In this document: one piece after another, positions 1 to 37,278 of the stretch
Numbering within the stretch: position 1 is the stretch's first letter
How the letters are laid out: each line of letters begins with the position of its first letter
From: a virus
Virus record (IMG/VR): IMGVR_UViG_3300044819_000079
Span: 1 to 37,278 of that record
Length of the DNA: 37,278 nt
Reading direction: 5' to 3' (one strand)
Made by a program: the position numbers and the translations under genes
The notes under the pieces: generated by a model
The model's input: the letters and a program-made list of their open reading frames with translations, nothing else
What the model was told of the DNA's origin: nothing
Database searches by the model: none

Positions 1-1
1 T

Positions 2-85
2 GCTGGCGCTGTCAAGCCTGGCATCTGCGATCCGAATTCGACGCGGATGCAAGTCGATCTGATGGCCTTGATCCATCATGTCTGA
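2..85 (+). CDS. 3' end of a CDS entering from the left edge
   Basis: An open frame runs from the window edge to a TGA and encodes 27 residues ending DLMALIHHV. Its amino-acid composition looks protein-like, while the other two forward frames here read less naturally. The start and most of the gene lie outside, so no function can be given. The next gene begins 32 bases later on the same strand, which fits one transcription unit. Confidence 0.4.
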   Translation, partial: AGAVKPGICDPNSTRMQVDLMALIHHV

Positions 86-117
86 GGGCGCGCCTTGAAT
101 ACGGTCGAAGGCGATAC

Positions 118-273
118 ATGCCTGCGCCGGGACCGATACGACACGGACCGTTGCCAGCCAAACCACGAGGCGGCGACAAGAAACAGGCGCGTCATCGTGT
201 CAATGTGGAGGTGCGAACCACTGCAGCATGGTGGCGTGCTCGCAACGCTAGAAAGAGAGCTGAGCATGGGTGA
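118..273 (+). CDS. small basic protein, 51 aa, unknown
   Basis: This short frame starts at an ATG preceded by GAAGG with about 6 bases spacing, and its stop overlaps the next gene's start as ATGGGTGA. The product is rich in Arg, Lys and Pro in its first half. It contains KKQARHRVNVEVRT, which faintly recalls the basic segment before the zinc-binding part of some phage HNH-like proteins; no Cys or His cluster follows, so it could be a remnant. Third-position GC is weaker than in neighbouring genes, so coding status is uncertain. Confidence 0.35.
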   Translation: MPAPGPIRHGPLPAKPRGGDKKQARHRVNVEVRTTAAWWRARNARKRAEHG

Positions 274-1252
274 AAAAACAGGGATTTCATGGACGCGTAG
301 CAATGATGGAATGCCAGGATCGAGTTGGAACGCGATCCGTGGGTGCTCGCGCGTGATGGCCGAGGGCGCACGTCAGTCCGCGTGTGGCGACAGCACCGGT
401 GGCGGTTGCTACGCCGAGCGCGACGGCGGACGGTTCTGTGGCTCTGGCATGCCCTACGACGGCCTTGTGCGGGTCACTGCCAAGGGCCCGCGATGGACAG
501 GGCGTGTGGCCTGGATCGCCGACCACGTCGCAGATCCGCTGCGGTGGGCCAAGCCGCGCCGCATCTTCGTCAACTCGGTCTCGGACTTCTTCCACGAGGA
601 ACTCGGCAACAATCAGATCGCCGTGATGGTCGCCGTGATGGCACTGGCCGATCACCACATCTACCAGGTCCTCACCAAGCGCACCGCGCGAGCTCGCGCG
701 TGGTTCGACTGGGTGTCGACCGACGCGATCATCAACGCCTTTGTGGACGAGCTCGCAGCCAACCCCAACCTGCGCCATGGGGTGCGCCAGCGGTACGCGA
801 ACAACGATCAGATCGAGGCGGCGCTGCGCAAGCGTCTCGCCAGCGTCAACTGGCCGCTGCCGAACGTTCATCTTGGTGCGTCGGTCGAGCATCAGTTCGC
901 GGCCGTCGAGCGGATTGGGGACTTGCTGGCATGCCCGGCCGCGGTGCACTGGCTATCGTGCGAGCCGATCTTGGGGCCGCTGGATCTGACGCCGTGGTTC
1001 GTCGATGGGTGGCCCAACAGGCTCGGCTGGGTCGTGGCGGGCTGCGAGAGTGGGCCGCGATCGCGGACCACGGAGGTCGAATGGTACCGCTCACTGCGCG
1101 ACCAACTCGCGGCCGCCGGCGTCAAGCTGTTCCTCAAGCAGGCGCGAGAGAGCCACGCGATCATCGACTTCGGTGAGGGCTCCAAGCGCAAGCAAGGCGA
1201 TCTGATCGAGATGCCGTACCTCGACGGTCGACAGTGGATCGAACAGCCCTAA
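266..1252 (+). CDS. DUF5131 (phage Gp37/Gp68 family) protein
   Basis: The 328-residue product has the hallmarks of the Gp37/Gp68 family (PF07505). These are an N-terminal SSWNAIRGCSRV segment, a CYAE box at residues 48-51, NSVSDFFHE near 103-111, LTKR at 136-139, a LGASVE segment and SCEPILGPLDL at about 231-242. Biochemical function is unestablished; the clustered cysteines resemble a metal or Fe-S site. In typical members the cysteines precede CYAE as C-x6-8-C-x2-C, but here they are C27, C40 and C48, with a Gly-rich C-x7-C replacing C-x2-C, so cofactor binding may differ. The ATG at 266 is chosen because homology begins there; a longer frame upstream reads as a shadow and overlaps the preceding gene. 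A diverged paralogue lies at 15110-15817. Confidence 0.8.
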   Translation: MGEKTGISWTRSNDGMPGSSWNAIRGCSRVMAEGARQSACGDSTGGGCYAERDGGRFCGSGMPYDGLVRVTAKGPRWTGRVAWIADHVADPLRWAKPRRIFVNSVSDFFHEELGNNQIAVMVAVMALADHHIYQVLTKRTARARAWFDWVSTDAIINAFVDELAANPNLRHGVRQRYANNDQIEAALRKRLASVNWPLPNVHLGASVEHQFAAVERIGDLLACPAAVHWLSCEPILGPLDLTPWFVDGWPNRLGWVVAGCESGPRSRTTEVEWYRSLRDQLAAAGVKLFLKQARESHAIIDFGEGSKRKQGDLIEMPYLDGRQWIEQP

Positions 1253-1254
1253 CC

Positions 1255-1509
1255 ATGGCGCCACTCCATAAGGGCAACCTCCGCGCATCGGCCCGCCGCC
1301 AGCACGGCGGCTGGGTGATCGAGGTTTGGGAGGACGGCATAGAGGGGCCGATCGCCACCGTCCCGCAGCTCACCCAACCCAAGCACACCGACAAGGCCGC
1401 GGCGCTGAACGCGGTGATCCAAGGAAGGCTACATGCCAACAAAGACCAAGCGTTCGACGAAGCGCGCGAGCGCGCCGACTGGGTCGACCGCGTCAACCGC
1501 CGCGGCTAA
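1255..1509 (+). CDS. hypothetical protein, 84 aa
   Basis: It starts two bases after the DUF5131 stop, so is probably co-translated; an in-frame GTG at 1234 is the alternative start. The product begins with basic residues, then has a beta-like stretch around GGWVIEVWEDGIEGPIA followed by a charged helix with many Ala, Arg and Asp. That layout resembles small phage double-stranded-beta plus helix proteins of unknown function. The last 77 bases overlap the next gene in another frame. No motif identifies an activity. Confidence 0.55.
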   Translation: MAPLHKGNLRASARRQHGGWVIEVWEDGIEGPIATVPQLTQPKHTDKAAALNAVIQGRLHANKDQAFDEARERADWVDRVNRRG

Positions 1510-1684
1510 CGTCGTTCACTGGAAGCACAGGTGGTTCACGTATGCGATGAAGAACCTCTGCGAGACGACGGCCTCGGAGCGTCGGCGCGACGGCTCAATC
1601 ACCTTCAAGCCGATGCGCGATAACCGGCACGTGGGCACCTGCGAGAAGTGCATCGTACTTGGCAAGAACTCGGGGCTGATGTGA
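1433..1684 (+). CDS. hypothetical Cys-pair protein, 83 aa
   Basis: The ATG follows a strong AAGGAAGG site inside the preceding gene, supporting a genuine overlapping start. The first 25 residues are low-complexity Lys, Thr, Ser and Ala. The rest is a compact domain with HWKHRWFTYAM, a single Cys near residue 43, and a CEKC pair near the C-terminus that could form part of a zinc site. The stop overlaps the next GTG start (ATGTGA), indicating translational coupling. Function is unknown. Confidence 0.6.
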   Translation: MPTKTKRSTKRASAPTGSTASTAAANVVHWKHRWFTYAMKNLCETTASERRRDGSITFKPMRDNRHVGTCEKCIVLGKNSGLM

Positions 1685-1938
1685 AGACTGATCGCACCGA
1701 GGAGATCGAGCACTGGGTCCGCATGCTGCTGCTGCGCGCCGGGATCCGTCTCGTCAATTTCAGCAAGGCATCTGACATCGGTCCGCCGCCACCGATGGGC
1801 CTCATCAACGTGCCGGGCAAGTACGTCTCGATCATCGACGCGATGCACCAGGCGATCGTCGCGGCCGCCAACGGTGAGAAGCTCCCCGAGTTCGTCCCAC
1901 TACCGCCGGCCAAGACCGGCCCAAGGAGAAAGCGATGA
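1681..1938 (+). CDS. hypothetical protein, 85 aa
   Basis: The GTG start overlaps the upstream stop and the 3' end overlaps the next gene as ATGA. The product has an amphipathic helical N-terminus (EEIEHWVRMLLLRAGIRLV), a Pro-rich turn, a second helical segment around VSIIDAMHQAIVAAANG, and a basic tail ending GPRRKR. No catalytic motif or membrane segment is visible. It belongs to the run of small co-directional genes that typifies early accessory regions of tailed phages. Confidence 0.6.
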   Translation: MKTDRTEEIEHWVRMLLLRAGIRLVNFSKASDIGPPPPMGLINVPGKYVSIIDAMHQAIVAAANGEKLPEFVPLPPAKTGPRRKR

Positions 1939-2189
1939 CCTTCCTCGAGGCCCTCAAGACCGGCAAGCCGATGCGCCAGAAAGCGGTTGGGCTCAATGAG
2001 AACCACTGGCTGTGGCTCGGGTCGACCGATTCAAGGCTCGGGTTGACCAGGCCGTGCTGGCGCTCGATGGAGACCGGCGAGATAGTAACCTTTGCGCGCT
2101 ACGAGTACCTGGCCGACGACTGGGAGGTCCTCGTCGACGAGCCCAAGCCGGAGATCGCTAAATCCACCGCCGACCCTGGGAGTTTCTGA
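1935..2189 (+). CDS. possible DUF2829/Tad2-like small protein
   Basis: The 84-residue product begins MTFLEALKTGKPMRQK and ends its core with ADDWEVLVD at residues 60-68, with aromatic residues between (HWLWL, CWRSM, RYEYL). This is the architecture of small phage DUF2829-type proteins: an N-terminal helix ending in a Gly-Lys turn, a compact beta core, and a final A-x-DWE strand. Some members (Tad2) sequester the signalling molecule of Thoeris defence. The similarity is by eye and restricted to these landmarks, so anti-Thoeris activity is inference only. It is coupled to both neighbours by 4-base and 1-base overlaps. The last 15 residues look like a disordered tail. Confidence 0.45.
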   Translation: MTFLEALKTGKPMRQKAVGLNENHWLWLGSTDSRLGLTRPCWRSMETGEIVTFARYEYLADDWEVLVDEPKPEIAKSTADPGSF

Positions 2190-2443
2190 TGGTCAAGGTC
2201 TCCGTCCCCGATGTCGAGATGCTCGAGCTCACCGCCGAGCAGCTCGGCACCAGCCTGCGCATCCCGGCGCTCGACGCCTATCTCTTGATCCAGTTCGGCG
2301 AGCGCCGCGGCTGGATCCGCCGCATCGGCGTGGTCCCGAGCAAGCCCGGGCAGCGCGCGCGCGGCGCCGCCATCTACGCGATCCCCATCGACCTCGGCGA
2401 ACGGCTGGCCGTGCACTGGGGCAAGCGACAAGGGGTGCAGTGA
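2189..2443 (+). CDS. hypothetical protein, 84 aa
   Basis: The start ATG shares one base with the previous stop, and the stop overlaps the next start as TGATG. The sequence opens MVKVSVPDVEMLELTAEQLG, has a helical middle (ALDAYLLIQFGERRGWI), then two short strands with basic residues. The layout (helix, GERRGWI turn, YAIPIDLGERLA strand) could be a small winged-helix domain, but no family is recognised. Confidence 0.55.
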   Translation: MVKVSVPDVEMLELTAEQLGTSLRIPALDAYLLIQFGERRGWIRRIGVVPSKPGQRARGAAIYAIPIDLGERLAVHWGKRQGVQ

Positions 2444-3009
2444 TGGCTGACAACTTTTGGACGGTCGTCTTCTGCGACTTCGACGGCGTCCTCAACAGCG
2501 TCAGCTGGATCAAGCGCCGGCCCTCGAAGATCGAATGGGCTGCCAAGATGAACATCTCGGAGGAGGAGTTCACCACCAACCGGCTCGAGTGGGGCCTGCG
2601 CTCGATCGACCCGGATGCCGTCCTCGCGCTCAACTCGCTCATCCACCAGACCCGGGCCAGCGTGGTGGTCAGCTCGAGCTGGCGGACGATGTGGTCGCTC
2701 GAGAAGCTGCAGCGCATCCTGCGCTGGCACGGCTTCGATCATCACCTACTCGGCGCCACACCGGACGGCTTCGAGATGCGGGCGCAGAACGGCGATGGCG
2801 AGCACGTCCATCGTGGCCAGGAGATCTTGGCCTGGCTTGGGCTCCTGCCGCGATGGCTCGAGGTTCGCTGGGTCGTGCTCGATGACGAGAACGTACCTGG
2901 CCACGAGGACCGGCTCTGGCGCACCAACGAGGAGATCGGGCTACAGGCCGTCGACATCCCCAAGATCATCGAGATCCTCTACTCCAAGGTCCAGCATCCC
3001 CATGGGTGA
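2443..3009 (+). CDS. HAD-superfamily phosphatase-like protein
   Basis: The 188-residue product carries the haloacid dehalogenase motifs. Motif I is FCDFDGVLNS, with the nucleophile expected at D12 and the general acid at D14. The hydrophobic strand VVVSSSWR at 74-81 provides the motif II serine, and VVLDDEN with D147/D148 is motif IV. The SSSWR signature and small size match HAD domains of the HAD_SAK type, reported in nucleic-acid end repair and in phage proteins. The substrate is unknown; a polynucleotide or nucleotide phosphate is plausible. The start overlaps the upstream stop, and the 3' end overlaps the next gene by 8 bases. Cap structure is limited to the short helical insert after motif I. 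Confidence 0.8.
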   Translation: MADNFWTVVFCDFDGVLNSVSWIKRRPSKIEWAAKMNISEEEFTTNRLEWGLRSIDPDAVLALNSLIHQTRASVVVSSSWRTMWSLEKLQRILRWHGFDHHLLGATPDGFEMRAQNGDGEHVHRGQEILAWLGLLPRWLEVRWVVLDDENVPGHEDRLWRTNEEIGLQAVDIPKIIEILYSKVQHPHG

Positions 3010-3316
3010 CAAGGCCGACTACGTCAAGAGCCAGGGCCAGACCCGCGCGCACGAATGTCACTGGCCCACATGCAAGCGTCAGGTCCCGCCAGCGCTCTAC
3101 ATGTGCAAGGAGCACTGGCTCATGCTCCCCAAGGCGCTGCGCAACAAGGTGTGGGCGGCGTACGTGCCCGGCCAGGAGGTCACGATGACCCCGAGCGCGA
3201 AGTACCTCGAGGTGGTCGCCGAGGTCGAGGACTGGATTCGCACCGAGGGCCATGCGCTCGAGCAGAAGAAGCTCGAGAAGGCCGGTCAGCTGAATCTGTT
3301 CGACAAGCCCAAGTGA
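3002..3316 (+). CDS. small zinc-finger-like phage protein, 104 aa
   Basis: The N-terminal half has the pattern HECHWPTCKRQVPP followed by MCKEHW, giving C-x4-C-x11-C-x2-H, which should bind one zinc ion. It continues LMLPKALRNKVWAAYVPGQE, an arrangement I recognise from widespread unnamed phage proteins. The C-terminal half is helical, ending with AGQLNLFDKPK; a QLNLF-type tail resembles a sliding-clamp-binding motif. That is worth noting because a DnaN-like clamp is encoded at 22155-23540. The protein probably contacts nucleic acid, but this is inference. Confidence 0.65.
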   Translation: MGDKADYVKSQGQTRAHECHWPTCKRQVPPALYMCKEHWLMLPKALRNKVWAAYVPGQEVTMTPSAKYLEVVAEVEDWIRTEGHALEQKKLEKAGQLNLFDKPK

Positions 3317-3344
3317 TTCGATCCCACCGACAACTAGGAGAGCT

Positions 3345-3785
3345 ATGTCCGATTTGCTCGACAAGATGAAGCAGACAGCCCAGCAGGCGCCCCAGCGCGC
3401 CGCGCCAGATCCGATCCCCACCGAGGTCGCAGACGTGCGCACGATCAAGACCGGCATCTTGGTCTACAACCTCATGCGCTACACCATCGACGAGATCGGC
3501 CTCGACAATCTCAAGCATCAACTCGAAGAGGTCAGAGCGCAGCAGAAGATGGTCGCGATGCCGCCGCAGTACGATCAAATCGTCGCGGCGCACGAGGACA
3601 TCAAGCAGCGCCGGTGGATCATCGCGAACGAGATCAACCTCCGGTTCGCCGACATCGACGATGCGCGCGCGACCTACGCGGCCGCCAACCCGCTGTCGCT
3701 GATCTCCGCGGCCGCGGAGATCCAGCCGACCGCCGACGTCCTCGCGGGCTTCGCATCACCAGTGGAGCCCGCCGATGGGGGGTAA
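3345..3785 (+). CDS. hypothetical protein, 146 aa
   Basis: A good SD (AGGAG) sits just before the ATG. The product begins with an amphipathic helix rich in Gln and Ala, then has mixed alpha/beta content (VRTIKTGILVYNLMRYTIDEIG) and a long helical stretch through residue 110. The Ala/Pro-rich C-terminus is probably flexible. No motif identifies an activity; soluble and cytoplasmic by composition. Its end overlaps the next gene by 11 bases. Confidence 0.6.
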   Translation: MSDLLDKMKQTAQQAPQRAAPDPIPTEVADVRTIKTGILVYNLMRYTIDEIGLDNLKHQLEEVRAQQKMVAMPPQYDQIVAAHEDIKQRRWIIANEINLRFADIDDARATYAAANPLSLISAAAEIQPTADVLAGFASPVEPADGG

Positions 3786-4332
3786 GGATAAGGGACACCT
3801 CGACGATTGCCACCCGTCAGCGCTCGACGACAAGGTCTGCGACTGCGAGACGAGGCAGGGCATCGATCCTGTGCTGGTGGTGACCGGGCTGCGTCTGGCC
3901 GGTTGGCAGCCCCATCGTGGCAGCCACTCTCTCCACCGTTTCGGGTACGGCGACTACATCGTCACGATCGCCAAGGTCTTCGACGGCTGGCAGTACCAGT
4001 GGATGCGCGGCCCCGGCTACACGATCGCAGAGGGCAGGGGCTTTGGGACCGTCGCGCACTGCCTCACCGCGCTATGGGCCGCGGTGTTCGATGTTCACGA
4101 TCGGTACAGCAAGTTTCTGACCGAGCAGTCCCAACGGCTCGTTGTGATCGGTCTGCCGCCCAAGCCCAAGATCAAGTACCTCGTGGTGATCAGCCGCGAG
4201 ATCGCCCACAATGAAGATCTGACGGTAACGCCGTTCGACGACCTCAAGTCGGCCGCCCGATTCCACGAGGACGCCGGCGCGCAGTGGTCGGAGTCCTTCC
4301 TCTGCGAGGTCCTCAAGGGCCCGGTCGTCTAG
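3775..4332 (+). CDS. hypothetical protein, 185 aa
   Basis: The ATG overlaps the end of the upstream gene. Residues 1-30 contain His, Cys and Asp (DDCHPSALDDKVCDCE) that could bind a metal. A compact aromatic-rich domain follows (GWQPHRGSHSLHRFGYGDYIVTIAKVFDGWQYQWM), then a second beta-alpha domain with IKYLVVISREIAHNEDLTVTP. The protein may hold two small domains, but neither is recognised. No signal peptide or transmembrane helix is evident. Confidence 0.6.
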   Translation: MGGKDKGHLDDCHPSALDDKVCDCETRQGIDPVLVVTGLRLAGWQPHRGSHSLHRFGYGDYIVTIAKVFDGWQYQWMRGPGYTIAEGRGFGTVAHCLTALWAAVFDVHDRYSKFLTEQSQRLVVIGLPPKPKIKYLVVISREIAHNEDLTVTPFDDLKSAARFHEDAGAQWSESFLCEVLKGPVV

Positions 4333-4339
4333 GAGGTCC

Positions 4340-4597
4340 ATGAAGCTCCCCACGATCGTCCGAACATGCGACGCGTGCGATGGGACGGGAGTGCTCGGCA
4401 AGGGGCCCGTTGTTGTCGTGTGCGCCGGGTGCCACGGCAACGGCTATGTCGAGCAAACCTACAAGCCATTCTCCGGGCAGAAGAAGCGCGACGACGTCCA
4501 GCGCGTCAGGCGCTCCGGCGGCTGGCTCTCTGCGCCGGCGAACCCCAAAACCGTCGGCATTTCCTACAAGGACTTCATGAAAGGCAAACGACCATGA
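4340..4597 (+). CDS. DnaJ-type zinc-finger small protein, 85 aa
   Basis: The N-terminus has two CxxCxGxG-type repeats, C10-x2-C13-DGTG and C28-x2-C31-HGNG. This is the half-site pattern of the DnaJ cysteine-rich domain, which binds one zinc. The remainder is a basic tail with no J domain, so this is a stand-alone zinc knuckle, common in phage early regions and of unknown role. AGGAGG precedes the start, and the stop overlaps the next ATG (ATGA). Confidence 0.7.
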   Translation: MKLPTIVRTCDACDGTGVLGKGPVVVVCAGCHGNGYVEQTYKPFSGQKKRDDVQRVRRSGGWLSAPANPKTVGISYKDFMKGKRP

Positions 4598-5220
4598 AGA
4601 TCGAGATCAGGAACGTGGACATCGGCACGGCACTGTCGATCTTCATGACCTTCAAGCCCGGCGGCTACGCGCTGTTCCTCATCGACGAGCAGACCGGCAC
4701 CCTGGCGATCGTCAGCGACTGGGGCAAGTGGCAGCACATGTGGGGTGGCGGCCCGCGCGCGTGGGGCACCAAGACGTTCGTCGAGTTCCTCGCAGGCCGC
4801 GACGCTGGCCACTGTAACTACCTCACCGACAAGCTCCACTACGGCCGCACGCGGATGGTGATCGATGGCGATGCCACCCAGACCGCGCTCGAGGCTCGGC
4901 TCAGGGAAGTTGGCAGGATGGCCGATGACGACAGCACGATGATCCGCTACCTGGCGGATCTCCGCACGCTCACGCATCGTCTCGATGGAAAGGACCCGAA
5001 CGAGTTCTGGCACTGCTGGGGTGAGGTCGACTCCGCCCTCCGCGACCTGCTTCGGAACGAGCCGATCCACGAGTGCATCGAGACCCGCTGGCCAAGCTCG
5101 ATGACATTCCTCAACGAGCAGATCCTCCCCGCGTTCGTCACCTACCTACAAGGATACCTCGATGGAAAACATGCAAGCGCTGACCAACTCTCCCACCCCG
5201 ATCAGCCAGCAGACCGGTAA
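4594..5220 (+). CDS. hypothetical protein, 208 aa
   Basis: Translation is probably coupled to the zinc-knuckle gene through an ATGA overlap. The first 85 residues form a beta-rich domain (YALFLIDEQTGTLAIVSDWGKWQHMWG, with Trp and Gly in the turns). A long helical region follows (ALEARLREVGRMADDDSTMI and onward), consistent with two domains. The C-terminal 20 residues share DNA with the next gene in another frame. The family is not recognised. Confidence 0.6.
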   Translation: MKIEIRNVDIGTALSIFMTFKPGGYALFLIDEQTGTLAIVSDWGKWQHMWGGGPRAWGTKTFVEFLAGRDAGHCNYLTDKLHYGRTRMVIDGDATQTALEARLREVGRMADDDSTMIRYLADLRTLTHRLDGKDPNEFWHCWGEVDSALRDLLRNEPIHECIETRWPSSMTFLNEQILPAFVTYLQGYLDGKHASADQLSHPDQPADR

Positions 5221-5482
5221 CTCCACGAACCTCTACTTGATCGCCGGTGACGTCGTCTATTGGGTCTCGGCCATGTCGCCAACGCGCGCCATCGAGATCG
5301 TCATTCACGAGTTCGGCGTCGCGGAGGAGTTCGCTGAGCAGGCGCCATCCATCCGGGTATGCACCCGCGCGTCTGTTGGCGGTCACCGGTTCACGTTCGA
5401 GGATGGCGAGACCTGCGGGCTGTGGAACGCCTTCGAATTGGTCCGCGGATTCGAATGCGTGCTTGCCAGCGATTGCATGTAG
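5162..5482 (+). CDS. hypothetical protein, 106 aa
   Basis: The ATG lies inside the preceding gene, after a CAAGGATAC site, giving a 59-base overlap. After a 20-residue polar N-terminus the product has a small alpha/beta domain: LYLIAGDVVYWVSAMSPTRA then a helix IEIVIHEFGVAEEFAEQ, resembling small phage proteins that read as tyrosine- and tryptophan-containing sandwiches. Three Cys residues lie in the C-terminal half without a paired spacing. Function unknown. Confidence 0.55.
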   Translation: MENMQALTNSPTPISQQTGNSTNLYLIAGDVVYWVSAMSPTRAIEIVIHEFGVAEEFAEQAPSIRVCTRASVGGHRFTFEDGETCGLWNAFELVRGFECVLASDCM

Positions 5483-5491
5483 GAGCAGCCC

Positions 5492-5989
5492 ATGATGTCA
5501 ATCAGATGCCGCGCCGCAGCGCTGTTGAGGGCGCGAGATCGTAAGGATCATCGAGGCATAGATCTGGACTATGCGACGCCCGCTGACAGATCAAAGCCAA
5601 CACCAGCGGCACTCCTCGAGACTGCGGTCCACGAGATCTGCCATGCCACAGTGATTGGGCGTGAAGCGCTCCAGGCCAAGGACATCACCGACCTCGTCAC
5701 CACGTCGATCGGCTACATGGTGCACGACGCCGCCGATGGCAAAGACACCCGTGGCTCGATCTGGCAGGAGATCTTGACGCTTGCCGCTGAGGTCGTCGTG
5801 CTCAGACGACTGGGCATCAAGGGCATGGGGTGGAAGGCTGTCCGAGACTCGGCTGCGCGCGGCGTCGAGTTGTTCACCCCCAAAGTCTTCGACCGGCTGG
5901 TTGCGCGATCGATCCGTAGCCGCGTCACCCAACGGCGCGCCACGCAGGCGCTGGCCATCCTCGATGAGATCTGCGAGGCTGGGTCATGA
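5492..5989 (+). CDS. small HExxH protein, possibly M41-peptidase-like
   Basis: The 165-residue product contains ETAVHEICHATVIG, an exact HExxH zinc-metallopeptidase motif at residues 47-51. Downstream come LAAEVVVLRRLG and then KAVRDSAARGVELF. This order (HExxH in a helix, an AAE segment, then an Asp-containing helix that could donate the third ligand, D119) resembles the peptidase domain of FtsH (M41), but with no AAA+ domain. Either a miniature protease or an inactive scaffold is possible. It precedes a coiled-coil membrane protein by an ATGA overlap. Peptidase activity is inferred from motif order only. Confidence 0.55.
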   Translation: MMSIRCRAAALLRARDRKDHRGIDLDYATPADRSKPTPAALLETAVHEICHATVIGREALQAKDITDLVTTSIGYMVHDAADGKDTRGSIWQEILTLAAEVVVLRRLGIKGMGWKAVRDSAARGVELFTPKVFDRLVARSIRSRVTQRRATQALAILDEICEAGS

Positions 5990-6279
5990 CCGCCTACCGC
6001 AACGACGCGGATGCCCGCGAGTACCTGGTCACCCACCTCGAGATCGAGAACAAGCAGCTCGTCGACGAGCTCGCCGCGGTCAAGGCCGAGAACACCCGGC
6101 TCAAGCTCATCGCCAAGGAGCTGGTCCTGCAGCCCAACGAGCAGACGATGCGCATCGAGCTCGACCGACTCACCATTCAGCTGAAGCTGTCGCTGGAATC
6201 GCTCTCGTACCTACGGCGCAGCATGTTCTTCCTGCTCGTGCTGATGGCGGGGGTTGCGATCGCGATTCGTCACCTGTAG
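5986..6279 (+). CDS. coiled-coil protein with C-terminal membrane anchor, 97 aa
   Basis: Residues 15-75 show heptad-like spacing of Leu and charged residues (LVDELAAVKAENTRLKLIAK), predicting a coiled coil. Residues about 79-94 (MFFLLVLMAGVAIAIRHL) form one C-terminal transmembrane helix. A tail-anchored topology with the coil in the cytoplasm is likely. Roles such as spanin-like, superinfection-exclusion or membrane tethering are possible, but nothing singles one out. The start overlaps the HExxH gene stop, so the two may act together. Confidence 0.6.
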   Translation: MTAYRNDADAREYLVTHLEIENKQLVDELAAVKAENTRLKLIAKELVLQPNEQTMRIELDRLTIQLKLSLESLSYLRRSMFFLLVLMAGVAIAIRHL

Positions 6280-6290
6280 GAAGGAGCACC

Positions 6291-8369
6291 ATGGAAGTGC
6301 CCAAGCTGGTCGTCCTCCCGGGCGGCAAGCTCGACGAACCGTCCGGTGACTACATCCACCAGGTCTTCGGCGCCGGCGGCTACCTCGCCGCCCAGGTCGC
6401 CGGCTATCAGCCGCGGCCCGGGCAGATCAAGCTCGCGCGCGCGATCGACCACGGCATCCGCACCGGCCACCACGTGATCGGTGAGGGGCCGACCGGCACC
6501 GGCAAGTCGCTCGCGTACTCGGTGCCCGCGGTCTATCACGCGATGTTCTCGGGCAAGCGGATCTGCATCGTGACCGCGAACAAGAACCTGCAGCGGCAGA
6601 TCTACCAGAAGGACCTTGCCGACCTCGCGAAGGCCGTGCCGTGGAAGTTCAAGTACGCCATCCGCAAGGGGCACTCGAGCTACCTGTGCCTGCGCAACCA
6701 TGAGGCCCGCGAGTGGCGCGAGCTGCTGTTCGAAGATTCCAAGCTTGCGGAGATCGTCAACGACACCGCCGAATGGGCGGACGACACCGAGACCGGCGAC
6801 TTCGAGGACAGTCCGGGGCCGCCGCCCAAGGTGTGGTCGGCGTTCTCGACCAGCCGCGAGGACTGCGACGGCCGCAAGTGCCGCCAGTTCGAGGAGTGCT
6901 TCGCCAAGCTCGCGCGCGATCGCGCGCAGAGCGCACACGTCCTGGTCACCAACTACCACCTGTTCTTTTTGCACCTGAAGTTCGGGCTCGAATCGAAGAT
7001 CTTGCCCAACTTCGATGTGGTGATTCTCGACGAGGCGCACAACGCCGCGAACATCGCGCGCGAGTTCTTCGGCCAGGAGGTGACGTGGGGGCAGATCTAC
7101 CGGTGCATCAAGGGCCTCCACACGATCGACGTGACCGCCTTCAAGCTGCCAGGCCAGCGGATGCGCGATGCGGTGATGGAGGACGTCGGCAAGCTGTGGG
7201 CCGAGCTCGGCGGCCGCGCGCGCGCGCGCAAGCACATCCTCAAGCAGGACCATCCGATCCCTAGCGAGGCGCTCGAGGAGCGGCTCAAGGAGGCCGCTGC
7301 GCTCTACCACCAGGTCGCCGAGGCGTTGGCGCCGATCGGCGAGGCGACCATCGTGAGCAAGGCCCGGGCGTCCGAGGCGGCCACCTACGCCAAGCTGGCT
7401 GCGAAGTGCACCGAGAAGGCGGCCGCGCTCGGGGAGTTCCGGGTGGTCGCGAACGAGCACACCACCTACTTCATCGAGGGCTCGGGCAACGAGGACAAGG
7501 GCAAGTTCGTCAAGCTGAAGTCCAAGGCGATCGAGGTCGGCTCGGCGATGCGGCACCTGCTGTTCGAGCGCTACAAGACGGTGGTGCAGACCTCGGCGAC
7601 GCTCGCGGTCCGCGGCGGCGCCGGCGGGGACTTCGCCTACCTGCGCCGCGAGATGGGGATGGGCAAGATGGGCGAGCTCGCGGACCTCGACATCGAGGAG
7701 CTCGTGGTGGCATCCCCCTTCGACTGGCCCCAGCAGGCGATGTTGGTGATCCCGCGGACGATGCCGACCTTTCAGACCGGCAGCGAGATCTGGGACCAGG
7801 CGGTGTGCGACCACCTCGAGCAGACGGTCAACATGGTGGAGGGCCGCACGCTCGGGCTGTTCACCAGCTTCCGCATGCTCCAGAAGGCGGCTGCGCACCT
7901 GCGCGCCACGACGAGCTGGCGGGTCCTGGTGCAGGGCGAGGCAACCAACCGCGAGCTCGCGGCGCAGTTTCAGGCCGACGTCGGCTCGGTGCTGCTCGGG
8001 ACCGAGTCGTTCTCGGAGGGGGTGTCGATCGAGGGTGAGGCGTGCACCTGCGTCGTGCTCGACAAGATCCCTTTCCTCAACGCGGACGATCCGGTGATCC
8101 AGGCGATCGAGGCGAGGCACAAGGCCCGCGGCGGCCGCGAGAACGTGTTCCAGACCCACATGCTTCCCGAGGCCATCATCAGCTTCAAGCAGCGGGTGGG
8201 GCGGCTGATCCGCACGGTGACCGACGTTGGGGTGGTGGTAGTGCTCGACAAGCGGCTGATCACCAAGCCGTACCGGACCCAGTTCCTGAAGAGCATCCCG
8301 CCGCTGCGGACCGAAGAGAGTCTCAGTGCGATCGAGCCGTTCCTGCGCTCGCGCGGTGCGCTGGCATAA
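6291..8369 (+). CDS. DinG/XPD-like superfamily 2 helicase with Fe-S cysteines
   Basis: The 692-residue protein has an SF2 helicase core. Walker A is GEGPTGTGKS (about 64-73), a DEAH box lies in VVILDEAHN (about 243-251), SATL is near 433, and QRVGRLIR near 631 is the arginine-finger motif VI. Four cysteines at 133, 192, 197 and 203 fall between motifs I and II, the position and spacing of the 4Fe-4S cluster in XPD/DinG helicases. It should therefore be a 5'-3' DNA helicase acting on forked or R-loop substrates. GGAAGGAGCACC precedes the ATG. No exonuclease domain is fused to it. It is the largest plus-strand gene here. Confidence 0.9.
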   Translation: MEVPKLVVLPGGKLDEPSGDYIHQVFGAGGYLAAQVAGYQPRPGQIKLARAIDHGIRTGHHVIGEGPTGTGKSLAYSVPAVYHAMFSGKRICIVTANKNLQRQIYQKDLADLAKAVPWKFKYAIRKGHSSYLCLRNHEAREWRELLFEDSKLAEIVNDTAEWADDTETGDFEDSPGPPPKVWSAFSTSREDCDGRKCRQFEECFAKLARDRAQSAHVLVTNYHLFFLHLKFGLESKILPNFDVVILDEAHNAANIAREFFGQEVTWGQIYRCIKGLHTIDVTAFKLPGQRMRDAVMEDVGKLWAELGGRARARKHILKQDHPIPSEALEERLKEAAALYHQVAEALAPIGEATIVSKARASEAATYAKLAAKCTEKAAALGEFRVVANEHTTYFIEGSGNEDKGKFVKLKSKAIEVGSAMRHLLFERYKTVVQTSATLAVRGGAGGDFAYLRREMGMGKMGELADLDIEELVVASPFDWPQQAMLVIPRTMPTFQTGSEIWDQAVCDHLEQTVNMVEGRTLGLFTSFRMLQKAAAHLRATTSWRVLVQGEATNRELAAQFQADVGSVLLGTESFSEGVSIEGEACTCVVLDKIPFLNADDPVIQAIEARHKARGGRENVFQTHMLPEAIISFKQRVGRLIRTVTDVGVVVVLDKRLITKPYRTQFLKSIPPLRTEESLSAIEPFLRSRGALA

Positions 8370-8370
8370 G
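8363..8370 (+). promoter_or_regulatory. GGCATAAG motif, possible -10-like element
   Basis: This octamer spans the helicase stop codon and lies 19 bases before the next ATG, ahead of its GGAAGGAGG ribosome site. The same octamer occurs at four other places in the window, three of them between genes. CATAAG matches TATAAT at the central ATAA, but no consistent -35 is seen, so promoter function is a hypothesis. Confidence 0.3.
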
Positions 8371-8389
8371 TGTCGCGGAAGGAGGACGC

Positions 8390-8755
8390 ATGCCAGCACA
8401 CCTCAGGACAGCACACTTCAGGATGGAGTCGTGGGCCGAGGACGAGGAGCCGATGGCTCTCACCGACTGGGGGCCCTATGCCCAGAACGATCCGACTTAC
8501 ATGCAGTGGCTCGAGCGGGTGGACCGGCTGTGCGATCGGCTGATGGACATCCAGTTCGAGGCGCTGGTGCTCAGCCAGGAGATCGATCCCAGCGACGACT
8601 TCTTTGGCGGCACGTCGCCCGAGCTGTTCGTGCAGACCTGCATCGTGCCGATGCTCGAGCAGGAGCACGGGGCGGAGTTCATCTACGACTTGATCGGCGA
8701 ACAACTGATGTGGGGGGATGTTCCGCCCCGGGAGGTACGCGGTGATGGACCCTGA
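8390..8755 (+). CDS. hypothetical acidic protein, 121 aa
   Basis: A near-perfect GGAAGGAGG site supports this start. The product is acidic and rich in Trp, Met and Phe, with probably helical segments YMQWLERVDRLCDRLMDIQ and LFVQTCIVPMLEQEHGAEFIY. No metal, nucleotide or membrane motif is visible. It starts a run of five small genes that ends at 10003 and may be transcribed separately from the helicase gene. Confidence 0.6.
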   Translation: MPAHLRTAHFRMESWAEDEEPMALTDWGPYAQNDPTYMQWLERVDRLCDRLMDIQFEALVLSQEIDPSDDFFGGTSPELFVQTCIVPMLEQEHGAEFIYDLIGEQLMWGDVPPREVRGDGP

Positions 8756-8942
8756 TGCGAACCTGAGAGAGCAACTCAAGCTCGCCAAATGGATGCAATC
8801 CATCGTCAATGGCAAGCAGAGCTACACGAAGACCGAGTTCGAGGTTAACGCTGTGCGGCTCGCCGAGCTCGTGCAGGCACTCGACGGATGGATCTCCAAG
8901 GGAGGATTTCTGCCGACCACCTGGGCCAAGGTCGACAAGTGA
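8745..8942 (+). CDS. hypothetical small helical protein, 65 aa
   Basis: The chosen ATG has GGGAGG ten bases upstream, inside the previous gene; a farther ATG at 8718 lacks a site. The product looks largely helical (NLREQLKLAKWMQSIVNG, then AVRLAELVQALDGWISKGG) and resembles small phage proteins of unknown role that end with a WAKVDK-type tail. The stop overlaps the next gene as GTGA. Confidence 0.55.
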   Translation: MDPDANLREQLKLAKWMQSIVNGKQSYTKTEFEVNAVRLAELVQALDGWISKGGFLPTTWAKVDK

Positions 8943-9451
8943 TCGACCAGGCCGACCTCGAGCGCATCGCGTCGCGGATGCGCAAGGTCGCGCAGCGCGG
9001 GGTCTTCAGTGGCCGCGAGAGCGAGCTCCGGGAGCTGTACTTTCAGCTATGCACCAAGACGGTGTACGGCACCAACCTGATCTTCACGCGCGACGCCGGT
9101 CACCACACCAGCGGCTGGTTCAAGAACCCCGACTACGAGCGCTGCTGGCATCTGTCGACGTCGCCGACCGCGCAGACGATCTGGGCGCGCGACACGCCGG
9201 AGCTCAACAAGCAGCTGCTGCACGGCTGGGTCAAGGCGTTCTTCCGTGATCATCTGCGCTACGTCTGGGCGGAGACGCCCAAGAGCAAGGAGGGCCAGGT
9301 CGCCGGCGTCCTGCACTGGCGGCTCTTCTGCAACGAGCACTGGGAGCCGATCATCCCGCGCAGCGAGGTGTACTCGACCGAGTTCACCGAGAAGGGCTGG
9401 AAGTCGGCGTCCGAGCTCGGCATCGAGATCGTGTCCGCTCTGAACCCGTAA
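8939..9451 (+). CDS. hypothetical protein, 170 aa
   Basis: A GTG overlapping the previous stop gives this start; an ATG at 8888 would add 17 residues but lacks a ribosome site. Residues 1-45 look helical and basic. The rest is rich in Trp, His and Tyr (HHTSGWFKNPDYERCWHLS, VAGVLHWRLFCNEHWEP), suggesting a compact alpha/beta fold. Four Cys and several His are scattered without a canonical zinc pattern. Not recognised. Confidence 0.6.
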   Translation: MIDQADLERIASRMRKVAQRGVFSGRESELRELYFQLCTKTVYGTNLIFTRDAGHHTSGWFKNPDYERCWHLSTSPTAQTIWARDTPELNKQLLHGWVKAFFRDHLRYVWAETPKSKEGQVAGVLHWRLFCNEHWEPIIPRSEVYSTEFTEKGWKSASELGIEIVSALNP

Positions 9452-9465
9452 CCAAGGAGGTCGTG

Positions 9466-9690
9466 ATGGGAGCGTTTCAAGGAGTCAAGGTGTTCTCGGC
9501 GACGATGATCGCCGATCGACAGGTGCTCGGCGAGAAGGTCACCGAGTGGATCCACGACCACCCCGAGCTCGAGGTGGTCGACATGGTGGTCTCGCAGTCG
9601 TCGGACGCGAAGTTCCACTGCATCGCGATCACTCTCTTCTACAACCGCAAGGAGGCAGCGCGTGCCCGACTCGCCAAGACCGGCAGCTGA
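9466..9690 (+). CDS. hypothetical small alpha/beta protein, 74 aa
   Basis: AAGGAGG lies five bases before this ATG; the in-frame GTG at 9463 is too close to that site. The product reads beta-alpha-beta-beta: KVFSATMIADR, helix LGEKVTEWIHDHPE, then strand EVVDMVVSQSSDAKFHCIAITLFY. This pattern recurs in unnamed phage and bacterial proteins with a ferredoxin-like fold. The 3' end overlaps the next gene by 29 bases. Confidence 0.6.
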   Translation: MGAFQGVKVFSATMIADRQVLGEKVTEWIHDHPELEVVDMVVSQSSDAKFHCIAITLFYNRKEAARARLAKTGS

Positions 9691-10003
9691 CGACCTCGAG
9701 GACGTGTGGCTCTCCGACGAGGTCGGCGATCGACCGGTCAAGACGGCCTGCGAGCGCGGCAAGTTCGGCTACCCGAATCTCACGGTCACCGGTCAGAAGA
9801 TGTACGAGAACACGGCCTTTCGTACCGAGATCGAGGCGTGGGAGTGTCTCATCAGGAACGTGGATGCTGGCCAGAGGATCAGCGTCATGAACGTGCGCGA
9901 TGCCGAACGACGCCTGGCGACGGCAAAGGAGGAACTGGTGAAGGACGCTCTCCGCGCAACGGAGGCACGAGACGCCTTCAGCAGACGGTTCGCCAAATCG
10001 TAG
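9662..10003 (+). CDS. hypothetical protein, 113 aa
   Basis: The GTG start is preceded by AAGGAGGCA within the upstream gene. The N-terminal third is acidic and possibly disordered. The C-terminal half is a long helix with coiled-coil character (RDAERRLATAKEELVKDALR). It is the last gene before the operator-like region, and a hairpin sits directly on its stop codon. No function is recognised. Confidence 0.55.
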   Translation: MPDSPRPAADDLEDVWLSDEVGDRPVKTACERGKFGYPNLTVTGQKMYENTAFRTEIEAWECLIRNVDAGQRISVMNVRDAERRLATAKEELVKDALRATEARDAFSRRFAKS

Positions 10004-10019
10004 CCGGCGATCAGCCGGC
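10003..10019 (+). promoter_or_regulatory. GCCGGC-GATCA-GCCGGC hairpin at stop codon
   Basis: Two GCCGGC copies, each self-complementary, flank a five-base loop and can form a 6-bp GC-only stem beginning on the last base of the stop codon. A T-rich tract follows only 16 bases later, so this is not a textbook intrinsic terminator. It may act as a weak terminator or an mRNA 3'-end stabiliser before the next operon. Confidence 0.35.
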
Positions 10020-10027
10020 GCGGCGGC

Positions 10028-10081
10028 GTGATCACTTTTCTTTGTTTCCCACTTGCCGAATCACACCGCGTGTGATCAAAC
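10028..10081 (+). promoter_or_regulatory. operator/promoter candidate with 7-3-7 palindrome
   Basis: A perfect inverted repeat ATCACAC-CGC-GTGTGAT occupies 10060-10076, and a related palindrome GTGATCAC lies at 10028-10035. The segment is AT-richer than its surroundings. TTGCCG (10053-10058) and TCAAAC (10076-10081) are 17 bases apart and weakly resemble -35 and -10 boxes, which would place the palindrome in the promoter spacer, a classical position for a repressor or activator site. Evidence for the palindrome is direct; the promoter boxes are poor matches. It would control the H1-like/HerA operon. Confidence 0.45.
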
Positions 10082-10091
10082 TCGATCCACC

Positions 10092-10583
10092 ATGAAGAAC
10101 ATCACTGACGCCACGAGCGAGAACAGCAGCGAGTCGATGGAGACCGTCGACCAGGACGAGAAGAAGGAGGTACCCGTGTCGAACAAGAAGGCGCCGAAGG
10201 TCCAGCGGGCCAAGGGCAGCAAGAAGGCCGCGGTCAAGAAGACCGCCAAGGCCAAGACCGCCAAGAAGTACGCGGCCGGTCACAAGAAGACCAGTGCGAA
10301 GAGCAAGCAGGGTCAGAACGGCCCGGCGCTCGAGCTGAAGGTCAGCAAGATGTCCAAGGACGAGAAGAAGCTCGTCACCGCCATCTACACGCCCAAGGGT
10401 GACCGCAAGCCGCACACGATCCGCGAGCTCCAGACCGTTCTCGGCGGTAGCCTGAAGGCTCCGACCACGCCGGCGCGCAATGCGCTGCGGCGCCTCGTGC
10501 GCGCGGGCTGGTTCGAGAAGGCGGACCGCGGCTCGTACAAGCTGACCGAGAAGGGTCGCAAGCGCGGCATCAAGGAGGACTGA
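10092..10583 (+). CDS. histone H1-like protein with winged-helix-like C-terminus
   Basis: The product (163 aa from the ATG) has an acidic leader (about 1-27), a Lys/Ala-rich H1/Hc1-like region (about 30-75, with KKAAVKKTAKAKTAKK), and a C-terminal domain (about 88-163) reading like a winged helix: HTIRELQTVLG, then ARNALRRLVRAGWFEKAD and YKLTEKGRKRG. It should bind and compact DNA without strong specificity, or recruit other factors. Codon bias begins at this ATG, but an in-frame GTG at 10176 has a stronger AGAAGGAGGT site, so a shorter 135-residue form lacking the acidic leader is likely made as well or instead. It abuts the ATPase gene with no gap. Confidence 0.75.
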   Translation: MKNITDATSENSSESMETVDQDEKKEVPVSNKKAPKVQRAKGSKKAAVKKTAKAKTAKKYAAGHKKTSAKSKQGQNGPALELKVSKMSKDEKKLVTAIYTPKGDRKPHTIRELQTVLGGSLKAPTTPARNALRRLVRAGWFEKADRGSYKLTEKGRKRGIKED

Positions 10584-12356
10584 GTGGCCGAACCGGTCGC
10601 GATCCTTCTGGCGGACGACTTTCCCCTGCCGCCAGAGGTCGTGACCGAGTCGGTCGCGATCATCGGCCGCAAGGGATCTGGCAAGACCTTCACCGGCGGC
10701 CGGCTGTTCGAGCAGATGTTCAAGATCGGCGCCCAGTGCGTCGTCCTCGATCCGGTCGGCCGCTGGTACGGCCTGCGACTCGCCGCCAACGGCAAGAGCA
10801 AGGGACTCGACATCCCCGTGTTCGGCGGCCGCTATGGCGACATTCCGATCACCCCGCAGGGTGGCAAGCTGATGGCTCAGACGATCGTGGGCCGCGGGAT
10901 CAGCTGCGTCATCGACCTCATGAACTTCCGGCCGACCGCTCGCAAGACCTTCGTCACCGAGTTCGCCGAGGAGCTCTACGAGCTGAAGAAGAGCGACAGC
11001 CGGCCGATGCACCTGTTCCTCGAGGAGGCCCGCAAGTTCATCCCGCAGACCCAGCGGGGTAAGCAGGACACCAAGATGATCGAGGCCTTCGAGGATATCG
11101 TGCGCCTGGGCCGCAACTACGGTCTGGGGGTCTCGCTGATCGATCAGCGCCCCCAGTCGGTCAACAAGGAGGTCCTCAGCCAGACCGAGATCCTCATCGT
11201 CCACCAGCTCACCGAGAAGCTGGGGCGCAAGGAGATCGAGGACTGGGTCCGCGACAAGACCACCAAGGGAGCCGAGGCCCTGGGGGACCTCGACAAGCTC
11301 CACACCGGAGAGGCCTTCGTGTGGAGCCCGGGCCTCCTGCGGTCCTTCTCAAAGGTCAAGGTCGGCAAGAAGTCGACCTACGACTCGAGCTCGACGCCCA
11401 AGGTTGGCGAACAGCGCAAGGGGCTCACGCAGCCGCTCTCGAGCAAGGAACTCGAGGGCATCAAGACCGCGATGGCGGACATGGTGGTGGAGGCTCAGGC
11501 CAACGATCCGACCGCGCTGCGCGCGCGGGTCCGCCAGCTCGAGGGCGAGCTCGCCAGGGTCCCCAAGGTGAAAGAGATCTCCATCGAGGTTCCCCACACG
11601 GTTGAGGTGCCCGTGCTGGATCCCGAGGTGGTGGTCCTCTGCGGGGACCTCGAGGCCAGGGTGCAGATGGGCCTCTCGGCGATCGGCACGCAGGTCGGCG
11701 CGATCGCCCATGTGCTCACGCAGTTCACCAGCGACATCACCAAGCGCGCCGCCCAGAAGATCAACGCAGCCTTCGTGAAGAAGCTCGAGGCGAACGGTCA
11801 CCAGCGACTGTCGCCGGCACCGACCATGGTGACGCGGCCGCACAGGGACCAGGCACCAGCGGCCACAGGGGACCTGACGCGCGTCGAGCTGAAGATCTTG
11901 GGGGCCCTGGCGTGGTTCGAGGACCTCGGGATCGTGACGCCCCCAATGGAGGCCGTCGCGTTCATGGCGGGGTACCGCCCAGGCGGGGGGGCCTTCGGGA
12001 ACCCCAAGGGGGCCCTGCGCACCAAGGGGATGATCGACTACCCAAGCTCGGGCATGATCAGCCTGACCGACCTGGGTCGCAAGCACGCGCCGCCCTCGGA
12101 GTTGCCGCGCGATGCGAGGTCGCTACAGGCTGCGGTGCTCGCGAAGTTGAGCGGGCCCGAGCAGCGCATCATGAAGCCCCTGCTTGAGCGGTGGCCCAAT
12201 CACATCGACAACGACGAGCTCGCCGCGGCCGCGGGCTACGCGCCGGACGGAGGAGCCTTCGGCAATCCCCGCGGCCGGCTGCGGACGCTGGGGCTCTTGC
12301 ACTATCCAAGCACAGGCAAGGTTCGCGCGGCGGACCTGCTGTTCCCCAGGAGCTGA
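10584..12356 (+). CDS. HerA/FtsK-type ATPase with tandem C-terminal repeats
   Basis: The 590-residue protein has Walker A GRKGSGKT (28-35), a helicase-HerA-like central region with HLFLEEARKF as Walker B (143-151), and LGRNYGLGVSLIDQRPQSV, the sensor-like segment typical of HerA/DUF87 ATPases. A coiled region follows (about 300-340). Two similar C-terminal units at about 462 and 551 share the pattern GYxPxGGAFGNPxGxLRTxGxxxYPS, apparently duplicated winged-helix modules. HerA proteins are hexameric DNA translocases; the cellular partner NurA is not adjacent. The GTG start directly abuts the H1-like gene, indicating coupling. A role in DNA translocation, segregation or repair is likely but unproven. 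Confidence 0.8.
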   Translation: MAEPVAILLADDFPLPPEVVTESVAIIGRKGSGKTFTGGRLFEQMFKIGAQCVVLDPVGRWYGLRLAANGKSKGLDIPVFGGRYGDIPITPQGGKLMAQTIVGRGISCVIDLMNFRPTARKTFVTEFAEELYELKKSDSRPMHLFLEEARKFIPQTQRGKQDTKMIEAFEDIVRLGRNYGLGVSLIDQRPQSVNKEVLSQTEILIVHQLTEKLGRKEIEDWVRDKTTKGAEALGDLDKLHTGEAFVWSPGLLRSFSKVKVGKKSTYDSSSTPKVGEQRKGLTQPLSSKELEGIKTAMADMVVEAQANDPTALRARVRQLEGELARVPKVKEISIEVPHTVEVPVLDPEVVVLCGDLEARVQMGLSAIGTQVGAIAHVLTQFTSDITKRAAQKINAAFVKKLEANGHQRLSPAPTMVTRPHRDQAPAATGDLTRVELKILGALAWFEDLGIVTPPMEAVAFMAGYRPGGGAFGNPKGALRTKGMIDYPSSGMISLTDLGRKHAPPSELPRDARSLQAAVLAKLSGPEQRIMKPLLERWPNHIDNDELAAAAGYAPDGGAFGNPRGRLRTLGLLHYPSTGKVRAADLLFPRS

Positions 12357-12357
12357 C

Positions 12358-13602
12358 ATGGCATCGCACGAACACGACAGGCTGGTGTACGACTTGGAGA
12401 CGGAGGCGCTCGTCCTCGAGGAGAAGAACTATCACACGGCCGCGTCAGCGGTGAGGCGGGCGTTGGCCGCCCTCGCTCATAAGCGCCAGAGCGGCATGGA
12501 GAGCAAGCACGAGCACTGGGTGATGATGACCCTCAACTTCCTCAAGGACCTCGACATCCCGTTCTACAACCGAGCTCCCAACGGAGATCGGATCAAGGGA
12601 GACAAGGACATCCCCGAGCGGTTGATGTTGGCGATCGAAAAGTTCAAGGAGCTGGAGAGATCGTGCAAGGAGGCGCGCACCGCCATGTACAAGGCGAACG
12701 ACAGGGTCGCCGAGTACAAGCAGCACCTGCTGGCGATGCGCGCGGTCGCGCAGGCGGCCGCACCCGGAGACGGATCCGTCGCGACCATCCTGGCGATCGC
12801 GGACACTGTTCCCGAGTTGCGGGTTCAGCAGCCGAAGGGACCGGACGATCGCGGTGTGCGGCGTGTCGAGATCGACGCGCGCGAGGTCGTGCTCCGGCTC
12901 GGCATGCAGACGGTGCGACACGACCTGGCGCCGGACGAGGAGATCTGCCCGCAGTGTCTGGGCCTCGGCCTGCTCAAGTGCGATTCGTCGTACGGCATCG
13001 GCGAGCAGAAGCCCCGCGAAGACGCCTTCCCGTACCACTATCAATGGATCGCCCCATGCCACATCTGCTACATGGGCAAGGTCAAGATCTGCGGGCACTG
13101 CAAGAAGGTTGTCGAGCGGGCCCAGGTCGAGTGCCACTGCGAGGTCGCGAGGTACCAGCGCGGCCGTGAGCAGTGGACCGCGGAGATCGAGCGTCGCAAG
13201 GGCTTGCCCCGGATCCCGCTGGTCGAGTACGCCGGCGAGATGCTCTGGGCGTCCGAGGCCAAGCGGTACATCATGTCCGAGTCGGCCGAGGACTTTCTCG
13301 AGGCTAACGCGGACGAGGTGTTTTTCGCATGCAAGCCGATCTCGAGCTCGGTGCTACCGGAGGCGTCCGACATCATGGAGCGGATGGAGGAGCAGGCTTA
13401 TGACGCCGCGAACCCCGAGCCCGATGGCGATCCCGTCCTCGAGTTCGCATCGGGGGCTGCGGAGGAGCTCGACGCACTCCTCTTGCAATGGACAGACAAG
13501 AACGTCACCGCCCGAACGCTCTGGTACGAGGACCGGAACCTCATCGTAGAGGTCCCCGTTCCAGGCATAAGCGAGACGGATGCGGCGAACCCGGACGCCT
13601 AG
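12358..13602 (+). CDS. zinc-binding protein with ten clustered cysteines
   Basis: AGGAG precedes this ATG, one base after the ATPase stop. Residues 1-130 appear helical (long Lys/Glu-rich segments). Residues 197-261 hold C197, C200, C208, C234, C237, C245, C248, C259, C261 and a Cys-His mix. The pairs CPQC-LGLG and CHIC-YMGK resemble DnaJ-type knuckles, enough for two or three zinc ions. The C-terminal 150 residues are acidic, with FLEANADEVFF and a helical tail. It completes a three-gene operon with the H1-like protein and the HerA-like ATPase, so may be their adaptor or DNA-binding partner. Its stop TAG shares the CTAG tetramer with the convergent gene's stop. Confidence 0.7.
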   Translation: MASHEHDRLVYDLETEALVLEEKNYHTAASAVRRALAALAHKRQSGMESKHEHWVMMTLNFLKDLDIPFYNRAPNGDRIKGDKDIPERLMLAIEKFKELERSCKEARTAMYKANDRVAEYKQHLLAMRAVAQAAAPGDGSVATILAIADTVPELRVQQPKGPDDRGVRRVEIDAREVVLRLGMQTVRHDLAPDEEICPQCLGLGLLKCDSSYGIGEQKPREDAFPYHYQWIAPCHICYMGKVKICGHCKKVVERAQVECHCEVARYQRGREQWTAEIERRKGLPRIPLVEYAGEMLWASEAKRYIMSESAEDFLEANADEVFFACKPISSSVLPEASDIMERMEEQAYDAANPEPDGDPVLEFASGAAEELDALLLQWTDKNVTARTLWYEDRNLIVEVPVPGISETDAANPDA

Positions 13603-14729
13603 CCGGTGACGGTGACGGACACCACGTTGGTGGCCACCAGGTTCGGCGCGGCGCCGCCAGCGAGCGCGATCTTGATCGCGCTGCCCTCGATGGTCACCAG
13701 ATCGGTGCACGGCAGAATCGCACCAGTCGCGGAGCGCACGGTGTACGAGAAGTTCTGCGGCGTGAACGGGAAGTCGATGTAGACCTTGGTGGCCGTGATG
13801 TGCTGGGCCGTGATGATGATGGAGCCCAGCGCCGTTCGCACGCCGGTGGCCTCGCCGGTTTCGTTGAGGTTGGCGCGGTCCCACACGTCGGCGCCGGCCG
13901 TGAGGGTCTCGGACACCGCCACGCTGATCGGCGACTCGGCCACCGGGTTGCCACCGCGCGCATCGGCCTCGCGCACGCGGATGCGCGAGGTGTCGATCAG
14001 GTCGGCGACGACCAGGCCGGCGAACGGCGTGGTCGCCTGGACCACCGTCGCATCGGTCGTGCCGTTGATCGCGTTGATCGCCGAGGTGCGGCTCGCAGCC
14101 GCGGAGGCACCGATGGTGATCTGGGTGAAGGTCGTCGCGGCACCGAGCGAGGTCACGAACTTGAAGGTGTGGCCACCGATCAAGAAGGTGTCGTTGTTCG
14201 TGGGGATGCTCGCCATGTTGAGGCGCGCGCTGGGGATGACGCCGTTGGTGTCGAGACCGAGCTTGGAGCGGTTCCAGATGTTGCCGGCATCCGTCATGCT
14301 CTGGGACACCGCGACGCCAACGGCCGAGGTGTCGACCGGGAGACCGCCGCGCGATTCGGCCTGACGCACGCGCATGTGCGTGCTGTCGATCAGGTCGGCG
14401 ACGACCAGGCTGGCGAGTGGCGTGGTGGCCTGTACCACCGTCACGTCGGTCGTGCCGTTGACTGCGTTGATGGACGAGGCCAGCGTTGCGGCGGCAGAGG
14501 TACCGATCTTTACCTGGGTGAAGGTCGTCGCGGCCGCGAGTGCGGTCACCGTCTTGAAGACGTTCCCGTCGATCGTGAAGGTATCCCCGTTGCTCGGGTT
14601 GACCGCCATGTTGAGGCGGGCGCTGGGAATGCCGCCGGTGGAGTCGAGGCCATCGAGCGCCTGGTCGTGCTCGGCGAGCTTTGCCTTGATCTTCCGCGGT
14701 GACATCGACGTGAGATTGATGCGGCCCAT
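13599..14729 (-). CDS. two-repeat beta-rich protein, probable virion surface or moron product
   Basis: The 376-residue protein has a helical start (MSPRKIKAKLAEHDQALDGL), then two ~131-residue repeats beginning IPSARLNM at residues 34 and 165. Each contains FTQ-x-IG-SAA, a GTTD-TVVQATTP segment and ADLIDS/T-R-V-R. A C-terminal beta domain follows (KVYIDFPFTPQNFSYTVRSA). The Thr/Ala/Val-rich, Cys-poor composition resembles phage decoration or fibre proteins, but I recognise no family. It is the only minus-strand gene between 1 and 29039 and has its own promoter and a GGGAGAA ribosome site. No dedicated terminator is seen; its 3' end meets the zinc protein gene. Confidence 0.75.
   Translation of the reverse strand: MGRINLTSMSPRKIKAKLAEHDQALDGLDSTGGIPSARLNMAVNPSNGDTFTIDGNVFKTVTALAAATTFTQVKIGTSAAATLASSINAVNGTTDVTVVQATTPLASLVVADLIDSTHMRVRQAESRGGLPVDTSAVGVAVSQSMTDAGNIWNRSKLGLDTNGVIPSARLNMASIPTNNDTFLIGGHTFKFVTSLGAATTFTQITIGASAAASRTSAINAINGTTDATVVQATTPFAGLVVADLIDTSRIRVREADARGGNPVAESPISVAVSETLTAGADVWDRANLNETGEATGVRTALGSIIITAQHITATKVYIDFPFTPQNFSYTVRSATGAILPCTDLVTIEGSAIKIALAGGAAPNLVATNVVSVTVTG
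13845..14630 (-). repeat. two 393-bp in-frame tandem repeats
   Basis: Residues 34-164 and 165-295 of the reverse-strand gene align without large gaps, so the DNA is a tandem pair of 131-codon units. Conserved blocks include PSARLNM, TTFTQ, GTTD-x-TVVQATTP and VVADLID. The copies have clearly diverged, so the duplication is old rather than a recent slippage or assembly artefact. Confidence 0.7.
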
Positions 14730-14749
14730 GTGGGTTCTCCCTTGGCATG

Positions 14750-14768
14750 GCAGGACGGGGTGTCCTGC
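14750..14768 (-). promoter_or_regulatory. leader hairpin GCAGGAC-N5-GTCCTGC
   Basis: A perfect 7-bp inverted repeat with a five-base loop lies in the expected 5' leader of the reverse-strand gene, between its promoter and ribosome site. No T-run follows, so it is not an obvious terminator. It could be an operator or an RNA element affecting translation or mRNA stability. Confidence 0.4.
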
Positions 14769-14780
14769 GGCTGCGGCATC

Positions 14781-14809
14781 AGTATCAGCGCAGTTGCACT
14801 TGGCGTCAA
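14781..14809 (-). promoter_or_regulatory. sigma70-like promoter for the reverse-strand gene
   Basis: Reading the minus strand, TTGACG (14809 to 14804) is followed by a spacer of exactly 17 bases and GATACT (14786 to 14781). The -35 matches consensus at 5 of 6 positions and the -10 at 4 of 6. Transcription would start near 14774, giving a leader of about 45 bases that carries the hairpin and the ribosome site. It is the best sigma70-like promoter I found in the window. Confidence 0.6.
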
Positions 14810-14823
14810 ACCGGAGGTGGCGA

Positions 14824-15147
14824 ATGACCAACGAATTCTCGGGCAAGCTGGCCGAACGACGCTTCCGCGAGGCCGATGCCTGGTGGCTGTGCTTCGACAT
14901 GGCGGTGCATCGCTATCGGTGCTGGGCGATGTTGTACCGAGCTCGCAAGGGATGTCGCCGACGACTGCCCCGCCGGCTCGAGGCGACCTACCTAATCCGA
15001 ATCGCCGACCAAATCAACGAGGCCCACGATCATCTGGTCCTTGAAGTTGAGAACATCTGGACAGCTGCTCGCTGCGCGGTGGCAGCCGAGATGGCGGGGA
15101 AGATCTACGATGAAGAATGCGACGATCGGCCCGCTCGCGTGGGCTAA
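14824..15147 (+). CDS. hypothetical Trp/Arg-rich helical protein, 107 aa
   Basis: GGAGGTGGCG precedes the ATG, which is divergent from the reverse-strand gene with 94 bases between them. The product begins with ADAWWLCFDMAVHRYRCWAM, followed by a strongly basic stretch (RARKGCRRRLPRRLE) and a C-terminal helix. The basic patch suggests nucleic-acid contact. It overlaps the next gene by 38 bases. No family recognised. Confidence 0.6.
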   Translation: MTNEFSGKLAERRFREADAWWLCFDMAVHRYRCWAMLYRARKGCRRRLPRRLEATYLIRIADQINEAHDHLVLEVENIWTAARCAVAAEMAGKIYDEECDDRPARVG

Positions 15148-15817
15148 CGGAGAGTGGAATCCGATCTATCGACACCCGCATGCTACCTGCTGCGCGCTGT
15201 TCCTGGCGCGTCTGCGGATCTCCCAGCTGGGGCGCTGGCGCAGACCGATGCGGCTGCTGGTCGGCGGCAACGATCTGTTCGGGACAGGAATCCCCGACGA
15301 CGCGATCCGCGACATCTACCGCACGATGATGGACTACCCGGCACACACCTTCTTGGTGGTCACGAAGAACGCCTTTCGCATGGAGCAGTGGTTTGGATCA
15401 TGGGCCGGGACGGAGTTGCAGGAGTGGGCGATGGATCAGGACATCGACTGGCCGCCACAGAACATCCATCTCGGAATCGTCGCCCATGATCAGGACACGC
15501 TCGATGATCGGCTCGGCGCGTTGATCGCGTCGCCGGCACGCAGCCGGTTCGTGGTCTTCTACAAGGTGCATAGCCGCATCAACCTGATGGATGTGGAGTG
15601 CCCCCGCGGATACGGTCCCGAGTTCACTCGATCCTGCGAGATATGCCAGGGGTCGCTGAGCGTTTGCTACAACGGAGTCTACAACGCGCTCAAGCAAGGA
15701 ATCGACGAGGTCGTGCTACTACGAGCTCGGGGGCCGGATGACCTTCTCCAGCTGCAGCTCGAGCTCGATCTGACGGAGCAGTGCCGCCAGCACAACGTCC
15801 CCATCTACCACCTGTGA
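15110..15817 (+). CDS. diverged DUF5131-like paralogue
   Basis: The 235-residue product follows the central part of the DUF5131 protein at 266-1252: VGGNDLFGTGIPDD (51-64) for the NSVSDFFHE block, TFLVVTKNAFRM (80-91) for YQVLTKRTAR, and WPPQNIHLGIVAHDQDTLDDRL (114-134) for PLPNVHLGASVEHQ. The family's CYAE box and its cysteine cluster are missing; the N-terminus has only ATCCAL, and other cysteines (164, 176, 179, 186) come late. It is shorter by almost 100 residues and has YKV where the EPILGP segment is expected. It is probably a degenerate or repurposed copy. The assignment rests on by-eye motif order. Confidence 0.6.
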   Translation: MKNATIGPLAWANGEWNPIYRHPHATCCALFLARLRISQLGRWRRPMRLLVGGNDLFGTGIPDDAIRDIYRTMMDYPAHTFLVVTKNAFRMEQWFGSWAGTELQEWAMDQDIDWPPQNIHLGIVAHDQDTLDDRLGALIASPARSRFVVFYKVHSRINLMDVECPRGYGPEFTRSCEICQGSLSVCYNGVYNALKQGIDEVVLLRARGPDDLLQLQLELDLTEQCRQHNVPIYHL

Positions 15818-15823
15818 GGAGCC

Positions 15824-16171
15824 ATGTCAGACGAACCCGAGTTTCACATCAGCGACGAGGACAAGGAAGCGTTCACCAAAGCGTGGAGCATGCTAGTCGA
15901 GGCGCGCGAGGCTGCGCAACGAATCGTGGGCCAGGTCATCGAGGCACGCACAGATCGCGAGCTGATCACCGGCTACATGCCGCAACCCGACTCCAAGATG
16001 AACGAGTGGAGCAAGGAGGTAGTCGACGAGGTGATCAAAGCCCTTCGTCGCCAAGCGGATCTACATTTCAAACAGAGCGCCGCCATGGCAAACCAGGCTC
16101 ACGCTCTCCAGGACGTCAACGACATCGCCGATCGGATCATCACGAAGCTCCGTGCCCAGGAGAAGCCGTGA
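15824..16171 (+). CDS. hypothetical helical protein, 115 aa
   Basis: GAGGAG sits right before the ATG. The product is almost wholly helical by composition (EAFTKAWSMLVEAREAAQRI and VVDEVIKALRRQADLHFKQS), acidic at the N-terminus and basic towards the C-terminus, with no Cys. It could be a small coiled-coil or helical-bundle adaptor. The stop overlaps the next GTG (GTGA). Function unknown. Confidence 0.6.
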   Translation: MSDEPEFHISDEDKEAFTKAWSMLVEAREAAQRIVGQVIEARTDRELITGYMPQPDSKMNEWSKEVVDEVIKALRRQADLHFKQSAAMANQAHALQDVNDIADRIITKLRAQEKP

Positions 16172-16749
16172 CCGAGTGTTCGCGATGCAAGTCGACCCGG
16201 CTGTTCGCCTTCACGGCCAGCCCAGGCGTCCCCGCGGCAGTCAAGAACTTGCCGGTGGTGTGCCGGAACTGCGGGCAGATCACCGTAGGGGGGCTCATCA
16301 TTCCGATGCCGGTCGAGCTCGAGTCGGCCGCTCAGAGCCTGGCTGAGGCGGCCGTCGCCGCCGGGGCGTCATCGCTCGAGGCGCTGACGGGCGATCCGGG
16401 CAAGCAGATCTCGACGTACTTCGCCGAGCACTACAAGCGGGCCTACCTCGACGGCTTCTTTCGGGCGGTGGCGTTCTACCGCCACGAGGCCAAGCAGGGC
16501 CGTCTCATCCGTCTGCGTGAGCTCTGGGCCACGACGAGCGCCAAGGAGCAGCCGGTGACCGTGGGCGATCCAGGGATGGGCGGCAACGGCTGGGGCACCG
16601 AGCAGCGCACGTTCGTTGAGATGCGCCCGGAGGTGTACGCTGAGATCGACGCCCTGCTCAAGCTCGGGGCGCACGGAGCCGATGATGTCCAGGGTCCTGA
16701 GAACGAAGATCCTCCCCTACCGCCCGGTGATGCACGAATGCCGCGATGA
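16168..16749 (+). CDS. zinc ribbon protein, 193 aa
   Basis: The GTG start overlaps the upstream stop and follows AGGAGAAG. Residues 4-7 (CSRC) and a CRNCGQ pair about 25 residues later make a two-knuckle zinc ribbon. A helical domain rich in Ala and Glu follows, with aromatic residues in YFAEHYKRAYLDGFFRAVAFY. The last 60 residues look disordered and Pro/Asp-rich. The ribbon suggests nucleic-acid or protein binding. Its 3' end overlaps another possible gene. Confidence 0.65.
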   Translation: MTECSRCKSTRLFAFTASPGVPAAVKNLPVVCRNCGQITVGGLIIPMPVELESAAQSLAEAAVAAGASSLEALTGDPGKQISTYFAEHYKRAYLDGFFRAVAFYRHEAKQGRLIRLRELWATTSAKEQPVTVGDPGMGGNGWGTEQRTFVEMRPEVYAEIDALLKLGAHGADDVQGPENEDPPLPPGDARMPR

Positions 16750-17134
16750 CCGCGGCAACCGGGTGATGAAGCCCGGGCTCTCGAACACGCACTGCAAGAC
16801 ATGCGATACGTGGATCGTCTACGTCTTCGACAACACCCCGACCAAGGAATCTCGTGGCCAGAAAACAGCTGATCCAAGACACCTGCGATCGATGCGGCAA
16901 GATGTACAACGAGGCGCCGCCGGCGCCCGTCACCAACGAGACGCCCAAGAACGCGGCCGCGCGCCCACCCATGCTGATGCTGCAGGTGGTGCCCATGTCG
17001 CTCGAGGGCGGCAAGGAGCAGCCCCTCACCACCATCAAGTTCGACGATCTGTGCCCCAAGTGCCAAAGCCGGTGCTTGGATCTGGTAGCGGCCATCAGGC
17101 TCGAGAAGACCGACGTGGTCGTCGTCGAGGCTGA
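16682..17134 (+). CDS. possible overlapping or frame-damaged zinc-type protein
   Basis: From the ATG the frame encodes MSRVLRTKILPYRPVMHE and then NTHCKTCDTWIVYVFDN, a plausible Cys-pair domain with high third-position GC. After about 16845 the codon bias disappears and the frame continues 280 bases under the clearly real next gene. The natural gene therefore probably ended near 16850-16872 and may have lost its stop through a frameshift; shifting by one base reaches a TGA at 16870. It could also be a true long overlap. Confidence 0.3.
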   Translation: MMSRVLRTKILPYRPVMHECRDDRGNRVMKPGLSNTHCKTCDTWIVYVFDNTPTKESRGQKTADPRHLRSMRQDVQRGAAGARHQRDAQERGRAPTHADAAGGAHVARGRQGAAPHHHQVRRSVPQVPKPVLGSGSGHQAREDRRGRRRG

Positions 17135-17240
17135 GAAGATCGCGGCCGCTCCAGAGAAGCCCGCGGACAAGCCGCTTGACGAAGGCAAGAAATCATCCGA
17201 CAACAAGACCAACGACGCCAAGGCATCCGCCAAGGCCTAA
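16854..17240 (+). CDS. zinc ribbon protein with Lys/Asp-rich tail, 128 aa
   Basis: The GTG start is preceded by AAGGA. Residues 11-14 are CDRC and residues about 67-70 are CPKC, a split zinc ribbon of the rubredoxin-knuckle kind, separated by a beta-rich segment MLMLQVVPMSLEGG. The last 45 residues are low-complexity Ala, Lys, Asp and Glu, probably disordered. Function is unknown; similar split-ribbon proteins are frequent in phages of GC-rich hosts. Confidence 0.65.
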   Translation: MARKQLIQDTCDRCGKMYNEAPPAPVTNETPKNAAARPPMLMLQVVPMSLEGGKEQPLTTIKFDDLCPKCQSRCLDLVAAIRLEKTDVVVVEAEKIAAAPEKPADKPLDEGKKSSDNKTNDAKASAKA

Positions 17241-17254
17241 CCAAGGAGACCGCG

Positions 17255-17416
17255 ATGCCGGACGAGCCCGAGGACAAGGACGACGACAAGGACGCGATGG
17301 AGGAGGCCGAAGACGAGGTCGAGGCCGAGGACGAGAAGGACAAGGAGGAAGGGGAGGAGGACGAGAAGGAGGAGGACGAGAAGGAAGAGGAACACGACGG
17401 CGACAAGGAGGACTAA
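17255..17416 (+). CDS. extremely acidic 53-aa protein
   Basis: An AAGGAG site precedes this ATG and the frame ends just before a strong terminator. By count, 35 of 53 residues are Asp or Glu and 7 are Lys, with no aromatic residue. It must be unfolded alone or a polyanionic ligand-like tail. Phage proteins of this character can mimic DNA or bind basic partners such as histone-like proteins (an H1-like protein is encoded at 10092), but no direct evidence shows this. The low-complexity sequence also makes homology detection unreliable. Confidence 0.55.
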   Translation: MPDEPEDKDDDKDAMEEAEDEVEAEDEKDKEEGEEDEKEEDEKEEEHDGDKED

Positions 17417-17449
17417 CTCCGCGTCGAGTTGAGGCTGATGGACATAGAG

Positions 17450-17479
17450 GGCGGCCCGTGCGGGGCCGCCTTTTCCTTT
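17450..17479 (+). terminator. intrinsic terminator
   Basis: GGCGGCCC, a five-base loop, and GGGCCGCC form a perfect 8-bp GC stem, followed at once by TTTTCCTTT. This is a textbook rho-independent terminator on the plus strand. It closes the transcript that ends with the acidic protein and separates it from the operon starting at 17523. Confidence 0.85.
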
Positions 17480-17486
17480 AGCCTCC

Positions 17487-17518
17487 TTGACAGATCTGCC
17501 GGTGTGAGCCAGTGTGAG
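17487..17518 (+). promoter_or_regulatory. candidate promoter/operator: TTGACA plus tandem GTGTGAG
   Basis: A perfect -35 hexamer TTGACA (17487-17492) lies right after the terminator. Two direct copies of GTGTGAG (17502-17508 and 17512-17518) are spaced 10 bases, one helical turn, and overlap the place where a -10 would be. No good -10 is seen at 16-18 bases. Direct repeats at this spacing are typical targets of ribbon-helix-helix dimers, and such a protein is encoded 300 bases downstream, so autoregulation is plausible. Confidence 0.45.
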
Positions 17519-17522
17519 GGCC

Positions 17523-17819
17523 ATGGCAGTTCCGATGACGGCAGGGTACCCGGAGTTCAGCGCCACGACGGGCGCCAAGCGGACCGCGGCCGCGCAAGCG
17601 GAACTCGGCGCCCTCGGACTGACGATCACCAAGATCCACTTCGAGACCGCGGACTCGCCGCCGAAGTTCTTCGTCAAGTTCCCCGATGGGGTTCCGCAGT
17701 GGAAGATCCGCAAGGAGATCGAGGCCAAGCTCTACGACGTCGGCCAGAAGATCGGTGACAAGGATCTGTCGTTCTACGTCACCAAGCGCACGGCGCCCTC
17801 CAAGGGCTGGGCGGACTAG
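17523..17819 (+). CDS. hypothetical protein, 98 aa
   Basis: The ATG is the first after the terminator and candidate promoter. An SD-like GAGGG is only two bases away, so initiation may be leaderless or weak. The product reads alpha/beta: a helix TGAKRTAAAQAELGALG, a strand LTITKIHFE, PPKFFVKFP, then a helix WKIRKEIEAKLYDVGQKI and a final strand. It resembles small phage proteins with a two-layer fold, but none I can name. It immediately precedes the RHH gene, suggesting a toxin/antitoxin-like or regulatory pair only by position. Confidence 0.55.
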   Translation: MAVPMTAGYPEFSATTGAKRTAAAQAELGALGLTITKIHFETADSPPKFFVKFPDGVPQWKIRKEIEAKLYDVGQKIGDKDLSFYVTKRTAPSKGWAD

Positions 17820-18002
17820 ATGGCGCGCGGGCGTAACAGAGGCCAGATGCCGGGCGGCTATACCCGCAAAACGCTCAGCCTCCCAACCAACCTGGTCGAG
17901 CGGATTGATGAGCACCTCGAGGTCACGCCGGGCTCGACGATCTCCGCGTTCCTGACCGTCGCCGGCGAGGACCTGTTGAAGAAGATCCAAAGGAGAAGCT
18001 GA
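17820..18002 (+). CDS. ribbon-helix-helix DNA-binding protein, 60 aa
   Basis: Residues 14-22 (YTRKTLSLP) form the alternating beta ribbon of the MetJ/Arc/CopG class. They are followed by helix NLVERIDEHLE and a second helix STISAFLTVAGEDLLKKI. This is a complete RHH domain with a basic N-terminal arm, so the product should dimerise and bind repeated operators. The start ATG shares a base with the upstream TAG and the stop overlaps the next ATG. It is probably the regulator of its own operon and perhaps other phage promoters. Confidence 0.75.
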   Translation: MARGRNRGQMPGGYTRKTLSLPTNLVERIDEHLEVTPGSTISAFLTVAGEDLLKKIQRRS

Positions 18003-18253
18003 TGCCGCTGTACGATTTTCAGTGTGAGGACGGCCACAAGTTCGAGCACACCTGCCCGAGCGATGACTCCGAGCTCGCGATCGCCTGCATCGAGCCGGGC
18101 TGCACCGCGCGCGCGTCTCAGAAGTTCAACTTCGGCGGACTCGACCACGGCATCGCGTTGTTCCGCGATCAGGCCCGTGAAGGTCGGTTCGACGAGAACA
18201 ACCTGTCGACCCGCTACATGTCGAGTGGGCGCCAAGCATGGAGACCGCGATGA
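18002..18253 (+). CDS. FmdB-like zinc ribbon protein, 83 aa
   Basis: The protein opens MPLYDFQCEDGHKFE, the signature of the FmdB/CxxC zinc ribbon family, with cysteines at 8, 18, 29 and 34. The first pair is spaced wider than the canonical CxxC, yet all four ligands are present. Family members are small regulatory or chaperone-like ribbons of unclear function. Residues 44-65 (GGLDHGIALFRDQAREG) are predicted helical. Coupled by short overlaps to both neighbours. Confidence 0.7.
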   Translation: MPLYDFQCEDGHKFEHTCPSDDSELAIACIEPGCTARASQKFNFGGLDHGIALFRDQAREGRFDENNLSTRYMSSGRQAWRPR

Positions 18254-18627
18254 ACAACAAGGTAAAGGACGAGATGCTCGACGCCGCGATGGTGCTGATT
18301 TCTAACGCCAACGGCGGCGATTGGACCAAGCAGTCGCCCGAATGGGTGGTGGCCGCGGAGCGATGGAGAGGTCAGTATCTCGCGACGGCCGCGGGCGACG
18401 GCTTCACCAAGTACCGCCGCAGCCAGATCGCCGAGCTCCGTCCCTACGTCGCCGGCGAGGATCTCGCCAAGGTCAGCATCGCAAGCGTCGATATGGAGGC
18501 CGGCTCTCCCAAGGTCGGCGACATGATCGCCCGCAACCCCAAGAACCACGCCGATCAGTGGCTCGTCGCGGCGAAGTACTTCGCCGACAACTTCGAAGCC
18601 TGCCAAGGAAGCGAGCCGCTCCTATGA
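18250..18627 (+). CDS. hypothetical protein, 125 aa
   Basis: An ATGA overlap and a GGAG site seven bases upstream favour this ATG over the in-frame ATG at 18238. The product looks mostly helical, with Trp-containing segments (GGDWTKQSPEWVVAAERW, HADQWLVAAKYFADNFEA) separated by a charged stretch. No zinc or nucleotide motif. It overlaps the next gene by four bases. Confidence 0.6.
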   Translation: MNNKVKDEMLDAAMVLISNANGGDWTKQSPEWVVAAERWRGQYLATAAGDGFTKYRRSQIAELRPYVAGEDLAKVSIASVDMEAGSPKVGDMIARNPKNHADQWLVAAKYFADNFEACQGSEPLL

Positions 18628-18812
18628 AGTTCCCAGACGTTGCCCCGGTTGTCAGACCCAACGGCGAGTCTGTTGTAGAGATGCGCATGGACGGCGAACT
18701 CGTGGGGGAGATCAACTTCACCAAGATCTTGGTGAACGTATTCGCCGAGCTCGGCATCTGTCAGCAGCCTGCGCGGCCGCGCGGCCTGGTCGCGGTGTGG
18801 ACGGTCCGATGA
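18624..18812 (+). CDS. hypothetical small protein, 62 aa
   Basis: The ATG overlaps the previous stop (ATGA). The product has a short beta hairpin (SVVEMRMDGELVGEINF) and a helix (TKILVNVFAELG), ending in a basic Trp-containing tail. Only one Cys, no clear motif. It is one of three consecutive four-base-overlap genes, so translational coupling is likely. Function unknown. Confidence 0.5.
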   Translation: MKFPDVAPVVRPNGESVVEMRMDGELVGEINFTKILVNVFAELGICQQPARPRGLVAVWTVR

Positions 18813-18997
18813 CGATGGAGAAGCTCGGCGTCATCAACGTCAAGGAGATGCAGCGTGACGCGCTCGCGGCCGCCAAGGGCCGTCTGCATGCGCTCCGTGC
18901 CTCCGCGCTCGAGAAGACCGCCGCCGATCGGGACGAGATCTCCCGCCTCGAGGAGTCCGTTGCCCAGCTCGAGGAAGAGCTCCGCGCCAACCAGTAG
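18809..18997 (+). CDS. small coiled-coil protein, 62 aa
   Basis: The ATGA overlap fixes the start; an in-frame GTG at 18797 is the alternative. Residues 12-60 are continuous helix with heptad-like Leu and Ala positions (RLEESVAQLEEELRANQ), so it should form a coiled coil. It is the last gene before the recombination operon. No function can be assigned. Confidence 0.55.
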   Translation: MTMEKLGVINVKEMQRDALAAAKGRLHALRASALEKTAADRDEISRLEESVAQLEEELRANQ

Positions 18998-19006
18998 ACG
19001 GCCAGC

Positions 19007-19083
19007 GGCATAAGCGATTCGAACCCACCAGCTGCGGGCAATCATGCCACGCGCTGGACCGTGACCGTCGGGCCTAGCCCGAC
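19007..19083 (+). promoter_or_regulatory. regulatory gap: GGCATAAG motif and 7-3-7 palindrome
   Basis: This gap holds GGCATAAG (19007-19014), also found before other genes, and a perfect inverted repeat GTCGGGC-CTA-GCCCGAC (19067-19083) ending 17 bases before the next start codon and just ahead of its GGAAGGAAA ribosome site. The repeat has the same 7-3-7 geometry as the one at 10060-10076 but a different sequence. It could be an operator or a translational hairpin controlling the recombination operon; no T-tract follows, so it is not a terminator. Confidence 0.45.
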
Positions 19084-19100
19084 AACGGAAGGAAACGAAC

Positions 19101-20225
19101 GTGACCGAAGAAGTGATGGATCTAAGTTCTCTCTCGTTTGCGGATGACATCGTGCGCGCCGGCGACGCACAGATCAGCTGGCTGAAGGTGCTCGCCTACG
19201 GGCCCTCGGGCGGTGGCAAGACTTCGCTGATGGCGACCATGCCTGAACCGCTTCTGGTGATGGTCACCGAGAAGCAGGCCGAGATGACGATCAAGCGGGT
19301 CAACCCGAACGCGTACATCCGGTACATCGAGGACAAGGTGATCTGCAAGTGCCACGGCAAGGAGGTAGATCGCTGCCCGACCGGCGCGAAGAAGGGCACC
19401 GAGAAGCTGACCGCCAAGCAGGTGCTCTACAGCATGCTCGACGAGCTCGCGACGAAGCGACACCCATTCAAGTCGGTGGCGCTCGACTCGTTGACCGACC
19501 TGCAGCAGGTGCTGTTGTCGGACATGAAGGGCGGTGTTCCCGGCAAGAAGGTGAGCTTGCCCGAGTGGGGCACGCTCATCGATCAGACCAAGGACGTCGT
19601 CATCAAGCTGCGCAACCTGAACATGCACGTCGGGGTGATCTGCCTGTCCGACGAGGTGCAGGACAACAACCAGCGGATGATCTGCCGGCCGGCGCTCGCC
19701 GGCAAGAAGCTCCCCGGCTCGATCATCCAGTACTTCAACCTCTGCGGCTTCCAGCGTAAGGAGCGCGATTCGAACGCGGTTGGCCACGCGAGCTACCAGA
19801 CGGTGTTCGACGCCGGCGACGAGTACTACACCAAGACCCATCCGGCGCTCGAGGCGATCGAGGCGCCGGTGTTCCGCAGCTGGGTCGACAAGGTCACCAA
19901 GTACGCCGTCGAGCACGGCGAAGGTGACATGCCGTCGTCCTCGGCGCCGGTGCGCCAGGCGGTGCAAGAAAAGAAAGCAGCCGACGACATCAAGTCGCGG
20001 ATCAACAACCCCAAGATCAAAGAGCTCTTCGACAAGCTCGACGCGCCCGAGGCCAAGCGGCTGGCATCGGCGGAGAAGTACCGCAACGATGCCAAGCTGA
20101 TCGAGATCCTCGAGAAGAGACTTGTTGAACAGACGGCCGCGGCAGAGAAGGCCGCCGGCGAGAAAGCGGCCGCAGAGGCTGCAGCGCAGGCCGCAGCACC
20201 CCAGACGGAGGCAGCACCGGCATGA
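19101..20225 (+). CDS. Sak4-like RecA-fold ATPase (AAA_24)
   Basis: The 374-residue protein has Walker A GPSGGGKT (34-41), Walker B SVALDSLTDL (D129), and the AAA_24/Sak4 organisation of phage nucleotide-binding proteins that act as annealing-type recombinases. An insertion at 82-92 adds C82-x-C84-H and C92, a possible zinc knuckle. The C-terminal 120 residues are Ala/Glu/Lys-rich and probably flexible. It should work with the nuclease gene that follows by ATGA overlap and with the single-stranded DNA-binding protein downstream. GTG start with GGAAGG upstream. Annealing activity is inferred from the family. Confidence 0.8.
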   Translation: MTEEVMDLSSLSFADDIVRAGDAQISWLKVLAYGPSGGGKTSLMATMPEPLLVMVTEKQAEMTIKRVNPNAYIRYIEDKVICKCHGKEVDRCPTGAKKGTEKLTAKQVLYSMLDELATKRHPFKSVALDSLTDLQQVLLSDMKGGVPGKKVSLPEWGTLIDQTKDVVIKLRNLNMHVGVICLSDEVQDNNQRMICRPALAGKKLPGSIIQYFNLCGFQRKERDSNAVGHASYQTVFDAGDEYYTKTHPALEAIEAPVFRSWVDKVTKYAVEHGEGDMPSSSAPVRQAVQEKKAADDIKSRINNPKIKELFDKLDAPEAKRLASAEKYRNDAKLIEILEKRLVEQTAAAEKAAGEKAAAEAAAQAAAPQTEAAPA

Positions 20226-21418
20226 AGTTGCTCAAGGTCCTCGGGAGCGAGCTGAAGATCCGGCTCTCTCCATCCTTCATCCAGAATGCGGCGTGCCCGG
20301 CCTACCTGAAGTTCCGGTACGTCGACAAGGTCAACGAGAAGTACGTGCGCGTCGAGGCCGAGCGCGGCAAGGCGGTCCACGGCGCGATCGCCGAGCTGCT
20401 TGAGTTCTGCCGCACCCAATCGTGCGAGGTCTCCGACCTCGAGCCGCAGACGCTGGCCGAGGCGGTCCAGCGCAACATCAGCCCGCGCATCCTGGGCGAG
20501 ACCGGCCTGGTGCTCGAGTGGGTGAAGCTGTGGCAGACCAGGTTCGAGATGCCGGCGAACATCCACGGCATCGAGGAGAAGATCAGCATCGACGACGAGT
20601 ACGACGAGTGCGCATGGGAGGATGCCAGCTATCGCGGGATCATCGATCTAACCGAAGTGCGCGGCTCGCACTGCATCGTGTGGGACTGGAAGAGCCAGCC
20701 CCACATCGTGTCGCAGAGCGAGATCGATCTACCGCTCGGCAACGACATGGCCGAGCAGATGACCCACTACTGCTGGATGCTGTGGAAGCTGTACCCGCAC
20801 CTGCGAACCTGGACGGTGCGGGTCTGGTACTTGCGCTACGGCTTCTACATGGAGACGAGCCGGACGGTCGATGATCTGATCGCGTTCGAGAATGCGCTGA
20901 TGATCAAGGAGAAGAAGATCAGCGAGATCGAGAACTGGGATCCGCAGCCCGGCCGCCACTGCCAGTACTGCGACTACATCCAGCTGTGTCCGATCGCCCA
21001 GGACTTGAGCCCTGGCAACTCCGAGGTGATCACCCAGGAGCAGGCGGTGCTAGCAGCACAGCGGGCGACGGTGTACGAGGCGCTGACCAAGCAGCTGAAG
21101 GCCAAGCTCAAGATCTACGTGAACCACAACGACGACGTGCGGATCGGTGACAACTGGACCTACGGGTACAAGCACAAGGAGAGCGTGGAGTGGGACCCGA
21201 AGGCAGCGGAAGAAACGCTGCGCGGGCACAACCGCGAGCTCTCCGAGGTGGCGAACGTCAACGTGAAGAAGATGAAGAAGGCCCTGAAAAAGTTCGAGCA
21301 CGAGGAGCCGATGCTGGCGGCCGAGCTCGTCGACCTCTGCAAGACCAAGCACAAGACCGAGTTCAAGGGCTTCCAACAGGGCGAAGAGGATGCTGACCAG
21401 CCGGGGGAAGAGGGGTAA
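20222..21418 (+). CDS. Cas4/RecB-like PD-(D/E)XK nuclease with Fe-S cysteines
   Basis: The 398-residue product has the RecB-type nuclease motifs: H53 in GKAVHGAI, D142 in YRGIIDL, D155-x-K157 in VWDWKSQ, and Q179-x3-Y183 (QMTHY). Cysteines C25 and C247-x2-C250-x5-C256 match the 4Fe-4S arrangement of Cas4 and AddB nucleases, one N-terminal and three C-terminal. It should be a metal-dependent DNA exonuclease. A C-terminal extension of about 130 residues, helical and acidic (ending DADQPGEEG), is not typical of Cas4. There is no CRISPR array or other cas gene, so a role in phage recombination with the Sak4-like ATPase is more likely. Confidence 0.85.
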   Translation: MKLLKVLGSELKIRLSPSFIQNAACPAYLKFRYVDKVNEKYVRVEAERGKAVHGAIAELLEFCRTQSCEVSDLEPQTLAEAVQRNISPRILGETGLVLEWVKLWQTRFEMPANIHGIEEKISIDDEYDECAWEDASYRGIIDLTEVRGSHCIVWDWKSQPHIVSQSEIDLPLGNDMAEQMTHYCWMLWKLYPHLRTWTVRVWYLRYGFYMETSRTVDDLIAFENALMIKEKKISEIENWDPQPGRHCQYCDYIQLCPIAQDLSPGNSEVITQEQAVLAAQRATVYEALTKQLKAKLKIYVNHNDDVRIGDNWTYGYKHKESVEWDPKAAEETLRGHNRELSEVANVNVKKMKKALKKFEHEEPMLAAELVDLCKTKHKTEFKGFQQGEEDADQPGEEG

Positions 21419-21427
21419 TCTCAGGCC

Positions 21428-21892
21428 ATGTCCACTCGCCGCGAGCAGCTGTTCAACGCCAAGAAGAAGCCGTCGACCGGGAACGTCATCCCGGCCACGG
21501 TGAGGTTCCGCCACGACAAAAGAGCCGGCGTGATCAAGCCGCTCTCGTCGAACGAGAAGATGCTCTGCGCGCTGCGCAAGGCGTTGGCGGCGATGAGCTC
21601 GAGCGAGTCCGGCTTGCGGTACTACATCGCCGGCAACAAGGTGCAGTTGACCCAGGCGCCGTCGACGACGCCGGGCCGGCCGGGCGAGGCGCAGAGCTAC
21701 TTCGCCGCGGGCCGTTGCCGGGTTGGCGTGTGCCACCCTGCCGGCCACGCGACGATGATCATGGTGGACTTCTCGATCAGCTTCAAGGATGCGATGGACG
21801 AGCGCGGCATCGCGACGGTGAACTACTTCGAGCCGACGACGATCGACAAGCTCGCGGCGAACTCGCCGGTCGATCTGTCCGCGCTGGCATAG
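21428..21892 (+). CDS. hypothetical protein, 154 aa
   Basis: It starts nine bases after the nuclease stop. The basic N-terminus (RREQLFNAKKKPSTGN) is followed by a beta-rich domain with a Cys pair (CRVGVCHPAGHATMIMVDFS) and a final helix. CRVGVCHPAGH could hold a metal with its two Cys and two His. Its position in the recombination operon suggests a DNA-metabolism role, but no family is recognised. The stop marks the start of a 262-base gap. Confidence 0.6.
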   Translation: MSTRREQLFNAKKKPSTGNVIPATVRFRHDKRAGVIKPLSSNEKMLCALRKALAAMSSSESGLRYYIAGNKVQLTQAPSTTPGRPGEAQSYFAAGRCRVGVCHPAGHATMIMVDFSISFKDAMDERGIATVNYFEPTTIDKLAANSPVDLSALA

Positions 21893-22154
21893 AAATCGGG
21901 CATAAGAAAGCTGAGACGGAAATCAACCGTTGGTTTTCTAAGGCCACCGACGACATCGCCGTTTACTCATCAAAGCAAGGCAAGTCAGTCGAGAAAACAT
22001 GAGGCTGCTGAGATTGTGGAGATCGGAAGATCTACCCTCTGCTCGGTAAGCCCTGGTCGCTCTCTGAGGGCTGGTCGACTGCAGGAGCGGACTCACACGC
22101 TTCTTTAGCCTCACCGGCGAGCTCGCGGCATAAGGCCGATGAGAGGAGGCGTGC
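21893..22154. other. AT-richer intergenic region, probably regulatory
   Basis: This 262-base gap is visibly richer in A and T at its left end than its surroundings. It contains GGCATAAG twice (21899-21906 and 22127-22134), a small AGATC-GGAA-GATCT hairpin near 22020-22034, and two CTGGTCG direct repeats near 22053-22073. An open stretch in another frame (to 22002) could encode about 35 residues but has no start codon, and a 16-codon ORF (21999-22049) lacks a good ribosome site. No tRNA cloverleaf is found. Confidence 0.5.
22117..22134 (+). promoter_or_regulatory. GCGAGCTCGC palindrome abutting GGCATAAG
   Basis: A perfect 10-bp palindrome (22117-22126) directly precedes GGCATAAG (22127-22134), which is 20 bases before the clamp gene ATG and its GAGAGGAGG site. 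The spacing parallels that at 8363-8390, arguing for a shared element. A regulator binding the palindrome could occlude a promoter here. Confidence 0.4.
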
Positions 22155-23540
22155 ATGTCCGACAAGAACAGCCTGGTCACGATCGTCAAAGATCCGCCCA
22201 AGCCACCGCGACGCACCTGGCTCGATCCCAGCCAGGTCGCACCGCATCGTGCCGTCGAGGTTGTCACCGAGGAGGAGAAGCGACACACCGCACAGGTGGA
22301 GCACCACGCGGAGCTGCCGAAAGACTTCTACAAGCGCATCCCGATCGTGCAGCCGCCACTCGTGCCCGGCGCCGAGGTGAACTGCGAGACGCTGCTCGGG
22401 TTCCTCGCGGCGCTGCAGACGATCCTTCCGCCGGAGACGAACTACCCGATCTTGGGTAGCGCGAAGATCGGCTACGACCCCGCGGCCGCGAAGCTCTACC
22501 TCGAGGCCGGTAGCCACGCGGTGTGGACGATGATCGCGCTGCAGGTGGTGTCCGGAACCGACAAGGGGTTCTCGGCCATCATGCCGATCCAGCGCGCCAA
22601 GAACGTGCTGATGGCGTTGCGCGATGTGGCTCCGACCGTAGTGGTCGGCGTCGACGAGCTCGGCGTGTGCCTCGGGCCGCACACGGTCCCGTTCGGTGGA
22701 CCCATCGATGACTTCCCAGATCAGCCCGTGGTGATCGACTGGGTCGCGCGCGCGGCCGTGCCGGTCACGTACTTCCGGGACATCGCCGATCGCGTGCTCG
22801 TGGCGCGCAGCGAGGACTTCAAAGAGACCGCCATCCAGGGAGCGCTGATCGACTTCGAGTTCATGGACTACGAGGGCGCGTCGATGCCGCTGTGCACGGT
22901 GGTGGCAACCGACGCGAACCGGATCCACATCTTGCGGCTGCCGAGGATGATGATCGAGGTGAAGCAGACGCACCTGCGATCGCTGCCCCCGACGTGCACG
23001 GTGGCCGCGGGCTTCTTCAGCTTCCTCAAGGAGATCGCCCAACCGGAATGGGCCTGCCTCGAGCTCGCGCGCGACCAGGTCGTCGCCAAGGGACCGGACT
23101 TCGTGGTCATCGCCAAGGCAGCCACCGAGGCCAAGAGCTCGCTCAACGAGCTCGTGTCGTGGCGCAAGGTCAACATCGACTACCCGGGCTACTGGCTCGC
23201 CGCCGGCGTCCAGATCGTCGACGTCGTCAAGCGGGCGGGCCAGGGCGGCAGGGCGATCGAATGCAAGCTGGTGATCGATCGGGGTCGTGAGGCGCTCACG
23301 GTCTCGTCGATCACCGAGGCCGGCGAACGGTTCTCGGCCAGCGTGCCCGTGCGCGGGTTCGATGGCATGCCCGTCGAGGTGCGGCTGTCGATCATGTACC
23401 TGCTCGAGGCCCTTGGCGCGTGCACCGGCGGTCTGGTACGGCTGGCCTTCACCGCCGACGTCGACGCACAGGCGACCTCCCCCGTGGTGATCCGGGGCGA
23501 GGACGAACAGTTCAAAGCGATCATCATGCCGCGTCTCTAG
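22155..23540 (+). CDS. divergent DnaN-like sliding clamp
   Basis: The 461-residue product shows beta-clamp landmarks. ATDANRIHIL at 251-260 matches the clamp segment ATDGxRLA, and the last 60 residues read RLSIMYLLEALGA, then VRLAFTADVDAQATSPVVIR and IIMPRL at the extreme C-terminus, the canonical clamp ending. It would encircle DNA and tether polymerases and nucleases. It is about 95 residues longer than bacterial DnaN; residues 1-65 are a charged, probably flexible extension. Overall similarity is low, so the call rests on these landmarks and the replication context. A QLNLF-like clamp-binding tail occurs in the protein at 3002-3316. Confidence 0.65.
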   Translation: MSDKNSLVTIVKDPPKPPRRTWLDPSQVAPHRAVEVVTEEEKRHTAQVEHHAELPKDFYKRIPIVQPPLVPGAEVNCETLLGFLAALQTILPPETNYPILGSAKIGYDPAAAKLYLEAGSHAVWTMIALQVVSGTDKGFSAIMPIQRAKNVLMALRDVAPTVVVGVDELGVCLGPHTVPFGGPIDDFPDQPVVIDWVARAAVPVTYFRDIADRVLVARSEDFKETAIQGALIDFEFMDYEGASMPLCTVVATDANRIHILRLPRMMIEVKQTHLRSLPPTCTVAAGFFSFLKEIAQPEWACLELARDQVVAKGPDFVVIAKAATEAKSSLNELVSWRKVNIDYPGYWLAAGVQIVDVVKRAGQGGRAIECKLVIDRGREALTVSSITEAGERFSASVPVRGFDGMPVEVRLSIMYLLEALGACTGGLVRLAFTADVDAQATSPVVIRGEDEQFKAIIMPRL

Positions 23541-23547
23541 GAGTCAC

Positions 23548-24054
23548 ATGACAATCGAATCAGCGTCCAAGGCCATCGGCTGTCCCGCATGCGAGGTCGG
23601 ACACCTCGAGGCCATCGACATCCCCCACAACCTCTACCGCTGCGTCCAGTGCGGGGAGGTCGCGCAGCAGGTCGGCCCGGGCATCACGGAGGTGGCGCCG
23701 ATCGGCGCACTGCTCAAGCGCAACGCGATGGGCGATGACAGGTTGCGCAGCGCGACGTCGACGCCGCACGTGAACACCGTCAAGAGCTTCCTCGACATCC
23801 ACGACAACTCTCACCGGATCCTCAACCTCAATATGGCTGAGGCCCGCGGCGGGCTCCGCACGGTGCTCGCGCAGGCCGAGAACCGACTCGACTACGCCAT
23901 CGGGATCTTCAGCGGCTACGCGCTCGCATCCGACGAGGCCGCGGCCGCGCTGACCGCGCTGCGCGAGGCGCGCGACCTGGTCTCCATCAAGCCCGGCCGC
24001 CAGCGAGGACTGGCGGTCGCCGGCCCCAAGGACAGCGATGACAGTGTCCCATGA
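23548..24054 (+). CDS. zinc-ribbon protein, 168 aa
   Basis: It begins seven bases after the clamp stop and has two Cys pairs (CPAC and CVQC) within residues 12-36, a zinc ribbon. Residues 60-168 are mainly helical, with RSATSTPHVNTVKSFLDIHD and a long Ala/Arg-rich helix. Such ribbons are often nucleic-acid-associated. The last 17 bases overlap the next gene. Function is unknown. Confidence 0.6.
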   Translation: MTIESASKAIGCPACEVGHLEAIDIPHNLYRCVQCGEVAQQVGPGITEVAPIGALLKRNAMGDDRLRSATSTPHVNTVKSFLDIHDNSHRILNLNMAEARGGLRTVLAQAENRLDYAIGIFSGYALASDEAAAALTALREARDLVSIKPGRQRGLAVAGPKDSDDSVP

Positions 24055-24682
24055 GGTTCCGTGCGCCGGCTGCATCCGGCTGCTCCACATCGCGCGAGCT
24101 CGCCGGCGAGTAGATCGCAACAAGATCCACATCGTTCGATCTTGGTGTCGGGTCTGCGGCCTGCCCGCGCTGCTCGAGGTCGTCAACGACTACGAGCTTG
24201 CCAAACGCAACCTCTACGCTTTGGATGATCAACCGATGGCGCACCGTAACATTCACGCCAGCAAGGGAGGCTGGGGCGTGCACTGGCGTTTCGACGAGGT
24301 CCTCGCCGCGGTGTTCTGGCACGAGGAGCACTGCTGGCCGACACCGCCTTGGTACGAGTTCCGCGAGCGCATCGAGTCGCCGGTCACCGTGCTGACAAGC
24401 AAAGAGGAGATCACCGAGGCATCTCGCAAGGACGTCGACGTCGAGCTTCGCATGCTGCGCGAGGCGCTCAATCGCAAACCAAGGACACGAGAGGAGCTGA
24501 CGATCTGGAGCCAGATGCCCGTGTGGGACACCAATGAGATGGCGGCGCAGTTCGAGGTCCTCGGGTACAAGGCGCCGTTTGCCATCGTGGTTCACAAGGA
24601 GACCCGCGAACGCGGTAGCGTCCTGTTCCAGGATGGCCCGCCGCGGCTCTACTTCGGGTTCGATCCAGATCGAGTGATATGA
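24038..24682 (+). CDS. hypothetical zinc-type protein, 214 aa
   Basis: The ATG lies within the previous gene. Residues 9-40 contain CAGC and CRVC pairs, a likely zinc ribbon (PCAGCIRLLHIARARRRV, SWCRVCGLPALLE). The middle holds HWRFDEVLAAVFWHEEHCW, rich in His and Trp, which might bind a metal. The C-terminal part is a basic alpha/beta segment ending in DPDRVI. It is unrecognised but coupled by ATGA to the next gene. Confidence 0.55.
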   Translation: MTVSHEVPCAGCIRLLHIARARRRVDRNKIHIVRSWCRVCGLPALLEVVNDYELAKRNLYALDDQPMAHRNIHASKGGWGVHWRFDEVLAAVFWHEEHCWPTPPWYEFRERIESPVTVLTSKEEITEASRKDVDVELRMLREALNRKPRTREELTIWSQMPVWDTNEMAAQFEVLGYKAPFAIVVHKETRERGSVLFQDGPPRLYFGFDPDRVI

Positions 24683-24858
24683 CGAACTGCTTCCTGTGCC
24701 AGAAGAACATCGACGCCGGCAAGGCCGCGGTGTCGATTGTTGGCGGCCAGTACCCGATCGAGGACCCGGACTTCTTTATGGTCGACGAGGAGGTTCTGCG
24801 CGAAGCTCACGCGCACTTCGAGTGCTGGATACAAACCCTGCCGAAGAGGACCAAATGA
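24679..24858 (+). CDS. small Cys-pair protein, 59 aa
   Basis: The ATG overlaps the previous stop (ATGA) and its own stop overlaps the next ATG (ATGA), so translation is coupled on both sides. The product starts MTNCFLCQKNIDAGKAAVS and has AHAHFECW near its end: one CxxC pair plus two His and one Cys, enough for a single zinc site. Between them is a short beta segment VSIVGGQYPIEDPD. Codon use is phage-like throughout, so it is a real gene. Confidence 0.6.
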   Translation: MTNCFLCQKNIDAGKAAVSIVGGQYPIEDPDFFMVDEEVLREAHAHFECWIQTLPKRTK

Positions 24859-25355
24859 TCTCGCTGTTTCTGAAAGTCGTGATGATGATCTCTGCCGCGG
24901 TGGATCTGAGCCACAGCATCGAGCCCTTCAGCCCGCACTTCTCGCCCGAGCAGCGGCTCGAGTACGCCGGCTACATGGTGGTCGCCGGCGAGCAGTACGG
25001 CATCGACCCCTACCTCATCGCCGGCGTCATGTGGCACGAGTCGGACTTCAACAACCTTCCGACCAACGCGACCAACGACACCGGTCTCATGCAGGTCCAC
25101 TGGCAACGGCTGAGCTCGAATGAGCACTGGCTCGACGGGATCACGAAGAAGGATCTACTGGATCCTCGCATCAACATCTTCGCTGGCGTCCAGGAGCTGG
25201 CGCACATGCGCGAGTTCTGCGCGAGCCAGCACCACCACGGCCACAACTACTGGGCCCATCTGAAATGGGGGGTCGTGGTAGGATCTAGATCTTACGACCT
25301 CTCCATCCTTCGCCAGTACGAACAGCTACGCAAACGGCTCCGCAGTACCTCGTGA
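24855..25355 (+). CDS. lytic transglycosylase (SLT domain)
   Basis: The 166-residue product has an N-terminal hydrophobic segment (about 1-17) that may be a signal peptide. An SLT core follows: YGIDPYLIAGVMWHESDF with the catalytic glutamate at E62, and DTGLMQVHW (75-83), the GLMQ motif. These enzymes cleave peptidoglycan to form 1,6-anhydro sugars and serve in lysis or cell-wall entry. Because the gene sits among replication and zinc proteins, away from the structural operon, a lysis role is more likely than a tail-associated one. It overlaps the neighbouring genes by four bases on both sides. Confidence 0.8.
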   Translation: MISLFLKVVMMISAAVDLSHSIEPFSPHFSPEQRLEYAGYMVVAGEQYGIDPYLIAGVMWHESDFNNLPTNATNDTGLMQVHWQRLSSNEHWLDGITKKDLLDPRINIFAGVQELAHMREFCASQHHHGHNYWAHLKWGVVVGSRSYDLSILRQYEQLRKRLRSTS

Positions 25356-25645
25356 AGATCAAGGCCGAGCTCCACACTGACGAGGTGGCCCGCATTCGCG
25401 GGTTGACCAGTCTGGAGCTCGCCGAACGCTGCCCCGATCTGCGCACGGTGTTCCCTCGAACACCGTGCAGTAACGGCGGCTGCGACTACTCGATTCACGA
25501 GCGGGCCTACATGAACTGCATGTTCGTGGCATCCGAGGCTGGCGAGCACACGCTCGAGGCGATCGGCAAGATGATGGGCGTCAGCAAGCAGGGCGTGAAG
25601 GCCATCGAGGTGCGTGCGCTACTCAAGGTCAAACGCGGCACATAG
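25352..25645 (+). CDS. sigma region 4-like HTH protein, 97 aa
   Basis: The C-terminal third reads TLEAIGKMMGVSKQGVKAIEVRALLKVK (67-94), the helix-turn-helix of sigma-70 region 4. The N-terminal part has cysteines at 27, 39, 44 and 56 and no region 2. Stand-alone proteins of this layout occur in phages and are thought to influence transcription. The GTG start overlaps the transglycosylase stop. It may be a regulator of late genes, by inference. Confidence 0.7.
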   Translation: MKIKAELHTDEVARIRGLTSLELAERCPDLRTVFPRTPCSNGGCDYSIHERAYMNCMFVASEAGEHTLEAIGKMMGVSKQGVKAIEVRALLKVKRGT

Positions 25646-25654
25646 ATCAAGGCC

Positions 25655-26044
25655 ATGCCACCGTTCATCAACCGGGTCTGGATGCAGGGCCAGATCGTCA
25701 CCTCCCCGATCATCAAAGCGCTGAACCCGCGCACCAACCTCGCGGCCTTCCAGTTCGCGATGGTCGAGAGCTGGACGAACGACGATGGCGAGCAGCGCGA
25801 TCGCAAGAACCGGATCACCGTCGAGGTCGTGGGCCGCGACGCGGGATACGTGGCCGCGACGGCCAAGGTGGGAACGTGGGCGACGATCGAGGGCTACCTG
25901 CGCTCCGAGCAGTTCAAGGGGCAAGATCTGATCAAGATTCGCACGTTCTCGATTCACCTATGGGAGGCTCACGATGGTACGAGCAGAGAGGCCGCCGGCG
26001 GCCACCGAGGAGAGCCTGTTGCTCCGCTGGAAAAAGGCGGTTGA
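25655..26044 (+). CDS. OB-fold ssDNA-binding protein
   Basis: The 129-residue product reads like a single OB fold: NRVWMQGQIVTSPIIKAL, FQFAMVESW, a basic RDRKNRITVEVVGRDAGYV, and GTWATIEGYLRSEQF then IKIRTFSI. These are the five strands of the SSB/PriB class. It should coat single-stranded DNA during replication and annealing. The acidic-tip tail typical of SSB is lacking; the C-terminal 25 residues share DNA with the next gene. It fits with the Sak4-like ATPase, which usually has a partner SSB. Confidence 0.75.
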   Translation: MPPFINRVWMQGQIVTSPIIKALNPRTNLAAFQFAMVESWTNDDGEQRDRKNRITVEVVGRDAGYVAATAKVGTWATIEGYLRSEQFKGQDLIKIRTFSIHLWEAHDGTSREAAGGHRGEPVAPLEKGG

Positions 26045-26594
26045 GGCGCAGCTCGAGGTCGACCTACCGGGCTTCGCTGGCTTGTTCGAACAGGACCCGA
26101 AGATCTCTCCGTGGATCGCAACCCAGGAAGATCGCATCACGGCGGCGATCCGCGACGTCGACGAGGTGCTCTTTGAACAGGCCCTGGGTGCCTGGGCCAA
26201 AGCCCACGCCCGCGTCAACGAGATGCTCGCTGAACAGTACCGCGCAACGCATTCAGATCCCGAGCTGTGGGAGCTGCGCTACATCCGGTGGATGGCGAAG
26301 GTGCACTACATCGTGTTCGCCTCGCCCCGAGGCGAGTTCCTGCTCTACCCGCGTCGGCCGACGCGTCGTCCTGCCGTCGTGCACTGGTACACGGTAGAGG
26401 AGATGATCGACATGCTGCATCCGAACGCCATCGCCCTGATGGCGCTCTCGGACACGATGCCCGGCCGACCCGAGCTCGCCAGCAAGAAACCAGGCCCCAA
26501 CGAGAAGCACCTCCAGGTGCACGTCGAGAACGGCCAGGTGACCATGAAGTACGACTGTGGGGAGGTGCCATTTGCAGGAGAGGGGGTTCGTTGA
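25974..26594 (+). CDS. hypothetical protein, 206 aa
   Basis: The ATG lies inside the SSB-like gene (71-base overlap). The product starts with a helical region (SLLLRWKKAVEAQLEVDLPG), then has helical and beta segments with MAKVHYIVFASPRGEFLLYPR, and ends with a small beta domain. A DNA-metabolism role is suggested by location only. No catalytic motif is visible. Its end overlaps the nuclease gene that follows by 23 bases. Confidence 0.55.
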   Translation: MVRAERPPAATEESLLLRWKKAVEAQLEVDLPGFAGLFEQDPKISPWIATQEDRITAAIRDVDEVLFEQALGAWAKAHARVNEMLAEQYRATHSDPELWELRYIRWMAKVHYIVFASPRGEFLLYPRRPTRRPAVVHWYTVEEMIDMLHPNAIALMALSDTMPGRPELASKKPGPNEKHLQVHVENGQVTMKYDCGEVPFAGEGVR

Positions 26595-27102
26595 CGCGCT
26601 GATCAAGACGATTCATCGCCAGCACCCGGGCGCGACGACGTTGCGGGCGTCCGACAACTACACCCTCGGGATTCCCGACCTGATGATCTGGATCCCCCTC
26701 AGGACGGCAGATGGCGCACCGATCTTGCGGCGCACATGGTCCCTGGCGATCGAGGCGAAGGCCCTGCACCCGTTGATGCCCGACCCATTTCACCGCGGCC
26801 GTCGCATTGGCCAGATGCTGAAGCACCCGTTCACCGGGCCGCAGATCTCGCTGCTGCGCATGATGGCGCGGTCCGGCGTCGACGCCTTCGGCCTTGTCAG
26901 GGCGTCGGAGGACACTGCGTTCCGCATTCACCCCGACGCGTTGCCCGCCGAAACTGGCAACTTCACCTACGACGAGATGGTCGCGATCGGCCGCCCCATC
27001 AAGCGCGAGCACAACCTCTGGTTGTTCTCGTCTGGAGAAGCACATGATCAAGTACCTGGTGCAGGACATCGAGGCGATCCCGGAGACGGAACTTCAGGCT
27101 GA
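26572..27102 (+). CDS. VRR-NUC-like PD-(D/E)XK nuclease
   Basis: The 176-residue frame from a TTG start holds LGIPDLMIWI (D36) and LAIEAKAL (E61, K63), then GPQISLLRMMARSGVDAFGLVR with Q91. This D, E-x-K, Q order with a C-terminal GVDAFGLVR strand is typical of VRR-NUC/Holliday-junction-type small nucleases. GGGGAGG lies seven bases before the TTG; an upstream GTG at 26557 has no such site. The C-terminal part is basic and overlaps the exonuclease gene by 59 bases in another frame. Substrate is unknown; structured DNA at recombination intermediates is likely. Confidence 0.75.
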   Translation: MQERGFVDALIKTIHRQHPGATTLRASDNYTLGIPDLMIWIPLRTADGAPILRRTWSLAIEAKALHPLMPDPFHRGRRIGQMLKHPFTGPQISLLRMMARSGVDAFGLVRASEDTAFRIHPDALPAETGNFTYDEMVAIGRPIKREHNLWLFSSGEAHDQVPGAGHRGDPGDGTSG

Positions 27103-27937
27103 TTGGGAAACCGAGAAGGCCAAGCTCATCGCCGAGGGCAGTACGCGCGACACGCGATTCGAGCCGATCTGGGCGTGGAAGGTCATCACGATCGGCATGC
27201 TCGCGCTCGATGAGAATCTCCGGCCGACGAGCGGTGGTTGCGCGATGGGTGGCTTGCGGGCAGGCGGGACCGAGAAGGCGATGATCCAACGCTGGAGTGA
27301 CGTGGCGTCCGGCAAGCACCACGATCAGAAGGAATCGCTGCGCATGGTCGATTGGTGCGGCAGCCGGTTCGATGTGCCGGTGCTTCAGACGCGCGCGTTC
27401 CGCCACGGGATCCAGCTGCCGTGGCTGTTCGGCCTGCAGCCCGACAACCGCGGTGGGATCTCGAGCTACTCGAAGGAGTACCGCGATCGCTACGGTGGCA
27501 AGCACGACGACCTCGCCGAGATCTGGACCAACCGCGGGATGTTCCCCAAGCCCCACATGGAAAATCTGGCCAAGCTGATGGGGCTGCCCGGCAAATGCGG
27601 CATCGACGGTAGCAAGGTCTACGATGCATGGAAGGAGAAGCGCTACGCCGAGATCGACACCTACTGCATGCAGGACGTCATCCAAACGGCTTTCGTGTTC
27701 CAGCGGTTCTGCTACATGGCCGGCCGACTAACGGCTGATCAGTACAAGGAGGCAGCCAACTCGCTGTTGAACTGGGTGCAGCTCCAACGGGATCAGGCGG
27801 AGTTCTACGCCCAGATCGATACCCGCGCGGTGACAATGTACGAGTGGCAGGATTCCGCTGTATCATCGCCGAATGCCGACGTTGACCATCTCGGGCACGA
27901 TCTCGTTTCCCCTGGGCTCGGAAGCGACCCCGCCTGA
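27044..27937 (+). CDS. PolB-type 3'-5' exonuclease (DnaQ-like)
   Basis: The 297-residue product has Exo I at YLVQDIEAIPE (D8, E10), a second motif CGSRFDVPVLQ (about D110), the segment KHDDLAEIW, and a third YCMQDVIQT (Y207, D211). This is the order of the predicted PolB-related 3'-5' exonuclease family (PF10108). No polymerase domain is fused. The C-terminal 22 residues share DNA with the next gene. It could act in proofreading for a polymerase encoded outside the window or in end processing during annealing recombination. Confidence 0.8.
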   Translation: MIKYLVQDIEAIPETELQADWETEKAKLIAEGSTRDTRFEPIWAWKVITIGMLALDENLRPTSGGCAMGGLRAGGTEKAMIQRWSDVASGKHHDQKESLRMVDWCGSRFDVPVLQTRAFRHGIQLPWLFGLQPDNRGGISSYSKEYRDRYGGKHDDLAEIWTNRGMFPKPHMENLAKLMGLPGKCGIDGSKVYDAWKEKRYAEIDTYCMQDVIQTAFVFQRFCYMAGRLTADQYKEAANSLLNWVQLQRDQAEFYAQIDTRAVTMYEWQDSAVSSPNADVDHLGHDLVSPGLGSDPA

Positions 27938-28217
27938 GCGACCGTTCAATGCGCAGCTGATCTATACCCAGCGCAGTATTCAGGACATCGCGCTCGCCTC
28001 GGCGTCCGGTCTCAGCCTGATGGCGAACATCGCCAATGCCAAGGCTTGCTACGTCGAACGGATCACTGGCGATGCGACCTTCGTGATCAATGGCTCCGGC
28101 TCCGTCGACATCGCCGCGTCCGGCTTCTGGCTGTACTTCAACCCCGCCGGCGGCCTGACCACGCTGACGACGACCTTCGGTTCGCCGGCGAGCTTCCGGG
28201 TCTATCTGTTCACCTGA
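27873..28217 (+). CDS. hypothetical beta-rich protein, 114 aa
   Basis: The ATG lies 65 bases before the exonuclease stop, in another frame. The product is mainly beta strands (MPTLTISGTISFPLG, YVERITGDATFVINGSGSV, LTTLTTTFGSPASFRVYLF) with one Cys and no charged catalytic cluster. This composition resembles small virion or jelly-roll-like phage proteins, so it may be a decoration or tail component rather than a replication protein. Confidence 0.6.
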   Translation: MPTLTISGTISFPLGSEATPPERPFNAQLIYTQRSIQDIALASASGLSLMANIANAKACYVERITGDATFVINGSGSVDIAASGFWLYFNPAGGLTTLTTTFGSPASFRVYLFT

Positions 28218-28256
28218 TCTTGTTGTTTTAGCCTGAGCGGGTCGGTAGGGTTGGGA

Positions 28257-28766
28257 ATGAGCCGACTCTTCGATGCAGGCACCACCGAGGCCAAGCGACC
28301 GACCGGAGCGCAAGCCGGAGCTCGCGATCGCGGCGTTGTCGCCCGTGAGCGCGCCGAGCTCGCCGACAAGGCGATGCGGGCGCAGGGCATCACGACCGCC
28401 GACGAGTTCACCGCGCTTGCCGGCGGCGCCGCATCGGTGCAGCCGATCCACTACGAGAGCTTCCGCCGGCCGGGGTTTCGGTGGACGATCGAGCACGCGC
28501 AGGTCGGGCCCGACTACGTCTTTCAGGTGTTCCCGATCCGGCCGACGGTAGCTCAGTGGCCTGATGTCGTCGTAGCGATGATCGCGGTGATGGACGGGAT
28601 CTTCCCGCGTACGCTCCACATCGACTACAAGCACCCCGACCCGACGTTCAAGGTCACGTTCTACACGATCCGCGTGAGAGGGGTCGTGGGCATGCCGGGC
28701 TGGGAGATCGCCTGCAGGGAGCGGGCCCTCAACGGGCTCGTCGGAATCGATGCCTGGGGCCACTAA
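28257..28766 (+). CDS. hypothetical protein, 169 aa
   Basis: The ATG is 39 bases after the previous stop, with a modest TAGGGTTGGGA site; an in-frame TTG at 28251 is the alternative. Residues 1-60 are Ala/Arg-rich and helical, probably a flexible basic arm. The C-terminal domain (GFRWTIEHAQVGPDYVFQVF onward) is alpha/beta with aromatic residues and two short strands. No motif gives a function. It is followed with a 17-base overlap by the next gene. Confidence 0.55.
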   Translation: MSRLFDAGTTEAKRPTGAQAGARDRGVVARERAELADKAMRAQGITTADEFTALAGGAASVQPIHYESFRRPGFRWTIEHAQVGPDYVFQVFPIRPTVAQWPDVVVAMIAVMDGIFPRTLHIDYKHPDPTFKVTFYTIRVRGVVGMPGWEIACRERALNGLVGIDAWGH

Positions 28767-29070
28767 GGCGCTCACCGGCTGGGGCGTCGAGGTTAAGTGG
28801 ATGGTGCGCCGTGGCCGCGGCCGCAAGACCTCGTGGGTGAAGATCGTCCGGCCCGGCACGGATACGCCACTTTGCACGTCGCTGCAGGGCGCGCAGGCAT
28901 GGGTCACCGACTACGAGCGCCGCGGCCTGGTTGCGCGCCTGGTGGAGGTTGATGCGCCTCGAGGCCGGTCTCACCGCGACCCGCCAGCCGCGAAACCACT
29001 GAGCGGACAGCTCGACCTCTTCGGTCGGCCGCACTGGCTCAGCGCTTGTGGAACCGACCGATCCCCTTGA
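28750..29070 (+). CDS. hypothetical basic protein, 106 aa
   Basis: The product starts MPGATKALTGWGVEVKWMVR, has a basic stretch (RRGRGRKTSWVKIVRPG), then a helix and a tail ending in Arg and Pro. The beginning reads like a small OB- or SH3-type domain and suggests nucleic-acid contact. The last 32 bases overlap the end of the opposite-strand structural operon, where the plus and minus transcripts converge. No terminator is seen at this junction. Confidence 0.5.
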   Translation: MPGATKALTGWGVEVKWMVRRGRGRKTSWVKIVRPGTDTPLCTSLQGAQAWVTDYERRGLVARLVEVDAPRGRSHRDPPAAKPLSGQLDLFGRPHWLSACGTDRSP

Positions 29071-29332
29071 GCAGCAGCGCGGCCGCCAGACCCGCCTCGC
29101 CGCCGCGTAGCAGCGCTTGTCCGGTGGTTCCCTCGGGTTCGTCGTAGGGGTTGTTGCTGATGCCTGCCTTGGCTTTCTGGAGGCCGTGCATCGTGCCGCC
29201 GGTCAGCGCCCCCGCAGCGGTCATGCGCTCCACCAGGCGCTCGGGGCGAGGCCGCAGGATGCCGGCGACCTTGACCAGTGGCCGGAGCTCGGCCGTGTCC
29301 AGCAGCTCCTCTGCGAAGGCCCGGAGGTTCAT
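29039..29332 (-). CDS. small protein after the tail tube gene, 97 aa
   Basis: This is the last gene of the minus-strand structural operon, starting one base after the tube stop. The product is helical at the N-terminus (NLRAFAEELLDTAELRPLVK) and again in the C-terminal part, which is Gly/Ala-rich with LAAALLLKGIG. It could be a weak membrane-associated or assembly helper, but it lacks the features of a tail assembly chaperone with frameshift. It converges on the plus-strand gene that overlaps it by 32 bases. Confidence 0.55.
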   Translation of the reverse strand: MNLRAFAEELLDTAELRPLVKVAGILRPRPERLVERMTAAGALTGGTMHGLQKAKAGISNNPYDEPEGTTGQALLRGGEAGLAAALLLKGIGRFHKR

Positions 29333-29333
29333 C

Positions 29334-30134
29334 TTACTGGTTGGCGAACAGCGGCGCGCCGACGCCGGCGAGGTTCATGCGGATCGGGCGGACCTGGTCG
29401 AACTGGAGGCTGACACCTTCCATCACGAGCACCGAGCCCGAGCTGATCGACATCTGGTGCCCCTGGACGTAGCACTCCTCGAGGTAGATCGCGCCCACGG
29501 TGATGTCGAGCTGGTTGCGGAAGTAGATCGCCATCCCGGTCGGCTGGTTGAAGATGTCCGACGCGAGGTTCAGCCACAGGTCGTCGTAGCCCGGGTTCGA
29601 CTGGACCTGGTGGAGCTCGGCCTGCAGCGCGGGCAGGTTGAGCAGGGTGGCGTTCGGATCGGGGACGTCGACGCCGCCGATGTTGATCGTGGCGCCGATG
29701 CCGTCGTTCATGAACTGGAACGGCGCCGAGCTCGAGGTCTGCTTGTAGTGGGCGTAGAGGACCTTCATCAGCGAAGGTCCGTGATAGAGCACGCGGCCGA
29801 GCGTGAGCGAGCCGATCGTCCGGCCCGGCACGAAGTAGCTGCGGCTCGAGCCGATCTCGAAGATGCGCTGCAGCTGCTTGGACTGGCTGAGCCCGACGTT
29901 CTCGAGCACGCCGATCGGGAACACCATGTCGCCCTCGTCGGGGGTGTCGATCACCCCACCGCCACCGCCGACATCGCTGCTACCGCCGGTGATGTCGGTC
30001 AGCCGCGGCGGCCCTGCAGCGATGAGCGTGGTCTCGGCAGAGACGAACTCGCCGCCGATGAGCTCGCTCTGGACGTGGTGGTTGTGGAAGTCCCAGTTGT
30101 TGAAGCTGGTCGTGGCTGCTGGACGAAGAGGCAT
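29334..30134 (-). CDS. probable tail tube protein
   Basis: The 266-residue product follows the sheath gene 21 bases downstream, the usual place for the tube in contractile-tail phages. It is beta-rich with Gly- and Ser-rich loops (GGSSDVGGGGGVIDT), then PGRTIGSLTLGRVLYHG and DLWLNLASDIF, and ends with strands containing QFDQVRPIRM. AAGGAGCC precedes the ATG. Tube subunits are usually shorter, so about 60 extra residues near the N-terminus could be an elaborated loop. The call rests on position and composition. Confidence 0.65.
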   Translation of the reverse strand: MPLRPAATTSFNNWDFHNHHVQSELIGGEFVSAETTLIAAGPPRLTDITGGSSDVGGGGGVIDTPDEGDMVFPIGVLENVGLSQSKQLQRIFEIGSSRSYFVPGRTIGSLTLGRVLYHGPSLMKVLYAHYKQTSSSAPFQFMNDGIGATINIGGVDVPDPNATLLNLPALQAELHQVQSNPGYDDLWLNLASDIFNQPTGMAIYFRNQLDITVGAIYLEECYVQGHQMSISSGSVLVMEGVSLQFDQVRPIRMNLAGVGAPLFANQ

Positions 30135-30155
30135 AGCGGCTCCTTACGATTGAGA

Positions 30156-32978
30156 TCAGATCAGCAGCGTGATGATCAGGTTGTTGAGGGGCAGGGGGAC
30201 CGAGATCCCGATGTCGATCTCCACGGTGTCCGGCGCGTCATCGGACTCCGCAACTCGGGTCAGTCGCCCGCTCAGTAGCGGCGGCCCCACGCGCGGTGCC
30301 TGCTGTGCCATCAGGAACTGCACGCCGCCCTCGCCGCGGGTCTTCAACAGGTCGAACAAGCCGTCGGTAATGTTGTAGATACCGATGAACGGCCGGTACA
30401 GGTTGCGGAAGAACCGGGTGATCAAATCCACGTTCTTCGTGACCGAGAACTCTTGGAAGAAGATCGTCGACACATCCGTGGTCAGCTGGTGACGGATCAG
30501 CAGCGCCGCGTCCGGCACGGGCTGGACGAAGATCAGATTGCCACCGCCGGCGATCACATCGAGCTGGGTGTCCGAGAAGACGTCGTCGGAGTTTGCGCGC
30601 CCGATGAAACCGACGACGCTCAGGTTGGTGAAGCCCGCCTGGCTCGGCAGGCCCGCCGTCATGCCAGCGAGCACACCGCCGGCGAAGTAGCCGGGCACCT
30701 CGGTGACGACCGAGTTGACCGAGACCGCGAGGATGTCGGGCCACATCGACACCAGCCGCCGGTTGGCGAACGACGTCGCGTAGCCGGCGAGGAACTCCGC
30801 TTGATCGTCCCTGCTGAGGTCGCGGGTGATCCGGTACTCGACGTCGTCGAGCGTGCCGCCGTAGCCGTCGGTCGGATCGACCTGGAGCACGAGGATCGAC
30901 TCGGAGGACACCGAGTTGATCGGATGGCGGGTGTTGAGGATGTAGTTGTCCTCGGTGTCATTGGTCGTCTCGCTGACGATATCGAGCGTCGTCAGGGTGG
31001 TCGTCGTCAGGCCGTTGAACTCCTCGGTCACCGGCGTCGTGGCGCTGGTCGTGTGGACCTGGTTGCTGCCGATGATCGCATCGATCACGTGGTCCGCGTT
31101 GTTGCCGCTGTTGGTGGCGCCGGCGACGCGAAGGATGCGTCCGACATCATCCGCCGTGAAGTTCGCGTTGTGGATGGTCCACACGCGTGTCGAACCGACC
31201 ACGTTGTCGGCTGCGATGTCTCGCGCGGGCTCGCGAATCACGTTGTAGATCGACTGGGTCACGCCGCCGCCGAAGGTCTCGTCGGCGCCGGGGGACTCGA
31301 CCGACGTGACGTGGGTTCCGTCGATTACGCTGGCGATCGTGAACGCACCCTTGTTGCCGGAGTTCGAAGTGCCGGCCGTGAAGAGGATCCGCCCGACGTC
31401 GCCGCCTGTGAAGGCGCCGTTGGTGAAGTGCCAGTTCTTGGTGCCGGCGACAACGGCGTCGGCGGCATCATGGGTGATCGCGCGGTTCAGCGTGCAGATC
31501 CGTGTGCGTGCGCCAACAGGAAAGACCTCGCCAACGGCCGGCGCGGGGCTGGTGTCAGCCTTGACCGTGCTGGCGTTGGAGGTGATCTGGAACGCCAGAT
31601 CGTTCGTGGTCGACGTCGCCAGGCTGACGATGATGAACCGACCGACATCCGCGCCGGTGAACGCTGCGTTCTCGATCTGGATCAGCGAGTGGACGTTGTC
31701 CAGGTAGTCGCGCTCGGCGGGCGTCACGTGGCGGTTGACACCGGGGAGAGCGGTGTAACTGACGATCTCGAGGAACTGGCCGGAGCTCACGCCATCCGTG
31801 ATGAACAGACCGTTGGTCGGATCCTTGAACGTCTTGTTGGTCGTGCCGCCGGTGCCGTTGCCCGAGCCTGCGGACGTGACGGTGCCGAGGCCGCTTGGGG
31901 GGACCACGACGGCCGTGGTCACCAGCTTGCGGTTCATGAACCCAACACGCTCTCGGCCGACGGTCGGATCCGACATCCCCGACACATGCGAGCTGAGCTG
32001 CTGGTGGATGGCCGGATTGCTGGTCAGGATCGCGAGGCCGTAGACGTCCTTGTTCTCGAGGAACTCGAGCGCGGCCTGGTAGCTGTTCTCTTCTTCATCG
32101 AAGAACTCCGCGTTGAGACCGGTGTAGCTCACCGCGGTGGTGGTGTTCGAGAGTGCGAGGTTGATCACGTAGGGTGCAACGTTCGCCGGCACCACGGAGC
32201 CCACGCCGAACACCGCCTCGAGCGAAGCCAGATCGGTGAACGCCGTCAGGGCGTTGGCAAGGTCGGGACGCAGCGCGCGCCAGCTGAGCAACACGTCGGC
32301 CTCGACGACATCGAGCGGGACCGTGTCGGTCACGGTCTGGAGGCCCGGCTGGATCACGACGGCATCGGCATCGGGCTCGATGTTGTTGTCGGCGAACGAG
32401 CTCGGCGGGTATACCTCGCTCTCGCGGAACTCGAGGATGCGGTAGGTCACGCCGGTCTTGGGCAAGCTGCCGCTCTGCCAGTTGGCCGCGACCACGAGCT
32501 CGTTGTCCGTGTTCTTGCCGATGACGAGCTTGCGACCGATATCCGCGTCGACCACGCCGCTACCGCTGATGACCTCGACGTAGAAGGTCGGCGCCCCGGC
32601 GGCCTCGGGATCGAACGTGTCGAACGGCAGTCCGGTGTTGTCATCGAAGAGATTGGGGGTGGTCAACTGGCCTGTGGTCAGCTGCCCGACCTTCACCAGG
32701 TAGGCGTTCTTCAGCGCAACGCCCACGGGCTTGAAGGCGTTCGCGTCCTCGGTGGTGTCCGGGATGTCGCCTAGATCCACGATGCCGGCGCCGGCGAGTC
32801 CCGGGTAGGGGAACGATGTCGCGCCGACCGTCGTCTGCAGGTACGGCCCCGCGTCGGCGTTGTCGACGATCTGGAAGCCAGGTCCGATCACGCAAGCAGG
32901 CAGCGCTGGCAGTGCCAGGGCGGCGGCGGCTTGCTGAAACTCTTGGATGACTTCGATTGCAGGGCGGCGATATGCCAT
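30156..32978 (-). CDS. tail sheath protein with inserted repeat domains
   Basis: The 940-residue product ends in a sheath-type core. Residues about 735-900 read SMWPDILAVSVNSVVTEVPG, AGFTNLSVVGFIGR, LDVIAGGGNLIFVQ and VTKNVDLITRFFRN, which match the conserved part of contractile tail sheaths. The protein is roughly twice the length of a simple sheath. Units with the pattern FTGxDVGRxxxxAGTSNSGN occur near residues 434, 520 and 604 at a spacing of about 85, and a related DADIGRKLVIG unit lies at about 142. These are probably surface-exposed beta domains inserted in the sheath. The SD site is GGAGGAAAA. It should contract to drive the tube into the host envelope. Confidence 0.85.
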   Translation of the reverse strand: MAYRRPAIEVIQEFQQAAAALALPALPACVIGPGFQIVDNADAGPYLQTTVGATSFPYPGLAGAGIVDLGDIPDTTEDANAFKPVGVALKNAYLVKVGQLTTGQLTTPNLFDDNTGLPFDTFDPEAAGAPTFYVEVISGSGVVDADIGRKLVIGKNTDNELVVAANWQSGSLPKTGVTYRILEFRESEVYPPSSFADNNIEPDADAVVIQPGLQTVTDTVPLDVVEADVLLSWRALRPDLANALTAFTDLASLEAVFGVGSVVPANVAPYVINLALSNTTTAVSYTGLNAEFFDEEENSYQAALEFLENKDVYGLAILTSNPAIHQQLSSHVSGMSDPTVGRERVGFMNRKLVTTAVVVPPSGLGTVTSAGSGNGTGGTTNKTFKDPTNGLFITDGVSSGQFLEIVSYTALPGVNRHVTPAERDYLDNVHSLIQIENAAFTGADVGRFIIVSLATSTTNDLAFQITSNASTVKADTSPAPAVGEVFPVGARTRICTLNRAITHDAADAVVAGTKNWHFTNGAFTGGDVGRILFTAGTSNSGNKGAFTIASVIDGTHVTSVESPGADETFGGGVTQSIYNVIREPARDIAADNVVGSTRVWTIHNANFTADDVGRILRVAGATNSGNNADHVIDAIIGSNQVHTTSATTPVTEEFNGLTTTTLTTLDIVSETTNDTEDNYILNTRHPINSVSSESILVLQVDPTDGYGGTLDDVEYRITRDLSRDDQAEFLAGYATSFANRRLVSMWPDILAVSVNSVVTEVPGYFAGGVLAGMTAGLPSQAGFTNLSVVGFIGRANSDDVFSDTQLDVIAGGGNLIFVQPVPDAALLIRHQLTTDVSTIFFQEFSVTKNVDLITRFFRNLYRPFIGIYNITDGLFDLLKTRGEGGVQFLMAQQAPRVGPPLLSGRLTRVAESDDAPDTVEIDIGISVPLPLNNLIITLLI

Positions 32979-32999
32979 CTTCGTTTTCCTCCGGGTGAC

Positions 33000-33662
33000 C
33001 TAGCCAGACCTGCTTGTCCGAACAACGACGTTTTGCAGCTTCCGCGACGACTTGGGCTCGACACTCCAGCGACGCTGGACCATTGCTAGAATAGCGATTG
33101 GAACGACAGAAATCTCGGGTCGCGACGACGCTTTGACGAGGGCCTCTTCGCCCATCGTCGTCGTCTCGACCTTGAAGAAGCCTGCATAATTCGGCGCGAT
33201 CATACCCGAGTGCGCAACTTTTCGCATGACATCGCGGAGGCTACGGAACGCCTCGAACAGGTAGCCGGCGATGAGCTCAGCCTCCTCGCCTGCGCGCGAG
33301 AAGCAGGACAAGGTGGCGCTGCCACGTACCAGATCCGTGTGCGTCCGGCGATCGGTCCGCATGTCGATCGATTGCATCTGGCGAAAGGCGCTCGTCGACG
33401 ACCACTGCAGCGGACCGCGGTTGGCCACGACGGCCGGATTGGCGCCGACCTGGCTCAGGTTGAACGCGTACTTGTCGGCAATCGTGACCTGCGTCTTGGC
33501 CTGGTCGATGTCCCAAACGTAGCCGGTGGGGTTGCCGTCGTAGAAGAGCTTCTGGGCGATCTCGAGGCAGTAGCCCTTGATGACCTCATGCGGTCTGACG
33601 TAGACCCGCGCGGGATCGTGGAGGCTGCGCGCGTTTCCCTGCTCGACGACGACGTCGCTCAC
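33000..33662 (-). CDS. probable tail terminator or neck protein
   Basis: The 220-residue product directly precedes the sheath gene by 21 bases in the direction of transcription, where tail terminator and neck proteins usually lie. It has a helical N-terminus (VRPHEVIKGYCLEIAQKLFY), a strand-rich middle, and helix EAELIAGYLFEAFRSLRDVM, then strands ending with basic residues. The helix-strand-helix-strand pattern resembles gpU/Gp15-type tail terminators. The assignment is by position and layout only. Confidence 0.55.
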   Translation of the reverse strand: MSDVVVEQGNARSLHDPARVYVRPHEVIKGYCLEIAQKLFYDGNPTGYVWDIDQAKTQVTIADKYAFNLSQVGANPAVVANRGPLQWSSTSAFRQMQSIDMRTDRRTHTDLVRGSATLSCFSRAGEEAELIAGYLFEAFRSLRDVMRKVAHSGMIAPNYAGFFKVETTTMGEEALVKASSRPEISVVPIAILAMVQRRWSVEPKSSRKLQNVVVRTSRSG

Positions 33663-34159
33663 TTGCGCTCGCCGATCTCACGGAACGCATCGTCGTAGGC
33701 GTCGACGAGGTTGTTGGAGAGGATCTCGTTGACGGTCTGATCAGCCATCATCTGGTCGGCCTCGGCCCGCTGCTCGCCAAGCATCACCGCCGGCGAGACC
33801 GTTCGGTAGATCAGCCTGCCGTCGGGCCCGATCGACGGAACCCCCGAGCTCGGCTCGAAGAGCTCATCGAAGTTGGTGACCGTGTTGGGATCCGAATCGG
33901 ATCCGTGGTCGCCATCACCGCCGCCAATGATCGCGGCCTGATCCTCCTGGTGCACCACCAGACGCCCCTCCTCGGAGGTGACCCTGATCTTCTGGGCTCG
34001 CATCGCGGACTTCAGGTCCACACCCGGATCGATCGTCGTTCGGAGACCCTCTTGCAGACGTAGGGCGATCTTCTCGCGCGCCAGCGAGTCGACCTCCTCG
34101 AGGCGGTCGAACGCCGACATCGGGGCCGGCTCGAACGAGATGAAGTCGTTGAAGCCCAT
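33659..34159 (-). CDS. structural-operon protein, 166 aa
   Basis: The ATG overlaps the upstream stop (TGATG); a GTG three bases earlier is the alternative. The product is acidic, with a helical N-terminus (AFDRLEEVDSLAREKIALRL), a Gly/Asp-rich linker (GGGDGDHGSDSDPN), and a helical end. It lies between two connector-like genes and may be a small neck or head-completion component, but I cannot name it. Stop and next start overlap by four bases. Confidence 0.55.
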   Translation of the reverse strand: MGFNDFISFEPAPMSAFDRLEEVDSLAREKIALRLQEGLRTTIDPGVDLKSAMRAQKIRVTSEEGRLVVHQEDQAAIIGGGDGDHGSDSDPNTVTNFDELFEPSSGVPSIGPDGRLIYRTVSPAVMLGEQRAEADQMMADQTVNEILSNNLVDAYDDAFREIGERK

Positions 34160-34410
34160 CACCGCCCGCCGGCCGACGCGACGTCGACCATCTTGTTCGG
34201 GGTGGTCAGTGGCGTCGGCGACTTGTCCTTGGGCAGCGGCGTCGGCTGCATCGGCTGGCCCGAGGTGAGCCCCGGCTTGGGGCCGCGGCCCTGGTAGCTG
34301 TCCATCGCCTTGTCGACGCCGGCGTCGTAGGCCTGACCGCCGCCCGCTTGCTGCGGGAAGGCACCGAGCTTCATGAGCTCGTCAGCAAATCCATGGGTGA
34401 AGGGGCGCAT
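34159..34410 (-). CDS. small structural-operon protein, 83 aa
   Basis: The true start is the ATG overlapping the upstream gene stop (TAATG); longer open sequence upstream is a shadow of that gene. The product begins MRPFTHGFADELMKLGAF, the motif of many small phage structural proteins with an N-terminal F-x-DELxKLG helix, followed by a Pro/Gln/Gly-rich disordered tail. It could be a minor head or neck peptide. No enzymatic motif. Confidence 0.6.
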   Translation of the reverse strand: MRPFTHGFADELMKLGAFPQQAGGGQAYDAGVDKAMDSYQGRGPKPGLTSGQPMQPTPLPKDKSPTPLTTPNKMVDVASAGGR

Positions 34411-35282
34411 TAGAACAGACGTTCTTCCTTGATGCGCTCCCATTGTGTCACGAGCGCGCGCATGGTCGCGGGCGAAATCTGCTGTGGCAGGCGCCGGTAC
34501 TCGACCTGGTCGCGGTCGATGACGCTGAGCCGGCAGACGTGCTGGATCGTGGTGCCCTGGGGCTGGATCGGATGGACGGTAGCGACGCGCCACAGGATGC
34601 CCGGCACGAGCTCGAGGATCACGTCGCCCGGTTTGATCTGCGGATAGGCCGACGACCAACAATCCTTCTGCTTGGGCTGGGTCTCGCCGAGGTTCGAGAT
34701 CGAAACCAGCTTCTCATCGGGGTTGAAGTCGACAAAGAACGGGATCGGCTCGAAGTACGGGCGCTGCCGACCGGTGCCCAGGCACATCGTGCATCTGGAG
34801 TCGTCGGATCTGCTGGTGGTCGGATTGAAGCAAGGGCAGTGCGCGCTGCCGGCCGTGCGCTCGACGAAGCAGAATGCTGGCGAGCCCTGCAGGTACCGCA
34901 GCACGAAGTCGTGCCGCTCGATGATGGCGAGCTCGTGCGGCCGCGGGTTGGTCTCCCAAGGGCGAATCTCCGAACAGGTCTCGCCGTCGGGTGTGGTAGC
35001 GACGATCCGGTAGTAGTAGCGGCGCCACCAGCTGATGAGACTGGGGGTGACGTCGTCGTACTCGTAGACCATCAGCCCAGGGGTCGCCGGGATCTTGTCA
35101 GCAAGCAGCTCGAGCTCGCTGTCGATGAACTGCGGCGACAGGGAGCGCTCGACCCGAAACGTCGTCTTGTCGAGCCCGCTGTGCTGGGTGACGAGCTCCC
35201 AGCACACGAGCACCAGGGCGTTGCCGTCGGGAGCATAGCCGGGCTGGGCGACGATGATGTCAAGTCGTCGAAAGGCCAGCAT
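34410..35282 (-). CDS. probable head-tail connector/neck protein with zinc site
   Basis: The 290-residue product has an N-terminal beta domain with WWRRYYYRIVATTPDGETCS (85-104), which looks like an FN3-type fold. A central CPCFNPTTSRSDDSRCTMCLGTG holds C149, C151, C164 and C167, a likely zinc site. The C-terminal domain is beta-rich, ending with helix ATMRALVTQWERIKEE. A C-x-C/C-x2-C-x-GTG site of this kind occurs in phage neck or connector proteins I have seen without a name. GTG at 35288 is the alternative start. Confidence 0.6.
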   Translation of the reverse strand: MLAFRRLDIIVAQPGYAPDGNALVLVCWELVTQHSGLDKTTFRVERSLSPQFIDSELELLADKIPATPGLMVYEYDDVTPSLISWWRRYYYRIVATTPDGETCSEIRPWETNPRPHELAIIERHDFVLRYLQGSPAFCFVERTAGSAHCPCFNPTTSRSDDSRCTMCLGTGRQRPYFEPIPFFVDFNPDEKLVSISNLGETQPKQKDCWSSAYPQIKPGDVILELVPGILWRVATVHPIQPQGTTIQHVCRLSVIDRDQVEYRRLPQQISPATMRALVTQWERIKEERLF

Positions 35283-35284
35283 GG

Positions 35285-35764
35285 TCACCAGAAGTAGTTG
35301 AGGATGGAGTACTCCGAGGCCACGCCGCCCTGGCCAAGCGTGCGCGCGATGTTGATGGAGATCTTGTAGTTCTGCTTCTTGCGCTCGTAGTCCGCGACGA
35401 ACTGCGCGATCCAGCTCTGGTAGTTCTGGGTCTTGTCGAAGATCCGCACCGACACGCCACCGGAGCTGTACGAGAGCTCGTTGCGGGACTGCAGGATGCC
35501 CTGGCTGCGCAGCACCTGGATCGCCGAGCCGTACATCAGCAGGTAGAGCGACGGGAAGGTCGCCACATAGTAGGTGCCGAGCAGCGGCGCCGTGACGGTG
35601 AAGTCGTCGACGCACATCGCCATCGCGAGATCGAGGCGCTCGTCGTCGGACTCCTGCTTGCGGATCAGCCGGTTCAGCTCCGGCGTGTCGTTCAGAAACA
35701 GCCGGAGTAGCCGACGAGCCTTCTGGCGCGCCTGGTTCTCCGGGGTTCCCGCGCTCGTGGTCAC
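35285..35764 (-). CDS. probable head-completion or connector protein, 159 aa
   Basis: The GTG start follows a weak ribosome site, 15 bases after the acidic gene. The product is helical at the N-terminus (ARQKARRLLRLFLNDTPELN), then has a hydrophobic region (TYYVATFPSLYLLMYGSAIQ) and a helical C-terminus with YERKKQNYKISINIA. This matches the small helical adaptor proteins between capsid and tail. It is placed between capsid and neck genes, but I recognise no family. Confidence 0.55.
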   Translation of the reverse strand: MTTSAGTPENQARQKARRLLRLFLNDTPELNRLIRKQESDDERLDLAMAMCVDDFTVTAPLLGTYYVATFPSLYLLMYGSAIQVLRSQGILQSRNELSYSSGGVSVRIFDKTQNYQSWIAQFVADYERKKQNYKISINIARTLGQGGVASEYSILNYFW

Positions 35765-35779
35765 GTCTCGGATTCTACG

Positions 35780-36241
35780 CTACTTGGTGGCGCTCAGCCC
35801 GGGCCGTGTCGCGAAGCCCGCGGGCGCCTCGTCCTTGCGCTCGTACACGGCCTTGGGGATGTCGCCGAGGCCATCATCGTCGTCATCCGTCGAGTTCGAC
35901 GCCTTGACCGGCGCTGGATCGTCGCCGACGGCGACCAGCGGCACCGAGTGCCGACGCCGCTGGCTGACGACCAGCGTGGCCGCCCCCTCAGGCTCGGCCG
36001 CAACCTTGGCGATCGGCTTGTCGTCGTCATCGTCCTTGTCGACGTCAACAGGCCGCGGTCCCTCCTTGATCGGCGCAGGGACCTTGGCGAATTCGCCGTC
36101 CTCGATCTGGAACCCCGTGTCGTCGCGGGTTCCCTGATCGAGACGGTTGAGCGTCACTGACTGGCCGGGCTGGAGCAGCTTGCCGGCGGCCGTCAGGAAC
36201 TTCGGGTGCTTCGAGACGTTCGTGACCTTGTGCTTGAGCAT
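35780..36241 (-). CDS. acidic structural-operon protein, 153 aa
   Basis: Residues 1-60 are a compact basic/beta domain (VTNVSKHPKFLTAAGKLLQP, then GQSVTLNRLD). The remainder is a disordered acidic linker with two Asp runs (DKDDDDDK and DDDDDG), ending in a short basic segment. Its position between the capsid and connector genes suggests a capsid decoration or head-completion protein whose acidic tail may interact with the virion surface. No catalytic motif. Confidence 0.55.
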   Translation of the reverse strand: MLKHKVTNVSKHPKFLTAAGKLLQPGQSVTLNRLDQGTRDDTGFQIEDGEFAKVPAPIKEGPRPVDVDKDDDDDKPIAKVAAEPEGAATLVVSQRRRHSVPLVAVGDDPAPVKASNSTDDDDDGLGDIPKAVYERKDEAPAGFATRPGLSATK

Positions 36242-36285
36242 CCCCCTGACGGTAAGCGCCGGCGGGGGGCGGGGTCAAGCCGCGA

Positions 36286-37176
36286 TCAGGTCAGCGTCAT
36301 CTTCGCGGTCGCGCGAAGATTGCCGTAGCCCATGCCGACGTACTCCCACGTCTGCCACGACACCATGTCACCGCGCTTCTCGATGTAGAACTTCGTGTCG
36401 TTGAGGATGTAGAAGTTCCCGAGGTACATCGGGTCGGTGAAGATGTAGATGTCGCCGGGCGCGACGATCGAGCTCTTGATCGTCACGACCAGCTTGTGGC
36501 CGAGGATCGTGTTGTACTTGTAGCCGTTCACCAGGACTTCGGACGCCAGCGGCGAACCGATGACCGCGGCTTCCTGGACCATGAAGTCCAGCCAGTCGGC
36601 CTTGTTCATGAGCACGGTACCGACGGAGAGCTCGTCGGTGTCGAGCGCCTTGAACAGCTTGACGAGGTTGTCGGAGGTCGCGGGACCCGCACTCGCCGGC
36701 GCGATGTTCTTGCCGTTCGCCACGATCACGGCGTCGGTGAACTCGATGAACTTGCCGTCCTCGACCTTCTGGACGTCCTTGACCGAGTTCTCCTCGATCA
36801 CCTTCGTCACGGGGTAGTCGTAGGCCAGCAGTTCCGCCTCGTTCTTGCGGAACTTGTCGGACTCGACCTTGAAGAACGGGATCTCGTACCGATCGCCCTC
36901 GATGTAGCGCTCGTGCGTCTTGCCGCGGAAGTTGACCGCGGCCGCGCTCGACTGCGGCTCGATGTCGCAGATCTTGACGAGCGTGTCGTGGTTCACCGAC
37001 CGCTGGCAGTCGGCCTTGGTCACGTACTCGGGAGGGATGATCGCGCGAGCGAACGACACCTCGCGGAGTCGCTCACGCACGAACGCGCCGCCCGCCTGGG
37101 CGGCTTTCTCGAGACCGTCGGCCGTGTCGAGCTTCGAGATGAACAGGTTGTTGAATGTTGCGGCGTCGATTTCCAT
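36286..37176 (-). CDS. major capsid protein
   Basis: The 296-residue product reads ARAIIPPEYVTKADCQRSVNHD, then ERYIEGDRYEIPFFKVESD, IIEENSVKDVQ, VLMNKADWLDF, GDIYIFTDPMYLGNFYI and a Trp-rich C-terminal segment. That is the E-loop, P-domain and A-domain layout I associate with HK97-fold capsid proteins of large contractile-tail phages. GAGGAGAGCC precedes the ATG. It is followed at once by head-tail proteins. There is no fused protease or scaffold. Capsid identity rests on layout and gene order, not on a computed alignment. Confidence 0.7.
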   Translation of the reverse strand: MEIDAATFNNLFISKLDTADGLEKAAQAGGAFVRERLREVSFARAIIPPEYVTKADCQRSVNHDTLVKICDIEPQSSAAAVNFRGKTHERYIEGDRYEIPFFKVESDKFRKNEAELLAYDYPVTKVIEENSVKDVQKVEDGKFIEFTDAVIVANGKNIAPASAGPATSDNLVKLFKALDTDELSVGTVLMNKADWLDFMVQEAAVIGSPLASEVLVNGYKYNTILGHKLVVTIKSSIVAPGDIYIFTDPMYLGNFYILNDTKFYIEKRGDMVSWQTWEYVGMGYGNLRATAKMTLT

Positions 37177-37226
37177 GGCTCTCTCCTCGTTGCAGGTCTC
37201 GGTTGGATGGTTGGTTCAGCCGAGCC

Positions 37227-37278
37227 TTACGCCGGCGACTCGAAGGTGAGGACGCCGCTGTCCAGGCTGATCACGCGC
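37227..37278 (-). CDS. 3' end of the gene upstream of the capsid gene (partial)
   Basis: The minus-strand frame ends VISLDSGVLTFESPA followed by TAA; the rest lies beyond the right edge. Strand-like residues with Ser/Thr/Asp fit a phage head-decoration or small capsid-associated protein, which often precedes the major capsid gene, but too little is visible to name it. It is separated from the capsid start by 50 bases that hold a GAGGAG ribosome site. Confidence 0.4.
   Translation of the reverse strand, partial: RVISLDSGVLTFESPA

Follow-up and report, generated by a model that had tools for sequence, protein, structure and literature searches.

The locus considered here raises the question of whether a basic winged-helix protein (A), a HerA-like ATPase (B) and a multi-cysteine protein (C), encoded side by side in a phage genome, form one dedicated DNA machine. 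HerA-type motors are known mainly from repair, where they act with NurA, and from defence, where they act with SIR2 or DUF4297, and a HAS domain is part of their architecture. The stretch of DNA analysed, referred to as the window, is the entire 37,278-bp virus record.

The A–B–C locus and its setting

Genes A, B and C are three consecutive, tightly packed plus-strand ORFs, and the coding signal is strong for all of them alike. The preliminary description of three abutting genes is borne out in coordinates, order and packing: the TGA stop of A ends at position 10583, B opens with GTG at the next base, 10584, and the AAGGAGG ribosome site lies within A; B ends at 12356 and C begins with ATG at 12358. 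A is translationally coupled to B. The palindromic control region that had been placed ahead of these genes exists as a perfect inverted repeat, ATCACAC-CGC-GTGTGAT (7-nt arms; 10060–10076, no strand), in the gap before A. It is a possible operator, but its occurrence is not above chance, because the window contains 100 perfect 7-nt inverted repeats with spacers of 0–12 nt (2.7 per kb). As a single copy of a common kind of repeat it was rejected as a specific operator, and no sigma-70-like promoter was found.

The plus strand of the window carries mostly early and DNA-metabolism genes. By sequence match, this mainly plus-strand block includes a DinG/XPD-like helicase (6291–8369), a Sak4-like protein (19101–20225), a PD-(D/E)XK nuclease adjoining this Sak4-like recombinase (20222–21418), an SSB (25655–26044) and an exonuclease (26894–27937). 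Structural genes for the sheath (30156–32978) and capsid (36286–37176) lie on the minus strand at the right end. The window is a fragment of a larger phage genome, as a relative with the same capsid exceeds 121 kb, and those more distantly related by capsid are phages of 181–187 kb. Several other genes were recorded in passing. Two separate PHROG 2045 genes are present (95–1252 and 15041–15817), the second of which also matches Pfam DUF5131. A small protein encoded at 4340–4597 carries the DnaJ-type zinc-finger pattern CxxCxGTG...CxxCxGNG. An extremely acidic 53-aa protein with runs of E, D and K is encoded at 17255–17416, and an equally acidic small gene occupies the matching place in the relative G001 (23230–23505). 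On the minus strand, a convergent gene (13599–14729) overlaps the end of C by 4 bases; its product, possibly a virion surface protein, is internally repetitive (G.IPSARLNM...) and matches TIG weakly.

Gene A (10092–10583, plus strand) is supported as an ORF and by its coding signal, and encodes a 163-aa protein with a Lys-rich tail and a winged helix. The ATG at 10092 lacks a ribosome site, whereas the GTG at 10176 has a perfect one (AAGGAGGTACCC-GTG); the true product may therefore be the 135-aa protein that begins at GTG 10176. The basic, low-complexity tail spans residues 29–80 (10176–10331) and contains 17 K/R residues and no D/E. A winged-helix domain at residues 85–163 (10344–10580) is indicated by weak Pfam winged-helix matches, by an HHalign match of 80% to the first winged helix of B and by a low-confidence single-sequence model (m4e5a014ad724; pLDDT 67), in which the winged helix falls at approximately residues 89–157. 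A had been described as a Lys-rich, histone-like protein. The Lys-rich tail stands, as does the winged helix, the latter on a weak model, but the resemblance to linker histone H1 is one of composition and layout, a basic tail plus a generic winged helix, and the tail of A is N-terminal. No H1 sequence match was found for A. The structures closest to the pLDDT 67 model are winged helices, of the MarR type and others, each with E > 0.01; such folds make up most of the first 50 structure matches, which include no H1 fold and nothing at E ≤ 0.001. Searches of phages and plasmids gave no match to A, nor did the single-protein scan of viral contigs.

Gene C (12358–13602, plus strand) is an ORF for a 414-aa protein with an N-terminal helical domain, a Cys-rich, zinc-ribbon-like domain and a C-terminal domain. 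It has no family match above threshold and no match in phages or in the single-protein scan of viral contigs, and its relatives are those in the close relatives G025, G001, G029 and G026 described below. Ten clustered cysteines had been reported for C. The protein holds 11 in total, ten of which are conserved: nine are clustered at residues 197–261 (12946–13140, plus strand) in the pattern CxxC, C, CxxC, CxxC, CxC, and the tenth is the more distant C325. All nine and C325 are invariant between the window and G025, and the ten conserved cysteines would fit zinc binding.

B as a HAS-less HerA-type motor

Gene B (10584–12356, plus strand) encodes a 590-aa protein that profiles, Pfam and a structural model place as a minimal ATPase of the HerA/FtsK superfamily, with winged helices in tandem at its C-terminus. 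It scores above the cut-off for Pfam DUF87 and HerA_C, its best sequence matches are HerA, CedD and DUF87, and its profile matches HerA proteins in the PDB with E-values of about 1e-17 to 3e-22; no FtsK match was found in Pfam at E ≤ 1. Its earlier description as a HerA-like ATPase with winged-helix-like repeats is upheld by the DUF87 and HerA_C scores and by the repeats themselves.

The catalytic motifs of B are intact. Walker A (GRKGSGKT, residues 29–36; 10668–10691, plus strand) has G31, G33 and K34 invariant in 21 homologues, and Walker B (MHLFLEEA, residues 142–149; 11007–11030, plus strand), which aligns to the Walker B region of Sulfolobus HerA, has E147 and E148 invariant in the same 21. 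The arginine-finger and Q motifs (GRNYGLG...DQRPQSVNKE, residues 176–196; 11109–11171, plus strand) align to EGRKFGVG..SQRP of HerA, with G176, R177, Q188, R189 and K195 invariant. One homologue (L023 3523–6306) owes its length of 927 aa to a long insertion, intein-like at its start (CLTPDTEILTPGGWQRI...), that lies directly after its Walker B (VHVFLEE).

In the 21-member alignment, the motor with its invariant motifs is followed by a coiled-coil stretch that varies and then by two modules at the C-terminus; the winged-helix-like character of these modules is read from profiles and predicted secondary structure. The first, wH1 (residues 432–508; 11877–12107, plus strand), is supported by alignment, model and HHalign. 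The second, wH2 (residues 512–590; 12117–12353, plus strand), is a tandem duplicate of wH1, with an HHalign probability of 99% for their homology.

B shares the RecA/HerA core, Walker A and B, arginine-finger and Q motifs with the HerA proteins of HerA–NurA repair and of DUF4297–HerA and SIR2–HerA defence. In its AlphaFold model (pLDDT 84), residues 2–276 align to HerA from residue 117 onwards, with Z up to 29. Since HerA residue 117 is aligned at residue 2–3 of B, there is no room for the HAS β-barrel, and Pfam gives no HAS match. The core of B is also approximately 85–90 residues shorter: about 114 residues separate Walker A from Walker B, versus about 203 in Sulfolobus HerA. The four-helix bundle that lies between these motifs in HerA is missing; 274 model residues span 360 of 4d2i. 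Further differences from HerA are the added coiled coil and two C-terminal winged helices, and the lack of a NurA or defence partner. The curated NCBIfam HerA model gives B 48 bits against a cut-off of 970. Keeping the core motifs and fold of HerA, but with no HAS domain, a shorter core and a low curated score, B is HerA-like in its core and yet not a canonical HerA. Judged by homology, B would be a HAS-less, minimal HerA/FtsK-superfamily dsDNA translocase.

FtsK/SpoIIIE offers a second comparison, as a translocase of the same superfamily in which a C-terminal winged helix follows the motor as its DNA-reading part. B resembles it in layout, with a motor ahead of predicted winged helices, and differs in that its sequence falls on the HerA side, it has two such predicted modules rather than one, and it has no membrane part and no known KOPS-like target.

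Conservation of the trio in close relatives

Capsid and sheath searches identified the close relatives G001, G002 and G025–G029. Four of these, G025, G001, G029 and G026, cover the locus; G002, G027 and G028, judged by the position and strand of their capsid genes, do not and were left out of the counts. All close relatives are fragments, and absence here applies to the covered locus. A first conclusion that the trio is wholly unconserved was overturned by the capsid-based search, which brought in G025.

G025 (111.7 kb) has the order A, B, an extra gene D and full-length C. Its A (24357–24803) is 41–48% identical to that of the window and lies directly upstream of B (24807–26615; 50% identical). 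Gene D (214 aa) sits between B and the full-length C (27262–28590), which is 41% identical to that of the window and keeps 10 of its 11 cysteines. In G001 and G029, D is accompanied by a C of 137 and 172 aa, respectively, which corresponds to the N-terminal part and lacks the cysteine domain, and G026 has only a weak, short match to C, again in its N-terminal part. A profile search with positive controls found no B in G001, G026 or G029, and A was likewise absent from them. A and B are thus both present in two genomes and both missing from three, the window included in this count, and the long C goes with them. One of the four locus-covering relatives has all three genes, with D inserted between B and C; A and B are both missing from the other three, and the trio occurs at none of the 46 further HerA loci.

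In a helicase tree, the window and G025 group apart from the remaining relatives. Because they group together, a single event suffices for the A–B–long C pattern, and one evolutionary event rather than recurrent linkage may explain it. Within what could be searched, the linked set of long C, A and B is confined to this small phage group.

These data bear on the reading in which a single dedicated complex for DNA compaction and translocation is built from A, B and full-length C. The A–B–(D)–C order in both B-bearing genomes of the group would suit such a complex, as would the finding that, where B is missing, relatives carry C only in a short form that has no cysteine domain. It is nevertheless unlikely: the two genomes group together and count as one event, gene D intervenes in G025, the N-terminal domain of C is retained where A and B are missing, and neither A nor C occurs near the 46 other HerA loci. 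In its fullest form, this reading would cast A as a histone-like loader, B as a HerA motor without HAS that reads DNA direction through its tandem winged helices, and C as an adaptor that carries zinc and stands in for NurA, with all three gained or lost as one module; this version is more doubtful again. A dedicated three-protein machine is accordingly possible but weakly supported. Since the N-terminal domain of C exists independently of B, B is unlikely to need C in general, and only the small upstream neighbour A looks like a true companion of B.

In place of A–B, G001 and G029 carry an SNase-like gene and a gene in the opposite orientation. The two SNase-like genes (L029 16082–16489 and L074 12362–12769) are 75% identical to each other and point to a variable accessory spot. 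Two phages thus have A–B in this interval, where two relatives have an SNase-like gene together with other genes, as might be expected if the spot were swappable among DNA-acting effectors and A–B were a counter-host or counter-competitor module. HerA-type proteins are common in defence systems, as PADLOC matches illustrate, but these matches reflect only the shared ATPase core, and no nuclease or NADase effector partner is fused to or beside A–B; this explanation is also improbable.

The B family and its possible roles

Beyond this phage group, a single-protein scan of viral contigs with B found nothing; a scan with a two-sequence alignment yielded family members in 22 further viral contigs, and most of these share the full-length layout. 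The B family also occurs in the Podoviridae genome MW202482, in plasmids and in 23 bacterial contigs from many phyla. Proteins annotated 'HerA helicase / DUF87 domain-containing' in MW202482, Clavibacter pCSL1 and Mycolicibacterium plasmids belong to the same family over most or all of their length, at approximately 30–40% identity. Their neighbours differ from those in the window, with no A or C in the loci compared. Correspondingly, profiles of A and C found no relative of either in any of the 46 other HerA loci, which comprise 23 other phage genomes and 23 bacterial contigs, and the direct neighbours of B-family genes vary in nearly every locus. Within a known kind of motor, the B family is a variant that lacks HAS, and its annotations are scattered and generic; no description of the family or of the A–B pair was found among open-licence papers. 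As an accessory gene, the motor is found widely in phages and plasmids but is uncharacterised.

ParB_N proteins are the most frequent neighbours, found in 12 of the 46 loci and scoring above the cut-off in 10 of 25 records. Examples adjoining HerA, or one gene from it, come from unrelated phages and contigs (L007 8178–9983, L010 1196–2677, L017 8206–9813 and L041 3298–4788). The closeness is not significant (Fisher p = 0.11), so that ParB was set aside as a HerA partner and is a lead only.

The missing NurA had been singled out in the preliminary description. None is indeed encoded in the window, but this is no special feature: NurA was absent from all 25 records searched, including the window and 23 other HerA-bearing phages, where controls were found and where the virus records are all fragments except MW202482. 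Its absence in the window is thus the norm for the family. Canonical HerA pairs with nucleases such as those of the PD-(D/E)XK type, and the window encodes such a nuclease (at 20222–21418) beside the Sak4-like protein. In one reading, this nuclease replaces NurA and works with B in DNA-end processing. SbcC/Rad50-like ATPases (AAA_23), detected in six of the 25 records, would be in keeping with such a role. However, the nuclease is 53–54% identical in relatives without B, it lies 8 kb from B, and B lacks the HAS domain, which docks the partner in the DUF4297–HerA nuclease complex (PMC11291478); a nuclease partnership is rather unlikely. SbcC/Rad50- or SMC-like ATPases lie upstream of HerA at L007 5491–8160, L025 5775–8264 and L001 17482–18876. 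The SbcC/Rad50–HerA arrangement of some phages resembles archaeal HerA–Rad50 neighbourhoods.

A role as the genome-packaging motor was also considered. B shares with A32/B204-type packaging ATPases a minimal core without HAS, and its core covers B204 of STIV/STIV2 almost end to end (199 of 204 residues; Z 20.9). B is also matched by PHROG 2666, which is labelled terminase large subunit. B has an extra C-terminal half relative to these ATPases, and the phage group has a separate TerL. Pfam terminase models missed the TerL of this group, which was found through phrog_675 and the G027 TerL; G025 carries both B and this canonical TerL (70% identical to that of G027; phrog_675, E 4e-47). Because G025 has its own TerL, packaging was rejected as the function of B. 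MW202482, G003 and G020 likewise carry both a B-type HerA and TerL, the close relatives G001, G026 and G029 lack B, and B lies among early genes, leaving this role highly improbable.

It is proposed, with somewhat better than even confidence, that A and B are a real accessory cassette, in which a HAS-less HerA/FtsK-type translocase with loading heads is helped by A, and that C is inherited beside it. The intact catalytic motifs of B, its HerA core fold, the tandem C-terminal modules and the coupling of A to B in two genomes are all consistent with this proposal. A and B would then constitute a small early-gene cassette of a large myovirus-like phage. By homology, B would assemble as a ring and translocate, and its intact motifs suggest that it pumps dsDNA using ATP. 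The FtsK winged helix recognises KOPS and sets the direction of loading (PMC2680272). By analogy, the two winged helices of B, carried on a coiled-coil stalk, may bind DNA and set the place or direction of ring loading. A, as a basic winged-helix DNA binder, most likely helps B to engage DNA or regulates it, given that the two genes are adjacent in both B-bearing genomes of the group; A is not generally required, as the B family works without it elsewhere. C would be an older gene of the lineage that exists in a short form without A and B and owes its place beside B to inheritance; the long form, with its cysteines, may or may not act together with B. The likely job of B would be to process or move phage or host DNA in replication or recombination, rather than in packaging.

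That a family lacking HAS and carrying tandem C-terminal winged helices is widespread in phages and plasmids, and keeps no constant neighbours, points to a translocase that is self-contained. The B family could help to explain the role of a HerA motor that has no nuclease partner, and the A–B pair provides a concrete, testable accessory protein.
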